From a virus: 64,000 nucleotides of DNA. This document shows positions 1 to 64,000 of the stretch, piece after piece. The stretch is from positions 62,001-126,000 of IMG/VR virus record IMGVR_UViG_3300024320_000003. The stretch is one strand, 5' to 3'. Positions within the stretch are counted from its first letter, which is position 1; each line of letters starts with the position of its first letter. A program made the translations under genes and the position numbers. The notes under the pieces were generated by a model. The model was not told the DNA's origin, did not search any database, and was given only the letters and a program-made list of their open reading frames with translations.

Positions 1-154
1 ATTTAGAGGTGGCTGGTTAGATCAAAATGGAAACATGGTGGATGATTCAGTAAAGACTGGAGAAAAAGCAGCTCTTTCAATTTACTTTGATGAACCAGCT
101 GTGAAAAATAGCATATTCGCTAAAGTTCAGGCTAAAAATAGAAAAGCTATATAA
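1..154 (+). CDS. 3' end of a tail/baseplate gene (partial)
   Basis: An open frame runs from the window edge (first full codon at base 2) to a TAA at 152-154 and encodes about 50 residues, starting FRGGWLDQNG and ending AKNRKAI. The stop overlaps the next start by one base (TAATG), so the two genes are translationally coupled. Its place directly ahead of baseplate-type genes suggests a baseplate or tail component, but the fragment is too short to assign to a family. Confidence 0.6.
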   Translation, partial: FRGGWLDQNGNMVDDSVKTGEKAALSIYFDEPAVKNSIFAKVQAKNRKAI

Positions 155-423
155 TGAGTATTTTTAGTAACCTTTTTAAAAGTAGAAAAAAGAGATTATA
201 TTCTATCAGGGAAAATGCATTTGACGATAGAAAAAATTTAGGTAATGATTATAGAAGTAATATTTTGAAAAACTCAATTTCTTCTCATATTTGGAGAAAT
301 AATCAAATGAACGACTTTGTTAATCTTATTCAAGATACAATCGCCGATTGGGTAGATTCTGTAAACTATTTAAAAATTTACAAATCTTACACCATGAAAA
401 AAGATGATAAAAAAATTAGATAA
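154..423 (+). CDS. Small basic structural-region protein, unknown
   Basis: This 89-aa protein is rich in Lys, Arg and Asn, with no signal peptide and no recognisable motif. Its start overlaps the stop of the upstream gene by one base, and the following gene begins two bases after its stop. That tight coupling inside the baseplate cluster suggests a small baseplate or wedge-assembly component. The function is not recognised. Confidence 0.55.
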   Translation: MSIFSNLFKSRKKRLYSIRENAFDDRKNLGNDYRSNILKNSISSHIWRNNQMNDFVNLIQDTIADWVDSVNYLKIYKSYTMKKDDKKIR

Positions 424-425
424 TA

Positions 426-3215
426 ATGCCATATCAAAATCTTAGATTCTTTGATAATAGTTCTAACGAATTAAATTTAACGTATGATTCTACTTTAGAA
501 TATTCTACGGGTACTATATTTCTACCTGAAATATCGACAGGCCTATATGAAACGATAAATTTATATGTTCTAGAAGAAGTAAGGGATGAATTAGATAATC
601 AAAGATTTGTACATCCTATATCAGTCGATGCTAATACTAATACTTTAAGATTTGAATTTGTTTCAGGCTATGGAGATAGTAATGATATTTTTCTTTATAG
701 TGGAACAATGAAGAACGGAGACTACGAAGTAGTTGTAGATTCTTCTCAGGTTTCTAAAATGAGAGACAACAGTCACTACACTTCAATTGACTCTGATGGT
801 TTTAAAATAGTTCCTTTAAACGCAGCGGCATTGAATGTACAAGCATGCATCGCCAATATAGCATTAAGTTCAGATAAAGAAGGTTTTCATATTAGAACAT
901 TAAATGTATATGCGACCGAAGATGGTAATGAAGTAAAGGTTGCAGAAATTAAAGTTTATGGTGAAGTAGTTGCTGAAGATGAAAGACTAAAAAGTCTTTT
1001 AACTAACATGGCATTAAATCTAGACGAAATGGATTATTTGATATTTAGAGATTCTGATATTAAAGACCTTGGTGTAGATTATAAACTATTAAATAGAAAA
1101 AGAAAAGAACTTTTATTACAGGCTTCTACTATTAAACCCTTTATAGGAACATATAAAGCCCTATTAGGTGTTATTGATTTCTTTGGATATAGTAATGTAA
1201 GTCTTAGAGAGTATTGGTTAAACATAAACGAACAATCTGAAGGATTTGGAAAAATGATGGTGGTTCCTGTTGCTAATCAAACTGAAGTAGGTTTCTTAGC
1301 AAAAAAGAGTAGAAATAAGAACCTTCCTAATTCTAATCAAAAGAAAACTTCTAGATTTTCATTAGCATACCGATTAAACGTTCCTACTGGAAAATTAAAT
1401 GAATTTGATTTACCAGAAGTAGAGGAAATTACAGATTTTTCGCCGGATGAAATCTTAATAAAATTATATGCTTTAAAGCGTAAACTACAGAAAGAATATT
1501 TACCGCTTAACGCAAAGATCGTAGATATCACAGCAGAGGGTGATTACTTTGACGGAGTAAATCAGAGAGTTTGGAATAATCAACACCAAATACACGCACA
1601 GTATGCTGGACAAGACGTACATTATGATATATTTCCAGATGCTAAATCAATTTATATAGAAGATCTTAGGAAAGTAGATTATAGACTAGAAGGTCGTAAT
1701 CAAAAGATAGAAGTTTTTAATAAAACAGAAAGAAATGAATTAGAAGATTCTATTAGATCTTTCTATACAGATTGGCACGATGAAGATATGTCTTCACATA
1801 ATACCATTGCAGGAATTCCAATAGGAGCTCCTATTATTTTAACTGGAACTTCACTTAAAGATACATGGGATGATGCAGACTTTACTTTCATAGATGCAAA
1901 CGATACTGACGATGATGCTAATATTTTACATTCTCCACCCGGACAACCTCCATATACCACTTTACAAGATCCTTATTTAACATGGGATGATTGGTGGAAA
2001 AGAAGTGTATATGAAATTGAATGGATAATTAAAGGTCCTAGAGGCTACTTTAAAACTATCAGAGGATCTATTGACAATTGGTATACACTACCAATAATAC
2101 TTCCATACATCGGTGAGTACACTATTGATGTTGCTTTTTGGGATTTATATAACATAAGAAGTATTAGTCACAATGAAAAGATAACAGTTAAATCTAAGAA
2201 TGTTGAAGTATATGGAATGTATCAGAAACTCACGCCTGAATTAGATTGGGCTAATTATAAATATCAATGGGATGAAGCAGGTTCTTCATGGGAATGGGGT
2301 AGAGAAAACCTAAACACTGTTGAAGAAAGTATTGCTACATATTATCTAACTCTCGATAGAGCTAATTATTTACACGAAGATGAAGATGGTAAAGAATTCT
2401 CAATGGTAAGAAGATTTGCAGATTCTACAACTCCAACTGGATTTAATGAAACGACAGGGCCTTATCAATGGAAATCATTAAGAAAACATGTATGGAATGA
2501 TGGTCCCGAAATATGCTGGGATCAAACTAGGGTTGGACCAGATTTAAATTCTTCTTTTAAATTAGAATTAAACGGCGCTAATAATGGAACTATTTCTGTT
2601 TCACAATTAGATCCTTTTACAGATTTAGAAATAATAGAAGAATATACACCTGTTGCAACATATCCTACGTCTAATACTGATTTTGCGGCTTGGGAAAGCT
2701 TAAAGGATGAATTGAATAATTTGAATCCTAACCAATGGCCTATTTTTACTAAATTCAATTGGAATCCGATATATAAAGATACTGATGGAAATATAGTAAA
2801 TAATTTTGATGGAGCAGATGTATGTAATTATATGCTCGTAGTTTCTAAACAACCCAATCAAGTATATGATTTTTACAATGCTACGACTAGCACTGGAATC
2901 ATAGATCCAGATAGTTTTGTTAAATACCAAGCATACAATCCTAGCTTCAATGATTCTTATATAATAGACGATCACGGTACTATTAATCTATTAAATCACA
3001 TGACATTTTCATATGACCTGACTAAAATGCCGGGCATAATAAAACAGAAATGGAGATTGATAAATAATAGTGTAAAAAAAGAAGATATATATTATGATAA
3101 TCAGTGGCTGACATACTTATTTGACACTAAGGGAGAGTACAGTATTGAGCTTGAATTAACTGATTTGAACGGAAATAAAAACATAACAAGAAAAAACATC
3201 TTAACAATTAAATAA
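426..3215 (+). CDS. Large baseplate/tail structural protein with Ig/PKD-like modules
   Basis: 929 aa. The N-terminal half (about 1-230) is beta-rich. A helical stretch at about 190-280 (key string DEMDYLIFRDSDIK, followed by a TYKALLGVIDFFGYSN segment) looks like an oligomerisation or wedge-contact region. Residues about 522-598 and 868-929 resemble Ig/PKD-like beta modules: GEYTIDVAFWDLYN and KGEYSIELELTDLNGN carry the G-Y-x-(I/V)-x-(L/V) edge-strand pattern typical of such repeats. It lies two bases after the previous gene and one base before the next. Position and size fit a baseplate wedge or tail-fibre-attachment protein (T4 gp6/gp7/gp10 region), but I cannot name the T4 equivalent. Confidence 0.6.
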   Translation: MPYQNLRFFDNSSNELNLTYDSTLEYSTGTIFLPEISTGLYETINLYVLEEVRDELDNQRFVHPISVDANTNTLRFEFVSGYGDSNDIFLYSGTMKNGDYEVVVDSSQVSKMRDNSHYTSIDSDGFKIVPLNAAALNVQACIANIALSSDKEGFHIRTLNVYATEDGNEVKVAEIKVYGEVVAEDERLKSLLTNMALNLDEMDYLIFRDSDIKDLGVDYKLLNRKRKELLLQASTIKPFIGTYKALLGVIDFFGYSNVSLREYWLNINEQSEGFGKMMVVPVANQTEVGFLAKKSRNKNLPNSNQKKTSRFSLAYRLNVPTGKLNEFDLPEVEEITDFSPDEILIKLYALKRKLQKEYLPLNAKIVDITAEGDYFDGVNQRVWNNQHQIHAQYAGQDVHYDIFPDAKSIYIEDLRKVDYRLEGRNQKIEVFNKTERNELEDSIRSFYTDWHDEDMSSHNTIAGIPIGAPIILTGTSLKDTWDDADFTFIDANDTDDDANILHSPPGQPPYTTLQDPYLTWDDWWKRSVYEIEWIIKGPRGYFKTIRGSIDNWYTLPIILPYIGEYTIDVAFWDLYNIRSISHNEKITVKSKNVEVYGMYQKLTPELDWANYKYQWDEAGSSWEWGRENLNTVEESIATYYLTLDRANYLHEDEDGKEFSMVRRFADSTTPTGFNETTGPYQWKSLRKHVWNDGPEICWDQTRVGPDLNSSFKLELNGANNGTISVSQLDPFTDLEIIEEYTPVATYPTSNTDFAAWESLKDELNNLNPNQWPIFTKFNWNPIYKDTDGNIVNNFDGADVCNYMLVVSKQPNQVYDFYNATTSTGIIDPDSFVKYQAYNPSFNDSYIIDDHGTINLLNHMTFSYDLTKMPGIIKQKWRLINNSVKKEDIYYDNQWLTYLFDTKGEYSIELELTDLNGNKNITRKNILTIK

Positions 3216-3216
3216 A

Positions 3217-3777
3217 ATGGCAAGTATTACAACAATTTTAGGAACGCATTCTCTTTCTTCTTCGAGACTTACTATCAATAATAATTTTGATAACGTAAAT
3301 GAAGAATTAGGATTAATCGCAAATGTTCTAGACACGACAAGTTCTACGTTATCTTTAACTGGAGCTATTACGGCAGGCACACTGTCCTTAAACACAGGTA
3401 CTTTAAATACTTTTAACGTAACTGCATCTTCATTAGAGGCAGGCGTTGAAGCTACGTTTAAAGAAAATGTAATTTTAGAAAAAGCACTCCAGTTTACAGT
3501 GGCTCCTACTGCTACTTTTCCAGCAGGAACAGTTACTCCTACACTAGGAGCTTATATTTACACTGGTTCAGCTGATGTAGAATTAGGACCTTCAGCAGAT
3601 GGACAAATTTTAACTATTATTGCATCGACTGCATTTCAAATGCAAGGTACAGGTTTAGACAATATAAATGGCGCTGATACCTCAATAGATGTTTTACAGA
3701 ACGGTAGTATCAGTTTTATAGGAAGTACGGACGGCACTTGGTGGATTACAGGTTCACATAAAGCCACAATTTCATAA
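3217..3777 (+). CDS. Fibre-like structural protein with NNNFD N-terminal motif
   Basis: 186 aa, Ser/Thr/Gly/Ala-rich and almost free of Cys, with the low-complexity beta composition of a trimeric phage fibre. Residues 18-31 (RLTINNNFDNVNEE) resemble the N-terminal D-K-(I/V)-N-(F/Y)-N-F motifs of the two collagen-like fibre proteins at 14494 and 18041, which suggests a shared docking peptide. The C-terminus (about 125-186) looks like a small beta-sandwich. It starts one base after the upstream stop. Likely a minor tail fibre or baseplate-decoration protein; exact role unknown. Confidence 0.5.
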   Translation: MASITTILGTHSLSSSRLTINNNFDNVNEELGLIANVLDTTSSTLSLTGAITAGTLSLNTGTLNTFNVTASSLEAGVEATFKENVILEKALQFTVAPTATFPAGTVTPTLGAYIYTGSADVELGPSADGQILTIIASTAFQMQGTGLDNINGADTSIDVLQNGSISFIGSTDGTWWITGSHKATIS

Positions 3778-3801
3778 TATAAAAATAAAACAGTTAATTA
3801 G

Positions 3802-5787
3802 ATGGCTACACCATTAATAAGGATTCCACAAGAACAAGGAGGTACGATGTATGCATTTGCTAATGCAGCAAGGGATTTGACACGCGCTTATTATAATCCG
3901 GATATTAACTTTGAATTTTCTAAATTTGCATTACTAGACTTGCCAGTATATGCTGATTTTATTCAAAGTGATCCGACTGATCTATCAGAGGGTCCTAATT
4001 ATATCAAGTATGATAGACTATTTGAAGGAGGTGGCGGTTCTAATGCTAGTTCTTATAATGATTCGTTACATGATGGTAATGGTAACGTACATTTTGCACA
4101 AACTTTTCAAAGTTATGCTCTTAATTTAGAGAACATGCTTCTTAACCCAGAGGTTAATGATGATTTTGATGATGTTTTATTTCAAAGTGATGCTGAAAAA
4201 ATATTCTTTAAATACTTATATCACATCAATGCGATAAGAGTAAGAACTGCAACTTCACAAGAAGTTTCAACAGGATATTCTAGAATGATAGAGCTAGATG
4301 ATTCTACTCAAGCCGGTTCTGAATATAGTCAAGTTATAAAATACATTGGAAATATTGATGTAACTAACGATAAAAATTATAAAGGGCAACAGTACAACGA
4401 AATATTTGTTAACGTTCCTTCTTCTGTAGGATATACTCCTGAAGTTTTATTAGAAACATCTAAGTTTAATACTAATAATATTAAGTTTGTACCTGGTGCT
4501 GAAATTGAAGGAAGAACAAATGATGATACTCACCCAGATCCTTTTTTAAATGTAGAATCTTATGCTGATCAAGCTGACGGAACTTATAATACTGACGAAA
4601 ATGAAGTTCCAACATTTGGAATTGATTTTAATTCAAGCGCCTACTCTAAAATAATAAATGATCCTAAATTAGATTCAATATTAGATTATTCTAAAAGAGG
4701 TGGAGATTTTAGATTCAATGCTATCCTAGTGTATTATGACATATATTCAAAGTCTAACATTGGAAATAAAGCAACAAACCTATACGGTATAATATTATTA
4801 GATAACTGGAAAGAAGATACTTCAAATGATGGATGGTATATTCCAGAATTAACTAAGTATAAGCCGAATGAAGTTACCGGTCTTAATGGTAATGCATTTG
4901 CACTTAAATTAAATCTTAAATTTAATTCAGCGCTAGATAATGTTGGGATAGAAAAGAATGTTAATGATTATTCTACTTTCTCAATGGACATTTTCTTAGA
5001 CACAACAAGTGCCTTAGAAAACGCGGTTCAATTATTAAGAGATGCTAATACTAGATACAATGATATTTCTAAGAAAGTTGAAATGTTAGAAAGTTTCTTT
5101 TTAAGTTCTGAAAACTTACAAGGAATATCTAAGAGACTAGACCATATAGAACAGGATGTTGAAAATGCTACTATTAATTTTCAAGATGAAAGAAGTCTTT
5201 TAGATCTAATAACAAATACCAACTCTAGATTAAATCAGGTTATTTCTGGTGTAATTCCAACAGAGATACAATATAATACAGATGTTTTAGAGTCAGGTAA
5301 CCCAGGAGTGTCTATTGATAAATCAAACAATGGTAAAGTTAAAATCAGTTGTGTTAATTATGGCTATTCTTTAGGACAAGCTTATGTATATGATACTGTA
5401 ACTTCTACTAATGAAAGAGAATTATCTGCTGATTCTATGTTTTTACCAGATGAAGCTGGAACAAAGGCGGTATGGCAAAGACTTAAAGAATTTGACAACT
5501 TAGTTATGGTCTATACAGATCAGGCACAGGACTTTGATTCTAATCTAAATATATACTTAGATGATACAATAACAAGTTGGAAAAAAGGCCAAGTAGTTAG
5601 AGTAACTTTTAAAAATAAAATAAAAAACTTATCAACACATTACATAACACTGTGGACTGATAAGAGTAATGGATGGTCGCAAAAACTTTCTATTTCTTTA
5701 TCGGACTTATTATCTAATAAACCATATATCGAAATAGTATGTGTAGATCCAGTAAATAAAACGTTTGAATACGATATCTTAAGATAA
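3802..5787 (+). CDS. Baseplate/tail structural protein, 661 aa
   Basis: 661 aa. The N-terminus (MATPLIRIPQEQGGTMYAFA) is followed by a mixed alpha/beta region. A clear helical, coiled-coil-like stretch at about 400-490 (LENAVQLLRDANTRYNDIS through KRLDHIEQDVENA) leads to a C-terminal beta domain. A heptad stalk between globular ends is typical of elongated baseplate or fibre parts. It is followed one base later by the next giant structural gene. No specific T4 homologue is recognised. Confidence 0.55.
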   Translation: MATPLIRIPQEQGGTMYAFANAARDLTRAYYNPDINFEFSKFALLDLPVYADFIQSDPTDLSEGPNYIKYDRLFEGGGGSNASSYNDSLHDGNGNVHFAQTFQSYALNLENMLLNPEVNDDFDDVLFQSDAEKIFFKYLYHINAIRVRTATSQEVSTGYSRMIELDDSTQAGSEYSQVIKYIGNIDVTNDKNYKGQQYNEIFVNVPSSVGYTPEVLLETSKFNTNNIKFVPGAEIEGRTNDDTHPDPFLNVESYADQADGTYNTDENEVPTFGIDFNSSAYSKIINDPKLDSILDYSKRGGDFRFNAILVYYDIYSKSNIGNKATNLYGIILLDNWKEDTSNDGWYIPELTKYKPNEVTGLNGNAFALKLNLKFNSALDNVGIEKNVNDYSTFSMDIFLDTTSALENAVQLLRDANTRYNDISKKVEMLESFFLSSENLQGISKRLDHIEQDVENATINFQDERSLLDLITNTNSRLNQVISGVIPTEIQYNTDVLESGNPGVSIDKSNNGKVKISCVNYGYSLGQAYVYDTVTSTNERELSADSMFLPDEAGTKAVWQRLKEFDNLVMVYTDQAQDFDSNLNIYLDDTITSWKKGQVVRVTFKNKIKNLSTHYITLWTDKSNGWSQKLSISLSDLLSNKPYIEIVCVDPVNKTFEYDILR

Positions 5788-5788
5788 T

Positions 5789-8700
5789 ATGAGCGCTAGC
5801 AATTCTATATCACATTTACTCGAACAGTTTCTAGAATTAAACACTAATTCACTAGAAACTTTCGAACGTATCAATGAGGCTATTTCAACCGATAAAGAAA
5901 CGGTTACAATAGATTTATTCGATAATCGCACAGGAGAAATGACTGCAATTCAAATTCCAGCATTTGGATTTTTGAAAAGAGAAATTGAAAGAATTGATAA
6001 GAACATAACTGCGATTAGTGGTTTAGATACTTCCAGTGCAAATGTAAAACTTAAAGATGGTTCTTATAGAAGAATACATACTTCTAAATTAAAAGGTCCT
6101 TCTTTACCTATAAAGTCGTTAGCAACTCCAAAAGAATTTAATACACAACTAAACGATTTCTTTGAAGATTTCTTAAATCCTTTATTAACTATTAGTTTAG
6201 ATGTTAAAGGACAAATTCCAGTAGATACTGAAAGAGTTTATACTGAAAGAGTTATATTTGATCATGAAGACTTGTCTTCCACTGAATCCTTTGATGAAAT
6301 TTTTAAAGGTCAGAATGATGTCAATTATTCTAAATTTATTTCTAAAATAAAAGAAGATGGTTTAAAATATAGAATAGATGCAGAGACGGTAGATATGCCA
6401 GTAAGATCTATTCAGTATAATGGCCAGTTAGACGTATTAAAAGTAGAAAATGTTCAGAAAACATCTCTAATAGACGGGACTAGTCAAACTAAAACCGTAA
6501 AAGTATATACTCTAAATAAATTAACATATTCGGACTCTAATAAAGACATGAAAGATACTGAAACTCTAAAAATTGGAGATTCATTGGTAGTAAACACGTC
6601 TGAATATAACACAAGATATAGAGTAACCTCTATTGATTCTTCAACAACACAAGTTGAATTGTCACTTTTAGAAGGTTATTCACCGATTAAAATAGGAGCG
6701 AATGCTCTCGCTATTTATAAAGATATTGATGCTTCTGTTTCTATAGAAGTTAAAGTTGGATTTAATGAAAGACAAGTAGTTTTTGTTAAACCAATAGATC
6801 CTATCTCTAAACTACCAGCTACTGATTTCTCACCAGGTGTTGCATTCTTTTCGAATGAACTTACTATTCAAAATGAAGATGGTATAGTTACTACACTTGC
6901 TAAATACTATAAAGAAGAAGTTGCTGATTTTGGTCAATTTATTAAAGCACTTAAGGTTGATTACATTCCACCTGCATCAGAAGGTCTTATCCCAGATGCA
7001 CCAATCGTAGAAGTAGATAACTTTAAAGTAACACAAATTAATAAACACCTTACTCAAAACGCTAGCGTTGAACAAGTAAAAAAGATCAAATCTGATAAAG
7101 TTAAAGCTAAAGAAGTTATTAAAAAGCTTGACACTACAATTAGAAAGAAAAGAAAATTAATTGCTACTAAAAAGTTCTCATCTAAAATAGAAAGAAATAG
7201 AGAGAAAAATGAATTAGCTTCTATCATTAGAGAAAAGGCTGCTGAAACTAAAGTATTCTCTTCAAGCGTTGGACAGATTAAAGCGATTGCTGAATCAAAT
7301 GAATTACCTAAAGTTAATCCTAAATATAGGGTAAGAGGCTTTTGGTCTATTCCGGAGCCAAAGAAAGTTGGTGATGAAATTTCACAAGAAGTAGTTCAGT
7401 TTATTGCTAGATATAGATACGTTTCCTCAACGGGTAAAACATCTGTAATAGAGCAAATCAAATTTAATAAAAAAACTGCTGCATTTTCAAACTGGGTCGA
7501 AGTTAAAGGTCCTATTAGAAAAAGAGAAAAGCAAGCAGATGGTGGATATAGATGGATTCTAGAATCTGAAGAAGATTCACAGGCTATTAATTTTAACTCA
7601 ATAGATTTATCTATTCAGCCTGGTGAAAAAATAGAAATGATGATTAAATCTGTTTCTGAAGCAGGTTTCCCACAAACCCCAGTAGAGTCAGAATGGTCAG
7701 ATATTATTACTATTCCTTTTCCTGAAGGAGAAATATCTACAGACGGAGCAAATAGCCTAGTAAACCAAAATGATTTAGATAATGTTAAGGTTGAAATAAA
7801 TGATGATTTAGAATCACAAGGATTATTTACACACCTTGATAGTGGATTTACGGCAGGAGATACTTATTATGCCCATGCCGCAGAATCACTAGCATCTGGT
7901 TTTTTAACAGGAGAACAGAATCCTATTAGCGTATATGATAAATTATTGGAATTACAGAATCAATTAGAAAGACTACAAGCTAAGGTTGAAGGTGCCGTTG
8001 GAGAATTACAAATTAAAATTATTGACGAAGAAGGTGAAGTAACGCTAGTTAAAAATAATTCAACTGCTAAAATATTCGCAGGATATTATGTAGATGAAAA
8101 ACCAGATGATGAAACTAAAGGATATATTGTTACTAAAAATTATAGAGTAGAACTTCATAATACTAAGGCATCTGATCTAGAATTATGTGCAAGAATTAAT
8201 GGAAATCTTAAACAACCTGCTTATGTTTCTTCATCACAACAAGAATATGGCCTAGGTATTATTAATTTAGAAACTGGTAATAAACAACCAACTGGAACTA
8301 CAACACCTGATGTTAAAATAGCAAATGATACATATTATATGACAGAGGCTCAGTATGATTTAGTCCCTGTTGTTTATCAAAATCTTACAGGTGATGGAAA
8401 TTCATACAATCATTTTTCTGTTGCGCCAGACCAATCATCTCAATTAAATGGACAGTTTATTTATTCTAGATTTAGAAATATAGCTAATAACGCTGATCTT
8501 TATTCGATTATAGATCCTGATACTGACTTGTCTAGGGATTCAAACTTAACAGGAGTAAGTAGCGCAGAATATGGATTAACATTTGCAACAGTCACGAATT
8601 CTGGAATTGGATCAATTTCTGATAGAACTCATTTAAGAGATTTTACAGACTTTAAAATACAACCACATCAAGATTTACCTAGTAATTTAAACGGAGCTGG

Positions 8701-9604
8701 TGATTTTATATGGAATGGAACATGGAATAATAATGGACAGGGTGTGCAGAATGAAGATGAAAACGGATTCCAATCTGATCCGAACGTTCCTGAAGCTATT
8801 CTTCCGAACTCAGCTGATACAGTTTCTGTTTCTCAAATAACGGCTGCTAAGTATGATTCAGGTCTTTTTCTTCATAAATCACACCCGCTACTTCAGTCTG
8901 ACATAGGTTTAAATACAAAGGATATAGTTTCAACGGGAATTGTATCGATGCCGAAATATGCTATTAAAAGATCTAACGATAAGAATGGAAAAATTCAAAC
9001 AGCATATCAACCGCTGACAATTACATTTAGAAGTGACGGTGAATCTGGACCAATAGATGAACAAGGTAATGTAATTGGTAAAAAGTCTTTAAAAAACTCA
9101 TTTACGGAAGATGATCAATTTTTATTAGGTGGTCTTTCATGTGGTTCTTTCTTATACCTTTCACCTATAAACCAAACTAGTCTATCGGTAGATGGACCTA
9201 ACAAGTATGGTAAAAAATTAATTGAAGGTGGAAGTCAAAATGCAGTGTCAGTTGATATGGTATTCCAATATAGAATGACAGATTATTTTGGAGAGAGTGA
9301 AACCGGTAAAGGTAGAGTTGCTGGAATATATGGAAATGCATTTACCAATTTAACATATTCAAAGAAAATAGGGCTAGACATCATAGATTCTTATAAAACT
9401 GAATTTAGCTTCGATGTAGAAGTTTACGCTAAATATAGAGCAGTTGGAACAAATAAAAATAGTATCAACAAAGTGATGCTGAGTAATTATAGAAACTCCC
9501 TTGGTTCCGGAAACTGGTGGTGGAATAGAAGAAGATTCTTCAGTGGATATAATGATTTTAGTTCATCTAGATTATACGATTTCGATGCTCGTCCATATAG
9601 GTAA
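5789..9604 (+). CDS. Giant baseplate/tail structural protein, 1271 aa
   Basis: 1271 aa. The N-terminal 100 residues are helical (LEQFLELNTNSLETFERINE, then FLKREIERIDKNITAIS). A long basic helical segment lies at about 430-500 (KKLDTTIRKKRKLIATKK). A fibronectin-III-like module spans about 510-650 (string EAGFPQTPVESEWSDIITIP), and the C-terminal third is beta-rich and ends in an Arg/Trp/Phe-rich tail (NWWWNRRRFFSGYNDF). This is the build of a multidomain virion protein in the baseplate periphery or fibre network. It starts one base after its neighbour; a late-promoter-like box follows in the gap downstream. Confidence 0.6.
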   Translation: MSASNSISHLLEQFLELNTNSLETFERINEAISTDKETVTIDLFDNRTGEMTAIQIPAFGFLKREIERIDKNITAISGLDTSSANVKLKDGSYRRIHTSKLKGPSLPIKSLATPKEFNTQLNDFFEDFLNPLLTISLDVKGQIPVDTERVYTERVIFDHEDLSSTESFDEIFKGQNDVNYSKFISKIKEDGLKYRIDAETVDMPVRSIQYNGQLDVLKVENVQKTSLIDGTSQTKTVKVYTLNKLTYSDSNKDMKDTETLKIGDSLVVNTSEYNTRYRVTSIDSSTTQVELSLLEGYSPIKIGANALAIYKDIDASVSIEVKVGFNERQVVFVKPIDPISKLPATDFSPGVAFFSNELTIQNEDGIVTTLAKYYKEEVADFGQFIKALKVDYIPPASEGLIPDAPIVEVDNFKVTQINKHLTQNASVEQVKKIKSDKVKAKEVIKKLDTTIRKKRKLIATKKFSSKIERNREKNELASIIREKAAETKVFSSSVGQIKAIAESNELPKVNPKYRVRGFWSIPEPKKVGDEISQEVVQFIARYRYVSSTGKTSVIEQIKFNKKTAAFSNWVEVKGPIRKREKQADGGYRWILESEEDSQAINFNSIDLSIQPGEKIEMMIKSVSEAGFPQTPVESEWSDIITIPFPEGEISTDGANSLVNQNDLDNVKVEINDDLESQGLFTHLDSGFTAGDTYYAHAAESLASGFLTGEQNPISVYDKLLELQNQLERLQAKVEGAVGELQIKIIDEEGEVTLVKNNSTAKIFAGYYVDEKPDDETKGYIVTKNYRVELHNTKASDLELCARINGNLKQPAYVSSSQQEYGLGIINLETGNKQPTGTTTPDVKIANDTYYMTEAQYDLVPVVYQNLTGDGNSYNHFSVAPDQSSQLNGQFIYSRFRNIANNADLYSIIDPDTDLSRDSNLTGVSSAEYGLTFATVTNSGIGSISDRTHLRDFTDFKIQPHQDLPSNLNGAGDFIWNGTWNNNGQGVQNEDENGFQSDPNVPEAILPNSADTVSVSQITAAKYDSGLFLHKSHPLLQSDIGLNTKDIVSTGIVSMPKYAIKRSNDKNGKIQTAYQPLTITFRSDGESGPIDEQGNVIGKKSLKNSFTEDDQFLLGGLSCGSFLYLSPINQTSLSVDGPNKYGKKLIEGGSQNAVSVDMVFQYRMTDYFGESETGKGRVAGIYGNAFTNLTYSKKIGLDIIDSYKTEFSFDVEVYAKYRAVGTNKNSINKVMLSNYRNSLGSGNWWWNRRRFFSGYNDFSSSRLYDFDARPYR

Positions 9605-9625
9605 TATCTCGCTGTAACTAAGCAA

Positions 9626-9633
9626 GATATATA
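9626..9633 (+). promoter_or_regulatory. Candidate late promoter box GATATATA
   Basis: GATATATA lies in the 57-bp gap ahead of the 1609-aa structural gene, 36 bp upstream of its ATG. The same octamer recurs at comparable distance before other structural and internal-protein-like genes. A small CTCTA/TAGAG hairpin follows at 9634-9650. Confidence 0.5.
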
Positions 9634-9661
9634 CTCTAACAAAAATAGAGTCTATTTATAA

Positions 9662-12600
9662 ATGGCGATAACGATTAACACACAAGCAGAAGGTATTTCG
9701 TATAAGGATAAGTCCTTTGCCCTATTAAGAACTAACCCCAAGTTAACTTCTAATGTCAAATTAATTACTGACGAAGAGGGAGATATCTATTTAAGCTCAA
9801 TCAAGGCAAATAGAACTCTATCGCAGTATGAATATCAGAAATATCCTATTTCTAGTTCAGGTGAATATTGTAGGGACGTTGCTCAGTTTTACGGAAGATT
9901 AAGTAAAGATGAAAGATATCAGGTCGGTAGGGAATTTACAGATCTAAGTGTTTCTAAAGACTATTCTACACAATATGAAAACCTATATAATTACGGAGCT
10001 TCATTCAATTATACAAAGGCCTATGACGAGCAATATAGAATATTTGCTCCAATATGGTTAGAAGAAAGTGTTCCTGAAAAATTTATAATTTATAGAATTA
10101 AAGATGTAGATTTTAAAGAAAAATCTTTAGAAGATGATCCTAGTCAAAATTCTAGAATTCAAGAAATGTTATCTAATGCGACTTTAATAAAATCGTATGA
10201 TATGACTAATAACTCTAAGCTAGGGAGATATCTAAATAGTCACGTATCTAATCCCTTAATTCCTAAGTCGCATATTGATTTTAATTTTGAACTGGATGAT
10301 CCTACTTCCTTTAACGGAATAGACGTAATGTTAGGTGGCTTTGTTGAAAAGTCAGATTATATAGATGATGATTACGTTAAAGAAGACCTTCCCGAAATTT
10401 TAGCTAATAATACATTAACAACTAGCTTTGAAAGAAACGGAATTGTTTCTCACAATATAATTAATTTAGAATTTTTATTTGACGATAATGAAGCCGACGA
10501 CTATAATGTTTATAGATATTTTGGAATTTTCGTAGATGAACATCAAGAAGGAACTGTAGTTGTCAATTCTGTAAATTCAATAGGACACTTAAATTTAGAT
10601 ATAAGCAATTCATCGTCTGACGAATTAGATAAATTACCATCTATAAAGGATTACACCCAGCCGATTCTTGGATGGGTAAAAGATATTAATAATAAATATC
10701 ATAACGTTTTAAATAGATTTAGAAAGACTAGAATAGAAAAAAACCAAATACTAACATCATATAATGGAGACTCTTCTATTTTTGTAAATAAAAAACAAAC
10801 AGAGTTTAACACCCCCGTAATAAACAAAACACCATTTAATGGTTTTATAGAATTAAATATAATAGACCAGCCTTCTGATAATGATAAAGTATTTTTAGGA
10901 GACTTGCTCGAGATAAGTATTGAAAACTTTAATTTGGGTGATTTTGTTTTAATCGCAGACACTTCTCTTCCAATTGGAACATTTCAAGAAAATAGATATT
11001 CTGCAATAGGTAATACTTCTCAAATAGCAGCAGCACTTGCAGCGGCGATTAGAAATGCAGAAGTTATACCGTATAATGCTAGCTCTATAAAGAACAGGGT
11101 GATCATAGATGACTACTCACAGGGAAGGAATAAGAATACAACTGTATTTGGTATTAGTTCATCTAATCCGAACCCCTTTATCGATATGCAAAGTTCAACC
11201 GACGCAAATCTTGCATTTTCAAATAAGTATAACGACTTTATAAGTGAAGGTGGAACTGTTACGGGTGGATTGCAATTAGGAGACTATGAAATTTACACTA
11301 TGATTGGTGGATGTTCTGTTAATCAGGGTGTATTAATATCCCCTAACGAAATAGGAAACCTACAGGTAGGGTATTTTATTAAAGAACTTAATAAGGATAA
11401 CTATGTTAGGATTATAGAAATAATAAAAGATCCTTATTCAGAAAACTTTAGAGTTATTTTTCAAAAACCGGTGGTTTTTTCAATGGACAATGTGATTACA
11501 AGTTATGAAACCTATGATACTCCCTTTGGAAAGTTTTCAGCGTATGATTTCAAGGATTTTAATTTTGATTTCTACGATACTTCAAATTCTAAAATAGACT
11601 TTTTAGTTTTAGAGAGCATGCAATATAAGAATGATGAAGCTTCGTTTGGAGTAGCAAATGTTTCTTCCATTTACGTCCTCGAAGCCAATGACCAACCTTT
11701 TCCTGGAGCAGATCCTTATATATTAATACATGATATAGACGTTAGTGAATTTATTAAAAAAGGAGACTTTGTAAAGGTCGATACGGTAGGTAATCCTGGT
11801 GAACAGGAATGGACAGAGGTAAAAGATGTAATCTATACATCAATGGGTACGATGTTCTTTACTAAAATAATCACGAAGGATTTAGCATCTGCTAATTATT
11901 TTTTCAACCAGTCTAACGTTGCTGATATCTATGAAGATTTTATATTTAAACCGGGTCCTGGTAATAGTCAATTATTTAAGTTTAAATCTTTATCTAGTAT
12001 TATTAGAGATGATATAGTTGAAAGTGATTTTATAGATACAGAAATCATTAATGAATATGATAGGTTAAAGGAGAACTCATTAAAGGAGACGAGTGTTAAT
12101 TCAAGAGTCGTACCTACTATATGTAAATTTAATTTAAAAGATTCTACTAACTCTAGAAATTTATCATACATCCTAAACACCAATGAAGCATTCGGTGTAA
12201 ATAATTTATCAGCTGATATTACTAAACTTTCAGAAAGATCAGCTGAAAAACTAAATATGGAACACTTCTATATACATAATATTCCTACATATTTATTAGA
12301 ACCTAGCAGTATTCCATTACTTATGGATTATGTCTATGAAGGGTACGAAAAGCCTTATTCAGAATTAGTCGCAAATTTAAAAAGCACTGACTTTGATTAT
12401 TTTTCAACTATATTAAACTATACAGGTGCTCATCAAAATGATAGCTCAGGTCTAGCGACAATTGAACCCGGTGAATGGGTTAATTCAACCCCACTTAAAA
12501 TGTACACTAAAATGCAAGGTGGAGATTCTGTTAATTTTTCATCTACAGTTTTTAAAGGATTAAGATATATTTATAAAGATAGAACTGAATTTTTATCGAC

Positions 12601-14491
12601 TAGCCCGATATCTTTTAAATCTTCGTCTGATGTAAATGATTTTAAAGTTGCAACAATACTTAACTATACTTCTAACGACGAAATAAACAACACGGGAGTA
12701 GATATAGAGGTTGTAAGAAATAATAAATTTAAAACTATTAGCATTCTTATAAATTTACAAGTTCCTACAAATGATATATCACAATTAGACAGATATTTGT
12801 TATATAATTTAAATGACCTTTTAAATGAAGGAGAAATACTTGATAGTAATATTAGAGGTTTCTTAGAGTTTGGAGGTAGCTCAGTAACAGTATGGAATAC
12901 TGAAGATCCTGAAATTACAACGATAGTGGAAGCTTCGGTGCAATCAGTTGGCGAAAATACACCTAAATTTACACAAGACATTTTTAAAATAGATGAGCAA
13001 TATTCATATATATTATTTGAAAGTGGAAATGAAACTTATTCTTTACAGGTTGTTTCGGTGATAGACGATTCACAAATAATAGTTAAAGGTCTTCCTTACC
13101 TATGGGTATTAAATCAGCAGACTGGAGAATATTATCAGGATTTAGATGTACCCTATGACGATCCAACTACGATTCCTAACATTATACCTCTTAAATATTA
13201 TAACGGTGGTAAAAAGGCATGGGATAATGCATTACAAGACGTTTCTTCATTTGGATTTGCAGATAGAATTAATACACATAGAGATATAACGTATACTACT
13301 ATTCTAGAGAATGGAGATATAGAGTCAGGTCAGTTTTGTTTAGAAATACAAAGCGGTGTTGAGTTTGTAAAAACCTCAATTTTAGACATAGAAATAGATG
13401 ATGATAAACCTAAGGCATTTAAATTAAATAATGATAATATAGGTTATAATCTGGTTGCAAGAGAAGATGGTGGATATTACACTACTCTTAAAAGAATGAA
13501 CGGTAGCTATGATCCTTTATTTAAAGATGTTGTAACTTTTTCATCTCCCTATGGCAATTATAAATTTAGAAATACCTTAGATTCTTTTAATGAAGAGCAA
13601 GAGAACAGGTTGAAAAAATACAACAGACTGATAGGAGTAAATTGTATGTTTAATTCTAATTTAGGAGTTGATGAAAATTACGGAATTATCAATAACTTTT
13701 TCTTTCATAAAGTAAATGAATTACAGCCGAAGGTTATTAAACTAAGTCAAGAATCAGATAAACTACCCCTATATCCATTAATTGGAGAAATAGCAATAGA
13801 TAAAAAAGATTTAAACCTATTTAAGAGTAAATATGCTAAAGACTATTATACAAGGTCCTTTGGTGGAACAAATAGATCAAAGGAAGTCCATGGAACATTA
13901 AGCCCTATAGAAGAAAGATCTTTCTTTGCATCTACAATAATGAAAGTTAAAAATGAATATGATATAACTTCATACAATTTAAAAAGAGTAAGATCTCTTC
14001 AAGCGTTAGATGTAATTAGATATGATGAAAGAGAAGATGATGGTGCTTATATTTTTGAAGATTCTCAAAAAATTCACATTGACTTCTACATCGCTAATTC
14101 TATTGTAAGAAAATTAAAAGAAGAAAATATAACTGCGTATTATTCAAGGTACGCTACTTCTGAATATTCGTATGGAGATAAAACAACATTGGAAGATGAT
14201 TCAACAATATACATTGAAGAAAACATTATACCTAGATTTATAATAGATCAAATAAAGGTATATGGAACTGAAATAGCAGGGTATCTTCCAAGTGATGATA
14301 TAAATCAATCTAAATATAGTGAATTGGAAAGCGTAACTAATATAGAAGATATTACATCTGATGGGTTTTTTGAACTTACTAATTTTGAAATCAGAAGTTT
14401 CGCTGAAAAGCCTTTAAATTTCAGATTAATATATAATAAAAAACCAGGGTATCGATATAATTTGAGGGTCCATTCTAAAATAATTGCATAA
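9662..14491 (+). CDS. Giant tail/baseplate structural protein, 1609 aa
   Basis: The longest gene here (1609 aa), highly acidic and Asn/Ser/Tyr-rich, with no transmembrane segment or catalytic motif that I can see. The N-terminus (FALLRTNPKLTSNVKLITDE) introduces a region rich in Tyr and charged residues; the remainder is a string of beta-rich stretches. It has its own candidate late promoter and is followed two bases later by the Hint-bearing fibre gene, so it may be the platform on which the short fibres assemble. That placement is inference. Confidence 0.55.
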   Translation: MAITINTQAEGISYKDKSFALLRTNPKLTSNVKLITDEEGDIYLSSIKANRTLSQYEYQKYPISSSGEYCRDVAQFYGRLSKDERYQVGREFTDLSVSKDYSTQYENLYNYGASFNYTKAYDEQYRIFAPIWLEESVPEKFIIYRIKDVDFKEKSLEDDPSQNSRIQEMLSNATLIKSYDMTNNSKLGRYLNSHVSNPLIPKSHIDFNFELDDPTSFNGIDVMLGGFVEKSDYIDDDYVKEDLPEILANNTLTTSFERNGIVSHNIINLEFLFDDNEADDYNVYRYFGIFVDEHQEGTVVVNSVNSIGHLNLDISNSSSDELDKLPSIKDYTQPILGWVKDINNKYHNVLNRFRKTRIEKNQILTSYNGDSSIFVNKKQTEFNTPVINKTPFNGFIELNIIDQPSDNDKVFLGDLLEISIENFNLGDFVLIADTSLPIGTFQENRYSAIGNTSQIAAALAAAIRNAEVIPYNASSIKNRVIIDDYSQGRNKNTTVFGISSSNPNPFIDMQSSTDANLAFSNKYNDFISEGGTVTGGLQLGDYEIYTMIGGCSVNQGVLISPNEIGNLQVGYFIKELNKDNYVRIIEIIKDPYSENFRVIFQKPVVFSMDNVITSYETYDTPFGKFSAYDFKDFNFDFYDTSNSKIDFLVLESMQYKNDEASFGVANVSSIYVLEANDQPFPGADPYILIHDIDVSEFIKKGDFVKVDTVGNPGEQEWTEVKDVIYTSMGTMFFTKIITKDLASANYFFNQSNVADIYEDFIFKPGPGNSQLFKFKSLSSIIRDDIVESDFIDTEIINEYDRLKENSLKETSVNSRVVPTICKFNLKDSTNSRNLSYILNTNEAFGVNNLSADITKLSERSAEKLNMEHFYIHNIPTYLLEPSSIPLLMDYVYEGYEKPYSELVANLKSTDFDYFSTILNYTGAHQNDSSGLATIEPGEWVNSTPLKMYTKMQGGDSVNFSSTVFKGLRYIYKDRTEFLSTSPISFKSSSDVNDFKVATILNYTSNDEINNTGVDIEVVRNNKFKTISILINLQVPTNDISQLDRYLLYNLNDLLNEGEILDSNIRGFLEFGGSSVTVWNTEDPEITTIVEASVQSVGENTPKFTQDIFKIDEQYSYILFESGNETYSLQVVSVIDDSQIIVKGLPYLWVLNQQTGEYYQDLDVPYDDPTTIPNIIPLKYYNGGKKAWDNALQDVSSFGFADRINTHRDITYTTILENGDIESGQFCLEIQSGVEFVKTSILDIEIDDDKPKAFKLNNDNIGYNLVAREDGGYYTTLKRMNGSYDPLFKDVVTFSSPYGNYKFRNTLDSFNEEQENRLKKYNRLIGVNCMFNSNLGVDENYGIINNFFFHKVNELQPKVIKLSQESDKLPLYPLIGEIAIDKKDLNLFKSKYAKDYYTRSFGGTNRSKEVHGTLSPIEERSFFASTIMKVKNEYDITSYNLKRVRSLQALDVIRYDEREDDGAYIFEDSQKIHIDFYIANSIVRKLKEENITAYYSRYATSEYSYGDKTTLEDDSTIYIEENIIPRFIIDQIKVYGTEIAGYLPSDDINQSKYSELESVTNIEDITSDGFFELTNFEIRSFAEKPLNFRLIYNKKPGYRYNLRVHSKIIA

Positions 14492-14493
14492 AA

Positions 14494-17400
14494 ATGAACA
14501 TAAGAATCAAAGAACTTTTTAAGAGTGATCTAGATCCTAACAGTAGTGAATGGTGGTCAAAGGATAAAATTGATAAAATTAATTTTAATTTTAGACTAAT
14601 GAAAAACGGAGGGCCAAGTGGCCCTGTAGGAATTGAAGGACCAAATGGTGAAGATGGTGATAAGGGTGAAGACGGTCTACAAGGAACTGAGGGACCACGT
14701 GGAACACAGGGTATGATAGGACCAGAGTCAAGTGGAACTTGGAAATCACAAGAGATAACAGATGATAATAATCCAACACAAAGGGTAATATATCCTTCCG
14801 TTGCTGTTAATCAGAGTGGAACGGTTACATTAGCAATTGGTGCATCGGCTCATTTAGATAGCAATGGGGAATTAATAAGTCCTTATTATGGTGAATTATC
14901 AACAGAGCCTGTCAGTGCTTCGAAGAGCGGAACATTAAATATTATAACAGAAGCTTCAACCGGTTCAAGCCCCAATAACCCCACTCCATCTCCTCAGAAT
15001 TCTATCATATTTGCAGAAGATAAACATCTCGATAAGTCATATAATATTGGATTAAAAATAGAAGAAGATAGTAATAATATTGAATTTCCTGTTTTAACAT
15101 TTACTCCGGATATCAATGCTGATCACGTAAATAATAAATTTGCTATAAAATTTGATAGAGACAATAGGTTTTATTTTAATGGAACCATTCAAAACGTATT
15201 AGGTGCCGAATCCGTAATTCCGTATGAACTTAATGTAGATGCAACCTCGCCGGGTAGTGTAATAGAATTTAAAGTAGGGGAGATAAAGTATTCTAATCAC
15301 TCTCCAAGTTTAAATAAATTACTAAAATCACACGACACACAGGGAAGAGTTGAATGGGAAGATGTTTTTAACATGTTTCAAGTATTCCCCGTGGGATCTA
15401 TAATAAGAATACCCAGTGATACCTTCTTTGGTGAAGAGAACTTTAATCTATCGGATGCCGAGACAGGGCCTATGTTAATTGTAGACGGAGATGAAGTAAT
15501 TAAAACAAACTTCGGATCAGGTAAACCAACCGGGCTTTATGCAGGATGGTACTTATGTAATGGAGAAACATGGGGTGATGGAGGAATCGTAGCATACGAT
15601 ACACCTAACTTAAACGGGTTTGACTGGGCTATTACTAATATAGCAGGTTTAACGGGAGATTTATCAGGCAGTACAAGTGGAGGTAGCTTAGCCACATATA
15701 ATGGTAATATACTTTTTTCAGGAGGAGTTAGTGCATTGGGTCTCGATGGTTCTGGATTAAACCCTAATGTCATATCACATTCTTTTGATAATAGTACAGA
15801 AGATGTAAGAATATATGACAATGAAAATATACAGTTTGCGCCTTCTGAGCATATCATAATGGGAGAACAAATTAGTATAATTTATTTGAAAGAATATGAT
15901 TATAAGTGGAGTACGGCCGCCGCCTCTACCAGCTCTTCTAATATACAATTACAATATCACGCGATGACAGGATCTATGGATTCAAATACTATCGCACCAG
16001 GCACGTACAGCACTAACATAGATATTGCAATGCAATATGCAACTACATTAAACCCAGAAACAATACAATGGACGGCAGACGGTGCTCCAAGTGATGGAGC
16101 TCAATTAGATGCTTATTGGAATAACGATAATAATTTTGCAAATGGTAATGTAAGATGCTATTCAAACGGACAGGAATTAGCAGACGGATGGTTAGCTAGA
16201 GAATCTGGTGGACAGAATGGATGGGGCTATGCAAGAAAATATATTAATGGTGTTGGGATATCTTCAGATGACGCTTTAGAAACAGAGCCTAAAGAATGCT
16301 GGATGATGTATTCTGAAAGTGTAAATGGAGTTGACGGTACGTATTCTAGCATTGGTATTTCTAATAACGGACTGCTCCCTCCTGTAACAATGACAGAGGC
16401 AGATGTAACCGGGTTTACTGGATGGCCAGCCGGCACTTCTTTGGAAAAAGTATTTATTTCTAATAAAATAGACAATCATCCAGATGTCGTGGGATCTTCT
16501 AGTGATTTTAAAGATTATGAAAATACTTCACATATATGGAAACGTAATGATGGAAATAATACCATAGATCAATTAACTGATGGTTGGTATAGGAGTGTAC
16601 CAAATACGGATACGTATCTGGTTAATTTTGGCTTCGGTGGTATGTTAACAATAGATTCTGGATTATATATGGCATGGAGAAAATATTGGTCAGCAAATGA
16701 TAATGAATTTAAAGGAGATGTTATAAAATCTAGATTTGTACAATGGTCGAGTGGAGACCTTTCTCTTGGAATAGGTGCTACTACGGCATGTGATGCAACT
16801 TCAGGTAATGATATATTTTATTCTTCTGATATGTTTGAATTAGGAGAAAACCCTGGATCATGGCGCGTAACGAATTTAGGTGCATCTAATTCAAATGCCG
16901 AGAATGAAGGTAGAGTTTCGTCATGGTTGTCAAACCAAATATACGTAAGACAAGACCAGAGTTCTAACACAGTTCTTTATAGTTCAATCGCTAATCTTGG
17001 AAAATATCCACTTACATTATTAAAATCAGATACCTTTATTCCAGGAACAAACATCTCGATAAAAATAGCCGACTGGACTGGAGACTCTGGTACATCAGGA
17101 TATACAGGTGAACATTATAAAGCTATTGATTCAAATAGTCAAGCAACTGCCACTAATCCGACAGAATGCTCGGGAGGAAGTCCATCCGGTGTTATATTTG
17201 ACTGGGATGACGGAAATACCAATAATACACTTAATTATTTCGGTGGAGGAGGTAATGGAAATGTTTATTTTACGCTTAGTGGCATATCTCCATCCCAGCT
17301 TAGTTCTTCTAATTTTACTATAGAGGATCCTAGCAACAGCATGAATTGGGCTAGTGTAAGTTTCAACCCAGGTGACAATTATGTATCACTAAGTATCATG

Positions 17401-17988
17401 ACGCCAATAGAAGAGCCTAGTGAAATATTGGACTTAGATTTTGATTATAGTGGTACATTGAATGAACTCGCTAGCGATACTACTATAGGAATTTCCATTG
17501 ATCCATGTCACGTTGAAGGTACTGTAATTAGTATGGCAAATGGAACTACTAAATTAGTTGAAAACTTAAAAGTAGGAGATGTATTAGATTCGTTTGATAT
17601 AAAAGGATTAAGCGATAGTGGTGAATGGAGAAATTTTAAAACTAATGCGATGGAATTCAGGGCTCCTAAGTCATCTGCTAAAATAGTCAGAATAATAAAA
17701 GGAACTTATAAGAACTATCAAGATATTAATAACGGATTAACTAAAATAACAAACGAACACCCTATATTAATAAAAAGACCAGATGGAGAAATATTCTTTA
17801 AACAGGCTCTTTATATTGATACGACCGACATGATATATGTTAATGAAAAATGGACAAGAGTTAACTCTAATGAAACTATTCACAAAACGGTTAACACATA
17901 TTCTATTGATGTTGAAAATGAAGATGTTTATATTGCAGACGGTATTTTATGCCATAATGTTGAAGAGCTAGAGGAAAAGGTCCAGTAA
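14494..17988 (+). CDS. Short tail fibre (gp12-like) with collagen-like stalk and C-terminal Hint domain
   Basis: 1164 aa. Order of parts: N-terminal docking motif DKINFNF (27-33); about a dozen Gly-X-Y triplets (40-76); a gp12-type receptor-binding collar with the hallmark GWYLCNG (351-357); a large Ser/Gly/Asn-rich beta region; then a Hint domain at 1005-1155. The Hint domain has Cys1005 followed by the block-A pattern GTVIS...VENLKVGDVL, a block-B TNEHP (Thr1086, His1089), and the terminal CHN (His1154-Asn1155). Only nine residues follow Asn1155 and the next residue is Val, so splicing to a Cys/Ser/Thr nucleophile is not expected. Cleavage or transfer to a nucleophile, as in bacterial intein-like or hedgehog-type domains, is more likely. 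A paralogue without the Hint domain follows. Confidence 0.8.
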   Translation: MNIRIKELFKSDLDPNSSEWWSKDKIDKINFNFRLMKNGGPSGPVGIEGPNGEDGDKGEDGLQGTEGPRGTQGMIGPESSGTWKSQEITDDNNPTQRVIYPSVAVNQSGTVTLAIGASAHLDSNGELISPYYGELSTEPVSASKSGTLNIITEASTGSSPNNPTPSPQNSIIFAEDKHLDKSYNIGLKIEEDSNNIEFPVLTFTPDINADHVNNKFAIKFDRDNRFYFNGTIQNVLGAESVIPYELNVDATSPGSVIEFKVGEIKYSNHSPSLNKLLKSHDTQGRVEWEDVFNMFQVFPVGSIIRIPSDTFFGEENFNLSDAETGPMLIVDGDEVIKTNFGSGKPTGLYAGWYLCNGETWGDGGIVAYDTPNLNGFDWAITNIAGLTGDLSGSTSGGSLATYNGNILFSGGVSALGLDGSGLNPNVISHSFDNSTEDVRIYDNENIQFAPSEHIIMGEQISIIYLKEYDYKWSTAAASTSSSNIQLQYHAMTGSMDSNTIAPGTYSTNIDIAMQYATTLNPETIQWTADGAPSDGAQLDAYWNNDNNFANGNVRCYSNGQELADGWLARESGGQNGWGYARKYINGVGISSDDALETEPKECWMMYSESVNGVDGTYSSIGISNNGLLPPVTMTEADVTGFTGWPAGTSLEKVFISNKIDNHPDVVGSSSDFKDYENTSHIWKRNDGNNTIDQLTDGWYRSVPNTDTYLVNFGFGGMLTIDSGLYMAWRKYWSANDNEFKGDVIKSRFVQWSSGDLSLGIGATTACDATSGNDIFYSSDMFELGENPGSWRVTNLGASNSNAENEGRVSSWLSNQIYVRQDQSSNTVLYSSIANLGKYPLTLLKSDTFIPGTNISIKIADWTGDSGTSGYTGEHYKAIDSNSQATATNPTECSGGSPSGVIFDWDDGNTNNTLNYFGGGGNGNVYFTLSGISPSQLSSSNFTIEDPSNSMNWASVSFNPGDNYVSLSIMTPIEEPSEILDLDFDYSGTLNELASDTTIGISIDPCHVEGTVISMANGTTKLVENLKVGDVLDSFDIKGLSDSGEWRNFKTNAMEFRAPKSSAKIVRIIKGTYKNYQDINNGLTKITNEHPILIKRPDGEIFFKQALYIDTTDMIYVNEKWTRVNSNETIHKTVNTYSIDVENEDVYIADGILCHNVEELEEKVQ
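14611..14727 (+). repeat. Collagen-like Gly-X-Y repeat coding segment
   Basis: Residues 40-76 of the fibre have glycine at every third position (GPSGPVGIEGPNG and onward), ending at GMIGPES. Such tracts form trimeric collagen-like stalks in phage fibres. The paralogue at 18041 has a similar tract right after a matching DK(I/V)N(F/Y)NF motif. Confidence 0.85.
17506..17958 (+). other. Hint (intein-like) autoprocessing domain at the fibre C-terminus
   Basis: Encodes residues 1005-1155. Seen: N-terminal Cys after Pro; KLVENLKVGDVLDSF in block A; TNEHPILI in block B; and a C-terminal block YIADGILCHN. These are the landmarks of the Hint fold shared by inteins, bacterial intein-like domains and hedgehog proteins. 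No homing-endonuclease insert fits in about 151 residues. There is no C-extein nucleophile (Val follows Asn) and only a nine-residue tail remains. Confidence 0.8.
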
Positions 17989-18009
17989 TAATTAGTTCTA
18001 GAAATTAAA

Positions 18010-18017
18010 GATATATA
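18010..18017 (+). promoter_or_regulatory. Candidate late promoter box GATATATA
   Basis: GATATATA within AAAGATATATACT lies 31 bp upstream of the ATG of the second collagen-like fibre, in a 52-bp gap. It would give this fibre a transcript independent of the Hint-bearing one. Confidence 0.5.
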
Positions 18018-18040
18018 CTAAATAAATAAAGATTTAAGTA

Positions 18041-21000
18041 ATGCCAATACCTATTAATTTAAAGCAGATTCTACAATCTGATACACAACAGGAAAAACTG
18101 GATAAAGTTAATTATAACTTTGATCAGTTAGTTGCTAATGGCGGTGGACCAATGGGAGCCACTGGTTCTATTGGTGAAACGGGATTTCAGGGTGCAACTG
18201 GTGACGATGGTCCTCAGGGTATTGACGGTCCTCAGGGTTTTCAAGGACCTGCTGACGCTTCTAATAATTCAAAATGGAAAGACGGAGCAATATGGTACAA
18301 TGGAGCTCTTAATATTAAAACTATAGTACCTGAACATGAGCTGGCAGGTCCAGCAACACAGGTGAATTTCCCTCCAACTAACGTATTATTAGGTTATGCA
18401 AGTAATGATGATGAGTATAATGATTTAAATTTAATATCGGGGTATCTAAATAGCGTTTTATTAATTAATAAGAATTCAAATTATCATGATTCTAACATTA
18501 GATTAATATCTGAAAAAGGAACAGATAAGTATTTAGACATAGCATTGACTAATTATCCTGCTTTAAGTTCAATTGGCGAACAGTCTGTTCTAGAATTTAA
18601 ATTTGCATCTAGTGTAGCGGCAGGAGAATATAGATGGAATGCAGATACGTACATAATCAACGATGTCAATGATAATGAGATGATGTCAATGGACGCTATT
18701 AACGGTGTAAAATTTACAGGATCATTTCTTTCTACTAACGATGCAATATTTACAGGTAGTATTTTTAAAATTAATAACTCTTACGTAGGTGGAACAACTA
18801 ACACTAACCCAGATGTAGATAAGATTGCGGTGGCATTAGACAATACTGGAACGATAGGTTTTAAGGAAGCATCTGAAATAGGTGCAAGTGTTCCCATAGG
18901 AACAATAATATCTTTTCATTATGACACATATATTGATGTTAGTAACTTTACACAGAATCAAACAATAAATTTAAATAGTGATCCAAGTACGATAGATATT
19001 GTAGTTGGAAGAGGAGTTGCAGGTACGCAATATGAGGGATGGTATTTATGTAATGGTCAAACTTGGAAAAATAGTAATATAAACTACACTGTTCCTAATT
19101 TAAATTCCTTTTCATTTAATTTTACAACAAACGTAGGCCAAATAACATCACTAAGTGGTGCATCAAGACCTAATTTTATAGGAGGAGGTCTATTTACTTT
19201 CTCTCAAGACGCGAATTCAATTGAATATGATATAACTGTTGATTCTACAGAGGCATGGGTAAGTGAGACTTCAACTAATTCTAATTATGCAACAACTGAG
19301 TATGCGGTTGTTAAAACTCCTCAATTAATATATTTAGGAGCATCTGATTTATATTATAATGTTACAGGCCCTGCTCCTCTTACATTCCCTGCCATGTATT
19401 CTAAATTATTAGATAACAATAGCACAACATATAACGATGCAGTATTTCCTAATTCACCAGATGAAGCAGGAGCAGATAGATGGAGAGAAATAAATTTAGT
19501 AGATGCTAATGGATATCAAGGTAATTCGATTATCGTTGGACAGCCACTTCAATCAGCAGGTAGAGAAATTAAAAATACTACAACAGGAACATGGTCAGCA
19601 GGAAGTACGTCAGATGTTCAACTCGAATACGGCCAAGTTAATATATTTGACTTAAGATTAACAGCTAGAGGTAAAGATACCTCATGGTCATCAAATCCTT
19701 CTCCAGAATCACCACCTAATTGCAATACTGAAAGAGAAGCAGAATCTTATTCATGGTTTACTGACTGGTCAGAAAGATGGAATGGAAATACATCTACTAC
19801 ATCTGCATGGAATTACGTAGGAGAATTTAATCCAAGTTCAACTAGTTCATATTACGAAGGTCAGATTTTTAGTTATCAAAACAACTTTTATACAGTTTCT
19901 CCCGGACAGTCCAGTATGGGAATAGATCCGGTGGCTTTAAATATAACAGATCCATCTGCACATATAGTTGCAACTGGAAGCTCATGGGAAAAAGGAGGAA
20001 ATAGCTGGTATGGTACTCCTCGTTATTTTTATAGATTGCCTAAAGTAGAAGATCCTGAAGAAGAGAGTTGGCACTATAGTCCTATGAATCAATCAAACAG
20101 TCCTTCTAATTCTGCTCCTCCGCCGAACAACAGATTTAGTTTAACACTAACAGGAGGTAGAGGAGGATATGGCGATTGGGCTACTAATACATCAGACGGC
20201 GCAATAGTACGTCCAATATCGGGAAGCCCTGGTCAATTTGAGCCCGTATGGCCTTCACTTTATGAGCAGGCTAATTCTACCACAGCAAACGCATTAACAA
20301 GCGGAGAATTATATGATCAACAGGGAAGATGGACATGGCCAGCAGAGGTCTTTTTAGACATTTATAATGATATAGGTCAAACTGTTGCGATGGTTCAAGT
20401 TCCTATAATTACAAGATGGAACAAAGGTATAATAGAAGACCTCTATGATAGTTTAACAATAGACCCGACAACTGACTTTCCACAATATTCAATGCCATAT
20501 AACTATACAGAGGGTACTAATCACTGGAATACGGCTGCAACAATAGGTACACAAGTTGGTCCGACAATAAGCGGTCCCGGTGGTACCATAGAAAAGATGT
20601 ATAGCGGAGGATGGGAAAACCCAGGGACAGGTGTATTATCTGGAGAAGATTGGGATTATTGGTATACTGGACAGAATGATACTGAATTTAGAAGATATCA
20701 GAGGGTTGAATTTAAAATCCTAGTATCACCTTCAGTTTCAAACGACATATATTCTTATTTAGATAATAATCCTGGTTCTACTATTAAATTTAGAACTGCA
20801 TGGTGGAGTGATAAGATACAAGATGGAACCGAAGATTATTTAGATCCTGACACTGACAACGGTATATATAATGGCGGTGGAAGTCCGGATTACAGTTCTT
20901 CAGCATGGAATAGACAGCCGGCTGGAATGGGATACGATCCATCAGTGTGCGTACAGAACTATAATCCACCTACTTCAGCACTTCAAATACAAGGAGGGTC

Positions 21001-21523
21001 TACCTTTAATTTGGATGATTATTCCTTTGGAGCGGGAAACGGTAGCGACCAGGTACAGTATATAACAAACGATGCTACTCAAACTCCTATTGTAATTTCA
21101 GGTACTTCCCAAAACACTGGAAATGGAACTAGGTATACTGCAACCGTAAATCCACCTAACATTAATACTGGAATAGGAACAATTGATATCCAATCAGTGA
21201 CAGCATGTTCGCAATTAGGCATGGGATATACCACTAACGATCTTGTAATACAGCATTCAGCGGGTAATTCTACGCAAATTACGTATACTGGTTCTTTAAC
21301 AACAGCTACATGCCCTAGTCTATGTGAGTCACATGTGGTGACAGCCGGGACTAATTCCTCATCACTTTACTCTTATGAAGATTGTAACGGTGTTATACAG
21401 TTTGATACGATCCTGGTAAATGGACCTTCACAAACATTCTGTGCAGCGATCGGTAGTGTAATAATAACAACTCCAAGTTCCGGTGCATCGGTTTCCCTAG
21501 GAGGAATGCTGAGATGTGATTAA
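18041..21523 (+). CDS. Second short tail fibre (gp12-like), collagen-like stalk, no Hint
   Basis: 1160 aa. DKVNYNF (21-27), twelve Gly-X-Y triplets (36-71), and GWYLCNG (333-339) place it as a paralogue of the fibre just upstream. The collar approach is also shared (IGTIISFHYDTY here, VGSIIRIPSDTF there). The C-terminal part diverges completely: a Trp/Ser/Asn-rich region, then a Cys-containing repeat-like tail (CSQLGMGY, CPSLCESH, CNGVIQFD, ending LRCD) with no Hint motifs. It probably binds the host surface as an adhesin; different C-termini on the two fibres suggest different receptors. It has its own late-promoter-like box. Confidence 0.75.
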   Translation: MPIPINLKQILQSDTQQEKLDKVNYNFDQLVANGGGPMGATGSIGETGFQGATGDDGPQGIDGPQGFQGPADASNNSKWKDGAIWYNGALNIKTIVPEHELAGPATQVNFPPTNVLLGYASNDDEYNDLNLISGYLNSVLLINKNSNYHDSNIRLISEKGTDKYLDIALTNYPALSSIGEQSVLEFKFASSVAAGEYRWNADTYIINDVNDNEMMSMDAINGVKFTGSFLSTNDAIFTGSIFKINNSYVGGTTNTNPDVDKIAVALDNTGTIGFKEASEIGASVPIGTIISFHYDTYIDVSNFTQNQTINLNSDPSTIDIVVGRGVAGTQYEGWYLCNGQTWKNSNINYTVPNLNSFSFNFTTNVGQITSLSGASRPNFIGGGLFTFSQDANSIEYDITVDSTEAWVSETSTNSNYATTEYAVVKTPQLIYLGASDLYYNVTGPAPLTFPAMYSKLLDNNSTTYNDAVFPNSPDEAGADRWREINLVDANGYQGNSIIVGQPLQSAGREIKNTTTGTWSAGSTSDVQLEYGQVNIFDLRLTARGKDTSWSSNPSPESPPNCNTEREAESYSWFTDWSERWNGNTSTTSAWNYVGEFNPSSTSSYYEGQIFSYQNNFYTVSPGQSSMGIDPVALNITDPSAHIVATGSSWEKGGNSWYGTPRYFYRLPKVEDPEEESWHYSPMNQSNSPSNSAPPPNNRFSLTLTGGRGGYGDWATNTSDGAIVRPISGSPGQFEPVWPSLYEQANSTTANALTSGELYDQQGRWTWPAEVFLDIYNDIGQTVAMVQVPIITRWNKGIIEDLYDSLTIDPTTDFPQYSMPYNYTEGTNHWNTAATIGTQVGPTISGPGGTIEKMYSGGWENPGTGVLSGEDWDYWYTGQNDTEFRRYQRVEFKILVSPSVSNDIYSYLDNNPGSTIKFRTAWWSDKIQDGTEDYLDPDTDNGIYNGGGSPDYSSSAWNRQPAGMGYDPSVCVQNYNPPTSALQIQGGSTFNLDDYSFGAGNGSDQVQYITNDATQTPIVISGTSQNTGNGTRYTATVNPPNINTGIGTIDIQSVTACSQLGMGYTTNDLVIQHSAGNSTQITYTGSLTTATCPSLCESHVVTAGTNSSSLYSYEDCNGVIQFDTILVNGPSQTFCAAIGSVIITTPSSGASVSLGGMLRCD
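18146..18253 (+). repeat. Collagen-like Gly-X-Y repeat coding segment
   Basis: Residues 36-71 of the second fibre form twelve uninterrupted Gly-X-Y triplets, many of the type GDDGPQGIDGPQG. The position mirrors the tract in the upstream paralogue. Confidence 0.85.
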
Positions 21524-21532
21524 AATAAAGAT

Positions 21533-22354
21533 ATGAATATAATAAACACATATAAACTTTACAAAAACGTAATTCTTTTCGGAGGACTTGCGATTTTGTT
21601 GTTTTGTCTTTTACAACAATGTAACTCTAACCAAAACTTAAAAAGAGAAATTATACAAGTTCAGAAGGTATCTGATAGAAACCTTAATAACTATAAAGCC
21701 ACGCAAGATACTATTATAATTGAAAAGAATAAAAATAAAGAATTAGTTTCTAGTATAAGATCCTTTGAGTATGATGTAAACACCCTAACTGAAAGTAATA
21801 AGAAACTAGTTTCTAAATATGCTAATCAATTAAATATTAATAACGAATTAGAGAATGTTAATAGTTTACTTTCAACAACTTTAAACGTAAAAGATTCTAT
21901 AATAAACGCAAATGGAGTTGTAACCGTTGATACGGATTCTATAAATAATATAGATACGATAACAGTTGACGTAAACGATAAGTGGGAGTTTGATAAATAT
22001 AACTGGAGAAGATTTCAAGGAAGTATATCTCTTTTAAAGGATAGCACTAATTATAATTTATTCTCTTCTAGATTTGATATTATACAGGGAATAGGTTTAA
22101 GTGCTGCCATCATTAATGAAGAAGGATTTGACAGACTTAAAATTACAACTCCATATAAAGGAGTAACGTTCACTAATATAGAAAATATAAACTTAGTTAA
22201 CGATAGATTAAATAATAAATATGAGAAAAAAGCAGGGTGGTCTATTGGTGTTGGATTTCAATATGGACTTAACTTGAATAACAATCAAGTTATAAGTACT
22301 GGTCCATCAATTGGTATAGGAGTATACTGGTCCCCTAAATTTCTTAGATTTTAA
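21533..22354 (+). CDS. Membrane-anchored coiled-coil protein (possible spanin-like)
   Basis: 273 aa. One hydrophobic segment near the N-terminus (about 13-28, VILFGGLAILLFCLL) is followed by QQC, then a charged coiled-coil region at about 32-120. The C-terminal domain ends with Gly-rich alternating beta motifs (SIGVGFQYG and GPSIGIGVYW) resembling a strand pair. The build of one membrane anchor, a periplasmic coil and a C-terminal beta end recalls small proteins of Bacteroidota phages and spanin-like lysis proteins. No catalytic residue is visible. It sits between fibre and structural genes, so an unrecognised tail-associated role is equally possible. Confidence 0.4.
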   Translation: MNIINTYKLYKNVILFGGLAILLFCLLQQCNSNQNLKREIIQVQKVSDRNLNNYKATQDTIIIEKNKNKELVSSIRSFEYDVNTLTESNKKLVSKYANQLNINNELENVNSLLSTTLNVKDSIINANGVVTVDTDSINNIDTITVDVNDKWEFDKYNWRRFQGSISLLKDSTNYNLFSSRFDIIQGIGLSAAIINEEGFDRLKITTPYKGVTFTNIENINLVNDRLNNKYEKKAGWSIGVGFQYGLNLNNNQVISTGPSIGIGVYWSPKFLRF

Positions 22355-22369
22355 AATAATAAATAAACA

Positions 22370-24427
22370 ATGGCACAATCATCCAAATTCTTAAGACTAG
22401 ATGACGACATTCTAATGGAGTTCATGTATCATGATCAAAATGTTGATTATGTAGATGATGCTAAGATAGAAAACGACGACAACGGAAGTCAATTTAAATT
22501 TTTAAACACAGAGGCATCTAACGATTCAGCCTCTAGATTCTTAATTCATGAATTAGGAGCAGATGTTGTTAACTTCAGTGTAAAGATACAAGATGGTTAT
22601 GTTTTTATTAATGATTTTGCGTCTAGGCAATTAGTTCTTAAAAACGGCAAAACTTATAAATTTAACCTATCTGATTCTACGATAGACAATATAGCTGGAT
22701 TCACAATAGATGGTTCAACTACCCAATTAATTGGTAACACATACATATATACTCCAGGAACTAATGGAAGATTTGAATATTCATATGAAAATATGGCTGG
22801 AGATAGTGCTAGAGGTGGAGAAATAAACGTAGGAAATAGAGCTAATCCTTTATTTGCAGAACCAGAACAAGAAACTGGAAATAGTATTAAAACTGCAACA
22901 GGTGAAGTTGGAAGATATTATGGAGTTCCTTCAGAATATGATGGCAAATGGGCTTTACTAAAAAATGATTTAGCATATTTAGATAGTTCATCATGGAATG
23001 GAACAGACTCTTCTCTTGCAAACGTAGATGATAGTATAGTAAGTGATGTATGGTATGACACTATAAGATTACACTTAAAGACAGGATTTTCATTTGCAGC
23101 TAGAGGTAAAGAAGGTTTTATGTTTCAGGTAAAAGCAAAAAGAGAATCAGGAGTCTATAATTATTTCACATCTATTGTGTATTTAAATCATTCTAATTTT
23201 GAAATTAGTAATCCTAATTCATTTGTATTAGGAGATACTTCATATTCTAAATACATACAAATTAAAGTACCTTCTTTAATTTATTTTGATGTTTCAACTA
23301 AGAATAAAGATTTTCACGATGCATTCTTTGGAGAAAACGAAGATGCAATATTAGATTCTACTAACTATGAAATAAGTTTAAAATTAATAAACACTTTAAC
23401 TGAAGAAGGAGATGTAGAATACATCAATGTAGAAGACACTATTGATGTTACAGTCGCAATGGAAGACGAATATGTAGATATTGCAGCAAACGTCGAGGAA
23501 GTAGAAGATATGGATTATTTTCAAATATATGGGACCAAGGACGGATCTAGGCAAGGTTTTGAAAACTATATAAATGGAAGAATACAAACATCAAGTGATG
23601 ATATCATAATATTCCATGACATAGAAGTTAGTGAACAAATAGGTTTAGATTTCTTAGACACATCTTCTATGACATTTACTCAAACCGCAAATTATGAAGC
23701 TCCGATACCATTTAGACCTATCATATTTAATTCTGATATTGCAAGTTCATTTTATATTAGACATACTATGAGAATGTATAATGAAACCGATAATACACAG
23801 ATTATTAAGGTTGCTACTATGACATCATATAATCCTAAGAAATACGGTACTCGTATGGAAAAGATTAATCTAAGAAACGTAGATCCTACTATTATCTATA
23901 ATAAACTACCTAACACTACAGTAAATAGAGAATTAAATCAATTTGTTAATTCAATTAGACCGAGCGTTGGAGAAACTAAATATGTTCCAGTTGCGTTAGA
24001 TACTTATGGTATATTAGCATCTGCTACAAACGTTACAACAGATTTAACAGAATCTGAAGAATTAGATAACATTAAGTTTTTTGAAGAAGGTAAAGCTAGC
24101 ATTAAATTATCTAAAGTATCTGATAACTTCGTGAAATTTAATATTGCTCAGCCCGATGGTGACGATAAAAAAGCGGTTTCATTAGTAAGCGCTGAAAATA
24201 TAATTTTAATTATTAAAAGCGGATCTATAGAACAGAGAATAGTACATGATCCTTCATTTCCTAATATAGATTTAGGATTAGGAGAAGTATTCTTTAAAAT
24301 ACCTAAAGGCACAGCTGTAAGATTTGATAAAACAGATGCAAATAAGTTCGAAGACAAATTCTATATTAATATAAAGAATGGAGAAACAGAGTCCTTATTG
24401 TATCATGGAAAAGTAGAAATAGTATAA
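22370..24427 (+). CDS. Virion structural protein, 685 aa, unknown
   Basis: 685 aa, acidic and beta-rich. The N-terminus (KFLRLDDDILMEFMYHDQN) and a C-terminal module (about 555-685) that begins at an acidic stretch read as two domains joined by a long mixed region. No enzyme motif is visible. Its last base is the first base of the next gene's ATG (TAATG-type overlap), implying coupled expression with the putative tail-tube-like protein. Probably a tail or baseplate component. Confidence 0.5.
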   Translation: MAQSSKFLRLDDDILMEFMYHDQNVDYVDDAKIENDDNGSQFKFLNTEASNDSASRFLIHELGADVVNFSVKIQDGYVFINDFASRQLVLKNGKTYKFNLSDSTIDNIAGFTIDGSTTQLIGNTYIYTPGTNGRFEYSYENMAGDSARGGEINVGNRANPLFAEPEQETGNSIKTATGEVGRYYGVPSEYDGKWALLKNDLAYLDSSSWNGTDSSLANVDDSIVSDVWYDTIRLHLKTGFSFAARGKEGFMFQVKAKRESGVYNYFTSIVYLNHSNFEISNPNSFVLGDTSYSKYIQIKVPSLIYFDVSTKNKDFHDAFFGENEDAILDSTNYEISLKLINTLTEEGDVEYINVEDTIDVTVAMEDEYVDIAANVEEVEDMDYFQIYGTKDGSRQGFENYINGRIQTSSDDIIIFHDIEVSEQIGLDFLDTSSMTFTQTANYEAPIPFRPIIFNSDIASSFYIRHTMRMYNETDNTQIIKVATMTSYNPKKYGTRMEKINLRNVDPTIIYNKLPNTTVNRELNQFVNSIRPSVGETKYVPVALDTYGILASATNVTTDLTESEELDNIKFFEEGKASIKLSKVSDNFVKFNIAQPDGDDKKAVSLVSAENIILIIKSGSIEQRIVHDPSFPNIDLGLGEVFFKIPKGTAVRFDKTDANKFEDKFYINIKNGETESLLYHGKVEIV

Positions 24428-24984
24428 TGATATTAAATAGTAGAAATAACTTATTTAACTTTAAATTTCCTAGGACATTTATTCCGAAGGAAGTAGCTGA
24501 CAAATATAGATCTTATTTGGGTAAAATGCCAGGCAACATAATAGAAGAACCTATTGATTTTGTCAATTATTCAATACAGGGTTTAAGTTTACCTGGAATT
24601 AATTTTGATCCAATACAGCAATCGCCTAACGACGGAACTATCACATACCATAGAGGGTCTATTCCTATTCAAAATACAGTTGAAAGACAATTCTCTATAG
24701 AGTTACAGCTATTAGACGGGTATATTAATTATTGGATAATGCAAGATACTTTATTATATTATTATTCAAAACAAGTTAGAGACCCTTTTATTAACGATCT
24801 AAAACTTCAAATAATGGATGCAGAAGGTATACATTTAATGAGTGCAGTTTTTGAAAAGCCTATTCTTAATTCTATTTCTGAATTAGAGTTAAACATGTCA
24901 AGTAATGTTGCTGATTTTTCTACATTTACACTTAACTTCTATTATAATAAGTTTAATATTATCTCAGAGATAGACGGTAAATAA
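24427..24984 (+). CDS. Putative tail-tube-fold/baseplate protein, 185 aa
   Basis: 185 aa. The pattern of a short N-terminal helix, then beta strands (FVNYSIQGLSLPGINFD, ERQFSIELQLLDGYINYW) and a final beta hairpin (FSTFTLNFYYNKFN) resembles the tube fold of T4 gp19 and related baseplate-hub/tube-initiator proteins. Length is close to that of gp19 (about 163 aa). This is a shape resemblance, not a motif match. It is translationally coupled to the preceding structural gene and closes the structural block. Confidence 0.4.
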   Translation: MILNSRNNLFNFKFPRTFIPKEVADKYRSYLGKMPGNIIEEPIDFVNYSIQGLSLPGINFDPIQQSPNDGTITYHRGSIPIQNTVERQFSIELQLLDGYINYWIMQDTLLYYYSKQVRDPFINDLKLQIMDAEGIHLMSAVFEKPILNSISELELNMSSNVADFSTFTLNFYYNKFNIISEIDGK

Positions 24985-24988
24985 ACGA

Positions 24989-24996
24989 GATATATA
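24989..24996 (+). promoter_or_regulatory. Candidate late promoter box GATATATA
   Basis: GATATATA in the 37-bp gap, 33 bp upstream of the ATG of the small glycine-zipper protein at 25022. Spacing matches the copies before 9662, 18041, 40498 and 63451. Confidence 0.5.
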
Positions 24997-25021
24997 ATCC
25001 ATAACAATATAGACCAATATA

Positions 25022-25390
25022 ATGAAAACATTTTTTGAATACTTAAGCGAAGAGAATATAACTAAAGAGGAAATTACCCTTTTAGAAGAATCTCTGCAGT
25101 CAGAATGGACTGATGAATTAGAGCAAAAAGTAGATGCTGCTTTAGAAGAATTTACTAGACAGTATGCAAATGAAGATGGAACGTTTGATTTTGAAAGATT
25201 TAATGAGGAATTAACAAATGAAGGTTTCTTAGGTTCTATATTTGGTGGCCTTACAGGATTTGCTCTAGGTAAAACAATTGGTAAAACAGTTGCTAAAGTT
25301 CTAGGAATTCAGAAAGGTATTTTTTACGATTTATTAACCTCAAGATTAGTTGGCGCTGGATTAGGTGCGGCTATCGGAAAATCATTCTAA
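25022..25390 (+). CDS. Glycine-zipper protein with T4 internal-protein-like N-terminus
   Basis: 122 aa. The start MKTFFEYLSE closely resembles the T4 internal protein III capsid-targeting sequence (MKTYQEFIAE) and contains an L-x-E string (L8-S-E10) of the type cut by the T4 gp21 prohead protease. A second such string, L64-T-N-E67 followed by Gly68, precedes a hydrophobic Gly-rich segment (68-122: GSIFGGLTGFALG and GAGLGAAIG) with the GxxxG pattern of glycine zippers. The middle (11-67) is strongly acidic. I infer a packaged small protein whose acidic propeptide masks a membrane-active tail. A candidate late promoter lies 33 bp upstream. Confidence 0.5.
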   Translation: MKTFFEYLSEENITKEEITLLEESLQSEWTDELEQKVDAALEEFTRQYANEDGTFDFERFNEELTNEGFLGSIFGGLTGFALGKTIGKTVAKVLGIQKGIFYDLLTSRLVGAGLGAAIGKSF

Positions 25391-25391
25391 T

Positions 25392-26060
25392 TTGAATTAC
25401 GTATCAGTAGACTTTTCATTAAATTCTCCAGGTATTTTTATATACCAAGAAGAAACTAACGAATATCATTTCATATCTTATATTAAAGAAGGTCAAGGAA
25501 CCAAGAAAGAAAGAGCTTGGCAAGAAGACATATCTCATTTAAAGGGAGTTACTCTTATTAATCAACCTGACTGGGGAAAACATGGTGAAGATTATTCAAG
25601 CGTTGAATTAGCAAAGATAAAGAGATACGCTAAAACCGCAGATGACATTATTAATTTAATAACGGATATTACAAAAACAAAGAAGCAATATATTATTTCT
25701 TTTGAAGGAACTTCTTTCGGTTCTAAAATGGGAACTAATAATATTATAGATATGGCTGCAGGAGCTGCGATACTTAAAGAAAGAATGCTAAGTCAACTTG
25801 AAATCTTAGATATTCAAACCATTGCTCCCACTACAATTAAGAAACACGCTGGAAAAGGAAACATGAATAAGTCTCAATTATGGGATGCCTTTTTAAGTAA
25901 TGTATTAGGAGATCAAATTTTAGCAGAACATCCTCTTTTAGATTTTTGTGTGAAAGAAATTGGACCTTCTAAAAAAATACCAAAACCCTTTGACGATTTA
26001 GTTGACGCTTACTTTTTAACTCACTTCGTTAGAGCAAAGATGTCGGCCACTGAGGAATAG
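25392..26060 (+). CDS. RuvC-like (RNase H-fold) Holliday-junction resolvase
   Basis: About 222 aa from a TTG start two bases after the upstream stop. A GTG at 25365 would extend it by nine residues but overlap the previous gene by 26 bp, so TTG is preferred. The RuvC/RNase H landmarks appear in order: VSVDFSLNSPG (first Asp, residue 6), ISFEGTSFGSK (Glu), IAPTTIKKHAGKGNMNK (the P-T-x-x-K-K-x-x-G-x-G-x-x-x-K loop of phage and poxvirus RuvC) and FDDLVDAYFL (final Asp pair). It would resolve branched replicative DNA before packaging, the job done in T4 by the unrelated gp49. Confidence 0.75.
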   Translation: MNYVSVDFSLNSPGIFIYQEETNEYHFISYIKEGQGTKKERAWQEDISHLKGVTLINQPDWGKHGEDYSSVELAKIKRYAKTADDIINLITDITKTKKQYIISFEGTSFGSKMGTNNIIDMAAGAAILKERMLSQLEILDIQTIAPTTIKKHAGKGNMNKSQLWDAFLSNVLGDQILAEHPLLDFCVKEIGPSKKIPKPFDDLVDAYFLTHFVRAKMSATEE

Positions 26061-26128
26061 ATTTACCACTGAGGCTTAAAGTCTTAAGTTATACTGTCTT
26101 TTCCCCATAAAGTTTCATAAAATAAAAA

Positions 26129-26136
26129 GATATATA
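26129..26136 (+). promoter_or_regulatory. GATATATA box very close to an ATG
   Basis: The octamer starts only 12 bp before the ATG at 26141, unlike the 31-42 bp seen elsewhere. A promoter here would start transcription inside or after that ATG, so it may serve a downstream gene or be coincidental. Confidence 0.3.
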
Positions 26137-26140
26137 AAAT

Positions 26141-26332
26141 ATGCAAACAGATAGAGAAATAATACCGGCACACCTATTAAAGCTTAAAGAGATTTTAAGT
26201 GATATGGTAACTCAACATAGAATAACAGAAAATGAAATGATAGATATGTTAAGAAAGGCTGGTTTAGCTCGTCTTCCAAACTCTTCTTCAAAGTGGATTG
26301 ACGAATCTGGATCAACCTATTCAGAGTTATAA
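26141..26332 (+). CDS. Small helical protein, unknown
   Basis: 63 aa, mostly helical (HLLKLKEILSDMVTQHRITE, ENEMIDMLRKAGLARL), with a short polar tail. It stands between 80-bp and 134-bp non-coding gaps, just ahead of the gp32 gene. The helix-turn-helix-like spacing is suggestive of a small DNA-binding or regulatory protein, but I do not recognise a family. Confidence 0.5.
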   Translation: MQTDREIIPAHLLKLKEILSDMVTQHRITENEMIDMLRKAGLARLPNSSSKWIDESGSTYSEL

Positions 26333-26358
26333 TTCTTCCCCCTGCCCCCTGCAATACG

Positions 26359-26366
26359 GATATATA
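26359..26366 (+). promoter_or_regulatory. GATATATA box upstream of gp32
   Basis: Located 108 bp upstream of the gp32 ATG in a 134-bp gap that otherwise holds a C-rich stretch and an A/T-rich leader. The distance is longer than for the other copies. A TATAACT at 26405-26411 might be a second, earlier start. Confidence 0.35.
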
Positions 26367-26466
26367 GAATAGTTATTATTGTGAAACCTTTTAGGAATTG
26401 CATGTATAACTATTGAAAGTTTTTTAAAGATTAAAGACATTAACGTAAATTAAAGCAATTAAAGAC

Positions 26467-27423
26467 ATGGCAGATTTTGACATTTTTAACCTCAGCGTAT
26501 CAGACGTTGAAACTCATGAAACAAAGAGCTCAAGCTCTACAAATGAGATCTACAAACCATCCGCAGATGATGGTAAAGACGGAACTTACAAAGCACTTAT
26601 TCGTTTTGTTCCAAACCCAACAAACCCAAGAAATTCATTAGTTAAAAAGTATGTACACTGGCTAACTGACGCTAACGGCGATGGAAGACTTATTGATTCA
26701 CCTTCAACGGTAGGAGATAAGTGTCCAATTGCAGATGCATTCTTCAAACTTCGTAAGAGTGATTCAGCAGTAGACCGTAAGATGAGCGACAAGCTTAAGC
26801 GTAGAGAACAGTATTACTCACTTATCAAAGTAGTGAAAGATCCTCAGAACCCTGAATTAGAAGGTACTTATAAAGTATTTAAATTCGGTTACAAAATTAA
26901 AGAGAAGATCGAAGAAGAAACTAAACCTGCATTTGGTGAACCAACTCAGATTTATGATTTATTCGAAGGAAAGAACTTTGAACTTATTATTACTCGCCAA
27001 GGTGAATATAATAACTATGATAAGTCTAAATTCTCTGCAACTAGATCAGCTATTGCAATTGATGGAAAACCAGCTGAAAGAAACCAAGAAGCTATGACAT
27101 CTATTAAAGGTGAATTAGATACAGCGCCATCTTTAGATCCTTATGGATATAAGAAATGGGATGCTGAAACTCTTGACTTTGTCAATGGTATTTTAAGACA
27201 ATATCTTAACCCTGGTTCTTCAATGGATTCTGTAATTTCTACACCGAAGCCAGCTGCTAAAAAAGCAGCAGTAAAAGAAGCAGCTCCGGTAACAGGAAAT
27301 GATGCTAACTTTGAATTCCCTGACACAATGACAGCGACTCCAACGGCAGCAGAAACAAAATCTTCAACTGCATCAGCAGATAGCGATGATCTAGATTCTT
27401 TCTTAGATGAAATCGGAATCTAA
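26467..27423 (+). CDS. 32: gp32-like single-stranded DNA-binding protein
   Basis: 318 aa (T4 gp32 is 301). The core aligns in order with T4 gp32: an N-terminal cooperativity region, YKALIRFVPN, a short region with His64 and Cys86 (KYVHW and DKCPIADAF), then YYSLIKVVKDPQNPELEG and VFKFGYKIKEKI, the gp32 OB-fold strands. The C-terminus is Ala/Lys/Pro-linked and ends in an acidic tip (DDLDSFLDEIGI) typical of SSBs that recruit partner proteins. Of the T4 zinc ligands only the His and one Cys are evident, and the expected C-P-x-C is C-P-I-A. It overlaps the primase start by 17 bp, consistent with coordinated replication expression. Confidence 0.9.
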   Translation: MADFDIFNLSVSDVETHETKSSSSTNEIYKPSADDGKDGTYKALIRFVPNPTNPRNSLVKKYVHWLTDANGDGRLIDSPSTVGDKCPIADAFFKLRKSDSAVDRKMSDKLKRREQYYSLIKVVKDPQNPELEGTYKVFKFGYKIKEKIEEETKPAFGEPTQIYDLFEGKNFELIITRQGEYNNYDKSKFSATRSAIAIDGKPAERNQEAMTSIKGELDTAPSLDPYGYKKWDAETLDFVNGILRQYLNPGSSMDSVISTPKPAAKKAAVKEAAPVTGNDANFEFPDTMTATPTAAETKSSTASADSDDLDSFLDEIGI

Positions 27424-28489
27424 AAAAATCACAGAAGATTTAAAGCAGAAGGTCAGAAGTTTAGTTAAACAAGTTTGTGTAAAAGAACATACTGACCCTA
27501 ACAAACACATGATTAAGGAAATGCCAGGTCGTTTAAACCTGGCATGCCCTTATTGTGGTGACTCGCATGGTGAAACTCATAAGAAAAGAGGTAATCTATA
27601 TTGGGCAACGTTACAATTCCACTGCTTTAATTGTGGACAACACTCAGATCTATATGGTTTTTTAAAAGATCATCACCTAAAATTCAAAGATACTCAAGAT
27701 TCTATTACAATTATAGAATACATTAAAGAACACAAAGTATCTGTTAATGAAGTAGACACTCTACAACATGGTGTATTTAAAACCTTATATGATTTATCAC
27801 CTACGAGAAAGGAACTTAAAGAAGTTTTTAAACTAGTAGAGATAGAACCAGGAGATCCTGCTTTTTTCTATTTAAAGAACAGGTTTTTACATAAGAAGCT
27901 TAATCACTTCTTGTATTCTCCCAGAGATAAAAGAATCTTAGTTTTAAACTTAGCACCTGAAGGTAAGGTTATAGGATTTCAAAGTAGATCTTTAAGGAAA
28001 AGTAAAAACACAAGATATCTAACATACGATATAGAAAAGATATATCAGGAAATGAATAAAGAAATACCTCTCCAGGATGAACAGCTTATATCCTCTAAGA
28101 AGTTATCAACTTTGTTTGGTATCATGACTGCAAACTTCCAAATGCCCTGTACGGTATTCGAAGGACCTTTAGATGCCTTATTTATGCCTAACTCTATAGC
28201 ATTGGCGTCTGTAACCAGATCAACCGAAGAGTTAGATGAAATTCCAACAATACGATATATGTTTGATAATGACGAAGCAGGAAAATCAAAGATGATGCAA
28301 AAATTAAAAAGAGGTAAAGAAGTATTTACATGGGACAAATTTATGTCTGAATCAAAGATGGATAAATATCCTAGCAAGATTAAAGATCTAAACGATCTAG
28401 TTATCGCTGCTTGGAAAACAAAAAATAAATGTTTATCCACAATGGATAAGTATTTTAGTAATTCACGACTAGATGCTTATTACTTATGA
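27407..28489 (+). CDS. 61: gp61-like DnaG-type DNA primase
   Basis: 360 aa (T4 gp61 is 342). An N-terminal zinc ribbon has Cys47/Cys50 (CPYCGDSHGE) and Cys73/Cys76 (CFNCG). A Toprim catalytic core follows, with Glu252 in FEGPLDALF and the acidic triad in FDNDEAG (Asp287, Asp289, Glu290). It makes the RNA primers for lagging-strand synthesis together with the gp41 helicase encoded at 58864. It starts inside the end of gp32 and overlaps the next small gene by 4 bp. Confidence 0.9.
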   Translation: MKSESKKITEDLKQKVRSLVKQVCVKEHTDPNKHMIKEMPGRLNLACPYCGDSHGETHKKRGNLYWATLQFHCFNCGQHSDLYGFLKDHHLKFKDTQDSITIIEYIKEHKVSVNEVDTLQHGVFKTLYDLSPTRKELKEVFKLVEIEPGDPAFFYLKNRFLHKKLNHFLYSPRDKRILVLNLAPEGKVIGFQSRSLRKSKNTRYLTYDIEKIYQEMNKEIPLQDEQLISSKKLSTLFGIMTANFQMPCTVFEGPLDALFMPNSIALASVTRSTEELDEIPTIRYMFDNDEAGKSKMMQKLKRGKEVFTWDKFMSESKMDKYPSKIKDLNDLVIAAWKTKNKCLSTMDKYFSNSRLDAYYL

Positions 28490-28698
28490 TAGACGATTAC
28501 GTACAAATGGTAAATGACGAATTAGATCAATTCGAAGAAGATGGAAAAAGACACAAAAATCTAAAAATGATTATTGGGTTTGCAGCAGCCGATTTATCAC
28601 ACGCTGAAAAAGAAATTAAAATAACTCCTAAATACAAAAAGAAATTTAAGAGTCAAGTTTATATTAAGAAGAATACTAATAATAACTCATTATTCTAA
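28486..28698 (+). CDS. Small basic protein with a clamp-binding-like SLF terminus
   Basis: 70 aa. It has an acidic N-terminal helix (DDYVQMVNDELDQFEED), a short hydrophobic patch (MIIGFAAADL) and a basic tail ending NNNSLF. The terminal S-L-F is shared with the polymerase C-terminal subunit and the glucosyltransferase of this window, and resembles the T4 polymerase clamp-binding tail (LDFLFG). It overlaps the primase stop by 4 bp and sits between primase and UvsY. It may be a small replisome or transcription accessory factor; the function is not known. Confidence 0.5.
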   Translation: MIDDYVQMVNDELDQFEEDGKRHKNLKMIIGFAAADLSHAEKEIKITPKYKKKFKSQVYIKKNTNNNSLF

Positions 28699-28708
28699 AA
28701 AACACCAC

Positions 28709-29146
28709 ATGACAGAACAATCAACTAACAAATCTAAGATTGTACAATTAGACGAATATTTAGCAAACCAAAGATCAGAATGGACTTTAAAGATTAAAGA
28801 ACTTACTGCAAACTTAAAAGAAGGTATTAACCTAGAAGATGTTAGTGCATATACATTAAGTTATAGGCAAATATTAGTTGAAAATTTAGCAACTATCGCT
28901 GGTAAAATTAGAACACAGAAGGGAACAGTAGACAAGTTATATAAACAGAAATGGATTGAATATTATAAGTTTGATTATAAGATAACGGATAAACAAAGAG
29001 AACGTTTTATCGACGCAGATCTTTCAGATGATAAACAGATTTTGGATTTACTTGAAAGCCAAAAGGCCTTTATTGAAGGCTCAGTAAAAACTCTCGACAA
29101 TATGGGCTTTGCAATAAAGAATCGCCTTGATATTTCGAGACTGTAA
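28709..29146 (+). CDS. uvsY: UvsY-like recombination mediator
   Basis: 145 aa (T4 UvsY is 137). All-helical and charged. The C-terminal half aligns with T4 UvsY: a Lys-rich helix with K-W-x-E-Y-Y-K-F-D-Y, then LSDDKQILDLLESQK, and the terminal GFAIKNRLDISRL (T4 has GFAIKHIQDMRAF). UvsY loads UvsX onto gp32-coated single-stranded DNA. Genes for all three partners are in this window, and uvsY lies directly before uvsW as in T4-like genomes. Confidence 0.8.
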   Translation: MTEQSTNKSKIVQLDEYLANQRSEWTLKIKELTANLKEGINLEDVSAYTLSYRQILVENLATIAGKIRTQKGTVDKLYKQKWIEYYKFDYKITDKQRERFIDADLSDDKQILDLLESQKAFIEGSVKTLDNMGFAIKNRLDISRL

Positions 29147-29163
29147 AAAAAGTTAAATGAAAA

Positions 29164-30672
29164 TTGATTTTAACTCTAACAGATGATAATCAATTCTTAC
29201 GAATTGATGAAGCAGAGGAACTTGAACTAGAGCAGATTAAAATATCTTTAACTAAAAGAATTGATAGTTGGAGATTTAATCCTTTAGTCAAGAAAGGAAT
29301 ATGGGACGGATATGTTTCATACATCAAAGACGATAAGTGGATTCCCGCCGGTCTTTGGAGATACGTTATGCTCATTTGCAAGGAATATAAGTTTGATCTT
29401 AAACTTAATGGAATTCAAAGACTATTTGATAGAAACATAGGTGCAGAATCATTTGAAGCATGGGCTTTAGAATTTTTTGAGGGTAGTAAATTTGTTCCAA
29501 GGGATTATCAAATAGAAACAGCATTTAATATCCTAAAGTTTAGGAGATGTTTAGCTGAATTAGCAACTTCCGCTGGGAAAACACTTATTAGTTTTTTAAC
29601 AGTGGCGTATATGTTAGAAAAAGAAAAGGCCGAAAAGATATTATTTATAGTTCCTAATGTTTCTCTAGTTGTTCAGGCCCATGAAGATTTCCACGAATAC
29701 AATAATAAGAATAGAATAAAACTAAAGATACAACAGATATATGCCGGCCAGAAAATAAAGTCAGACAGGAATGTAGTGATAGGTACATATCAGTCCTTAG
29801 TTAAAAAGCCTAAAGAATATTTTCAACAGTTCGATGCTGTTATTGTAGATGAAACTCATAAAGCGAAATCTAATTCTATTAAGACTATATTACAAAAATG
29901 TACAAGTGCACAATATAAATATGGTTTATCGGGTACAATTCCTAAAGATGGATCTTTAGACAAGTTAACACTAATGAGTCAAACGGGTCCTGTAATTAGC
30001 GAAGTTAAGGCTGCATTTTTACAGAGTCAGGGTCACATCGCTAAATGTAAAGTAAAAGTAATTGAAATGAATTACGCACCTGATTCCGCCAAAAAAGCAT
30101 TTGAAGAATTAGCATTTAATAAGTATGATAGGAAGGATGTTTTTCAACTGGAACAAAATTATATTATTAATTCTTTTGGTAGACTTAATTTTATATGTAA
30201 TGTTGTTGGCAAGGTCCCTAGGAACTCTCTAGTTCTGTTTCATAGAATAGAACATGGTAAAAAAATATACGAACAGCTCCGCCAAAACTCAGATAAAAGA
30301 GTTTTTTATGTAGATGGAGGAACAGATAAAGATATTAGAGAAGAATATAAAAAGAAAATGGAAGCAGGAGATGAAGTAGTTATTGTAGCGAGTTATGGTA
30401 CATTTTCTACTGGAATTTCCATTAAGAAAATACACAATATATTCTTTACAGAGTCATTTAAGTCCGAGGTGATCATCAGGCAGTCAATTGGTAGAGGTCT
30501 AAGGCAGCATGAGTCTAAAGAAGCTGTATTAATTGTCGATTTTGTGGATGACATTAGAACTGACGAATGGGATAACTATTTATATAAACATAGTAAGGCG
30601 AGGCAGAAAATTTATAAACAAGAGAAATTTGAGTATAGTATTAAGAAAGTCAAATTTGACGGAGATATATAG
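29164..30672 (+). CDS. uvsW: UvsW-like SF2 DNA/RNA helicase
   Basis: 502 aa (T4 UvsW is 502-503). The N-terminal domain has the UvsW-like SWRFNPLVKKGIWDGYVSYI. The motor has TSAGKT (135-140, motif I), DETH (229-232, motif II), GLSGT (motif III) and the C-terminal lobe signatures VASYGTFSTGISIK and RQSIGRGLRQHESK (motifs V/VI). It unwinds R-loops and branch-migrates recombination intermediates, switching off origin-dependent initiation late in infection. The start is a TTG; an ATG at 29157 is in another frame and meets a stop after nine codons. Confidence 0.92.
   Translation: MILTLTDDNQFLRIDEAEELELEQIKISLTKRIDSWRFNPLVKKGIWDGYVSYIKDDKWIPAGLWRYVMLICKEYKFDLKLNGIQRLFDRNIGAESFEAWALEFFEGSKFVPRDYQIETAFNILKFRRCLAELATSAGKTLISFLTVAYMLEKEKAEKILFIVPNVSLVVQAHEDFHEYNNKNRIKLKIQQIYAGQKIKSDRNVVIGTYQSLVKKPKEYFQQFDAVIVDETHKAKSNSIKTILQKCTSAQYKYGLSGTIPKDGSLDKLTLMSQTGPVISEVKAAFLQSQGHIAKCKVKVIEMNYAPDSAKKAFEELAFNKYDRKDVFQLEQNYIINSFGRLNFICNVVGKVPRNSLVLFHRIEHGKKIYEQLRQNSDKRVFYVDGGTDKDIREEYKKKMEAGDEVVIVASYGTFSTGISIKKIHNIFFTESFKSEVIIRQSIGRGLRQHESKEAVLIVDFVDDIRTDEWDNYLYKHSKARQKIYKQEKFEYSIKKVKFDGDI
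30664..30671 (+). promoter_or_regulatory. Candidate late promoter box GATATATA
   Basis: The octamer overlaps the uvsW stop codon and lies 42 bp upstream of the ATG of the 708-aa multi-module protein. It may start the transcript for the putative internal-protein block. Confidence 0.45.
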
Positions 30673-30705
30673 AATAACGAAACTAAATTAAATAAACATT
30701 AAAAA

Positions 30706-32832
30706 ATGGCACAAGTTAATAAAATTTCTTCATTTAAATCGTTTACAGAGATTAGAAAACAGGAATCTGTTAGTAAACTTAGAGAAGAAAACAATTTAAA
30801 AAGACAAGAATCAGTTGGTAAAATAGCTGCTATTCTAGATGAATTAGGATTAACTTCTTTCGAAGGTTTAGAAGAAGATCAGAAAGAATCAATTATCTCA
30901 AAAATATTTGGAGATGTTTCAGAAGAAGAAATAGCTGAAATAGAAGTAGAGGTAGAAGATGTTACTGCATCAGAAGAAGTTACTGAATCAGACGAACCAA
31001 AGTGTACTAATAAAAAAGGACATTTATATAAGCAAATTGACAAGGACGGAACGGTAGAATGCGTACACTGTGGTCTAAGAAATTCATTAAGCGAATCTTT
31101 AGTTACTGAAGCTAAGACCGTTACTAAAGCAGCAATTGAAGAAATTGGTGATTTTAGAGACAGTGAAGGATATTCTTCTAATCAATACTATATACTAGCT
31201 GACTTCATTGATGGAGAAATCACTATGAAAGATCTTTCAAAATTAGTAAAGTCTAAAGAAGTACAAAAAGAATTAAAGGGAGAAGATGAAATCGATATGG
31301 AACATATTGAAGAATTTTCAGAATCTTTAGTTACTGAAAAAGCTAAATTTAAAGTAGGAGATACTACTGAAAATTCAATTGGAAGCGAAGTTGAAATAAT
31401 CGCTATCGATAATTGGAGAAAGATATCAAAGCAATTTAAAAAAGAAATGGGATCAGATGCAGATTCATACGGATATGAAGATACTGCAAAGGGAGATTAC
31501 TATCTTGCTAAAATTGTTAAAAGTGAAGAAGGTGATGAAGGTGATTTAGGTATATTCCCAGTTGAATACGATCACGCAAATTACTGGGGATTAGGAGAAT
31601 CATTAATGAATGAGGCCTTAGATATTAAATATAAAAGAGATGCAAAGAAAGTATTAACTCAATACAATAAAATATTTGCAGAACTAGGAAGCTTAACAGC
31701 TGATAAAATTTCTCACTTAGGAGCTATTAAATATATTTACGCTGAAGCATTAACTGATGCTAATTTCCATAGAGAAAGAACAGCTACTGAAAAAATTATC
31801 AAAGGAAGATTAGGAAGTGTTACTGTTAATCCTTTAACTCTTGGTAAACAAGCTATTATAGTAGGAGCAAAGAAAATATCACAGATATTAGATGAGTATT
31901 ATTCTAGAATTTCAAATGCTGCCGGATGGTCAGGTATTGGAGTTGCTGAAGGCACTGCTCTATATTTAGAATCTATTGGTGAATCTAAACTTGCTGAAAA
32001 ATTATTAGCAGGATTTAACGCAGTAGAAGAATCAGTTAAGTTTCAATTAACTGAAGAAGAAATTTCTTTAAAAGAATCTAAATTTAACGAAGTAATCAAT
32101 TATGTAATTAATGAAGGAACTAGAGGTCAATTTGGTAAAATAGACAAGAAAGGAAATATTACTTCAGTATATACTCACTATGATTCATATCCTGAAAACA
32201 TGTTGCCTATTATTAAATCAACCTTTAAAAGTGGTAAAAATGTAGATTTTGTTCTTAAAAATGGAGATAATTCAGGTTTAGATAAAGACGTTAAGAAAAT
32301 TAATTTCTATGGCGGAGATGTTAATCTGATGAAAGGTAATGTTAAGAATATTAACAAATATATTAAAGATGCAAATTACGAAGGTGGTGCAGAATTCGTT
32401 TATTTATGGGATGAAGGTTCTAAAAAATGGATGATGGCAGATATCTACGGAGAAACTGGATTAGTTCCAGCATTTGAATCAAATATTTATGAAGGTACTA
32501 CTACATCTTTAGATGAATTTACAACTGACACTAAAAGTTACTCAGGTGCTTTAGCATATTCTTTTAAGAATCATAAAAAGAATTTTGATAAAAATATTAA
32601 AGTAAGTGTTGCTCTTGGAGATAAGTTTAAATTTACAAATGAAAAAGGAGGTATTGTAATGCAAAGGTCTCATGGTCCTGAATTTGACACAGTATGGTTA
32701 TCAGCTGATAAGAAAAAAGCTCAAAAAGTTGCAGATTGGCTTAAATCAGAAGGTGCTGAGATTGTTCTTTTCGGCCCAAAGACTAGATCATTTGTTGGTA
32801 GCAAAGAAGAATTTATCGATAGATATTTATAA
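30706..32832 (+). CDS. Multi-module polyprotein-like protein with repeated ESLVTE sites (putative internal cargo)
   Basis: 708 aa with no overall family match. Segments: acidic N-terminus with a SFKSFTEIRKQE start; a zinc-ribbon-like patch (Cys100, His106, Cys119, Cys122); then compact modules separated by near-identical linkers SESLVTE-A (129-136), SESLVTE-K (205-212) and ESLMNE-A (298-304), with a further VINE-G at 467-471. Each linker ends in a hydrophobic-x-Glu followed by a small or charged residue, resembling sites of the T4 gp21 prohead protease. The C-terminal module (about 600-708) ends SKEEFIDRYL. I infer a packaged polyprotein cut into four or five pieces; the module functions are unknown. 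A terminator follows. Confidence 0.55.
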   Translation: MAQVNKISSFKSFTEIRKQESVSKLREENNLKRQESVGKIAAILDELGLTSFEGLEEDQKESIISKIFGDVSEEEIAEIEVEVEDVTASEEVTESDEPKCTNKKGHLYKQIDKDGTVECVHCGLRNSLSESLVTEAKTVTKAAIEEIGDFRDSEGYSSNQYYILADFIDGEITMKDLSKLVKSKEVQKELKGEDEIDMEHIEEFSESLVTEKAKFKVGDTTENSIGSEVEIIAIDNWRKISKQFKKEMGSDADSYGYEDTAKGDYYLAKIVKSEEGDEGDLGIFPVEYDHANYWGLGESLMNEALDIKYKRDAKKVLTQYNKIFAELGSLTADKISHLGAIKYIYAEALTDANFHRERTATEKIIKGRLGSVTVNPLTLGKQAIIVGAKKISQILDEYYSRISNAAGWSGIGVAEGTALYLESIGESKLAEKLLAGFNAVEESVKFQLTEEEISLKESKFNEVINYVINEGTRGQFGKIDKKGNITSVYTHYDSYPENMLPIIKSTFKSGKNVDFVLKNGDNSGLDKDVKKINFYGGDVNLMKGNVKNINKYIKDANYEGGAEFVYLWDEGSKKWMMADIYGETGLVPAFESNIYEGTTTSLDEFTTDTKSYSGALAYSFKNHKKNFDKNIKVSVALGDKFKFTNEKGGIVMQRSHGPEFDTVWLSADKKKAQKVADWLKSEGAEIVLFGPKTRSFVGSKEEFIDRYL

Positions 32833-32850
32833 TAAAAAATAAAAATAAAC

Positions 32851-32880
32851 TGACCTGGATTTTTCCGGGTCAAGTTTTTT
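32851..32880 (+). terminator. Rho-independent terminator
   Basis: TGACCTGG (32851-32858) pairs with CCGGGTCA (32865-32872), with one G-T pair, around an ATTTTT loop. AGTTTTTT follows. It closes the 708-aa gene's transcript. Confidence 0.75.
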
Positions 32881-32899
32881 AATTATATTAGCTATATAC

Positions 32900-34270
32900 A
32901 TGGAACTAAATAACAACTTTGTAGATTTTATTCAACATCACGCAGATGCACAAGGCATGACCAGAGAGGAATATGTTGCACATTATATGAGTGAAAATAA
33001 GAGTAAAGTTTTATCATTTGACGAATATATCGTTGAAAAATACAATACACTTAAAGAAGAATTAATCTTAGAAGGCGGTGCAGCTGGTCACATGTCTCAT
33101 CCTTTCGATGAAAAAGATTTAACATTCGCAGATTTTAAAAAGATCGTAACGTCCGGTCTTCAAGGAGAATTAAACTTTGAAGAGGTAGCCACTGAAAAAA
33201 CAGACGGTCAAAATCTATTAGCAACCGTAAAAAACGGAGTTACGATGTTTTCTAGAAATAAAGGTCAATTAATTAGTCCCGTTGATTTAGACGGTATTAT
33301 AGAAATGTTTGAAAAGCATGAGGTACCTTTAGTGCGAGAAACATACGTGTTTGCAGCTAAAGATCTAAATGAAGCTCTTCCAAAAATTAAAGATCAGTCC
33401 ATATTTAATGACGGTAAAGATTTTATAAATATAGAATTAATCTATTCTAAAAACCCAAATGTAATCTATTACGAAAGAGATGTTCTTCAATTTCACGATA
33501 TTCAAGAAACTGATGGGAATGGTAATATTACAGGATCTAGAAAAATAGCAGGAGAATTAGTCAAAGCTTTAAAGGAAGTAGATGCCGATGTTCAAAAGAC
33601 ATTTACAATAATTCCTCCTCAGATTTTAAAACTAGGTAAAGATATTAATTTTGATAAAAATCAAGCTAAATTTATAAAGCAGATTGAAAAATTAAGAGAT
33701 CGTTATAACTTAACAGACGGTGACGAAGTTTCTAGATATCATGAAATGTGGTGGAGAGAAACAATAGATGCAAATTTCCCAGATTTACAACAAGACTATA
33801 AGGAAGGTTTATTATTAAGATGGGCTTATGGAGATAAAAAGTCTTTAAATATGAGATCACTTGCAAAGGAGATAGGAAAAGATGAAGCTGCTTCTGTTAA
33901 GAAATTTGACAAAGAAGATGTTAAAAAGAAATATAAAGAAAACATTAGACCGTTTGAAGATTTATTTTTAGAACTAGGGTCTATAATTCTTATGAATGCT
34001 TCTAATTTTGTAGCTGCAAATCCAGACAAAGAGATGCAAAGACTACATAATCAAATTAGATCAGAATCTGAAAAGATCAAAAAAGATGGAAGCGTTACTC
34101 AGATCGAAAAGGTAATGAAAGAACTAGAGAGATTAGATAGAATTGGAGGAGTAGAATCTATCATACCAACTGAAGGAATAGTTTTTGTATATAAAGGAAA
34201 GACTATGAAACTAACAGGTACTTTTGCTGCTATCAATCAGCTGATGGGAATCATAAAGTACGGAAGATAA
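32900..34270 (+). CDS. Nucleotidyltransferase-fold nucleic-acid ligase with internal-protein-like leader
   Basis: 456 aa. The leader (1-58) contains LSFDEYIVE-K (39-47) and ELILE-GG (54-60), both hydrophobic-x-Glu sites like those of T4 capsid-packaged proteins. The enzyme follows: motif I EKTDGQN with adenylated Lys100, a motif III-like FINIELIYS, motif IV EGIVFVYKG (Glu425) and motif V KLTG (Lys437). This matches the covalent nucleotidyltransferase superfamily (ATP-dependent DNA/RNA ligases). Whether the substrate is RNA or DNA cannot be read from the sequence. It lies 10 bp ahead of a second ligase fused to a nucleotidyltransferase. Confidence 0.7.
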   Translation: MELNNNFVDFIQHHADAQGMTREEYVAHYMSENKSKVLSFDEYIVEKYNTLKEELILEGGAAGHMSHPFDEKDLTFADFKKIVTSGLQGELNFEEVATEKTDGQNLLATVKNGVTMFSRNKGQLISPVDLDGIIEMFEKHEVPLVRETYVFAAKDLNEALPKIKDQSIFNDGKDFINIELIYSKNPNVIYYERDVLQFHDIQETDGNGNITGSRKIAGELVKALKEVDADVQKTFTIIPPQILKLGKDINFDKNQAKFIKQIEKLRDRYNLTDGDEVSRYHEMWWRETIDANFPDLQQDYKEGLLLRWAYGDKKSLNMRSLAKEIGKDEAASVKKFDKEDVKKKYKENIRPFEDLFLELGSIILMNASNFVAANPDKEMQRLHNQIRSESEKIKKDGSVTQIEKVMKELERLDRIGGVESIIPTEGIVFVYKGKTMKLTGTFAAINQLMGIIKYGR

Positions 34271-34280
34271 ATAATATAAT

Positions 34281-36152
34281 ATGGCACTTAAAAAACTAAG
34301 ACAAGTATTTCAGGAAACTAATATCAATGCATTTCAAGATATGTTGAATAGCAGGGTTCTAGTAACTGAAAAAATACAAGGAGCTTCATTTCACGTTAGA
34401 AGAAACCAGACTAAATTTGAATATTACAAATCTGGAGATTCTAGAATGAACATGATAGACAGAACAATAGTAGGTTTATATGAAACAGGTGTCAAGCACA
34501 TCCAAAGTTTAGATCCTAGTATAAAGGAACAAATGCCACATGATTGGAAATTTGGTTTTGAATATTTACCTGAATTAAACGTGTCAGAATATAAATATAC
34601 TAAACTACCTAAAAACAATTTAATACTTACGCACATTCAAACTATGAATGAGTCAGGTAAGATTAGAAAAACAATTAGCGATCCAATTATATTAAATAAA
34701 TGGGCAAAGATATTAGAGGTTCAAGGACCTAGCATTGTGTTTGATGGTATGCTATCTCAAATGCAAAAAGAAGAATTAATAAGTGTTTTATCTATGTCAG
34801 ATAAGGAGTTTTCTGAAGCATTTGATTATGATCCAAATACAGATGCAAGATTACCTTTCACTCAAAAGATGATTAAGACATTTAATCCAAATGCAGTTTC
34901 TCCTACGTTAAATGAAGACTTTGAAGTAGAAATTGACGGATTAATAGTTTCTTTTATTGATGAGAAAAAATCTAGATCTTTTAAATTAGAAGATTTTACA
35001 AGAACTGTTAGTGAAAATAAGAGATCAAGCCACATGTATCAAATTACTATTGCTGGTCTTATTGAATTTATTTCTACATTTGAAATGAAAGACATTCAAC
35101 TAAATGAAGAAACAGCAGACTGGAGATATATTGAATTAATGTCAGTGATGTTTAATACGTATGTTAAAGAACACTCTGCTAAGTTTATTGGTGTTAACTT
35201 TGAATCAGCTGATTTTGCAGATTCAGATTCCTTTAAACTAAATACTAAATACATTAAGAACGAGACCACTCTTTCTTATGTTGAAAACGAAATACTTGCA
35301 GAATTATTTAAAATAACTTTAGGTTCTTTTAGAAAAAAGAGAAGCAAGGAAAGCGATATCATAAATGCAGAAATGTTAGAGCATTTAAATCAAATAGTAG
35401 AAACTATAGATAAGAAAGTATTTGTAGAGAATACCGATGAAAATTCCATATACGACTTTAATAATTTCATATTACATAATAAAGTAAAGACAAGTGTTAA
35501 TTTAAATGAAGCACTTAAAGTAGATCATCCTGAACAAGGAGGAGAATTAGTAAATATGTTTGTTGGTAGATTCCAACCATTTACACTTGGACATGCTAAA
35601 GTATTAGAAACTATACACAAAGAAAATGGATATCCTGTGGTTGTTTTATTAGTAAAAGCAAAGAATAAGAAAAAGGAAGATGCATTTAAAAGACCTTATG
35701 ATGAGAAGACACAATTAGATATGTTTAAGGCGGTTCAAAAACAATATCCATTCTTAAAAGAAATCTTTGTAATTCCAACCGGAGGTATTGATACAATGTT
35801 CAATGCAATGAGACCAACTTATGAACCCGTATTATGGGGAACAGGAAGCGATAGAATGAAAACTTACGGATTCCAAGTAAATAAAGATTCTTATAGAGAA
35901 GATCTTGGAGTTAGGAGTGATTTTGGATTATTTGAAATTCCAAGAACAGACAATAATATTTCAGCGACTCAGGTTAGAAACGCAATGCTAGACGGAGATG
36001 AAGGATTATTTAAGTCAACAACACCCAAAGCATTACATAAAATGTATGGCGAACTTAAGAAAAAATTAGAAGATTCAGTAGGTACTTCAGAATCAAATGA
36101 AGTTGCTGAATCATTATTAACATTTAAACAATTTTTAGAAAACAATGGATAG
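34281..36152 (+). CDS. RNA-ligase-like domain fused to a GRFQPF/ISATQVR nucleotidyltransferase
   Basis: 623 aa. The N-terminal half is a ligase-type domain: motif I TEKIQGASFH (Lys31), motif III KFGFEYLPE, motif IV EIDGLIVSF and motif V RSFKLED. A linker carries VNLNE-ALKVD (L408-N-E410/A411), a gp21-type site. The C-terminal domain is a HUP nucleotidyltransferase with GRFQPFTLGH (429-438) and ISATQVR (560-566), as in NMN adenylyltransferase-like phage enzymes. The tail is ESLLTFKQFLENNG. Protease cutting at E410 would free two enzymes. The stop lies 8 bp inside the next gene. Possible roles are RNA repair combined with NAD or nucleotide metabolism; the fusion is unfamiliar to me. Confidence 0.72.
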   Translation: MALKKLRQVFQETNINAFQDMLNSRVLVTEKIQGASFHVRRNQTKFEYYKSGDSRMNMIDRTIVGLYETGVKHIQSLDPSIKEQMPHDWKFGFEYLPELNVSEYKYTKLPKNNLILTHIQTMNESGKIRKTISDPIILNKWAKILEVQGPSIVFDGMLSQMQKEELISVLSMSDKEFSEAFDYDPNTDARLPFTQKMIKTFNPNAVSPTLNEDFEVEIDGLIVSFIDEKKSRSFKLEDFTRTVSENKRSSHMYQITIAGLIEFISTFEMKDIQLNEETADWRYIELMSVMFNTYVKEHSAKFIGVNFESADFADSDSFKLNTKYIKNETTLSYVENEILAELFKITLGSFRKKRSKESDIINAEMLEHLNQIVETIDKKVFVENTDENSIYDFNNFILHNKVKTSVNLNEALKVDHPEQGGELVNMFVGRFQPFTLGHAKVLETIHKENGYPVVVLLVKAKNKKKEDAFKRPYDEKTQLDMFKAVQKQYPFLKEIFVIPTGGIDTMFNAMRPTYEPVLWGTGSDRMKTYGFQVNKDSYREDLGVRSDFGLFEIPRTDNNISATQVRNAMLDGDEGLFKSTTPKALHKMYGELKKKLEDSVGTSESNEVAESLLTFKQFLENNG

Positions 36153-37224
36153 GTACGATTTTGAAAGAGCACTACATAGTGCTGCAAAAACCAACGCTGA
36201 AAATGAAGCGTTAATTATAGAATCCTATATTGGAGTTGCAACGACCGGAAGTAAATCTGCCCAACAGAATTTATTTAATTCAATTAATAGAACATTTAAA
36301 AAGAATAAGTGTCCATGGCAAGGTGTTAAGTTTACTTCAACACAGGATGTTAAACAACAACCTGATGGCAGGTTATGGCTTTCTAAAATGGATGACGATA
36401 CATTCGGAGTAGTTTTTCAATATTTAATGTTAAATAAAAGCGAAGCAAACGAATTGTTTAATATTGGAAGAGACGATAATGGAATTGGTGCTGGAGAAAT
36501 AATGCTAGCGTATATTGTAGAAAATATAAAAATAGGTGGAGGTGCGGCCGATACTGACTTAGAATTATATAATGAAAGGTGGTCACCAATTAAACCACCC
36601 CTTGGTAAATGTGAGTTAAAAGAAGCTCAAATGTCAAAGGGCATGTTACAAAATTGGAGAACAGGTGCAAAACACCAGGGAATTAATAGTACTTATGTAC
36701 CGAAGTTAACGGCATTATATGACGCAGTAAAATATAATATTGAAGAAATCAACCCGGACGGAGATGGTAAAGATATGGCTGCCGGTGGAGGTTGGATAAA
36801 TGAATGGGGAACTGTAGGTGGAAAAAGATTTAAGCATATTCAAAATTTAACTAAGACAGATATTCAGGCCCTTTCTTCTAGTGAAAGAGATTTTAAAATA
36901 GGTCCTGGAGATAAAGATAACGGCGCATTAGTAATTAAATTTAATGACGTAGAATTAGGAAAGCTAAGTGACTCTAAAACTGCAGAAAAAATTAAAAGTA
37001 TAATAGAGACTGAGCCTTCCGTTAGAACATTTACTGAAATACAAGACGATGTAATTTCAGCAGTAGGAGATATACCTACTCCATTCCTTTTTATAGAGTC
37101 TAAAGATCATGAAATAGTAGCTTTTCACTATTACAAGAAATTACCTGGAAAAACTAGCGAATTACAAATATATTCTATTACACAAGGTAAATTTAAATAT
37201 AAAATAAAGCCTAACCGAGTTTAA
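36145..37224 (+). CDS. Unknown protein, possible PD-(D/E)XK-like nuclease core
   Basis: 359 aa. The N-terminus has ENEALIIESYIGVA, echoing the ES-type strings of its neighbours. In the middle, GIGAGEIMLAYIVE, then GGGAADTDLEL and KCELKEAQ give a G-x-G-E ... D ... E-x-K spacing seen in restriction-endonuclease folds. This is a weak pattern match only. The C-terminus is a beta-rich domain ending KYKIKPNRV. It overlaps the ligase fusion by 8 bp and lies in the putative internal-protein block. Confidence 0.45.
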   Translation: MDRYDFERALHSAAKTNAENEALIIESYIGVATTGSKSAQQNLFNSINRTFKKNKCPWQGVKFTSTQDVKQQPDGRLWLSKMDDDTFGVVFQYLMLNKSEANELFNIGRDDNGIGAGEIMLAYIVENIKIGGGAADTDLELYNERWSPIKPPLGKCELKEAQMSKGMLQNWRTGAKHQGINSTYVPKLTALYDAVKYNIEEINPDGDGKDMAAGGGWINEWGTVGGKRFKHIQNLTKTDIQALSSSERDFKIGPGDKDNGALVIKFNDVELGKLSDSKTAEKIKSIIETEPSVRTFTEIQDDVISAVGDIPTPFLFIESKDHEIVAFHYYKKLPGKTSELQIYSITQGKFKYKIKPNRV

Positions 37225-37244
37225 ATAAACAAATACAAATAAAA

Positions 37245-40200
37245 ATGAGCACTAAAAAAACATTCGAAAGCTTTGTAAATTCAATGAACGAAAACGTTGA
37301 TTTATATAAAGTATACAAAAAGGTTTCTGGGAAATATTCCTTGAGAAAGCCTTCTTATTGGGGAGATCTATTTAACCAAAGAGCTTCTATTCCATATAGA
37401 GAATTAACTAAATATGATAAAGAATTACATTCCTTAGACGTATACACTACTAAAGAATTAGGATGTCATAACGAATATCCATTACAATCTAACTTTAAAG
37501 TTCAAGTGCCACAGGTATTTGTATTATATTGTAACACTGAATCAGGTGAGCTTGGAGAGTATTATGGAATGAGTATTCTTGTAAATACAGAAGGAGCAAC
37601 ATATCCAAGATATGCATGTGGTATGCCAGATTTCGAACCAGAATTACATAACTTTGTAAATGGAATTCCTGAAAGCTATTTAAACATTGTAACGACTGGT
37701 GCTCAATTGTTACATGAACAGATGATAGTTGAAGGTCAATTTTCATGGCTTACATCCGATACAAACACACAAATAGGTTCTGAAAGACAGAACATGATTA
37801 CAGTATTTATGTATGATAATATGGGTAACAAGTGGACGGAAAAGGATTATGAAGGATATGGTGAATTTGGTGGAATGGATTATTATGATCTTGTTGCTAC
37901 AATGAATGGATATACTGAAGAAGATGTTAAAACAATGAAAGGTTCATTTAAAGAATTAAGACAACTTGGTATTGATTTAGCATTCGGTAAAATAAAGACC
38001 AAAGATAAAAAGAAAAAGACATTATTCCCTGCATTAGTTGAAGATCCAAGATTTAATTGGAAAAGACATGACTTTACTGAAGAAGCAGAATCTGATCCAA
38101 ATCAATCATGGTATCAAGAACCTGAGTATGATGATTATGAAGATGATGACGATTACGAAAACGGATGGTATGAATCAAAGGTTACTGAAGCCAAAAAGCT
38201 TACAATTAAAGATGTTGAAAAGGCATGGGATTTTTCTTATGGTGAAGATTTTGAATATGAATATGGTAGTGTCTATGTTGAAATCATGGGAAAATATAAA
38301 GGTAAAATTACTAAAGATGAATTAGCTAAAATATGGGACGACAAGTATGGTGAAGATTTACAAAGTGAACATGGTGGATTCTTTGATAAGCTAGACGAAA
38401 ATTTAAATGAAGCTACTGTAGTAATGGATGCAATAGATCCTAAATCAAAAACACTCAAAAAGCTTTTAAAGAAATATAATGTTAAAATGAAAGTTTTAAC
38501 AATGAACGGCCCTGGTGGCAATTGGCCAGAAGTTGAAATGACAGGTTCAAGAGAAGATTTACAATCAGTATTAGCCGATCCTAATGGATGGGACGATCCT
38601 GAATTAGGAGAATACATTGAAGAATCTAATATATTAGAAGCTAGATCTATTAACAAGATTTCAAAGGAATTTGGAGAAACAGTTAATAAGATGAAAGATA
38701 TTGTAAAGATATACATCGCTGCGGAAGATGGAAGTGATGAGAAAGCAGCAACTAGACAGCAGCTAATAGATTTAACAGCAAAAAAGAAAGCTCTTACAAA
38801 TGAACTAGATGATGCAGTAGCTGGTAAAAACAAAGATGTAAAATTAGTTATCAGTGAGGGTGTTATGTCTGACATTCACCAAATGATAGGTAATCACAAA
38901 TCATTTGATACTTTTCAGAAAGAATTCTTTAAAGAATACGGACATAAGAAAGTAATGAAGAAAACTCCAGAGTTTTTAGAATGGTTAAAGGCACTATATA
39001 ATGATTTTGAATATACGTCAGGTGAAGCTGTTGAAGAAAGGTATACTAAAAAGTCATTATTAAAAAAATTAGGAGATGCAGATGATGCAATGATTCAAAC
39101 CGGAAACGGAAAAGAATATATCATTTATAATCCTGATTCTAATAACGATGACAATGCTGCAATGTGGCATGATAAATCAGTATTTGCACTAGATCAAGAC
39201 GGTGGAGAGCATGAAATAGCATATAAGGATATAGGGCTAGTAATGGTAGAATCAGCAGTTAATGAAGATGTGTATGCAGACTTAGAAGACACTATTTCTA
39301 ATATGGAATTTGATGCATATCAAAACTTAGCATCTGAATTTGGTATAGATGCTGAAGATCCCAACGAAATGATGGACTTTATTCAAAATGAACTTGACAA
39401 GAAGGGTGCTAAACTCTTAATCAAGAACATTGAAAAAGGAGTTTATGAATCATTAGTTAATGAAAAGGACGACGCCGGTGACCACTTAGATAATCTTGCA
39501 GATTTAGTAGGTAAAGCTAAAGATTTCTTTGCAATCGGTAAAGAATTAAAAGCAGGTAAATACAAATACGACTATAGTGATAGTATGATGCCAATGTATA
39601 CGATAAAAGCAGATGGTTTTAAATTTGCAATACTTAACAAAAGATATGTTGACGGCGGCGATAGAGAAGTTGGAGAGATTGCTATTGGCCTAATGGAATC
39701 AATGGTTATTGAAGCTAAGGGTTTTAAAAACGATGAAGATTTCGAAGAATTTTTAAAAGAAATCGATGCTATGCCAGAAAGAGCAGTTAGAAAGATAATG
39801 GGTAAAGAATATATCGATACTCCTGGTTTTTATCAAGATGAAAAAGACAATTATGATGATGTAATTGACTTCATGATTTCAAACATGGGTGCAAATATTT
39901 ATCACCAATTAGAACAGTGGTGGGAATTAAACGTAATGAAACCGGGTCTTAGAGAATCTAAAATTCAAATAAAAAGAAGATATACCGATAATCATCCTGC
40001 ACAAACTTCAGGTAGAACTGCTAAAGTCAGAAACGCAATGATCGAGGCATTAGCGGATGGTGTATTAACAGAAGAAGAATTCAATAATATTCTAAAAGAA
40101 AAATCAATCGATAATAAAAGATGGATGAGAAGAAATTCTAAATACTTTACAGTAAGTGAAAATGGAATTGGTCTTTCTAAATTTGGAAAAAGAATATTAA

Positions 40201-40463
40201 CTGGAATTAAACCAGTTGTTAGTTTAACATTAGAATCTTTTATTAACGAAGCTAATTATATTAAATTTAAAGGAAAGAAAGTAGATATTAGTTCATTAGA
40301 AATGGAAGATGTTGATATGAAAGATTATCCAGATTTCACAGATGCATTCTTTAGTTATGGTGAATATTCTAATGGAAAAGAAATGACTGACGAAGAATTA
40401 TCAGATTTCACAGATGATAATCCAGACTTAGCTAATGAATTAGCACATGATTCCTTACATTAA
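37245..40463 (+). CDS. 1072-aa multi-module polyprotein-like protein with up to nine gp21-like sites
   Basis: N-terminus KKTFESFVNSMNE resembles a T4 capsid-targeting leader. Candidate sites, each a hydrophobic-x-Glu: VTE-A (313-316), LNE-A (387-390), ILE-A (463-466), ISE-G (536-539), VNE-D (672-675), VNE-K (738-741), VIE-A (821-824), INE-A (1000-1003). Several are preceded by Y/M/L-E-S. The pieces between them are 60-300 aa and look like separate small domains. One (316-389) is an imperfect tandem duplication (KAWDFSYGEDF and KIWDDKYGEDL, 36 residues apart). Another (about 940-1000) has KRWMRRNSKYF, a basic winged-helix-like string. I recognise no enzyme. I infer a prohead-packaged polyprotein delivering several host-directed factors. 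Confidence 0.55.
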   Translation: MSTKKTFESFVNSMNENVDLYKVYKKVSGKYSLRKPSYWGDLFNQRASIPYRELTKYDKELHSLDVYTTKELGCHNEYPLQSNFKVQVPQVFVLYCNTESGELGEYYGMSILVNTEGATYPRYACGMPDFEPELHNFVNGIPESYLNIVTTGAQLLHEQMIVEGQFSWLTSDTNTQIGSERQNMITVFMYDNMGNKWTEKDYEGYGEFGGMDYYDLVATMNGYTEEDVKTMKGSFKELRQLGIDLAFGKIKTKDKKKKTLFPALVEDPRFNWKRHDFTEEAESDPNQSWYQEPEYDDYEDDDDYENGWYESKVTEAKKLTIKDVEKAWDFSYGEDFEYEYGSVYVEIMGKYKGKITKDELAKIWDDKYGEDLQSEHGGFFDKLDENLNEATVVMDAIDPKSKTLKKLLKKYNVKMKVLTMNGPGGNWPEVEMTGSREDLQSVLADPNGWDDPELGEYIEESNILEARSINKISKEFGETVNKMKDIVKIYIAAEDGSDEKAATRQQLIDLTAKKKALTNELDDAVAGKNKDVKLVISEGVMSDIHQMIGNHKSFDTFQKEFFKEYGHKKVMKKTPEFLEWLKALYNDFEYTSGEAVEERYTKKSLLKKLGDADDAMIQTGNGKEYIIYNPDSNNDDNAAMWHDKSVFALDQDGGEHEIAYKDIGLVMVESAVNEDVYADLEDTISNMEFDAYQNLASEFGIDAEDPNEMMDFIQNELDKKGAKLLIKNIEKGVYESLVNEKDDAGDHLDNLADLVGKAKDFFAIGKELKAGKYKYDYSDSMMPMYTIKADGFKFAILNKRYVDGGDREVGEIAIGLMESMVIEAKGFKNDEDFEEFLKEIDAMPERAVRKIMGKEYIDTPGFYQDEKDNYDDVIDFMISNMGANIYHQLEQWWELNVMKPGLRESKIQIKRRYTDNHPAQTSGRTAKVRNAMIEALADGVLTEEEFNNILKEKSIDNKRWMRRNSKYFTVSENGIGLSKFGKRILTGIKPVVSLTLESFINEANYIKFKGKKVDISSLEMEDVDMKDYPDFTDAFFSYGEYSNGKEMTDEELSDFTDDNPDLANELAHDSLH

Positions 40464-40465
40464 AA

Positions 40466-40473
40466 GATATATA
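40466..40473 (+). promoter_or_regulatory. Candidate late promoter box GATATATA
   Basis: TAAAAGATATATACT, 32 bp upstream of the ATG of the 444-aa internal-type protein; same extended context as the copy at 18010. Confidence 0.5.
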
Positions 40474-40497
40474 CTATTATAAACAAAACAATATAAA

Positions 40498-41832
40498 ATG
40501 AAACTATATACTAACTTCGATAATTTTATCAATGAAGCAAAGGTTATGAAGCAGAAAGATACTGCTAAAATAGCAAAAAAATTAGCAGCTGCTCTTTCAA
40601 AAGCAGACGGAAAAGAATTCACAATTTCTAAAAATTCATTAGATTCCGGTGGTTTTGATCTAGATATGGATGGAGACGAATATGCAGGAGGAACTTATTT
40701 TATTGGTGATGCTGGTGAAATAGTAAACGCAGCAACACATAATGATGTATATGGTCACATGGACGATAGCGAAGCTGAATTAGTTAAAACAATTAAAAAG
40801 GGTAAATTTGCAAAATACAGAGCAACTGAATCTTTAGAACTTAATGAAGCTCTAGCTTCTTCCAAGTTAAGAGGATTAATAGACATCAAAAAAGGTGGTA
40901 AGGAATTAATTAAAGGTATATACGGTCTTGCTAAAGTAGCACTAGATAAAGTTACCGATGATATGATAATTTCTAATAGCAACCCAGTTGAAGTTTATAA
41001 GAAAGCAAAAACATTCGGAAACGTAATTGTATTTTGGATTTCTAGAAATGAAAAAGAAAATGAATATGCTCCTTCTTCCGGAAGATATGTTGAAATGATT
41101 CCTGGAAATTGTTTATTAGCTGTTTCTAATGGAAAAAATGAAATGTTTCAGAACGATTCAATATGGAATAGAAACAGCGACACAATAGGTGGTAAGAAAA
41201 ACACAAGAAGACTTAAGAACATGGGTAAATACCCTGGATCTAAAGATACTGTCGGTGTTAACAAATCACACAACCAATATAGTGGAACGGGATTAGGTAA
41301 CATTAAAAGAATTGCGGAAATGTCTGACGAATGTTACATTATTAATTTAGACACATTAAGAGCTTCTTTATCTACCGATGATAAGACATCTGCAAGAGCA
41401 GAGGCAAAATCTGGAGCTACTGCACTTACAAACCCTAAGAAAATCAAAGAGGATAACTTAACAAGGTATAACGATATTCTTGCGAAGAAAGCTGATAACC
41501 CAGATAAAATAGACAAGAAAGTTAAAGAAATTATCGAAGATGCACACCAATTCTTAATGGCTGGTTTAGCTAAAAAAGAATTAGGAAACTATAACGAATT
41601 AACAATAGGAAAAGACCCTAAAGGAAGAGAAATTAGACCTAGAGATTTAACCAATTATATTGCAAATATATTGTCAGATTATCAAGGATATGTTTCAGCA
41701 TACGTTAATATGAAAACTGAAGAAGAAAAATTCGGTTCATCAAGTTCTTGGTATATGAGAGATGCTAAGCGTAAAGCACTAGAGCTTAAGCAAAGAATGG
41801 CTAAATGGGATAATAAAAACATAGTTTGGTAA
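40498..41832 (+). CDS. Putative internal protein with INE-A leader and second LNE-A site
   Basis: 444 aa. It begins MKLYTNFDNFINEA, matching the T4 internal-protein leader pattern (MKTYQEFIAEA): I11-N-E13/A14. A second string, ESLELNE-A (111-118), separates a ~100-residue module (14-117, with DLDMDGDEYAGGTYFI) from a 327-residue C-terminal domain. That domain is rich in Lys, Asn and Tyr and has GLIDIKKGGKELIKGIYG near its start; I do not recognise it. It is preceded by a late-promoter-like box and followed one base after its stop by the next such gene. Confidence 0.55.
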   Translation: MKLYTNFDNFINEAKVMKQKDTAKIAKKLAAALSKADGKEFTISKNSLDSGGFDLDMDGDEYAGGTYFIGDAGEIVNAATHNDVYGHMDDSEAELVKTIKKGKFAKYRATESLELNEALASSKLRGLIDIKKGGKELIKGIYGLAKVALDKVTDDMIISNSNPVEVYKKAKTFGNVIVFWISRNEKENEYAPSSGRYVEMIPGNCLLAVSNGKNEMFQNDSIWNRNSDTIGGKKNTRRLKNMGKYPGSKDTVGVNKSHNQYSGTGLGNIKRIAEMSDECYIINLDTLRASLSTDDKTSARAEAKSGATALTNPKKIKEDNLTRYNDILAKKADNPDKIDKKVKEIIEDAHQFLMAGLAKKELGNYNELTIGKDPKGREIRPRDLTNYIANILSDYQGYVSAYVNMKTEEEKFGSSSSWYMRDAKRKALELKQRMAKWDNKNIVW

Positions 41833-41833
41833 A

Positions 41834-42151
41834 ATGAAAAAAGTAAAATTATTTGAACAATACATTAATGAATCAGCTATCGATTTATTAGCAGATGAAA
41901 TAGAAGATGCAAAAGCATTTGATGCGTTTTCAGATGGACAATCAGTTCAAGCAAGATCTACTAAAAAAACATGGGACGATGGTGTTCCAGTTTTAAAGTA
42001 TATTGCTAGAGCTCCAAAAAAATCTGTTAAATTACCTAAGAAATTTAAAGTAGTAGACGACACTAAATATGGATGGTGGTATTTACAAGTATCAGGAGTA
42101 TGGTATGGCATCGAACAAGATGATTATGGAACTCCACCATTTGAATATTAA
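41834..42151 (+). CDS. Small putative internal protein with INE-S leader
   Basis: 105 aa. MKKVKLFEQYINES matches the capsid-targeting pattern, with I11-N-E13 followed by Ser14. The rest is a basic linker and a small Trp/Tyr-rich beta domain (KYGWWYLQVSGVWYGIEQD). Its size recalls T4 internal proteins such as IPI. Function unknown. It lies one base after the 444-aa gene and three bases before the 623-aa one. Confidence 0.5.
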   Translation: MKKVKLFEQYINESAIDLLADEIEDAKAFDAFSDGQSVQARSTKKTWDDGVPVLKYIARAPKKSVKLPKKFKVVDDTKYGWWYLQVSGVWYGIEQDDYGTPPFEY

Positions 42152-42154
42152 GAT

Positions 42155-44026
42155 ATGGAATTAAACGAAAACGAAAACTTATCACTTGGCGATATGGCCG
42201 GAATGGGAGAAGTCTCTTTACCATCTGAAACATCAGTTGGATCAGGGGATATTCCAGCCGGAAAAGGAGATGCCGAAGAAGAGTATAAGAAGAAGAGAAA
42301 TAAAAAGAAACAACGCGAAATGAAAAACATTATATCATTTGAATCTTTCGGATCACTTGATGAAGGTAAAACAATATCTTCTTCTAAAATATCTATGATG
42401 GGTGCAAGAGTTCTTAATAAAATTAGCATCGGTACTATATTTGATACAGAAGATGGAAACTATGAAATTACGGATTATGGCCGACAGGCAAATGCATTTA
42501 AAGAATTTGAAGCAGAACATAATGGTAAAAAAGTAAAGGTAAAATTAACTGCAATGTATGGTGTTAAGTTAGAAGTAACTGACGATGTACGCAGCGCTAG
42601 ATTTAATAAAGAAGTAAAGCTAAATTCTATTATTTTAGAATCGGTTAATGAAGGTAAGTTTGACGGTATTGCAGATTTAGTAAAATCTTTACATTTTGAA
42701 ATGGATCCTAAAACTGCCGAAGAAAAGAAGATTGAAATAGGTTACAGACAAGGAGAAGTAACAAAGCGTAAACAAATTGAAGGTGGTAATTATTCACTAA
42801 GAAGATTCAGAAAAGAAATTAAATATTGGGACGGTAATAAAAGAGATCAAGAATGGGCAGAAGGCGTATTTGCTGGTCCAGACCATTATAATACTGTAAA
42901 GTCAACATTAGGAGCTGGTCCTCATAAGAAAGCTGTTAAGAAAGTAAGATGGACTCAAAGGAAATATGACCAATGGTTAGAAGACGTTGCATCAAACGAC
43001 GGTTGGAAGAATGCCTATGATATGGCACAAAACGCCCAATTCGAACCAGGTCTTATTGATTGGGTTGAGAAAAACTTTAGAGGTGATGATCCAATGCAAA
43101 GAATCCAATGGGATATTGAAGCATTTGCAGAATCAACATCCACTAAACTGACTCATTTAAAATCTATTAATGAAGATGTTATTTTAGATAAAGAAACAGA
43201 TGATGAAATATTCGATTCAGAAACATACTATACAATAAGTAAGGTTTTAGCTATTGCTAGAAAATCTAAAGAATGTAAAGAAGCATACAAAAGAGAATCT
43301 AACTTCGGTAATGGTTTACAAATGGCTGAACGTTTAAAAAAGGAATTTCCAAAAATTCAATTCAAATGTAGAGTTTATAGATCAGAATGGAATTATGGAG
43401 GTAACTTATGTTTGAGCATTGAGCTTCGAGGAAAATCATGGAAACATGAAGTATTTAAGTTTCAGTCTAACAACTCAACGCGTAAACCTAATTATTCATT
43501 TGCAAAATTATTCAATGGAACCAAAAAAGTATCAACTGGAAAGGTAGAAGATGATTGGGGTATGGGAACTGTACATGGTTCTTATCAATCTATTTCTAGC
43601 TTTGATAAATTTATGGATGATGTAGTTGGAGTTTTCAAAGATTACAAAAGAGTAAACGGAGTAGAATTTGACATGAAAACTATCCTAGCAGGTTTTAAAG
43701 CTAATGATAAAATATTAGCCGAATGGACTAGATTAAAGCCAAGAATCGAAAAGCAATATGACATCGCAAAGGCAAGCGGAAGAAAAGCACATAGAAGAAT
43801 AGAATTAAGAATGCCTTATATTAGAACGGCTGAAAAGAAAGTTTATTATAAGACTGACGAGCCAAGAGAATTAAGACATCCTGATGAATATGGAGAAAGC
43901 GCTTATAATATTATAGATGGAAGAGATTACGCTAAGTACGAAGCTGCTCAAGCTAAGGTTTCAGATATGATTGAAAAGTTTTGTAAGAAACATAACTTTG
44001 AATTTGTATGGGCTGCTAGCTGGTAA
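42155..44026 (+). CDS. Putative internal multi-module protein, 623 aa
   Basis: The N-terminal 55 residues are an acidic Gly/Ser-rich segment (LGDMAGMGEVSLPSE, VGSGDIPAGKGDAEEE) ending in a Lys/Arg-rich helix. A second leader-like start follows at Met56: MKNIISFESFGSLDE-G (56-71). Further sites: ESVNE-G (162-167) and KSINE-D (336-341). The modules between these are 95-285 aa; the last (341-623) contains basic stretches (RRIELRMPYIRTAEKK) and ends CKKHNFEFVWAASW. No enzyme motif recognised. Met56 could be the true start of the internal protein, with residues 1-55 as an extension. A strong terminator lies downstream. Confidence 0.5.
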   Translation: MELNENENLSLGDMAGMGEVSLPSETSVGSGDIPAGKGDAEEEYKKKRNKKKQREMKNIISFESFGSLDEGKTISSSKISMMGARVLNKISIGTIFDTEDGNYEITDYGRQANAFKEFEAEHNGKKVKVKLTAMYGVKLEVTDDVRSARFNKEVKLNSIILESVNEGKFDGIADLVKSLHFEMDPKTAEEKKIEIGYRQGEVTKRKQIEGGNYSLRRFRKEIKYWDGNKRDQEWAEGVFAGPDHYNTVKSTLGAGPHKKAVKKVRWTQRKYDQWLEDVASNDGWKNAYDMAQNAQFEPGLIDWVEKNFRGDDPMQRIQWDIEAFAESTSTKLTHLKSINEDVILDKETDDEIFDSETYYTISKVLAIARKSKECKEAYKRESNFGNGLQMAERLKKEFPKIQFKCRVYRSEWNYGGNLCLSIELRGKSWKHEVFKFQSNNSTRKPNYSFAKLFNGTKKVSTGKVEDDWGMGTVHGSYQSISSFDKFMDDVVGVFKDYKRVNGVEFDMKTILAGFKANDKILAEWTRLKPRIEKQYDIAKASGRKAHRRIELRMPYIRTAEKKVYYKTDEPRELRHPDEYGESAYNIIDGRDYAKYEAAQAKVSDMIEKFCKKHNFEFVWAASW

Positions 44027-44053
44027 TCTTTAAAATATTTAAACAATTTAAGA

Positions 44054-44082
44054 ATGCTCTGTATAACTACAGAGCATTTTTT
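44054..44082 (+). terminator. Rho-independent terminator
   Basis: A perfect 10-bp stem, ATGCTCTGTA (44054-44063) with TACAGAGCAT (44068-44077), closes a TAAC loop and runs into TTTTT. It separates the internal-protein block from the metabolic cassette. Confidence 0.85.
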
Positions 44083-44093
44083 ATTAATAGAGT

Positions 44094-44486
44094 ATGGACA
44101 AGATGAGATTCGCATTAATTGCGCACGATAACAAAAAAGCAGACATGGTAGCATTTGTATCTAAGAGATTAGATTTCTTTAACAGTGATGCAGTAGACAT
44201 AGTTACCACAGGAACTACGGGGAAAAAGGTAGAGCATGCTGGAATTGATAGAGTTTCTACTGTTCAAAGTGGTCCTCTAGGTGGAGATGCTGAAATAGCG
44301 GCAATGGTAGTTAGAGGAGAAATCACAGGCGTAATATTCATGAGAGACCCTCTAGATAAACATCCACATGATGTAGATATATCAATGCTAATGAGACTTT
44401 GCGATGTCCATGACATCCCCTTGGCTACCAACTACAGCACTGCAAGTATTCTTATCAAGTGGTATAGATCTAAATATAAAATATAA
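44094..44486 (+). CDS. mgsA: Methylglyoxal synthase
   Basis: 130 aa (bacterial MgsA is about 150). It converts dihydroxyacetone phosphate to methylglyoxal and phosphate. The catalytic landmarks are all present: ALIAHDNKK with His11/Asp12, the TGTTG phosphate loop (39-43), SGPLGGD with Asp65 (E. coli Asp71), DPL with Asp85, and HPHDVD with His92 and Asp95 (E. coli His98/Asp101). CDVHDIPLATN follows, as in bacterial enzymes. Only the C-terminal tail is short. It starts 12 bp after a terminator and leads a cassette with a nucleotidyltransferase and a nucleotide-sugar dehydratase, so a metabolic role in infection is likely. Probably acquired from a bacterium. Confidence 0.9.
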   Translation: MDKMRFALIAHDNKKADMVAFVSKRLDFFNSDAVDIVTTGTTGKKVEHAGIDRVSTVQSGPLGGDAEIAAMVVRGEITGVIFMRDPLDKHPHDVDISMLMRLCDVHDIPLATNYSTASILIKWYRSKYKI

Positions 44487-44516
44487 ACAATTTAGTTTTT
44501 TTAAGTATAATACAAT

Positions 44517-44762
44517 ATGGATAACATTATCTTCAGACCCGAAAACTTTAACACATGGTCAATTCAAGCGATAGAGAAAATCGAAACTGTGATTGATTCA
44601 TGTTCTAGTCTTTCCCATCTAGATGGAGCTAGAAAATTAGTTGATAACTTTACTATCATCACTGCACTTGAAGAAGATGATGAAAAATCTATTGAAATAA
44701 TTATTCACCAGTTGTGGCTCAGAATTAAGTTACAAGAAAATAAAATAAATGGATCAAAATAA
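44517..44762 (+). CDS. Small acidic helical protein, unknown
   Basis: 81 aa, helical (STWSIQAIEK-like N-terminus, then ALEEDDEKSIEIIIHQLW). It overlaps the following nucleotidyltransferase by 14 bp, so it is translated from the same message. A GTATAATAC string 12 bp before the ATG is too close to be its own promoter. No family recognised. Confidence 0.5.
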   Translation: MDNIIFRPENFNTWSIQAIEKIETVIDSCSSLSHLDGARKLVDNFTIITALEEDDEKSIEIIIHQLWLRIKLQENKINGSK

Positions 44763-45243
44763 AGGTAAAATAGGATTTACAGCAGGGAACTTCGATCTTC
44801 TTCACCCTGGATATATTTACACATTCGAAACAGCAAAAGAACACTGTGATTACTTTATGGTATTTCTGCAAAGAGATCCTTCGGAAACTAGATTTACTAA
44901 ATACAAGCCAGTAATTCCATTATACGAAAGATATAAAACTTTAATGGCTATTAAATACGTAGACGAAGTAGTTACATATCAAACAGAAGAAGATCTTATT
45001 AACTTAATGGAATTTTATAAACCAGATGTTAGAATTTTAGGAGATGATTACATTGGTAAAAGATTCACAGGAGATCACATGCCAATTGAGGTTATTTATA
45101 CAACTAGATCACATAATTGGTCTACGACAAGAATTAAAGATTTAATAACTAAGCAAACCATCTTACAGAATCCTTCTATTATAGAAGAAAACGTAAAGTC
45201 ATTAACAGCTGATGAAGCGGCTAAAATAATTAATAACAAATGA
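44749..45243 (+). CDS. TagD/RfaE-like nucleotidyltransferase
   Basis: 164 aa. HUP-type cytidylyltransferase: GFTAGNFDLLHPGYIYTFE holds the H-x-G-H motif with the second His replaced by Tyr (His19-Pro-Gly-Tyr22). VRILGDDYIGK is the conserved strand of glycerol-3-phosphate cytidylyltransferases, and RSHNWSTTRIK is a variant of the terminal R-T-x-G-I-S-T-T motif. Likely joins a phosphorylated small molecule or sugar to a nucleotide. It is flanked by MgsA upstream and RmlB downstream, overlapping the latter by 4 bp. Whether the Tyr variant keeps full activity is uncertain. Confidence 0.75.
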   Translation: MDQNKGKIGFTAGNFDLLHPGYIYTFETAKEHCDYFMVFLQRDPSETRFTKYKPVIPLYERYKTLMAIKYVDEVVTYQTEEDLINLMEFYKPDVRILGDDYIGKRFTGDHMPIEVIYTTRSHNWSTTRIKDLITKQTILQNPSIIEENVKSLTADEAAKIINNK

Positions 45244-46169
45244 GAATAATAGTAACTGGTGGATTTGGATTTATAGGATCTGAATTTGTAAACACGATTG
45301 GTAGAAAAAACCCAACAGCAGAAATTGTAGTAGTTGATAAAATGACTTATGCTGCAAATCCAAATAACATTAAAACTAAAGTAACATTAATTCAGAAAGA
45401 TATTTGCGAAGTAACAGTAGAAGATCTAGGAGAATATGATTTCCTTGTTCACTTCGCAGCTGAGAGTCATGTAGATAATTCTATTAAAGACGGAAGACCT
45501 TTCGTTAGAACAAACGTTGAAGGAACGTTCAATCTTTTAGAGTGTGCTAGACAAAACCCTAATCTTAGAAAATTTATTCATATTTCTACAGATGAAGTTT
45601 ACGGCGACATGGACGACATTAGTAAGGACGTAGTAGCGGATGAAGAATTTCCGCTAGTAGCTTCTTCTTATTATTCGGCGACTAAAGCATCATCAGACAT
45701 GCTAGTCCTTTCAGCTAACAGAACATTTGATCTTCCATATATTATTACCAGAACATGTAACAATTATGGTGCTCATCAACATAAAGAAAAATTTATCCCA
45801 ACTATCATGCGCTCTATTAAAGAAGGAAAGAAAATTCCTGTTTATGGAGATGGAAAGCAAGTTAGAGAATGGATGGACGTAACAGACAACACTTTAGTTA
45901 TTTATAACTTAATGATGTCAGACCGAATTAACGAAGTATTTAATATTGGTTCAGAGGAAAGATACACTAATTTAGAAGTTATTGAAATGATAGGAAACAT
46001 CATGGGCAAAACTCCTGAATTTGAATTTGTAGCAGACCGTCTAGGACATGATAGAAGATACGCACTTAATAGCTCAAAGGTAAATGCTATTTTAGGAGAA
46101 ATGATCCCTTTATCCTTTGAAGAATTTTTAAAAGAAGAAACATTTAAACTACTAGAAACTCAATTATGA
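45240..46169 (+). CDS. rfbB: dTDP-glucose 4,6-dehydratase-like SDR enzyme
   Basis: 309 aa (bacterial RmlB about 330-355). An extended short-chain dehydrogenase with NAD-binding GGFGFIG (7-13), FAAESHVDNS, HISTDEVYGDM (the RmlB STDEVYG signature with catalytic Asp/Glu), SYYSATK (Tyr-x-x-x-Lys) and TRTCNNYGAHQHKEKFIP. These favour dTDP-glucose 4,6-dehydratase over other sugar epimerases. It makes the keto-deoxy sugar precursor of deoxysugars; with the neighbouring nucleotidyltransferase it suggests synthesis of a nucleotide sugar for DNA or surface modification. It starts 4 bp inside its upstream neighbour. Confidence 0.85.
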   Translation: MRIIVTGGFGFIGSEFVNTIGRKNPTAEIVVVDKMTYAANPNNIKTKVTLIQKDICEVTVEDLGEYDFLVHFAAESHVDNSIKDGRPFVRTNVEGTFNLLECARQNPNLRKFIHISTDEVYGDMDDISKDVVADEEFPLVASSYYSATKASSDMLVLSANRTFDLPYIITRTCNNYGAHQHKEKFIPTIMRSIKEGKKIPVYGDGKQVREWMDVTDNTLVIYNLMMSDRINEVFNIGSEERYTNLEVIEMIGNIMGKTPEFEFVADRLGHDRRYALNSSKVNAILGEMIPLSFEEFLKEETFKLLETQL

Positions 46170-46381
46170 ATAAGAAATTAATCGAAATGCTAAGAGCTAG
46201 TGCCTTAGCTGAAAAATCAAAAGCACTTTTATCTTTAGATCTTTTAGGAAATAAAGGATCTGGTATTGGAGATCACTCAACTGGTGATTTCTATAAAAAT
46301 GCAGAAGAAGCTTTATCAATGTTAGTTGACGCTGATGATAAGTTAGAAGCACTTGACAAGTATTTTCCAGAAGATTTGTAA
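46166..46381 (+). CDS. Small helical protein, unknown
   Basis: 71 aa, two helical stretches (NKKLIEMLRASALAEKSKAL and NAEEALSMLVDADDKLEAL) around a Gly/Ser-rich centre. Its start overlaps the rfbB stop by 4 bp and a strong terminator follows about 30 bp downstream, so it ends the cassette. Function unknown. Confidence 0.55.
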   Translation: MNKKLIEMLRASALAEKSKALLSLDLLGNKGSGIGDHSTGDFYKNAEEALSMLVDADDKLEALDKYFPEDL

Positions 46382-46410
46382 AACATTGCACTTTTTTTGA
46401 AAAAAAGCAG

Positions 46411-46439
46411 CCCGAGATTTTTTTATCTCGGGTTTTTTT
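46411..46439 (+). terminator. Rho-independent terminator
   Basis: CCCGAGAT (46411-46418) pairs with ATCTCGGG (46425-46432) around a T6 loop, followed by seven T residues. Confidence 0.88.
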
Positions 46440-46448
46440 GTTATATTA

Positions 46449-46460
46449 GTATAGTAATTA
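46449..46460 (+). promoter_or_regulatory. Candidate early/middle promoter box GTATAGTAATTA
   Basis: It lies right after a terminator and 28 bp upstream of the ATG at 46477, so transcription has to restart near here. It shares GTAxAxTAAT with boxes before 47627, 49504 and 54529. Confidence 0.35.
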
Positions 46461-46476
46461 ATAAACAAAGCAATAA

Positions 46477-47418
46477 ATGAAAAGATATTCGAAAGGAATT
46501 AAAACCAACGACCACACATTAACAGATGTATTTTCAGCCTATGAATGTAATAGAGAAACTCAATTCGTAGAAGCCTTTTTTGGCAAAGAAGAAATGAACA
46601 CTGTAATCGAAGCATGTGGTTTATCCAGCATTGAAGATATAGACAGAAAATTAGAAACACCTATCACAATTGGAATGGCAACCAAAAGAGCTGATCTTAC
46701 GTTTGAAGACGAAGGACAGATGTATTATTTTGAAGTGATGAGTCAATCTCAAAAGGGTAAATGGGACAATGATCACCATGAACAGTTCTATCTTAAATCC
46801 AATAGACTTAAACAGGATTACGAACAAGTATATTCATTTGCAATTGCGTTTAAAGAATTCGATGCACCCTATCTTAATGAATTTTCTAAGATGGAAGATT
46901 CTTATGCTATACATCTAAGGTTCAATGATCAAGGTTATTTTGCAGATGTATATGGAATAGAAGAAAAGAAGGAAAAGGTTTCAGTTAAACTCGCTTCGCT
47001 TGAAGAGCTTGGTTTAAAATGGATGAAAGTCGCTTCATCTGAAATGGGATTCAAAAATAGAAAAGAATTACCACACCGCAGTAGATACCTTTATATTGGA
47101 AAGGCTTATACTGGTTCTAGATTGGGTATAGAATGGGTTATTAATCAAAAGAACCATGACCTTGGAATTAAAATATCAGGATATTTAGTTAAAGATCATG
47201 GACTTACTAGAATCATAGATGAAACAGGAAAGATAATTGATAGTATAAAATCTAAAGTTCCAGGTTTTGAATTCGTAAAAGAAAGCACAGGTGCAAATGA
47301 TAAAACAATTTCATTTAAATTTGATAACACTGATTTCTCAGAAGAAAATGTAAAGCTGCTAAAGGATATCACAGTTGCTTTCGCCGAAGAATTAGGAATA
47401 GAAAACTTACTAAAATAA
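46477..47418 (+). CDS. Putative PD-(D/E)XK / DUF4268-like nuclease
   Basis: 313 aa. The N-terminal half contains MATKRADLTFEDEGQMYYFE followed by VMSQSQKG, an Asp ... Glu-Val-Met spacing like the PD-(D/E)XK core (the usual Lys is not in place), then NDHHEQFYLKS. The C-terminal half (about 200-313) reads IEWVINQKNHDLGIKISGYL, like DUF4268-type domains found next to such nuclease folds. It begins a new transcription unit after a terminator. Possibly an early nuclease acting on host DNA; that is inference from the fold pattern. Confidence 0.45.
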   Translation: MKRYSKGIKTNDHTLTDVFSAYECNRETQFVEAFFGKEEMNTVIEACGLSSIEDIDRKLETPITIGMATKRADLTFEDEGQMYYFEVMSQSQKGKWDNDHHEQFYLKSNRLKQDYEQVYSFAIAFKEFDAPYLNEFSKMEDSYAIHLRFNDQGYFADVYGIEEKKEKVSVKLASLEELGLKWMKVASSEMGFKNRKELPHRSRYLYIGKAYTGSRLGIEWVINQKNHDLGIKISGYLVKDHGLTRIIDETGKIIDSIKSKVPGFEFVKESTGANDKTISFKFDNTDFSEENVKLLKDITVAFAEELGIENLLK

Positions 47419-47425
47419 AACAAAG

Positions 47426-47602
47426 ATGAGCAAAGAAGACGTAAAGGTATTGGTTAATCTACTAACCAATGCAGCAGATGAAATTAAGTATGCAAACATG
47501 GACCACGAAACACAATTCGCGTATAACGAAGGAATTGAAGATCTAATAATTCTAGTAGAATCAAAATTAGAAAAATTAGCCGTAAACAAAACGCATATAT
47601 AG
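47426..47602 (+). CDS. Small acidic protein, 58 aa, unknown
   Basis: A 58-residue ORF starting MSKEDVKVLVNLLTNA and ending VNKTHI, eight bases after the previous stop. It is helical and acidic (NEGIEDLIILVESKLEKL). It fills an otherwise empty gap in the same direction and with the same codon style as its neighbours. No family recognised. Confidence 0.55.
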   Translation: MSKEDVKVLVNLLTNAADEIKYANMDHETQFAYNEGIEDLIILVESKLEKLAVNKTHI

Positions 47603-47603
47603 A

Positions 47604-47614
47604 GTATAATAATT
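47604..47614 (+). promoter_or_regulatory. Candidate early/middle promoter box GTATAATAATT
   Basis: It contains TATAAT and lies 23 bp upstream of the ATG at 47627, in a 24-bp gap. Similar to the boxes at 46449, 49468 and 54496. Confidence 0.35.
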
Positions 47615-47626
47615 AAACACATTCTT

Positions 47627-47893
47627 ATGAAAAGTATCTTAGAAGAAGCAAACGAAATTGTAAACAACAGGAGTGAAGAAGCGGATCGTAATTACGGTCC
47701 TTTTTCAGAAGGCATGGACAGAGCTGCCCTAATATTTAAAGGTATGACAGGCCATGATGTAAGTGGCGCTGATATGTTTAAAGCATTAGTTGCTCTTAAG
47801 TTTTCAAGAGAAAGTTACAATCATAAAAGAGATAATCTCTTAGATGCAGTAGCATACATTCAAGGTTTAGATAATTACGAAAACGGAAAATAA
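47627..47893 (+). CDS. DUF6378-like small phage protein
   Basis: 88 aa. The pattern EEANEIVNNRSEEADRNYGP, then a hydrophobic helix, MFKALVALKFSRES and DNLLDAVAYIQGL fits the R...YG ... K-x-x-R ... D-x-x-x-D-x-x-x-Y signature of the phage family DUF6378, whose biochemical role is not known to me. It is immediately followed by the 117-aa gene without a gap. Confidence 0.6.
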   Translation: MKSILEEANEIVNNRSEEADRNYGPFSEGMDRAALIFKGMTGHDVSGADMFKALVALKFSRESYNHKRDNLLDAVAYIQGLDNYENGK

Positions 47894-48247
47894 ATGAAAG
47901 TACAGGTAAGAAGAACCGAGTATCGATATATTGCCGAAGCAACTCCTATCGTAACATTAGACACTGAAAAATTCCCTAATTATAAAGGAGCAACCGAAGA
48001 AGAATTCGTTCAATACTTAGCAGAAAACTATTGGGAGCTGGAAGGAATGGACGAATTAGTAGGAACTGATATCGGGGTAAATGACGAAGAAACACATAAC
48101 GCATTAGGAGATTTAGTCTATTCCGAAATGGACGTATATTCTGATTCATCTGAAAAAGGATATGAAGGAGAAATACAAATAGGAGAAGAAGACCAATCAT
48201 ACAGAAAACATGGAGGATTTAACATAAAACACGGATCACAAATATGA
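47894..48247 (+). CDS. Acidic small protein, unknown
   Basis: 117 aa, strongly acidic with a basic N-terminal strand (KVQVRRTEYRYIAEATP). It has no gap to its upstream neighbour and overlaps the glucosyltransferase start by 4 bp, so all three are probably translated from one message. Acidic, DNA-mimic-like composition is notable but proves nothing. Function unknown. Confidence 0.5.
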   Translation: MKVQVRRTEYRYIAEATPIVTLDTEKFPNYKGATEEEFVQYLAENYWELEGMDELVGTDIGVNDEETHNALGDLVYSEMDVYSDSSEKGYEGEIQIGEEDQSYRKHGGFNIKHGSQI

Positions 48248-49467
48248 AAATAGCATTAGTATTAGCAAAAGGAGTTGAAGGTTGTGGACTCACAAGACAC
48301 ACAATCGAATTTTATAATTGGCTTATAAAAGAAGGCCATGATGCCACGATTTATGCAGCGGTAGAAAAGAAATGGCCTCGCCATAAAACTACAGATATTG
48401 TTTGCACTGAATTTAAAAGAAAGGATATTCCTAATATCGCTAAAGAACTTGAAAAAAGTGATGTAGTATATTACACATCGTATCCGCATAAATCAGTAGG
48501 AGATGAATTCAACGAAGATTTTATTGAGCACTGTATTTATGGTTTAGAAAATCCTATTAAAATAGGAAACTGCTTAGATCATAACACTGCAAACTTAGCA
48601 AAGAATTATAAGTATTGGGAAATCATGAAATCAATGGACGCTATGTTCAACTATTCTGCAAGATCTAATTTTGCAAATAAATTAAGAGAACATGCACCTG
48701 ATACTCCATTAATCGAAATGAATCTTAATCCTTATGACTATGATGCATGGTCTAATATTGTGGTTCCAGTTGAAGAACAAGAAAGAAGAACTACATACTT
48801 TGGAAGATTTGCTGGATTTAAAGATCCTTTTAGAATGTTCGATATTATGGAACTATTGAAAGGTAATAATTTCGTAACAGAATGTAGAGGAGTTGAAAGA
48901 TCTATTGGAGCTCTTCCTATGTTTTTACAAGAAGATAGAAAAACTCTAAGAGAAGATATCTTTGAAGTTCATGAAATCAAAAACCCTGTTACATATCCAC
49001 AAGTCGAAGACAGAATGTATATGTATGGGCCTTATAATTTAGCAGAAGGAATGGCAGAACTTGGAAAATCAATGTTCGGTGCAGAATTCTTTAACTTACC
49101 AGAAAGACTCTATGGTTCAATGATTGAATATGCAATGTGTGAGGTTATTGCAGCGGGAACTATACCACTATTTGACAAACACTGGGGAACTCACGTTATT
49201 CACAGAACAGAAGGAGTTCCTTTCATAGAACTTGAAGATTTTGCAATCTTCGTAGACAAAGAAGATATTGCAGCTTCTATTCCACAGATTTTAGAATTAG
49301 CAAACAATAACGAAAGAAGAGAAGAGTTTAGAAAAAACTCTTTAAGATTAGCTAAATTACACAACGCGCCAGAAGTTGTTAACAATGATCTCTTTGAAGC
49401 TATTAACAATGTTAATAAAAGATCAGTAGAAAAACCAGTAGAATTAAAAACAGATTCATTATTTTAA
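48244..49467 (+). CDS. agt: T4 alpha-glucosyltransferase-like DNA glycosyltransferase
   Basis: 407 aa (T4 AGT is 400). N-terminus MKIALVLAKGVEGCGLTRHT lines up residue for residue with T4 AGT (MRVCIFMARGLEGCGVTKF), including the GxEGCG loop. The nucleotide-sugar half has YGPYNLAEGMAELGKSMFG, then IEYAMCEVIAAGTIPLF, against T4 YGPYINSELMERMSKSGFG and LEYTHLELGACGTIPVF. T4 AGT moves glucose from UDP-glucose to 5-hydroxymethylcytosine in DNA. The C-terminus KTDSLF resembles a sliding-clamp-binding tail; T4 AGT is known to interact with gp45. It lies next to the gp56-type dCTPase, supporting cytosine modification. The actual acceptor base and sugar are not shown by sequence. Confidence 0.82.
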   Translation: MKIALVLAKGVEGCGLTRHTIEFYNWLIKEGHDATIYAAVEKKWPRHKTTDIVCTEFKRKDIPNIAKELEKSDVVYYTSYPHKSVGDEFNEDFIEHCIYGLENPIKIGNCLDHNTANLAKNYKYWEIMKSMDAMFNYSARSNFANKLREHAPDTPLIEMNLNPYDYDAWSNIVVPVEEQERRTTYFGRFAGFKDPFRMFDIMELLKGNNFVTECRGVERSIGALPMFLQEDRKTLREDIFEVHEIKNPVTYPQVEDRMYMYGPYNLAEGMAELGKSMFGAEFFNLPERLYGSMIEYAMCEVIAAGTIPLFDKHWGTHVIHRTEGVPFIELEDFAIFVDKEDIAASIPQILELANNNERREEFRKNSLRLAKLHNAPEVVNNDLFEAINNVNKRSVEKPVELKTDSLF

Positions 49468-49479
49468 GTAGAATAATAA
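49468..49479 (+). promoter_or_regulatory. Candidate early/middle promoter box GTAGAATAATAA
   Basis: It starts at the glucosyltransferase stop codon region and lies 36 bp upstream of the gp56 ATG. The same twelve bases occur at 54496 upstream of the sliding clamp. Confidence 0.4.
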
Positions 49480-49503
49480 GTAACATTAAAAAGTAGCGAA
49501 AAA

Positions 49504-49971
49504 ATGGCAAACATTGACAACGAATGTAAAGATCTAGAAGTAAAAGATTTTTACGACCAATCAACAACACACTTAGCAGATATCATGGAAAACCAAAAGA
49601 AGATGCAAGAGCAGACTTATGGTTTTAACTTTGATAATATGACAATCCGAGAAATTATGGATTTCTGGCACTGTAACACACATGCAGTAGTTGACGAAAT
49701 TCATGAAATGACAGATGCTCTAGGCGGTATTAAAGACGGAAGTGGTAATGCAGTATGGAAATACTGGAAAAAAGACTTCACTAAGTATGATAAGTTAAAA
49801 ATTTCTGACATGTCCGAAGGCGACAAAAAAGAATTGTATATGGAATGGGTAGACATTCTACACTTCTTTATTAATTACGCCGCTTCAATTGGGCTAGATG
49901 CTAAAACAGCATACAACTACTACTTCGCAAAAGCAGAAGAGAATGTTAACCGTCAGAAAAATAACTATTAA
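49504..49971 (+). CDS. 56: gp56-like dCTPase/dUTPase (all-alpha NTP pyrophosphatase)
   Basis: 155 aa (T4 gp56 is 171). The metal-binding helices are clear: VVDEIHEMTDALGG (Glu65, Glu68), WKYWKKDF, EWVDILHFFINYAASIGL (Glu114, Asp117) and YYFAKAEENVNRQKNNY, which align with T4 gp56 DEFRELLTSLGE, VWKKWK, ELVDIFHFVLN and YYLKNKENFERQDNGY. It hydrolyses dCTP and dUTP to the monophosphates, keeping unmodified cytosine out of phage DNA and feeding dUMP/dCMP pools. It is coupled to the polymerase N-terminal gene by a TAATG overlap. Confidence 0.85.
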   Translation: MANIDNECKDLEVKDFYDQSTTHLADIMENQKKMQEQTYGFNFDNMTIREIMDFWHCNTHAVVDEIHEMTDALGGIKDGSGNAVWKYWKKDFTKYDKLKISDMSEGDKKELYMEWVDILHFFINYAASIGLDAKTAYNYYFAKAEENVNRQKNNY

Positions 49972-51368
49972 TGATATTAGATATTGAACAGAGAGACAGG
50001 GATGTTATCATCTCTTACTACGACACCGAAGGTAAAGTAGCATTTAAACAATATCCAATTTCACAGTATCAGAACTGGTATGTATGTAATGATAATGATA
50101 AAGGCAGAAGTCTAGATCATAAAAACTGGGATGGCAGATCAGTCAAACTAGGAAGTGCAAGAAGATATAATAAGTTTTCTTTAACTTATTTCTTAGATTC
50201 ATTACCCGCAAAGGATAAAGAAGAAATCTTTGCATACAATATGCCTAAAACATACTTCGTCGATATTGAAACTGAAATCGTAGATGGCTTTCCAAAAGCT
50301 GAAGAAGCTAAAAGTAGAATCCTATCATTTTCCATAATTACACCAGAACATAAAGCTATTGTATTAGGATTGGAAGATATGGATTCTAAAAGCATCCAAA
50401 AAATTGAAGACGATACTAATAAGTATTTCAAAGACTTTGATCAGGATTGGGAATTCAAATATCAGAAATTCGAGTCAGAATATGACATGGTCTATACGTT
50501 CTTAATGAAGTTCCTACCTAAGTTTCCAATGATGACAGGCTGGAACTTTATTAATTATGATTGGCAATATATTGTAAACAGATGTAAAAGATTACAAATT
50601 GATATTGCTGAAGTTTCTATGACACAATCTTTGGATAGAAATGACAGCAGACCCTTACATATTGGAATCTTAGATTACATGCAATTATATGATAAGTATG
50701 ATAGAAGTGTAAAGGTAAAAGAATCTAATGCACTTGATTATGTCTCAGGTCAAGTTCTTAATGTTAACAAGATTAAATTTACAGGATCTCTACAGGATTT
50801 ATATAGGGATGATTTTGTAAAATACATTTACTACAATGTAGTCGATTCCGTATTGGTTTATTATATAGATCAAAAGTTGAAATCGATGGAAGTTCTTTTA
50901 ACCTTGGCAAACATCACAAAGATGCCTCTATATAAAGCAGCATCGCCAGTGGCAGTTACAGAATCTCTGATTGCACGAAAATTATCAGAAGAAGGTAAAC
51001 GAATTGGATCTGAAAAGAAGGAAGACAGTGAAAAGAATGCACAATATGCCGGTGCTTATGTAAAAGAACCCATTACTGGATATTATGCAGGTGTAAGTGC
51101 ATTTGACTTTGCATCACTATATCCTTCTATAATGAGACAATTTAATATTTCACCTGACGCCTTTGTTGAAAAGGTAGCAAAGCATGAAGTCGCTGAGCGA
51201 AGAAAGGATAAAGAAGTAATCGTTTGTGAAAACGGAGTAGTCTATAAACAAGAGACTTCAATGTTAAAGAAAATTCTAGGAGATTTATATGATCAGCGTA
51301 AAGATTATAAACAAACCTCATACGAATATTTCACTAAAGCCGACAGACTTAAAAAAAGATTAAGATAA
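49971..51368 (+). CDS. 43A: DNA polymerase B, N-terminal fragment (exonuclease + motif A)
   Basis: 465 aa. 3'-5' exonuclease motifs: Exo I VDIETE (Asp98, Glu100), Exo II GWNFINYDWQYIVNR and Exo III YYNVVDSVLVYYID. Motif A of the palm is FDFASLYPSIMRQFNISP (Asp379, Tyr384). It aligns with T4 gp43 up to the first fingers helix (YDQRKDYKQTSYEYF against T4 FFQRKDWKKKMFAEE) and then stops at DRLKKRLR. Motifs B and C are in a separate gene at 55288. Together the parts make 864 aa (T4 gp43: 898). No intein motif is seen at the break. Confidence 0.9.
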   Translation: MILDIEQRDRDVIISYYDTEGKVAFKQYPISQYQNWYVCNDNDKGRSLDHKNWDGRSVKLGSARRYNKFSLTYFLDSLPAKDKEEIFAYNMPKTYFVDIETEIVDGFPKAEEAKSRILSFSIITPEHKAIVLGLEDMDSKSIQKIEDDTNKYFKDFDQDWEFKYQKFESEYDMVYTFLMKFLPKFPMMTGWNFINYDWQYIVNRCKRLQIDIAEVSMTQSLDRNDSRPLHIGILDYMQLYDKYDRSVKVKESNALDYVSGQVLNVNKIKFTGSLQDLYRDDFVKYIYYNVVDSVLVYYIDQKLKSMEVLLTLANITKMPLYKAASPVAVTESLIARKLSEEGKRIGSEKKEDSEKNAQYAGAYVKEPITGYYAGVSAFDFASLYPSIMRQFNISPDAFVEKVAKHEVAERRKDKEVIVCENGVVYKQETSMLKKILGDLYDQRKDYKQTSYEYFTKADRLKKRLR

Positions 51369-51425
51369 TCTTTTTGTCTCGAGAGGCAGTCCATTATTCT
51401 ACATGAATATATAGACTACTAACGA

Positions 51426-51452
51426 GACCAATCTGTTACCAGTTGGTCTTTT
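51426..51452 (+). terminator. Terminator after the polymerase N-terminal fragment
   Basis: GACCAA (51426-51431) pairs with TTGGTC (51443-51448), with an inner CTG/CAG pair across a bulged T and a TTAC loop; TTTT follows. An upstream GTCTCG (51376-51381) could instead pair with CGAGAC (51423-51428), which overlaps the terminator's left arm. Confidence 0.6.
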
Positions 51453-51496
51453 GTAGACTTTAGGAACTAGTTAAAAAATTTAAGAAAACATAATTT

Positions 51497-52504
51497 ATGA
51501 AACCATCAATATTTAAAGAAAGAATAGAATACAAACCGTTTGAATATCCAGTATATTATACTGAAGGATGGTTAAAACAAGCACAGGCGTTTTGGTTACA
51601 TACCGAAATTTCAATGCAAGGCGATGTCAAGGATTGGAATGAAACACTTACAGATTCTGAAAAGAATTTAGTTGGAAATATTCTTTTGGGGTTTGCACAA
51701 ACTGAATGTGCAGTTTCAGATTATTGGACAGGGATGGTTACTGATTGGTTTCCTAAATGGGAAATCAAACACATGGCAATGTTGTTTGGTTCTCAAGAAA
51801 CTATTCATGCAACCGCTTACTCTTATTTAAATGAAACATTAGGCCTTGAAGATTTTGAAGCATTCTTACATGAACCAACAACAGCAGAAAGATTCGATTA
51901 TTTAATGAATACAGAAGCAGAATATACTCATGAAGACCTTTTGAAAAATCCAACAGCTAGGAAGGATGTTGCTAGATCTTTAGCAATATTCAGTGCATTT
52001 GGAGAAGGAGTTGCATTATACTCTTCATTCGCCGTTCTTTATTCTTTTCAAATGAGAAATAAACTTAAGGGAATCGGACAACAAATGAAGTGGTCAGTTA
52101 GGGATGAATCTCTTCATTCAAAAATGGGTTGTCAATTATTTAACCACATGTGCGAAGAATATACTGATCTTAGAGATTCAGTTCAATCTCAAGTAGAAGA
52201 AGCAGCTAAGTTAATGGTTGAAATGGAAATGAAGTTTATTGATAAGATGTTTGAAATGGGAGATTTAGAAAATCTTAAGAAAGAAGATCTTAAAGAATTT
52301 ATTAAGAAAAGAGCTAATGAAAAATTAGCAGAAATAGGATATCAATCTATCTTTGAATACAATGAAGAAAGTGCTTCAGAATTAGATTGGTTCTATCACT
52401 TAACAGGTGGACATACACATACGGATTTCTTTGCAGTAAGACCTACTGATTATTCTAAAGCAGGCGAAGATGAAAACTGGGATGAAGACGATTTGTTTTC
52501 ATAA
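51497..52504 (+). CDS. nrdB: Ribonucleotide reductase small (radical) subunit
   Basis: 335 aa. Ferritin-like class I R2 protein. Metal and radical residues: Glu70 (LGFAQTE), Glu101 and His104 in SQETIHATAY, radical Tyr108, then a Glu in FGEGVALYSS and Glu-x-x-His in RDESLHSKMG. Spacing 70-101-104-108 equals E. coli Asp84-Glu115-His118-Tyr122, with Glu in place of Asp84. The C-terminal acidic tail (NWDEDDLFS) would dock in NrdA. It lies 27 bp before nrdA and inside the split polymerase locus. Confidence 0.92.
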   Translation: MKPSIFKERIEYKPFEYPVYYTEGWLKQAQAFWLHTEISMQGDVKDWNETLTDSEKNLVGNILLGFAQTECAVSDYWTGMVTDWFPKWEIKHMAMLFGSQETIHATAYSYLNETLGLEDFEAFLHEPTTAERFDYLMNTEAEYTHEDLLKNPTARKDVARSLAIFSAFGEGVALYSSFAVLYSFQMRNKLKGIGQQMKWSVRDESLHSKMGCQLFNHMCEEYTDLRDSVQSQVEEAAKLMVEMEMKFIDKMFEMGDLENLKKEDLKEFIKKRANEKLAEIGYQSIFEYNEESASELDWFYHLTGGHTHTDFFAVRPTDYSKAGEDENWDEDDLFS

Positions 52505-52531
52505 CAAATCAATAATTCTAATATAAAATAT

Positions 52532-54382
52532 ATGATGATAAGAAATTACAACGACGCACCAAACCCCGAATACAATGAAAAGGGAAAAGAAAGAAACTTC
52601 GGAGAATCTGAAGGATGGAAATTAGGAGTAGACTTCCCAGTATGGGCTAATACTGAAGTTTATGTAAAAACTGTTTCTAAGGGATATTTACTAGAAGGAG
52701 AAACTCCAAAGGATGCATACTGGAGAGTATCGACAACAGTTGCACAAAGATTAAGAAAGCCAGAATTAGCAAGTAAATTCTTTGATTATATGTGGAAAGG
52801 ATGGTTAAATCTTGCAACTCCAGTTTTTTCAAACACGGGTTCAGAAAGAGGTCTTCCAATTTCATGTTTCGGTATAGATGTAGCAGATTCAATTCACGAT
52901 ATAGGTTCAAAGAATTTAGAATTAATGTTACTTGCTAAACATGGAGGCGGTGTTGGTATCGGAGTAAATCAGATAAGACCGGCAGGAGCAACCATTACAG
53001 GAAACGGAACTTCAGACGGAGTAGTTCCATTTATAAAAATTTATGATTCTACTATTTTAGCAACTAATCAAGGTTCAGTAAGAAGAGGTGCAGCGTCAGT
53101 CAATATAGATATAGAACATGATGATTTTTGGGAATGGTTAGAGGTTAGAGAACCTAAGGGTGATGTAAATAGACAATGTTTAAACGTACATCAATGTATC
53201 GTAGTATCTGACGGGTTTATGCAAAAGATCGAGGCTGGAGATAAAGAAGCTCGTAAAAGATGGGCCGCTGTGATTAGAAAAAGAAGAGCAACAGGAGAAC
53301 CTTATATAATGTTTAAGGGTAATATCAATAGAATGAATCCGGATGCGTATAAGCAAAATGGTTTAAAGGTTTATATGACTAACATCTGTTCTGAGATTAC
53401 TTTACACACCGATGAAAATCATTCATTTGTATGTTGTTTATCTTCTGTGAATCTTAAAAGATATGAAGAATGGAAAGATACTGATTTAATCTATACTGCA
53501 ACTTACTTTTTAGATGGAGTTCTTCAGGAGTTTATTCATAGAGCGAAATATATGAGAGGCTTTGAAAATGCAGTAAGATCCGCTGAAAAAGGTAGAGCAT
53601 TAGGTTTAGGAGTTCTCGGATGGCATACTTATTTACAAGATAGAAATATTCCATTCGATTCTTTGACAGCTCAATTTGAAACTAGAAAGATATTTTCTCA
53701 AATCAAAGTAGAAAGTGAAAGAGCAAGTAGAGATTTAGCTACAGAATTTGGAGAACCTCTTTGGTGTGTAGGAACTGGAATGAGAAACACACACTTAAGA
53801 GCAATTGCTCCTACTGTTTCTAATTCTAAATTAGCAGGAAATGTTTCACCAGGCATTGAACCATGGGCAGCAAATGTATTTACTGAACAAACTGCAAAAG
53901 GAACTTTTATTAGAAAGAACCCTGCACTTGAAAATATGTTAACTAAGATCAAGCAAAATAAGAAAACAGTATGGGACAAAATACTAGAAGACGGTGGTTC
54001 AGTTCAAGGCGTTGATGTATTAGGAGAATATTGGGTAAAGGAAGGAAGTAGTGATGCCCCGATTAAGCAAGCCACTTATGACAAATTAACAGATCACGAA
54101 AAGGATCTTTATATTTCTGTTAAAGATGTATTTAGAACCTTTAAAGAAATTAATCAAATGGAATTAGTTAAACAAGCTGGTGTAAGACAACAATATATTG
54201 ATCAAGCAGTTTCATTAAATTTAGCTTTTCCTACACAGGCTGAACCTAAATATATTAATCAAGTTCATTTAGAAGCTTATAAGCAGGGAATAAAAACTCT
54301 TTATTATATGAGAACAGAATCTGTATTAAGAGGAGACATCGCACAGCGAGCAATGGAAGATTGTTTAGCATGTGATGGATAA
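52532..54382 (+). CDS. nrdA: Ribonucleotide reductase large (catalytic) subunit
   Basis: 616 aa, shorter than E. coli/T4 NrdA (about 755-760). Catalytic set: Cys112 (LPISCFG), NICSE with Asn284, Cys286 and Glu288, Cys301/302 (FVCCLSS), radical-transfer Tyr591-Tyr592 (LYYMRTES) and C-terminal redox pair Cys611/Cys614 (CLAC). Walking from the start, there is no ATP-cone; the protein begins near the first barrel helices. Loss of that inhibition domain would avoid dATP feedback during heavy DNA synthesis. It supplies dNDPs with NrdB. Three hairpins and a terminator follow. Confidence 0.92.
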   Translation: MMIRNYNDAPNPEYNEKGKERNFGESEGWKLGVDFPVWANTEVYVKTVSKGYLLEGETPKDAYWRVSTTVAQRLRKPELASKFFDYMWKGWLNLATPVFSNTGSERGLPISCFGIDVADSIHDIGSKNLELMLLAKHGGGVGIGVNQIRPAGATITGNGTSDGVVPFIKIYDSTILATNQGSVRRGAASVNIDIEHDDFWEWLEVREPKGDVNRQCLNVHQCIVVSDGFMQKIEAGDKEARKRWAAVIRKRRATGEPYIMFKGNINRMNPDAYKQNGLKVYMTNICSEITLHTDENHSFVCCLSSVNLKRYEEWKDTDLIYTATYFLDGVLQEFIHRAKYMRGFENAVRSAEKGRALGLGVLGWHTYLQDRNIPFDSLTAQFETRKIFSQIKVESERASRDLATEFGEPLWCVGTGMRNTHLRAIAPTVSNSKLAGNVSPGIEPWAANVFTEQTAKGTFIRKNPALENMLTKIKQNKKTVWDKILEDGGSVQGVDVLGEYWVKEGSSDAPIKQATYDKLTDHEKDLYISVKDVFRTFKEINQMELVKQAGVRQQYIDQAVSLNLAFPTQAEPKYINQVHLEAYKQGIKTLYYMRTESVLRGDIAQRAMEDCLACDG

Positions 54383-54390
54383 GATTAGTT

Positions 54391-54429
54391 GTGGTTAAGT
54401 CCACTTCTTAGGACCGAGATAGTTCTCGG
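54391..54429 (+). other. Tandem hairpins in the nrdA 3' region
   Basis: GTGG/CCAC (54391-54404, 4-bp stem) and CCGAGA/TCTCGG (54414-54429, 6-bp stem with TAGT loop) precede the 10-bp terminator stem at 54433. Whether this is only a stable 3' end or a structured RNA cannot be told by eye. Confidence 0.45.
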
Positions 54430-54432
54430 ATC

Positions 54433-54471
54433 GAGGCCAGGAGTTCGCTACTTCCTGGCCTCACTTTTTTT
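54433..54471 (+). terminator. Strong rho-independent terminator
   Basis: GAGGCCAGGA (54433-54442) pairs perfectly with TCCTGGCCTC (54453-54462) around a 10-nt loop; the T7 tract at 54465-54471 follows two bases later. Confidence 0.88.
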
Positions 54472-54495
54472 ACTGAAACTATTTGTGATTTTTGT

Positions 54496-54507
54496 GTAGA
54501 ATAATAA
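54496..54507 (+). promoter_or_regulatory. Candidate early/middle promoter box GTAGAATAATAA
   Basis: It lies 33 bp upstream of the sliding-clamp ATG and directly after a terminator, so a new transcript must begin here. Identical to the box at 49468. Confidence 0.45.
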
Positions 54508-54528
54508 ACAAATAAAAATTATACATTC

Positions 54529-55284
54529 ATGAAAATTTCAATCAGTAAGGTCGATTCAAACAACTTCATCGGCTTCGTTAATAGACTTAAAGTAATTGAT
54601 TCTTTTGTCTATTTTAAATTAAAAGATGGTGTCGTACAGGCATCCGCTTATTTACCACAAAGAGATGCTGTTAAGCATCACAGAATGCCGATTTCTCAAG
54701 TTTTTCAAATCGAAGATGGTGAAATCTCTACAGACAAAGAATTAAAGATTGCATTCTTTGACGCTTCTAAAATAACAGATGCATTCAAACAATTTGACTA
54801 TGATGCTATTTCAGCTGAAATCGAATTCGTTGAAAACGAAGAAGATTGTGTTGCAACTACATTCAAAATATTTAATGATGAATTAGAAATTACACTTGCA
54901 TGTTCAGAGCCATCTTTAGGTTATAAAGATCTAACTGATGCACAGATTCAAGGTATCTTTAACACCGAAGCTTCTACTTTTAAATTCGATTTAGATTACA
55001 CTTCACTTGCAAAGGTAAGAAACCTATTCTCTTTAGATAAAGAAGAAACGTTCTCAATAAATGCAAACGGAAATGGTGTAAAGCTTTTAGGAAAAACCTA
55101 CAACATGTTAGTAACACCAGATTATGACGGTGAATCAGGAACTAACGTTACATTATTCAAAAAATATCTTAACCTTTTAGATAAAGAAGATTACACTGCC
55201 CATGTATTAGACAATAGAGTAGTTCTTAGATCTAATGATTCAGAAACTTTGCTAACGATTGCAACTTGCCAAACAGCAGAGTAA
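54529..55284 (+). CDS. 45: gp45-like sliding clamp
   Basis: 251 aa (T4 gp45 is 228). Alternating beta/alpha DNA-clamp architecture with LKVIDSFVYFKLKDGVVQAS, a central helix run FFDASKITDAFKQFD and a second repeat with YTSLAKVRNLFSLD. The C-terminal strand pair (AHVLDNRVVLRSNDSE, TLLTIATCQ) closes the ring interface. It tethers the polymerase and, in T4, also activates late transcription. It lies three bases before the polymerase C-terminal gene, as expected of the T4 45-43 region. Confidence 0.82.
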   Translation: MKISISKVDSNNFIGFVNRLKVIDSFVYFKLKDGVVQASAYLPQRDAVKHHRMPISQVFQIEDGEISTDKELKIAFFDASKITDAFKQFDYDAISAEIEFVENEEDCVATTFKIFNDELEITLACSEPSLGYKDLTDAQIQGIFNTEASTFKFDLDYTSLAKVRNLFSLDKEETFSINANGNGVKLLGKTYNMLVTPDYDGESGTNVTLFKKYLNLLDKEDYTAHVLDNRVVLRSNDSETLLTIATCQTAE

Positions 55285-55287
55285 TTT

Positions 55288-56487
55288 ATGGATATAAACA
55301 CACTAATTAACAAGCCCGAAGACGACCTTACACGGGATGAAATGCAAACCTTGGCGGATCACTATCAAACAATGTCCGCCAAGTTTACTGCATACGAACA
55401 GGCCGTTAAAGTAACTCTTAACTCGATCTATGGTGCATTTGGTAATAAGTGGTTTCACTTTTTTAATATAGACATTGCAGAATCTATTACACTACAAGGA
55501 CAGAATGCAATTCTATATTCTGAAAAGATTCTTAATAAATATTTTCAAGAGTTTTGGCCTAAAGATACTGTGGTCCATGAACATTTCAATATTTCTATTA
55601 AGAATAAATTAGTAAGACCTTCCGTGGTTTATATTGATACAGATTCATGTTACGTTCAGTTTGAAGAAATGTATGAATCTATTGAATGGCTAGGAGATAA
55701 TAAACTACCAATTGATAAGTTTATTATGGAATTATATACGTTCAGAATCAAAGACTATATCACGAAATGTATGGCAAAGTATGCCGAAGTTACGAACACA
55801 GACAACTTTTTATATTTCGATTTAGAAACAATTGCATATTCAGGAATATGGTTAGCTAAAAAGAAATATTTACAAGACATTGCATGGGAAGATAAGCTCG
55901 AAGTAGACGATAGATACCCTTCTCTTAAGAAGATTAAGACGATTGGATTTGATACTATTCAATCTTCTACTCCTACATTAGCAAGAAAGCATTTGACTGA
56001 AGCTCTTAAATTGATTTTATCTGAAAAGCCAACTGCAGAGATGTTAAGTAGATTAGTTTCTTTTTTGAAAACGGCAAAGAAAGAGTTTAAGATGTCTAAT
56101 GTTGATGAAATAGCTTTCAATAAAAGAACTAATAATATTGAAAAATACATTGTAGATGATACGATAGAATTTCAATATGGTTTAAAATGTCCTCCGAACG
56201 TCAAGGCAGCAGGATTCTATAACTTCTTAATGAATCAGAATCCAAAATATAAAAACAAGTATAAAATGATTGGTAATGGCGAAAAGCTAAAATTATATCA
56301 TTGTAAACATAATGTATGTGAAATGTATGCATATCAACCAGGTGCCCATCCTTATGAAATTGCACCACAGGTAGATTATGAAACACAATTTGAAAAATCT
56401 GTAATAGATCCTATCAATAGAGTATTATCTTCAGTAGGTCTTCAGAGACTAAACAGAAATCTAATATATTCATCTTCATTATTCTAA
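55288..56487 (+). CDS. 43B: DNA polymerase B, C-terminal fragment (motifs B and C, thumb)
   Basis: 399 aa. The first 35 residues are a short new N-terminal helix (LTRDEMQTLADHYQTMS). Motif B follows at 41-49 (KVTLNSIYG; T4: RKILINSLYG), then motif C YIDTDS (115-120) with the catalytic aspartates, GIWLAKKKY (T4 GFWKAKKRY) and the thumb. The tail YSSSLF corresponds to the T4 clamp-binding tail LDFLFG. It must pair with the fragment at 49971 for full activity. Expressed directly behind the clamp gene. Confidence 0.9.
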   Translation: MDINTLINKPEDDLTRDEMQTLADHYQTMSAKFTAYEQAVKVTLNSIYGAFGNKWFHFFNIDIAESITLQGQNAILYSEKILNKYFQEFWPKDTVVHEHFNISIKNKLVRPSVVYIDTDSCYVQFEEMYESIEWLGDNKLPIDKFIMELYTFRIKDYITKCMAKYAEVTNTDNFLYFDLETIAYSGIWLAKKKYLQDIAWEDKLEVDDRYPSLKKIKTIGFDTIQSSTPTLARKHLTEALKLILSEKPTAEMLSRLVSFLKTAKKEFKMSNVDEIAFNKRTNNIEKYIVDDTIEFQYGLKCPPNVKAAGFYNFLMNQNPKYKNKYKMIGNGEKLKLYHCKHNVCEMYAYQPGAHPYEIAPQVDYETQFEKSVIDPINRVLSSVGLQRLNRNLIYSSSLF

Positions 56488-56498
56488 AAATAAACAAA

Positions 56499-56675
56499 AT
56501 GGATTTTAAAAGTAAAATAATAGAATTGGTTGAACAAACCCCTAATAATTATGAATTAGGAGATAAGGTAAGAAAAATGATTTGGCCTTTAATTTTTAAA
56601 GAAAAAACAATTTCAAATGATCCTAAACAAATTAGTATCTTTGACGAAATAGAAGAAAGAAAAAACAATGCTTGA
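56499..56675 (+). CDS. Small protein, 58 aa, unknown
   Basis: An ORF of 58 residues (MDFKSKIIELVEQTPNN ... SIFDEIEERKNNA) behind an A-rich TAAACAAA leader. It overlaps the next gene by 8 bp. The helical IELVEQTPNNYELGDKVRKM stretch has the look of a small regulatory protein, but I recognise nothing. Its position ahead of uvsX suggests recombination or replication timing. Confidence 0.55.
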   Translation: MDFKSKIIELVEQTPNNYELGDKVRKMIWPLIFKEKTISNDPKQISIFDEIEERKNNA

Positions 56676-56856
56676 TCCAAATAATCTTACGGAAGAACAG
56701 AATGTATTTGTTGCAAAATACAAAACACTCTATAATAGGCTAGTTTCTCTTCAAGAAAAAATGGATTCTATGAAAAAGGAATCCGATGTTCTTATTAAAG
56801 AACTCGAAACACTAAGAAAACAAGAAAAAAACATATTTAAAAATGGCAAAAAATAA
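56668..56856 (+). CDS. Small coiled-coil protein, unknown
   Basis: 62 aa, a single long amphipathic coil (LYNRLVSLQEKMDSMKKESD, then a Lys/Glu-rich tail). It overlaps both neighbours (8 and 14 bp), so it is translationally linked to uvsX. Perhaps a small oligomeric accessory; function unknown. Confidence 0.5.
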   Translation: MLDPNNLTEEQNVFVAKYKTLYNRLVSLQEKMDSMKKESDVLIKELETLRKQEKNIFKNGKK

Positions 56857-57952
56857 AGACTTTACATTCGACGATTTAAATAAGCAATTAGCTGATTTAA
56901 ATCCATTAGGATCTATCATGGAAACTTCAAACTTTTCAAAGGTAACAGATTGGATTCACACAGGAAATTATCATTTGAACGCATGTGTATCAGGTTCATT
57001 ATTTAAAGGATGGCCAAACAATAGATCATCATCTATCGCTGGTCCTTCAGGAACAGGTAAAACATTCTTAATGTTAAACACAGTTAGAGAAGCTATTGAT
57101 AAAGGATATAGTGTAATTTATTATGATTCTGAAGCAGCCGTTGATAAGGAACAAATGGAAAAGTTTGGAATTGATACTTCCAAAGTAAATTACCAACCTA
57201 CAAATACAGTTCAAGATTTTAGAACTTCTGTAACTACAATTACTAAGAAAATGCAAGATGCTAAAAGAGCAGGTGGTGAAGTTCCTAAAGTAATGATTAT
57301 TTTAGATTCAGCCGGTAACTTAGCGACTGCGAAAGAAATAGCAGATGCAGCAAGTGGTTCTGACAAATCAGATATGACTAGATCTAAGGTTTTAAAATCT
57401 ATCTTTAGAATTATAATGACTCCATTAGCAGATCTTAAAATACCTTTCTTATTTACAAACCATACATACCAATCTCAATCCTTTATTCCAATGCAAATCG
57501 CAGGTGGTGGAACAGGACCACAGTATGCAGCATCAATTGTACTGATGTTAAACAAGGCTCAATTAAAGGACGGAGCTGAAAAAGTAGGTATTATAGTTAC
57601 GGCTAAACCTGATAAAAATAGATTTGCAAAGCCACATCCTATTAAGTTTCACTTAAACTTTACAGAAGGTATGAATCCTTATGTTGGATTAGAACAATAT
57701 GCTACATGGGATATTTGTGGAATTACTAGAGGAAATATTGTAAAAGGAGAAAAGATTCCAAAGGCAACAGCAAGAACATGGATATGTAAACACCTAGATC
57801 ATACTGTTGCGAATAAAGATTTCTTTTCTGAAATGGTATTTACACAAACCGTACTAGAGCAAATCGAATCGCACATTCAACCTTTGTTTAATTACAACAC
57901 TGAAATTTCTGAAATTGACGTAGAAGAAATGTTAGAAGATAGTGAAGCATAA
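56843..57952 (+). CDS. uvsX: UvsX-like strand-exchange recombinase (RecA family)
   Basis: 369 aa (T4 UvsX is 391). Walker A GPSGTGKT (67-74), a Glu-containing YYDSEAAVDKE, VMIILDSAGNL (Walker B), then the DNA-binding loop region with GGGTGPQYAAS and a T4-like C-terminal region ending in an acidic tail (EISEIDVEEMLED). It catalyses homologous pairing in recombination-dependent replication, with UvsY (28709) and gp32 (26467) as partners. It overlaps the preceding coiled-coil gene and touches the next. Confidence 0.93.
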   Translation: MAKNKDFTFDDLNKQLADLNPLGSIMETSNFSKVTDWIHTGNYHLNACVSGSLFKGWPNNRSSSIAGPSGTGKTFLMLNTVREAIDKGYSVIYYDSEAAVDKEQMEKFGIDTSKVNYQPTNTVQDFRTSVTTITKKMQDAKRAGGEVPKVMIILDSAGNLATAKEIADAASGSDKSDMTRSKVLKSIFRIIMTPLADLKIPFLFTNHTYQSQSFIPMQIAGGGTGPQYAASIVLMLNKAQLKDGAEKVGIIVTAKPDKNRFAKPHPIKFHLNFTEGMNPYVGLEQYATWDICGITRGNIVKGEKIPKATARTWICKHLDHTVANKDFFSEMVFTQTVLEQIESHIQPLFNYNTEISEIDVEEMLEDSEA

Positions 57953-58263
57953 TGAAGTTGAACATAAACAAGATAAACGAAGATAAGCTTCCAATTAAAT
58001 ATATTCTGGGAATACAAGAAGAATTAGAATCTTTTCCCGATGCATTTGACATTATGCATATATTTATAACTAGAGCAGTGAGACAGCCTGACAGACAAAA
58101 GGCGTCTTTCACCAAACATGCTCTCAATAAATATTTCGCAAAGGGGAAAAATGAAAATGTAGAATCCGGATTAAATGAAGCAATTGGTATGGGACTAATA
58201 GAACAAACCAATTCGAACGAAGGTAAAGAAGCTTATAAAATATTAATTAACCCATTCCTATGA
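57952..58263 (+). CDS. Small basic protein, unknown
   Basis: 103 aa, overlapping uvsX by one base and the oxygenase gene by 4 bp. The helical pattern TKHALNKYFAKGKNENVESG followed by LIEQTNSNEGKEAYKILI resembles a small winged-helix, but no residue signature confirms it. Function unknown. Confidence 0.5.
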   Translation: MKLNINKINEDKLPIKYILGIQEELESFPDAFDIMHIFITRAVRQPDRQKASFTKHALNKYFAKGKNENVESGLNEAIGMGLIEQTNSNEGKEAYKILINPFL

Positions 58264-58853
58264 TAACAATTAGAGACAACTTTATTAAAGATGAAAAACT
58301 CCTCAGAGATATTGCAAATGATAACACATTTTTTGCAGATCCAGGTGTTTATTACTGGTGGAAAGGATGGTTCAACGAAGAACCAGGCCATGAACCTACA
58401 GTAAAACAAAGGCTTATATCAGCTATTTGGGCAAATGATTGCCCAATATCTGAAGTATGGGATATAGCAGGATTTGAATATTGGACAGGTATTCAGTCTG
58501 CTAATCCTACATTAGGACATAAGGACAATTTAGGATTTCATTTTGATAAAGATGAATCTTGGTTCAAGAAAACCAACGGAGAAGAAATAGTAAGACCTGT
58601 AATAGGCACTGTATATTATCCGCCACAGCCTGAGTTTGAAGGAGGAGAATTAATAGTTCATACTGCAGGAAAGGATAAAGCGCCTGATGTAATTCAAACC
58701 CGACCTAATAGATTAATTATATTTAGAGCAGGTGATGATGTCCATGCAGTCGATACGGTTACTAAGGGAACTAGAAAGGCAATTGCAATTAATTTATGGT
58801 CAGATGTACCTTTTGCAAAAACAAATGGTGATTTAGTGGTAGAACAAGTATAA
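58260..58853 (+). CDS. 2-oxoglutarate/Fe(II)-dependent oxygenase
   Basis: 197 aa. A P4H-like double-stranded beta-helix with the metal triad His94-x-Asp96 (GFHFDKDE) and His162 (GDDVHAVD), and the 2-oxoglutarate Arg172 (KGTRKAIAINLW). GTVYYPPQPEFEGGELIVHT is the typical strand run. Substrate not evident: it could be a protein side chain or a nucleobase. It sits between recombination and helicase genes with 4-bp and 10-bp spacing, so a role in DNA or replication-protein modification is possible. Confidence 0.8.
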   Translation: MITIRDNFIKDEKLLRDIANDNTFFADPGVYYWWKGWFNEEPGHEPTVKQRLISAIWANDCPISEVWDIAGFEYWTGIQSANPTLGHKDNLGFHFDKDESWFKKTNGEEIVRPVIGTVYYPPQPEFEGGELIVHTAGKDKAPDVIQTRPNRLIIFRAGDDVHAVDTVTKGTRKAIAINLWSDVPFAKTNGDLVVEQV

Positions 58854-58863
58854 AAACTATAAT

Positions 58864-60177
58864 ATGAAATTTGGACCTGATTTTGAAAAAATATTCTTTA
58901 AATTATCTTTACAGAAACCCAAGTATCTAGGAAATATTAAACGAGGATTCTACACCTCAGAAGATATTGACTTAATACACTTCCTTGCTACTAAGTTCTA
59001 TGATAAGTTTCATGAAACTCCTTCTAACGAGCAAATGAAACTGCTTATTAAGAATGATAAGATTTCAGGAAAGGTTGAAGAGTCTATTATAGATATTGTA
59101 TATAATGTAGACCTTGACCAATATGACGAAGAATGGTTAACTTCTACAGCCGAAGCATGGATTAAATGGCGTAACTTTGATAATACTCTTATAGATACTA
59201 TCGAGTATATTAAAACAACTGAAGTAACACCGGATAATGCAGACTCGATCATCTCTAAGGTTAAAACTTTAATTAATGATAGAAACTCTATCGTATTTAA
59301 CTCTGACCTAGGATTAGACTTCTTTAAACCAGAGGATCACTCTTTCGAAGATGCCGTTAAAGTATCTACAGGATATAACTTTTTAGATCGAGCCTTAAAT
59401 GGTGGTTATGATAAAGATGGTTCTTTAGTTGTTTATGTAGGTGAACAGAATATCGGTAAATCAATTTACCTTGCTAACGATGCCGCTAATTTTGTAAAGA
59501 TGGGAACAAACACTGCGGTAATCACTGCAGAAATGTCAGCTATTAAATTTATGAAAAGAATCGGTTCTAATTTACTAAGCATAAATATTTCAGACTACGA
59601 AGAAAAATCTAAAAATTCTGATTTGATCAAAAGAAAATTAGAAACAGTAGGAGACGGCTTTACTCCCCCTGGTCAATTATTTGTAAAACAATTTCCAACA
59701 TCACAGGCGACTGTTCCAGATATTGAAGCATACTTAAAGCAAATTGAAGAAGAAAGAAAAATAAAACTAGGTGCAGTAGTTATTGACTATATTAATATTC
59801 TTTCTAATTTTAGAAATCCTAATTCTGAAAACACATATCTTAAGATCAAGCAGATTGCAGAAGATCTTAGAGCAATGGGTGTAAGAAACGGATGGCTAAT
59901 TGTAACAGCAACACAGATTACAAGAAACGGTTATAATTCAAGCGATATCACAATGACAGATGTTGCAGAATCAGCAGGTCTATCACATACTGCAGATATT
60001 ATGCTTGGTATTATACAAGACGATATGATGAGAGCTAGTTATGAATACTGGCTTAAAATATTGAAAATACGAGACGGTGAAGGTAGAGGATCTAAATGTA
60101 AATTAGGAATTAACTATAATTACATGAGACTTACAGAGACCGATGAAGTTACTAATTCTAACATACACAGCTTATAA
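58864..60177 (+). CDS. 41: gp41-like DnaB-family replicative helicase
   Basis: 437 aa (T4 gp41 is 475). N-terminal helical domain (1-150) for primase contact, then a RecA-fold motor with Walker A GEQNIGKS (193-200), TAEMSAIKFMKRI, Walker B VVIDYINIL with Asp308, and VTATQITRNGYNSSD with the sensor Gln, a DnaB motif-3-like region. It unwinds the fork 5'-3' and works with gp61 primase. It starts 10 bp after the oxygenase and ends 2 bp before the next gene. Confidence 0.9.
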   Translation: MKFGPDFEKIFFKLSLQKPKYLGNIKRGFYTSEDIDLIHFLATKFYDKFHETPSNEQMKLLIKNDKISGKVEESIIDIVYNVDLDQYDEEWLTSTAEAWIKWRNFDNTLIDTIEYIKTTEVTPDNADSIISKVKTLINDRNSIVFNSDLGLDFFKPEDHSFEDAVKVSTGYNFLDRALNGGYDKDGSLVVYVGEQNIGKSIYLANDAANFVKMGTNTAVITAEMSAIKFMKRIGSNLLSINISDYEEKSKNSDLIKRKLETVGDGFTPPGQLFVKQFPTSQATVPDIEAYLKQIEEERKIKLGAVVIDYINILSNFRNPNSENTYLKIKQIAEDLRAMGVRNGWLIVTATQITRNGYNSSDITMTDVAESAGLSHTADIMLGIIQDDMMRASYEYWLKILKIRDGEGRGSKCKLGINYNYMRLTETDEVTNSNIHSL

Positions 60178-60179
60178 TT

Positions 60180-60626
60180 ATGAGAACAAAAAGAGATAAA
60201 ATATTTGACAACACTTTCGAAGACGGCGGAGACTTTGAACTAAATGGAACTATTTCATTTAACCTTAATCCACAATACACGGATAACAGAGACGAAGAAG
60301 ATAAAATAGAAAGTGAACAAATCAGAAATAAGATTCATGAATTAATAGAGGCTTCAAGATTTAAGAAGTTTAATGAGGTAGATGAATTTCAGCAGATAAC
60401 TAAATTAAGAAAATTAGACATAAATGAAGTGTATGGGTTTATGTATGACGAACTAAGCACAAAGTTTTCTATAATAGATTTATTTTCAGAACTATGCGAT
60501 TACTTTAATATCAATCCAACTAAATTTTATTCTTCACTAAGTAACAAATATAAGGAAGCCCTTATTCAAGAACTTGACAAGAAAACAAACGTCTTAAAAA
60601 GAAAGAACATAAATAAACTTTTCTAA
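60180..60626 (+). CDS. Unknown; possible gp33-like late-transcription coactivator
   Basis: 148 aa. The N-terminus is acidic with an FEDGGDFELNG loop. The C-terminal half is helical (FSIIDLFSELCDYFNINPTK, then YKEALIQELDKK) and ends NINKLF. The order of helices and a short hydrophobic terminus recall T4 gp33, which links RNA polymerase to the sliding clamp through a terminal LDFLL, but identity by eye is weak. It lies between gp41 and gp47. Could equally be an unrelated replication accessory. Confidence 0.35.
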   Translation: MRTKRDKIFDNTFEDGGDFELNGTISFNLNPQYTDNRDEEDKIESEQIRNKIHELIEASRFKKFNEVDEFQQITKLRKLDINEVYGFMYDELSTKFSIIDLFSELCDYFNINPTKFYSSLSNKYKEALIQELDKKTNVLKRKNINKLF

Positions 60627-60628
60627 AA

Positions 60629-61744
60629 ATGATAGAGCCAAAGGTATTAGAGAAACCAGTAAATAGAATCTGGATTCTCGGAGATATGCACCTTGGAGTT
60701 CGTTCTAATTCTCTGGAATGGTTACAGACACAGAAAGATTTTTACGAAAACCAATTTATTCCAACACTAAAAAGAGATGTCAAAGAAGGCGACATTTTAG
60801 TTCAGGTTGGAGACGCATTCGATAATAGACAAAGTATAAACTTAAGAGTTCTGCACTATGCAGTAGATCTTTTTGAAAGATTAGGTGAAATTTTGCCAGT
60901 TCATGTTATATGCGGTAACCATGATATATGGGCTAAAAAATCCAATGATGTAAGTTCAATAGATTCTTTAAAGTGGATTCCTAACGTTGCAGTATATAAG
61001 GAACCTAGGGAATTTAAATGGGGAGGAAAGAAAGTTCTCTTAATGCCATGGAGAAGAGATTCCACACATGAAGCAGAAACACTTGCACAATTTCCAAATT
61101 CAGATATTGTATTTTGCCATTCTGAAGTTTCAGGAGTTTCTTTAAATTCTAAAGTTAAAAACCACCATGGAACAGATACTATTTCTTATAAAAACTATGA
61201 TGCAGTTTATTCAGGACATATTCATTATAGACAAACTAAAGGAAAGTTAAGATTAGTAGGAACTCCTTACGAATTAACAAGATCTGATTCGGGTAACACT
61301 AAGGGCTTTGATATGGTTGATCTAGGAACCATGGAAGAAACCTTTTACGAAAATACTATATCACCTAAGTTCGTAAAGTTTTATCTTACAGGTCTTTACA
61401 ATGTTTCTCTTGGTGAATTTAAAGATAAGATTAGAAATAATTATGTAGATTTATATGTTCCTTCTAATATTGCAACAACAAGTGCACTGTCAAGATTAAT
61501 AAACAAAATACAAAAAATAGGTAGAAGAATAGAACCAAACATATATGAATTAGATTCTTTCTTAGATAAGGACTTATATGATATGGATGAAATAGAAGAT
61601 CTCTATAAGAACTATAACATTCTACACCTATGTAATACGTTCGTTGATGGTCTTCCACATGATGACGAAACTAGAGAAAGAGTTAAGACTAGTTTAAAAA
61701 ACTTGCATGATAAATGTGCATATAATTACGATAACGAAGCATGA
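60629..61744 (+). CDS. 47: gp47-like SbcD/Mre11 nuclease subunit
   Basis: 371 aa (T4 gp47 is 339). Calcineurin-like phosphoesterase motifs in order: GDMHLG (18-23), VGDAFDNR, CGNHDIW, then FCHSEVSG and SGHIHYR. These bind two metals and cut DNA ends. The C-terminal part (about 250-371) is the capping/partner-binding domain. It pairs with gp46, which starts 4 bp before its end. It degrades host DNA and prepares ends for recombination. Confidence 0.93.
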   Translation: MIEPKVLEKPVNRIWILGDMHLGVRSNSLEWLQTQKDFYENQFIPTLKRDVKEGDILVQVGDAFDNRQSINLRVLHYAVDLFERLGEILPVHVICGNHDIWAKKSNDVSSIDSLKWIPNVAVYKEPREFKWGGKKVLLMPWRRDSTHEAETLAQFPNSDIVFCHSEVSGVSLNSKVKNHHGTDTISYKNYDAVYSGHIHYRQTKGKLRLVGTPYELTRSDSGNTKGFDMVDLGTMEETFYENTISPKFVKFYLTGLYNVSLGEFKDKIRNNYVDLYVPSNIATTSALSRLINKIQKIGRRIEPNIYELDSFLDKDLYDMDEIEDLYKNYNILHLCNTFVDGLPHDDETRERVKTSLKNLHDKCAYNYDNEA

Positions 61745-63414
61745 AAATCAAATCAATAGAATTTAAAAACTTTGCATCATACGGAAATTCAATTCAAAGG
61801 ATAGAATTCGAAGATGATAAAGCGGAGTTGTTATTAACTCTTGGTAAAAATGGTCATGGTAAAACTACCATCGCCAATGCAATAGTATATGCGCTATACG
61901 GTAAAGTTGAAGGTGTTAAGATGGCGGACCTTCCTAATAGAATTAATAAGGAATTATGGGTAAGAATAGAACTTCAATGTAAAGGAACTATAGTAGAAAT
62001 CGAGAGAGGTTTGATGCCTAATAGATTTAAAGTTCTTTTAAATGGAATTGAATTTGATAAAGCAGGTAAGAAATCAGTTCAGGATTATTTAGAAGAAGAG
62101 ATATTCGGAATCCCATATCATGTATTTAAAAACATTATAATTTTATCTGTAAATGATTTTAAGTCGTTCTTAACAATGACAAATCATGATAAAAGACAAA
62201 TCATCGATAAAATGTTTGGATTCTCCATCCTTAATGATATGCAAAAGCAGATTAAAGATGAAAGAAGAGATCTTAAAATAGAATTAGATTCTTATGAAAA
62301 AGAATTAAGCCAGCTTAGTGAAAATATAGTTTCAGTTAATATGAAATTAAATCAATTACTAGCAGAAGCTGACACTAAAAACAAAGAAGAAATAGAATCT
62401 TTGAAAACTAGTCTTAAAAAATATGATTCTAATAGAATTAAATTAGAAGAGGCAAGCACCAAAGTATCTAAAATGATTACTTCTAATTCTTCTGACTTAC
62501 AGGAAAAACAATCTAAATATACTTCACTTAAATATGAGTTAGTAGAATTAAAGAAAAAGCTAGCGTTATATGAAACTGATAAATGTCCAACATGTGAAGG
62601 CGAACTAACCTCTTCTTTTCACCAAGAAAGAAAAAAAGAAATAGAGTCTAAGGCAGAATCTCTTCCTTCTGATATCTCAAAGGCAGAAACAAAGGTGAAT
62701 GATATTAAATCTAATATTTCAGATTTAAGAATTAAGGACAAGGCAATTAACGATAAAGTGTCTACTATTAATACTAACATTAGAAATTTAAAGAATGAAT
62801 TAGTAAAGATAAAAGATTCTTTAAATTCTAATAATGATTTTTCACACTTAAAGCAAATCATTGAAGAATTCGAAATACAAGAATCATCAAAGTCAAATTT
62901 AAAGGATGAAACTTCTGGTAACTATAATTTCTTAGAAATAATAGAAGAGGTTCTAGGTGAAGATGGCGTTAAGAACCTTGCAATTCAAACTATTTTACCA
63001 GGTCTTAATGCTAATATTGCCGCAATGGGTCAGACAATGCACTTACCTTTCCATATAAGATTCGATGAAAAGTTTAATTGTCTTATTAATCATTTAGGAG
63101 AAGAGATCAATCCACTTACATTATCTACAGGTGAAAGAAAGAAGGCAGACTTTATTATAATTATTGCTATCATTAAAATACTTAAGTTAAGATTTCCACA
63201 ATTAAATCTTTTATTCTTAGACGAGTTATTATCTTCAGTAGATGCAGATGGAGTCCACAATATTCTTAAAATTCTATCACAGGTTATTAAAGATAGTAAG
63301 ATTAATACTTTCGTAATTAATCACACTGTTCTTCCCCATGAATTATTTGATAAAAAGATACAAATATATAGAGAAAATGGATTCTCTAAACTCGAGATAG
63401 AGGTTATAGAATAA
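61741..63414 (+). CDS. 46: gp46-like SbcC/Rad50 ATPase subunit
   Basis: 557 aa (T4 gp46 is 560). Walker A GKNGHGKTT (35-43), then two coiled-coil arms around a zinc hook CPTC (Cys282, Cys285), the ABC signature LSTGERKKA (461-469) and Walker B LLFLDELLSSVD with Glu495. With gp47 it forms the recombination nuclease. Overlaps gp47 by 4 bp. A late-promoter-like box follows immediately after its stop. Confidence 0.93.
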   Translation: MKIKSIEFKNFASYGNSIQRIEFEDDKAELLLTLGKNGHGKTTIANAIVYALYGKVEGVKMADLPNRINKELWVRIELQCKGTIVEIERGLMPNRFKVLLNGIEFDKAGKKSVQDYLEEEIFGIPYHVFKNIIILSVNDFKSFLTMTNHDKRQIIDKMFGFSILNDMQKQIKDERRDLKIELDSYEKELSQLSENIVSVNMKLNQLLAEADTKNKEEIESLKTSLKKYDSNRIKLEEASTKVSKMITSNSSDLQEKQSKYTSLKYELVELKKKLALYETDKCPTCEGELTSSFHQERKKEIESKAESLPSDISKAETKVNDIKSNISDLRIKDKAINDKVSTINTNIRNLKNELVKIKDSLNSNNDFSHLKQIIEEFEIQESSKSNLKDETSGNYNFLEIIEEVLGEDGVKNLAIQTILPGLNANIAAMGQTMHLPFHIRFDEKFNCLINHLGEEINPLTLSTGERKKADFIIIIAIIKILKLRFPQLNLLFLDELLSSVDADGVHNILKILSQVIKDSKINTFVINHTVLPHELFDKKIQIYRENGFSKLEIEVIE

Positions 63415-63415
63415 A

Positions 63416-63423
63416 GATATATA
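63416..63423 (+). promoter_or_regulatory. Candidate late promoter box GATATATA
   Basis: AAAGATATATAA begins two bases after the gp46 stop and 35 bp upstream of the ATG of an internal-type protein. It marks the switch from the recombination block to a late-type gene. Confidence 0.5.
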
Positions 63424-63450
63424 AATCAAATAAAAAGATTTCACTTAAAC

Positions 63451-64000
63451 ATGAATAATAAAATCTTAAAATACGATCAGTATTTAAATGAAGCTATGAA
63501 AACGGGTTCAATAGAACTTGTAAATCCTTCTCTAAATAAAGCAGCTACGATAATCGCAAGATTTGTAAATAAGAAAACAAAGAAGGACTTTAAAAAGTTT
63601 CCATTTGAAATGATAACTGATATGGGTTCTGGAGTAATGTTTTACTCAAGTAAAGGTACAGAGGCATTTATGGTAACTCCCGCTGCTGCAAAAAACCCTG
63701 GTATTGTAGGTTCTATAATCTATTTCTCAGATGCAGCAGACGCTAAATCTGATTTTTCTATTTCATCTGAAACATTCCCAATTGTTAAATTAGTTGGAGA
63801 ATTCGTTAGATTAATGGATAAAAAATACGTTGCATCTATACAAGAGTCAATGTTATTAGAAAGAAGAACTAAAAGAGCATTCTCTAAAGAAGAAATTAAA
63901 ATGATCGAGGCTAAATTAGCAGCTGGAATGGCCGTTAATAAAATAGCAGACGAATTAGAAGTTCCTTATTCTTCAATCATGAATATTAAGAAAGGACAGC
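63451..64000 (+). CDS. Putative internal protein with LNE-A leader and C-terminal HTH (partial)
   Basis: Open to the window edge; at least 183 residues. N-terminus MNNKILKYDQYLNEA has the capsid-targeting pattern, with L12-N-E14/A15. A globular domain of about 115 residues follows (FPFEMITDMGSGVMFYSSKG), then a second ES-type string, QESMLLE-R (131-138). After it comes a helix-turn-helix: FSKEEIKMIEAKLAAGMAVN, then KIADELEVPYSSIMNIKKG. If cut at Glu137 the DNA-binding domain would be released. It has its own late-promoter-like box. Confidence 0.6.
   Translation, partial: MNNKILKYDQYLNEAMKTGSIELVNPSLNKAATIIARFVNKKTKKDFKKFPFEMITDMGSGVMFYSSKGTEAFMVTPAAAKNPGIVGSIIYFSDAADAKSDFSISSETFPIVKLVGEFVRLMDKKYVASIQESMLLERRTKRAFSKEEIKMIEAKLAAGMAVNKIADELEVPYSSIMNIKKGQ

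Follow-up and report, generated by a model that had tools for sequence, protein, structure and literature searches.

Many proteins of a marine phage, and of dozens of its relatives, carry tags of the kind that direct proteins into the phage head. These tags most probably belong to a T4-type internal-protein system that has expanded to modular, head-packaged polyproteins processed by the prohead protease. This reading draws on a grammar of leaders and linkers kept among homologues, on module shuffling at the linkers, on protease and capsid genes in the same record and on common late-promoter-like elements, all read from the sequence; packaging, cleavage and injection of the leader- and linker-bearing proteins are predicted from them.

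The window, i.e. the whole stretch of DNA analysed (64,000 nucleotides, positions 62,001 to 126,000 of IMG/VR record IMGVR_UViG_3300024320_000003), is a portion of a 178.7-kb T4-like virus record. Among named phages, neither a near-identity DNA search with the 13-kb block studied here (30706-44026) nor a translated search with its polyprotein B gave a match, and a host scan of genome contigs returned a sole match, one distant fragment in a MAG. The block members, and two leader genes outside the block (25022 and 63451), are listed below; all are on the + strand, proteins are designated by their start coordinate, and arrows mark predicted cuts.

25022..25390, +: 122-aa protein, leader MKTFFEYLSE
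30706..32832, +: polyprotein A, 708 aa; targeting half only near the N-terminus (aromatic pair F10/F13); linkers ESLVTE (aa 130), ESLVTE (206), ESLMNE (298), ESNIYE (591)
32900..34270, +: conserved 456-aa protein, KTDG (ligase-like) motif; second site ELILE↓G (aa 54-58)
33011..33037, +: leader LSFDEYIVE of the 32900 protein (aa 38-46)
34281..36152, +: 623-aa protein, cytidylyltransferase domain (PF01467, E=8.8e-9) in the C-terminal half
36114..36149, +: C-terminal tag LLTFKQFLENNG of the 34281 protein; targeting half, Asn replacing the cleavage Glu
36145..37224, +: 359-aa ORF, lacks a clear leader and linkers; uncertain member of the system
37245..40463, +: polyprotein B, 1072 aa; leader-like KKTFESFVNSMNE (aa 4-16); linkers ESKVTE (310), ESNILE (460), ESAVNE (669), ESLVNE (735), ESMVIE (818), ESFINE (997)
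39249..39266, +: linker ESAVNE of polyprotein B, left end of a bead replacement relative to L018
40498..41832, +: 444-aa protein; leader MKLYTNFDNFINE↓A; internal site ESLELNE↓A (aa 111-117)
41834..42151, +: 105-aa single-module member; leader MKKVKLFEQYINE↓S
42155..44026, +: 623-aa protein; leader MKNIISFESFGSLDE, from Met56; downstream site ESVNE↓G (aa 162-166)
63451..64000, +: AAA-ATPase-like protein, 445 aa, extending past the window; leader MNNKILKYDQYLNE↓A

N-terminal leaders

The leaders are roughly 10-14 residues long (another example is MKKVKLFEQYINES) and share the core [FY]xx[FYW][ILVM]xE, whose spacing equals that of the capsid targeting sequence of T4 internal proteins. Mutagenesis of T4 IPIII assigned targeting to residues 4 and 7, the two aromatics, and processing to residues 8 and 10, the hydrophobic residue and the Glu (PMC9026906). 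Run on T4 DNA, the same regular expression picks out IPII and IPIII. The original prediction of a T4-like targeting leader is supported by comparison, the spacing matching the T4 determinants. The seven strings on which it was built are all where it placed them, including the one at Met56 of the 42155 ORF. They had been said to fit K-x-F/Y-x-x-F/Y-(I/L/V)-x-E throughout: the core [FY]xx[FY][ILV]xE is present in five of the seven, but K-x is not general, and in the strings of the 37245 and 42155 proteins (TFESFVNSMNE and SFESFGSLDE, respectively) the aromatic pair is kept but the Glu is shifted.

In the whole record, the strict core was found within the first 22 residues of 8 of the 202 ORFs, compared with 0.33 in shuffles (maximum 4 in 2000) and 1.5 in internal windows. 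A looser expression was uninformative (17 versus 11 expected from internal windows). About 18 genes bear a leader, a set that exceeds the handful known in T4, as anticipated. Non-identical ORFs from related contigs, 1409 in number, contained 181 strict leaders versus 7.5 expected, most of them beginning at residue 4 or 7. This excess was not seen in samples of PTm1 (100 kb) or PAU (50 kb). Conservation in homologues, also anticipated, is complete for the 32900 family (48 of 48, versus 0.7 in shuffles), with Glu46 and Glu58 invariant across 35 sequences, and reaches 31 of 36 for the 25022 family. A true DNA ligase (G000:174421) has a degenerate leader only.

A targeting half can also stand at the other end of a protein. 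In the 34281 family, F..F[ILVM] is present at the C-terminus of 46 of 54 homologues, versus 0.6 expected, and position i+6 is Asn, Lys or Ser in 47 of the 47 counted, Glu in none. Of the cargo, which had been proposed to include ligases and a nucleotidyltransferase, only part is supported: the latter stands as the PF01467 cytidylyltransferase domain of the 34281 protein, but the 32900 protein has only its ligase-like KTDG motif, with no significant family or fold match (top fold T4 RNA ligase 1, E=0.38). For the 63451 protein, the AAA_16 match was weak (E=2.7e-4) and below cut-off.

Internal linkers and module shuffling

The large proteins contain an internal linker of the form ESVV(N/T)E↓A, in which the cleavage half of the leader is retained and the targeting half is mostly gone. 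In polyproteins it comes back at intervals of about 83 residues: ES-x-[VILMF]-x-E was counted 173 times in 52 related polyproteins, versus 7.6 expected. The block contains 12 versus 0.6 expected, and the remaining genome 6 versus 6.0. The claim that hydrophobic-x-Glu strings recur therefore holds for the Glu-Ser form, but the generic form alone is no evidence: bare T4-type [ILV]-x-E is weakly enriched in the block (94 versus 76 expected) and was dropped. Among 192 linkers, P3 is V in 131, I in 40 and Ala in 3.

These internal strings are more interesting than first claimed, as they are the module boundaries of what read as shuffled polyproteins. The linkers are the points at which small modules are exchanged, duplicated or transferred from gene to gene, and the same module is preceded by a leader in some proteins and by a linker in others. 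Clusters were built from seed modules mapped onto whole proteins, since segments cut beforehand, with degenerate linkers overlooked, fell into a single huge cluster. There are 52 dereplicated multi-linker proteins with several distinct domains each, and 38 module clusters; 81 of 93 non-seed copies start at [VILMN]xE, versus 23 expected. The strict leader is present in 13 of the 52 polyproteins, and the aromatic pair in 39, versus 35% of all ORFs. Almost nothing matched when modules were searched against Pfam and PHROGs; one bead of polyprotein A is a phrog_1987 domain (aa 471-581). Neither database revealed a peptidase domain or known polyvalent domains in the polyproteins of the window or in ten related ones.

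An exchange can be followed in polyprotein B, by comparison with the near-identical L018: the 95.5% DNA identity stops at gene base 2023, and the ESAVNE codons end at 2022. Site ESLELNE of the 40498 protein reads ESVVNE in L065. In polyprotein A, F10 and Glu303 are invariant in 34 homologues, and a confident domain of the AlphaFold model begins directly after Glu303; a fold search with this model gave no match.

Swaps at linkers are also what a seam alone would produce, and the linkers could be flexible joints or recombination seams in intact multidomain proteins, packaged perhaps via the leader and left uncut between modules. We find this unlikely: a seam needs no fixed residues, yet P3 V/I and P1 Glu are kept exactly while the DNA and the neighbours vary, and Glu303, next to a domain start, does not differ among the 34 homologues. 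Moreover, the N-terminal leaders end in the same [ILVM]xE pattern.

Protease, capsid and late-promoter-like element

A search of the rest of the genome for a gp21-like prohead protease had been suggested. Such a gene (S77) was found together with a Gp23-family capsid gene in the same record, 6-8 kb beyond the window end. PF03420 and PF07068 scored over the cut-off, which identifies a gp21-family prohead protease and a gp23-family capsid protein, and the GELDHP and SSR motifs of the S77 protease align with gp21. The exact cleavage site of the capsid protein was not fixed by alignment. Ahead of its leader, the 42155 protein has an N-terminal peptide resembling the N-arm of the capsid protein (GMGEVSLP...GSGD). 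The S77 gene is present in 10 of the 17 related polyprotein contigs (many are fragments) and was not found in the other 7, most of them fragments.

Injection of multidomain proteins is common among phages (PMC5512222), and the polyproteins could be classical polyvalent proteins, injected as a single chain or cut after entry by their own peptidase domain or a host protease. This is very improbable for polyproteins without a detected peptidase domain, whose beads are flanked by uniform sites, in a phage with leaders of the T4 type and a protease of the gp21 type.

A late-promoter-like element precedes several of the leader genes:

24989..24996, +: GATATATA, before 25022; further copies at 30664, 40466 and 63416

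It is found in 31 copies on the coding strand versus 2 on the other, and is common to leader genes and to head and tail genes. As a sequence element, it lies upstream of 7 of 18 leader genes versus 11 of 169 others (p=4e-4). The Bacteroidota-type TAnnTTTG and the exact T4 TATAAATA gave no signal upstream of leader genes. Some leadered enzymes could act in the infected cell, and the leader might serve localisation or assembly away from the head, for instance in another phage compartment or with a common partner, its likeness to the T4 targeting sequence being convergent. We regard this as the least probable reading, given the match to the T4 determinants, the detection of IPII and IPIII in T4 by the same expression, the co-encoded gp21/gp23 pair and the late-promoter-like element.

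Proposed mechanism and comparison with known systems

The initial interpretation is partly supported: by comparison for the leader, the protease, the conservation in homologues and the size of the set, and only in part for the enzymes. From the match to T4, we infer that the leader aromatics i and i+3 would attach a protein made late to the prohead core and thereby bring about its enclosure in the head. The activated gp21-like S77 protease would cut after the Glu of leaders and linkers. One targeting tag could in this way carry several small domains in a row into the head, where they would be freed as separate proteins. As in T4, the freed modules and the leadered enzymes may be injected together with the DNA and act early on, host defences being their most likely target. 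Such an arrangement suggests a plug-in system by which the virus particle could take up new proteins for injection. On balance, we also lean towards an analogue of RNA-virus polyproteins, in which a domain between two protease sites is a released, packaged and injected effector, with one tag per gene and exchange by recombination at cleavage-site codons.

The rule that a leader means packing and a linker means cutting would predict from sequence which unknown proteins enter the host with the DNA in a large marine phage group, and dozens of small modules become candidate anti-defence effectors. The role of T4-like internal proteins, an old question, would become testable over many modules, and a way for one tag to load many proteins into a head is suggested.

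T4 IPI, IPII, IPIII and Alt have the same short N-terminal leader with the i, i+3, i+4, i+6 pattern (PMC9026906, PMC3012670). As with the T4 internal proteins, the leader is conserved, the cargo is diverse, and gp21-like protease and gp23-like capsid genes are in the genome. Unlike in T4, the larger cargo here includes enzymes and multi-bead polyproteins, the repeated internal sites resemble cleavage-only copies of the leader, and one family has a C-terminal, targeting-only tag; the T4 signal is seen here naturally split into its targeting and its cutting half. According to parts of two reports (PMC10052503, PMC5694885), many head proteins of the giant phages phiKZ, 201phi2-1 and SPN3US are cleaved behind the Glu of a short motif, with several sites per propeptide, as there are several linkers per polyprotein here. 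There, multiple cuts shred long propeptides at A-x-E or S/A-x-E, and those parts do not describe module shuffling between sites. The sites here do not follow the phiKZ/SPN3US type of motif, P3 being mainly V or I. Polyvalent proteins, known from phages and conjugative elements (Iyer et al. 2017, PMC5512222), also unite several unrelated domains in one chain, which is injected in their case and predicted to be here, and processing into units has been proposed for them. That processing was ascribed to an embedded metallopeptidase, whereas here the structural prohead protease is the candidate, with the uniform linkers as its sites, and the beads, unlike polyvalent domains, are small and swapped one by one.

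Head genes of the record

The virus record is T4-like, linear and 178,737 bases long, with the window at its bases 62001-126000; the remainder beyond the window was also retrieved and its ORFs listed. The original prediction supposed cleavage by a gp21-like prohead protease, and such a gene is indeed present in the rest of the genome, where the GELDHP and SSR motifs of its S77 protease domain align with T4 gp21. It lies with the capsid gene 6-8 kb beyond the window end.

Features outside the window (G000, whole record in record coordinates; L002, L007 and L008, parts of it)
G000:132108-134168, 686-aa protein with S77 prohead protease domain
G000:134324-135763, Gp23-family major capsid protein (PF07068, E=6e-45)
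L002 4909, L007 9576-9742 and L008 4559-5035, tRNA genes

By capsid protein, the closest named record is the uncultured 462-kb phage LR756500 (52%), followed by Lak phages (~38%) and Tenacibaculum and Sphingomonas jumbo phages (~31%). The seven tRNA genes (Arg twice, Ser, Asp, Leu, Lys, Ile) all lie elsewhere in the record, none being inside the window. Genes of G000:1-9000 (L002) are mostly on the minus strand, in contrast with the rest, and these initial ~9 kb may be a separate module or the result of a join made in assembly.

The N-terminal leader

All strings quoted in the original prediction were found in place in the window. The leader [FY]xx[FYW][ILVM]xE occurs in the initial 22 residues of 8 of the 202 record ORFs of at least 60 aa, versus 0.33 expected from shuffling. 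About 10 more genes of the record have a degenerate or displaced leader, among them (named by start in the window) 30706 and 37245, encoding polyproteins A and B, 42155 when read from Met56, and 32900, at residue 38; in G000:43802, Asp replaces Glu. In a set of 1409 non-identical ORFs drawn from the record itself and related contigs, 181 carry the leader (7.5 expected), which begins at residue 4 or 7 in almost every case. The expression was also run, as a positive control, on 113 kb of T4 (182 ORFs), where it matched IPII, IPIII and one small ORF, versus 0.4 expected. LR756500 has 21 leaders (2.7 expected) and no polyproteins of the linker-bearing kind, which suggests that the leader predates the polyproteins. 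In Sphingomonas phage PAU (L201), two proteins annotated 'internal capsid protein' (16051 and 23313) both begin MKxLxxLYExKLNEAS, a variant leader sharing the LNE|A ending.

In T4 IPIII, according to a review, residues 4 and 7 chiefly govern targeting and residues 8 and 10 chiefly processing; Asp at position 10 still permits targeting but inhibits processing (PMC9026906). The leader here has these determinants at the same spacing, i, i+3, i+4, i+6, and capsid targeting is its most likely role. The two functions are also separated in nature here, in two patterns that agree with this division. Internal linkers retain V/I/L/M at i+4 and Glu at i+6, both partly set by the search pattern, and have an aromatic residue at i in only 21% and at i+3 in only 4%, positions free of that pattern. 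The 34281 family lacks an N-terminal leader and ends in F..F[ILVM] in 46 of 54 homologues (0.6 expected), with Asn, Lys or Ser at i+6 in 47/47 counted and Glu in none. Conservation, on which the original prediction depended, holds in the 32900 family: the strict leader is retained in 48/48 homologues (0.7 expected). In the alignment of 35 sequences the N-terminal region varies throughout, apart from the aromatics and invariant Glu of the leader and a second site ending at invariant Glu58.

Internal linkers and module shuffling

Among the counted members of the block (window 30706-44026; 4,390 residues counted), the string ES-x-[VILMF]-x-E has 12 matches where 0.6 are expected; the 51,631 other record residues contain 6, against an expected 6.0. 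In related contigs, 52 dereplicated proteins have at least two linkers and a maximum of seven, with 173 linkers in all (7.6 expected) at a median spacing of 83 residues; since these proteins were selected for linkers, the count in the block, made without such selection, tests the enrichment more cleanly. Linkers have the consensus ESVV(N/T)E, then Ala, Ser, Gly or Lys.

Segments flanked by two linkers were taken as module seeds and mapped onto all proteins. Module S3 is found in separate genes, that of the window 30706 protein and that of the L060 MSTKK polyprotein, and S0 in three tandem copies in L069. S37 stands directly behind the N-terminal leader in one phage and behind an internal site in another; S17 and S36 also come after leaders. 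The KIQIKRKYTE module has its own gene in L035, behind leader MNKFEDFLKEG, and follows an internal LRES in the window. One domain of G000:44338 stands alone as a leadered protein of 104 aa in L159 and forms a bead within polyproteins of L146 and L072. [VILMN]xE lies within 4 residues of the start in 81 of 93 non-seed module copies (23 expected), and 27% of partial-homology ends, from non-independent pairs, are no more than 5 residues away from a linker, versus 6% of random positions. The 37245 genes of the window and of L018 share 95.5% of their DNA sequence as far as base 2023, the ESAVNE codons ending at 2022; beyond this point a single bead has given way to others and the match breaks off. 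Identity returns at 93.5% within a bead that is homologous but diverged, and the right end of the replacement is therefore not at a linker. In the AlphaFold model of 30706, a confident domain from about residue 305 to 443 has low confidence on either side and is predicted to begin directly past the invariant Glu303 of ESLMNE|A; as the alignment is shallow (34 homologues), only this domain is meaningful.

Upstream elements

The record holds 31 copies of GATATATA on the coding strand and two on the opposite one; 25 copies are no more than 90 bases from a start, the majority at -28 to -49. Window copies are at 24989, 30664, 40466 and 63416. Others precede the protease-scaffold gene and, judged from position and size, putative sheath (888 aa), tube and large tail genes. 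At that distance it stands before 7 of 18 leader genes versus 11 of 169 others (p=4e-4). We read GATATATA as a candidate late promoter of the phage group, before head, tail and leader genes. Intergenic regions also contain frequent overlapping 8-mers (TTTGCTTA, CTTATATT, ATATTAGT, TATTAGTA; also TTTTTTTA-TTTATCTC), each in 9-15 of 61 upstream regions, which suggests a second repeated element.

Proposed mechanism

Upon the observed grammar of leaders and linkers and its conservation, the protease and capsid genes, the shuffling at linkers and the common upstream element, we build the following proposal. The leader would dock on the prohead core, the S77 protease would cut after each Glu, and the packaged proteins would be injected. 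T4 internal proteins are described as defence proteins that vary greatly, the targeting sequence alone being conserved (PMC3012670); by analogy, and given the module turnover here, the cargo may have an anti-defence role. We found no description of prohead-protease polyproteins with shuffled beads in the open-access papers searched, and novelty is provisional. The nearest concepts are polyvalent proteins, which differ in having embedded peptidases (PMC5512222), and the multi-cut propeptides of giant phages (PMC10052503).

Cargo and the 42155 family

Leadered or tagged putative enzymes include an AAA-type ATPase (weak match), an ATP-grasp protein (several models under cut-offs) and a cytidylyltransferase-like protein. 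The KTDG protein 32900 gave no significant family or fold match and may be ligase-like; the DNA ligase at G000:174421 has a degenerate leader only. Most polyprotein beads had no match. The phrog_1987 bead of 30706 is a free-standing 114-aa protein next to the portal gene in Streptococcus phages and stands free (~150 aa) in Prochlorococcus phage P-SSM2, so beads may have been captured from a common phage pool.

The initial ~55 residues of the 42155 family (window 42155-42319) carry a capsid N-arm motif, GMGxVxLP...GSGDxP, then an acidic/lysine-rich stretch, directly ahead of the internal Met and leader. The motif is shared by homologues in L157, L175, L087, L158, L069 and L184, and is also present in capsid proteins of the virus record, LR756500, PTm1 and PAU. 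The stretch may mimic the capsid arm or mark an alternative start. In L069, L133, L160, L173, L179 and L184, a ~55-residue MPSTSKAQQRLMGMAYAYKKGEL... domain is fused ahead of the 42155-family protein.
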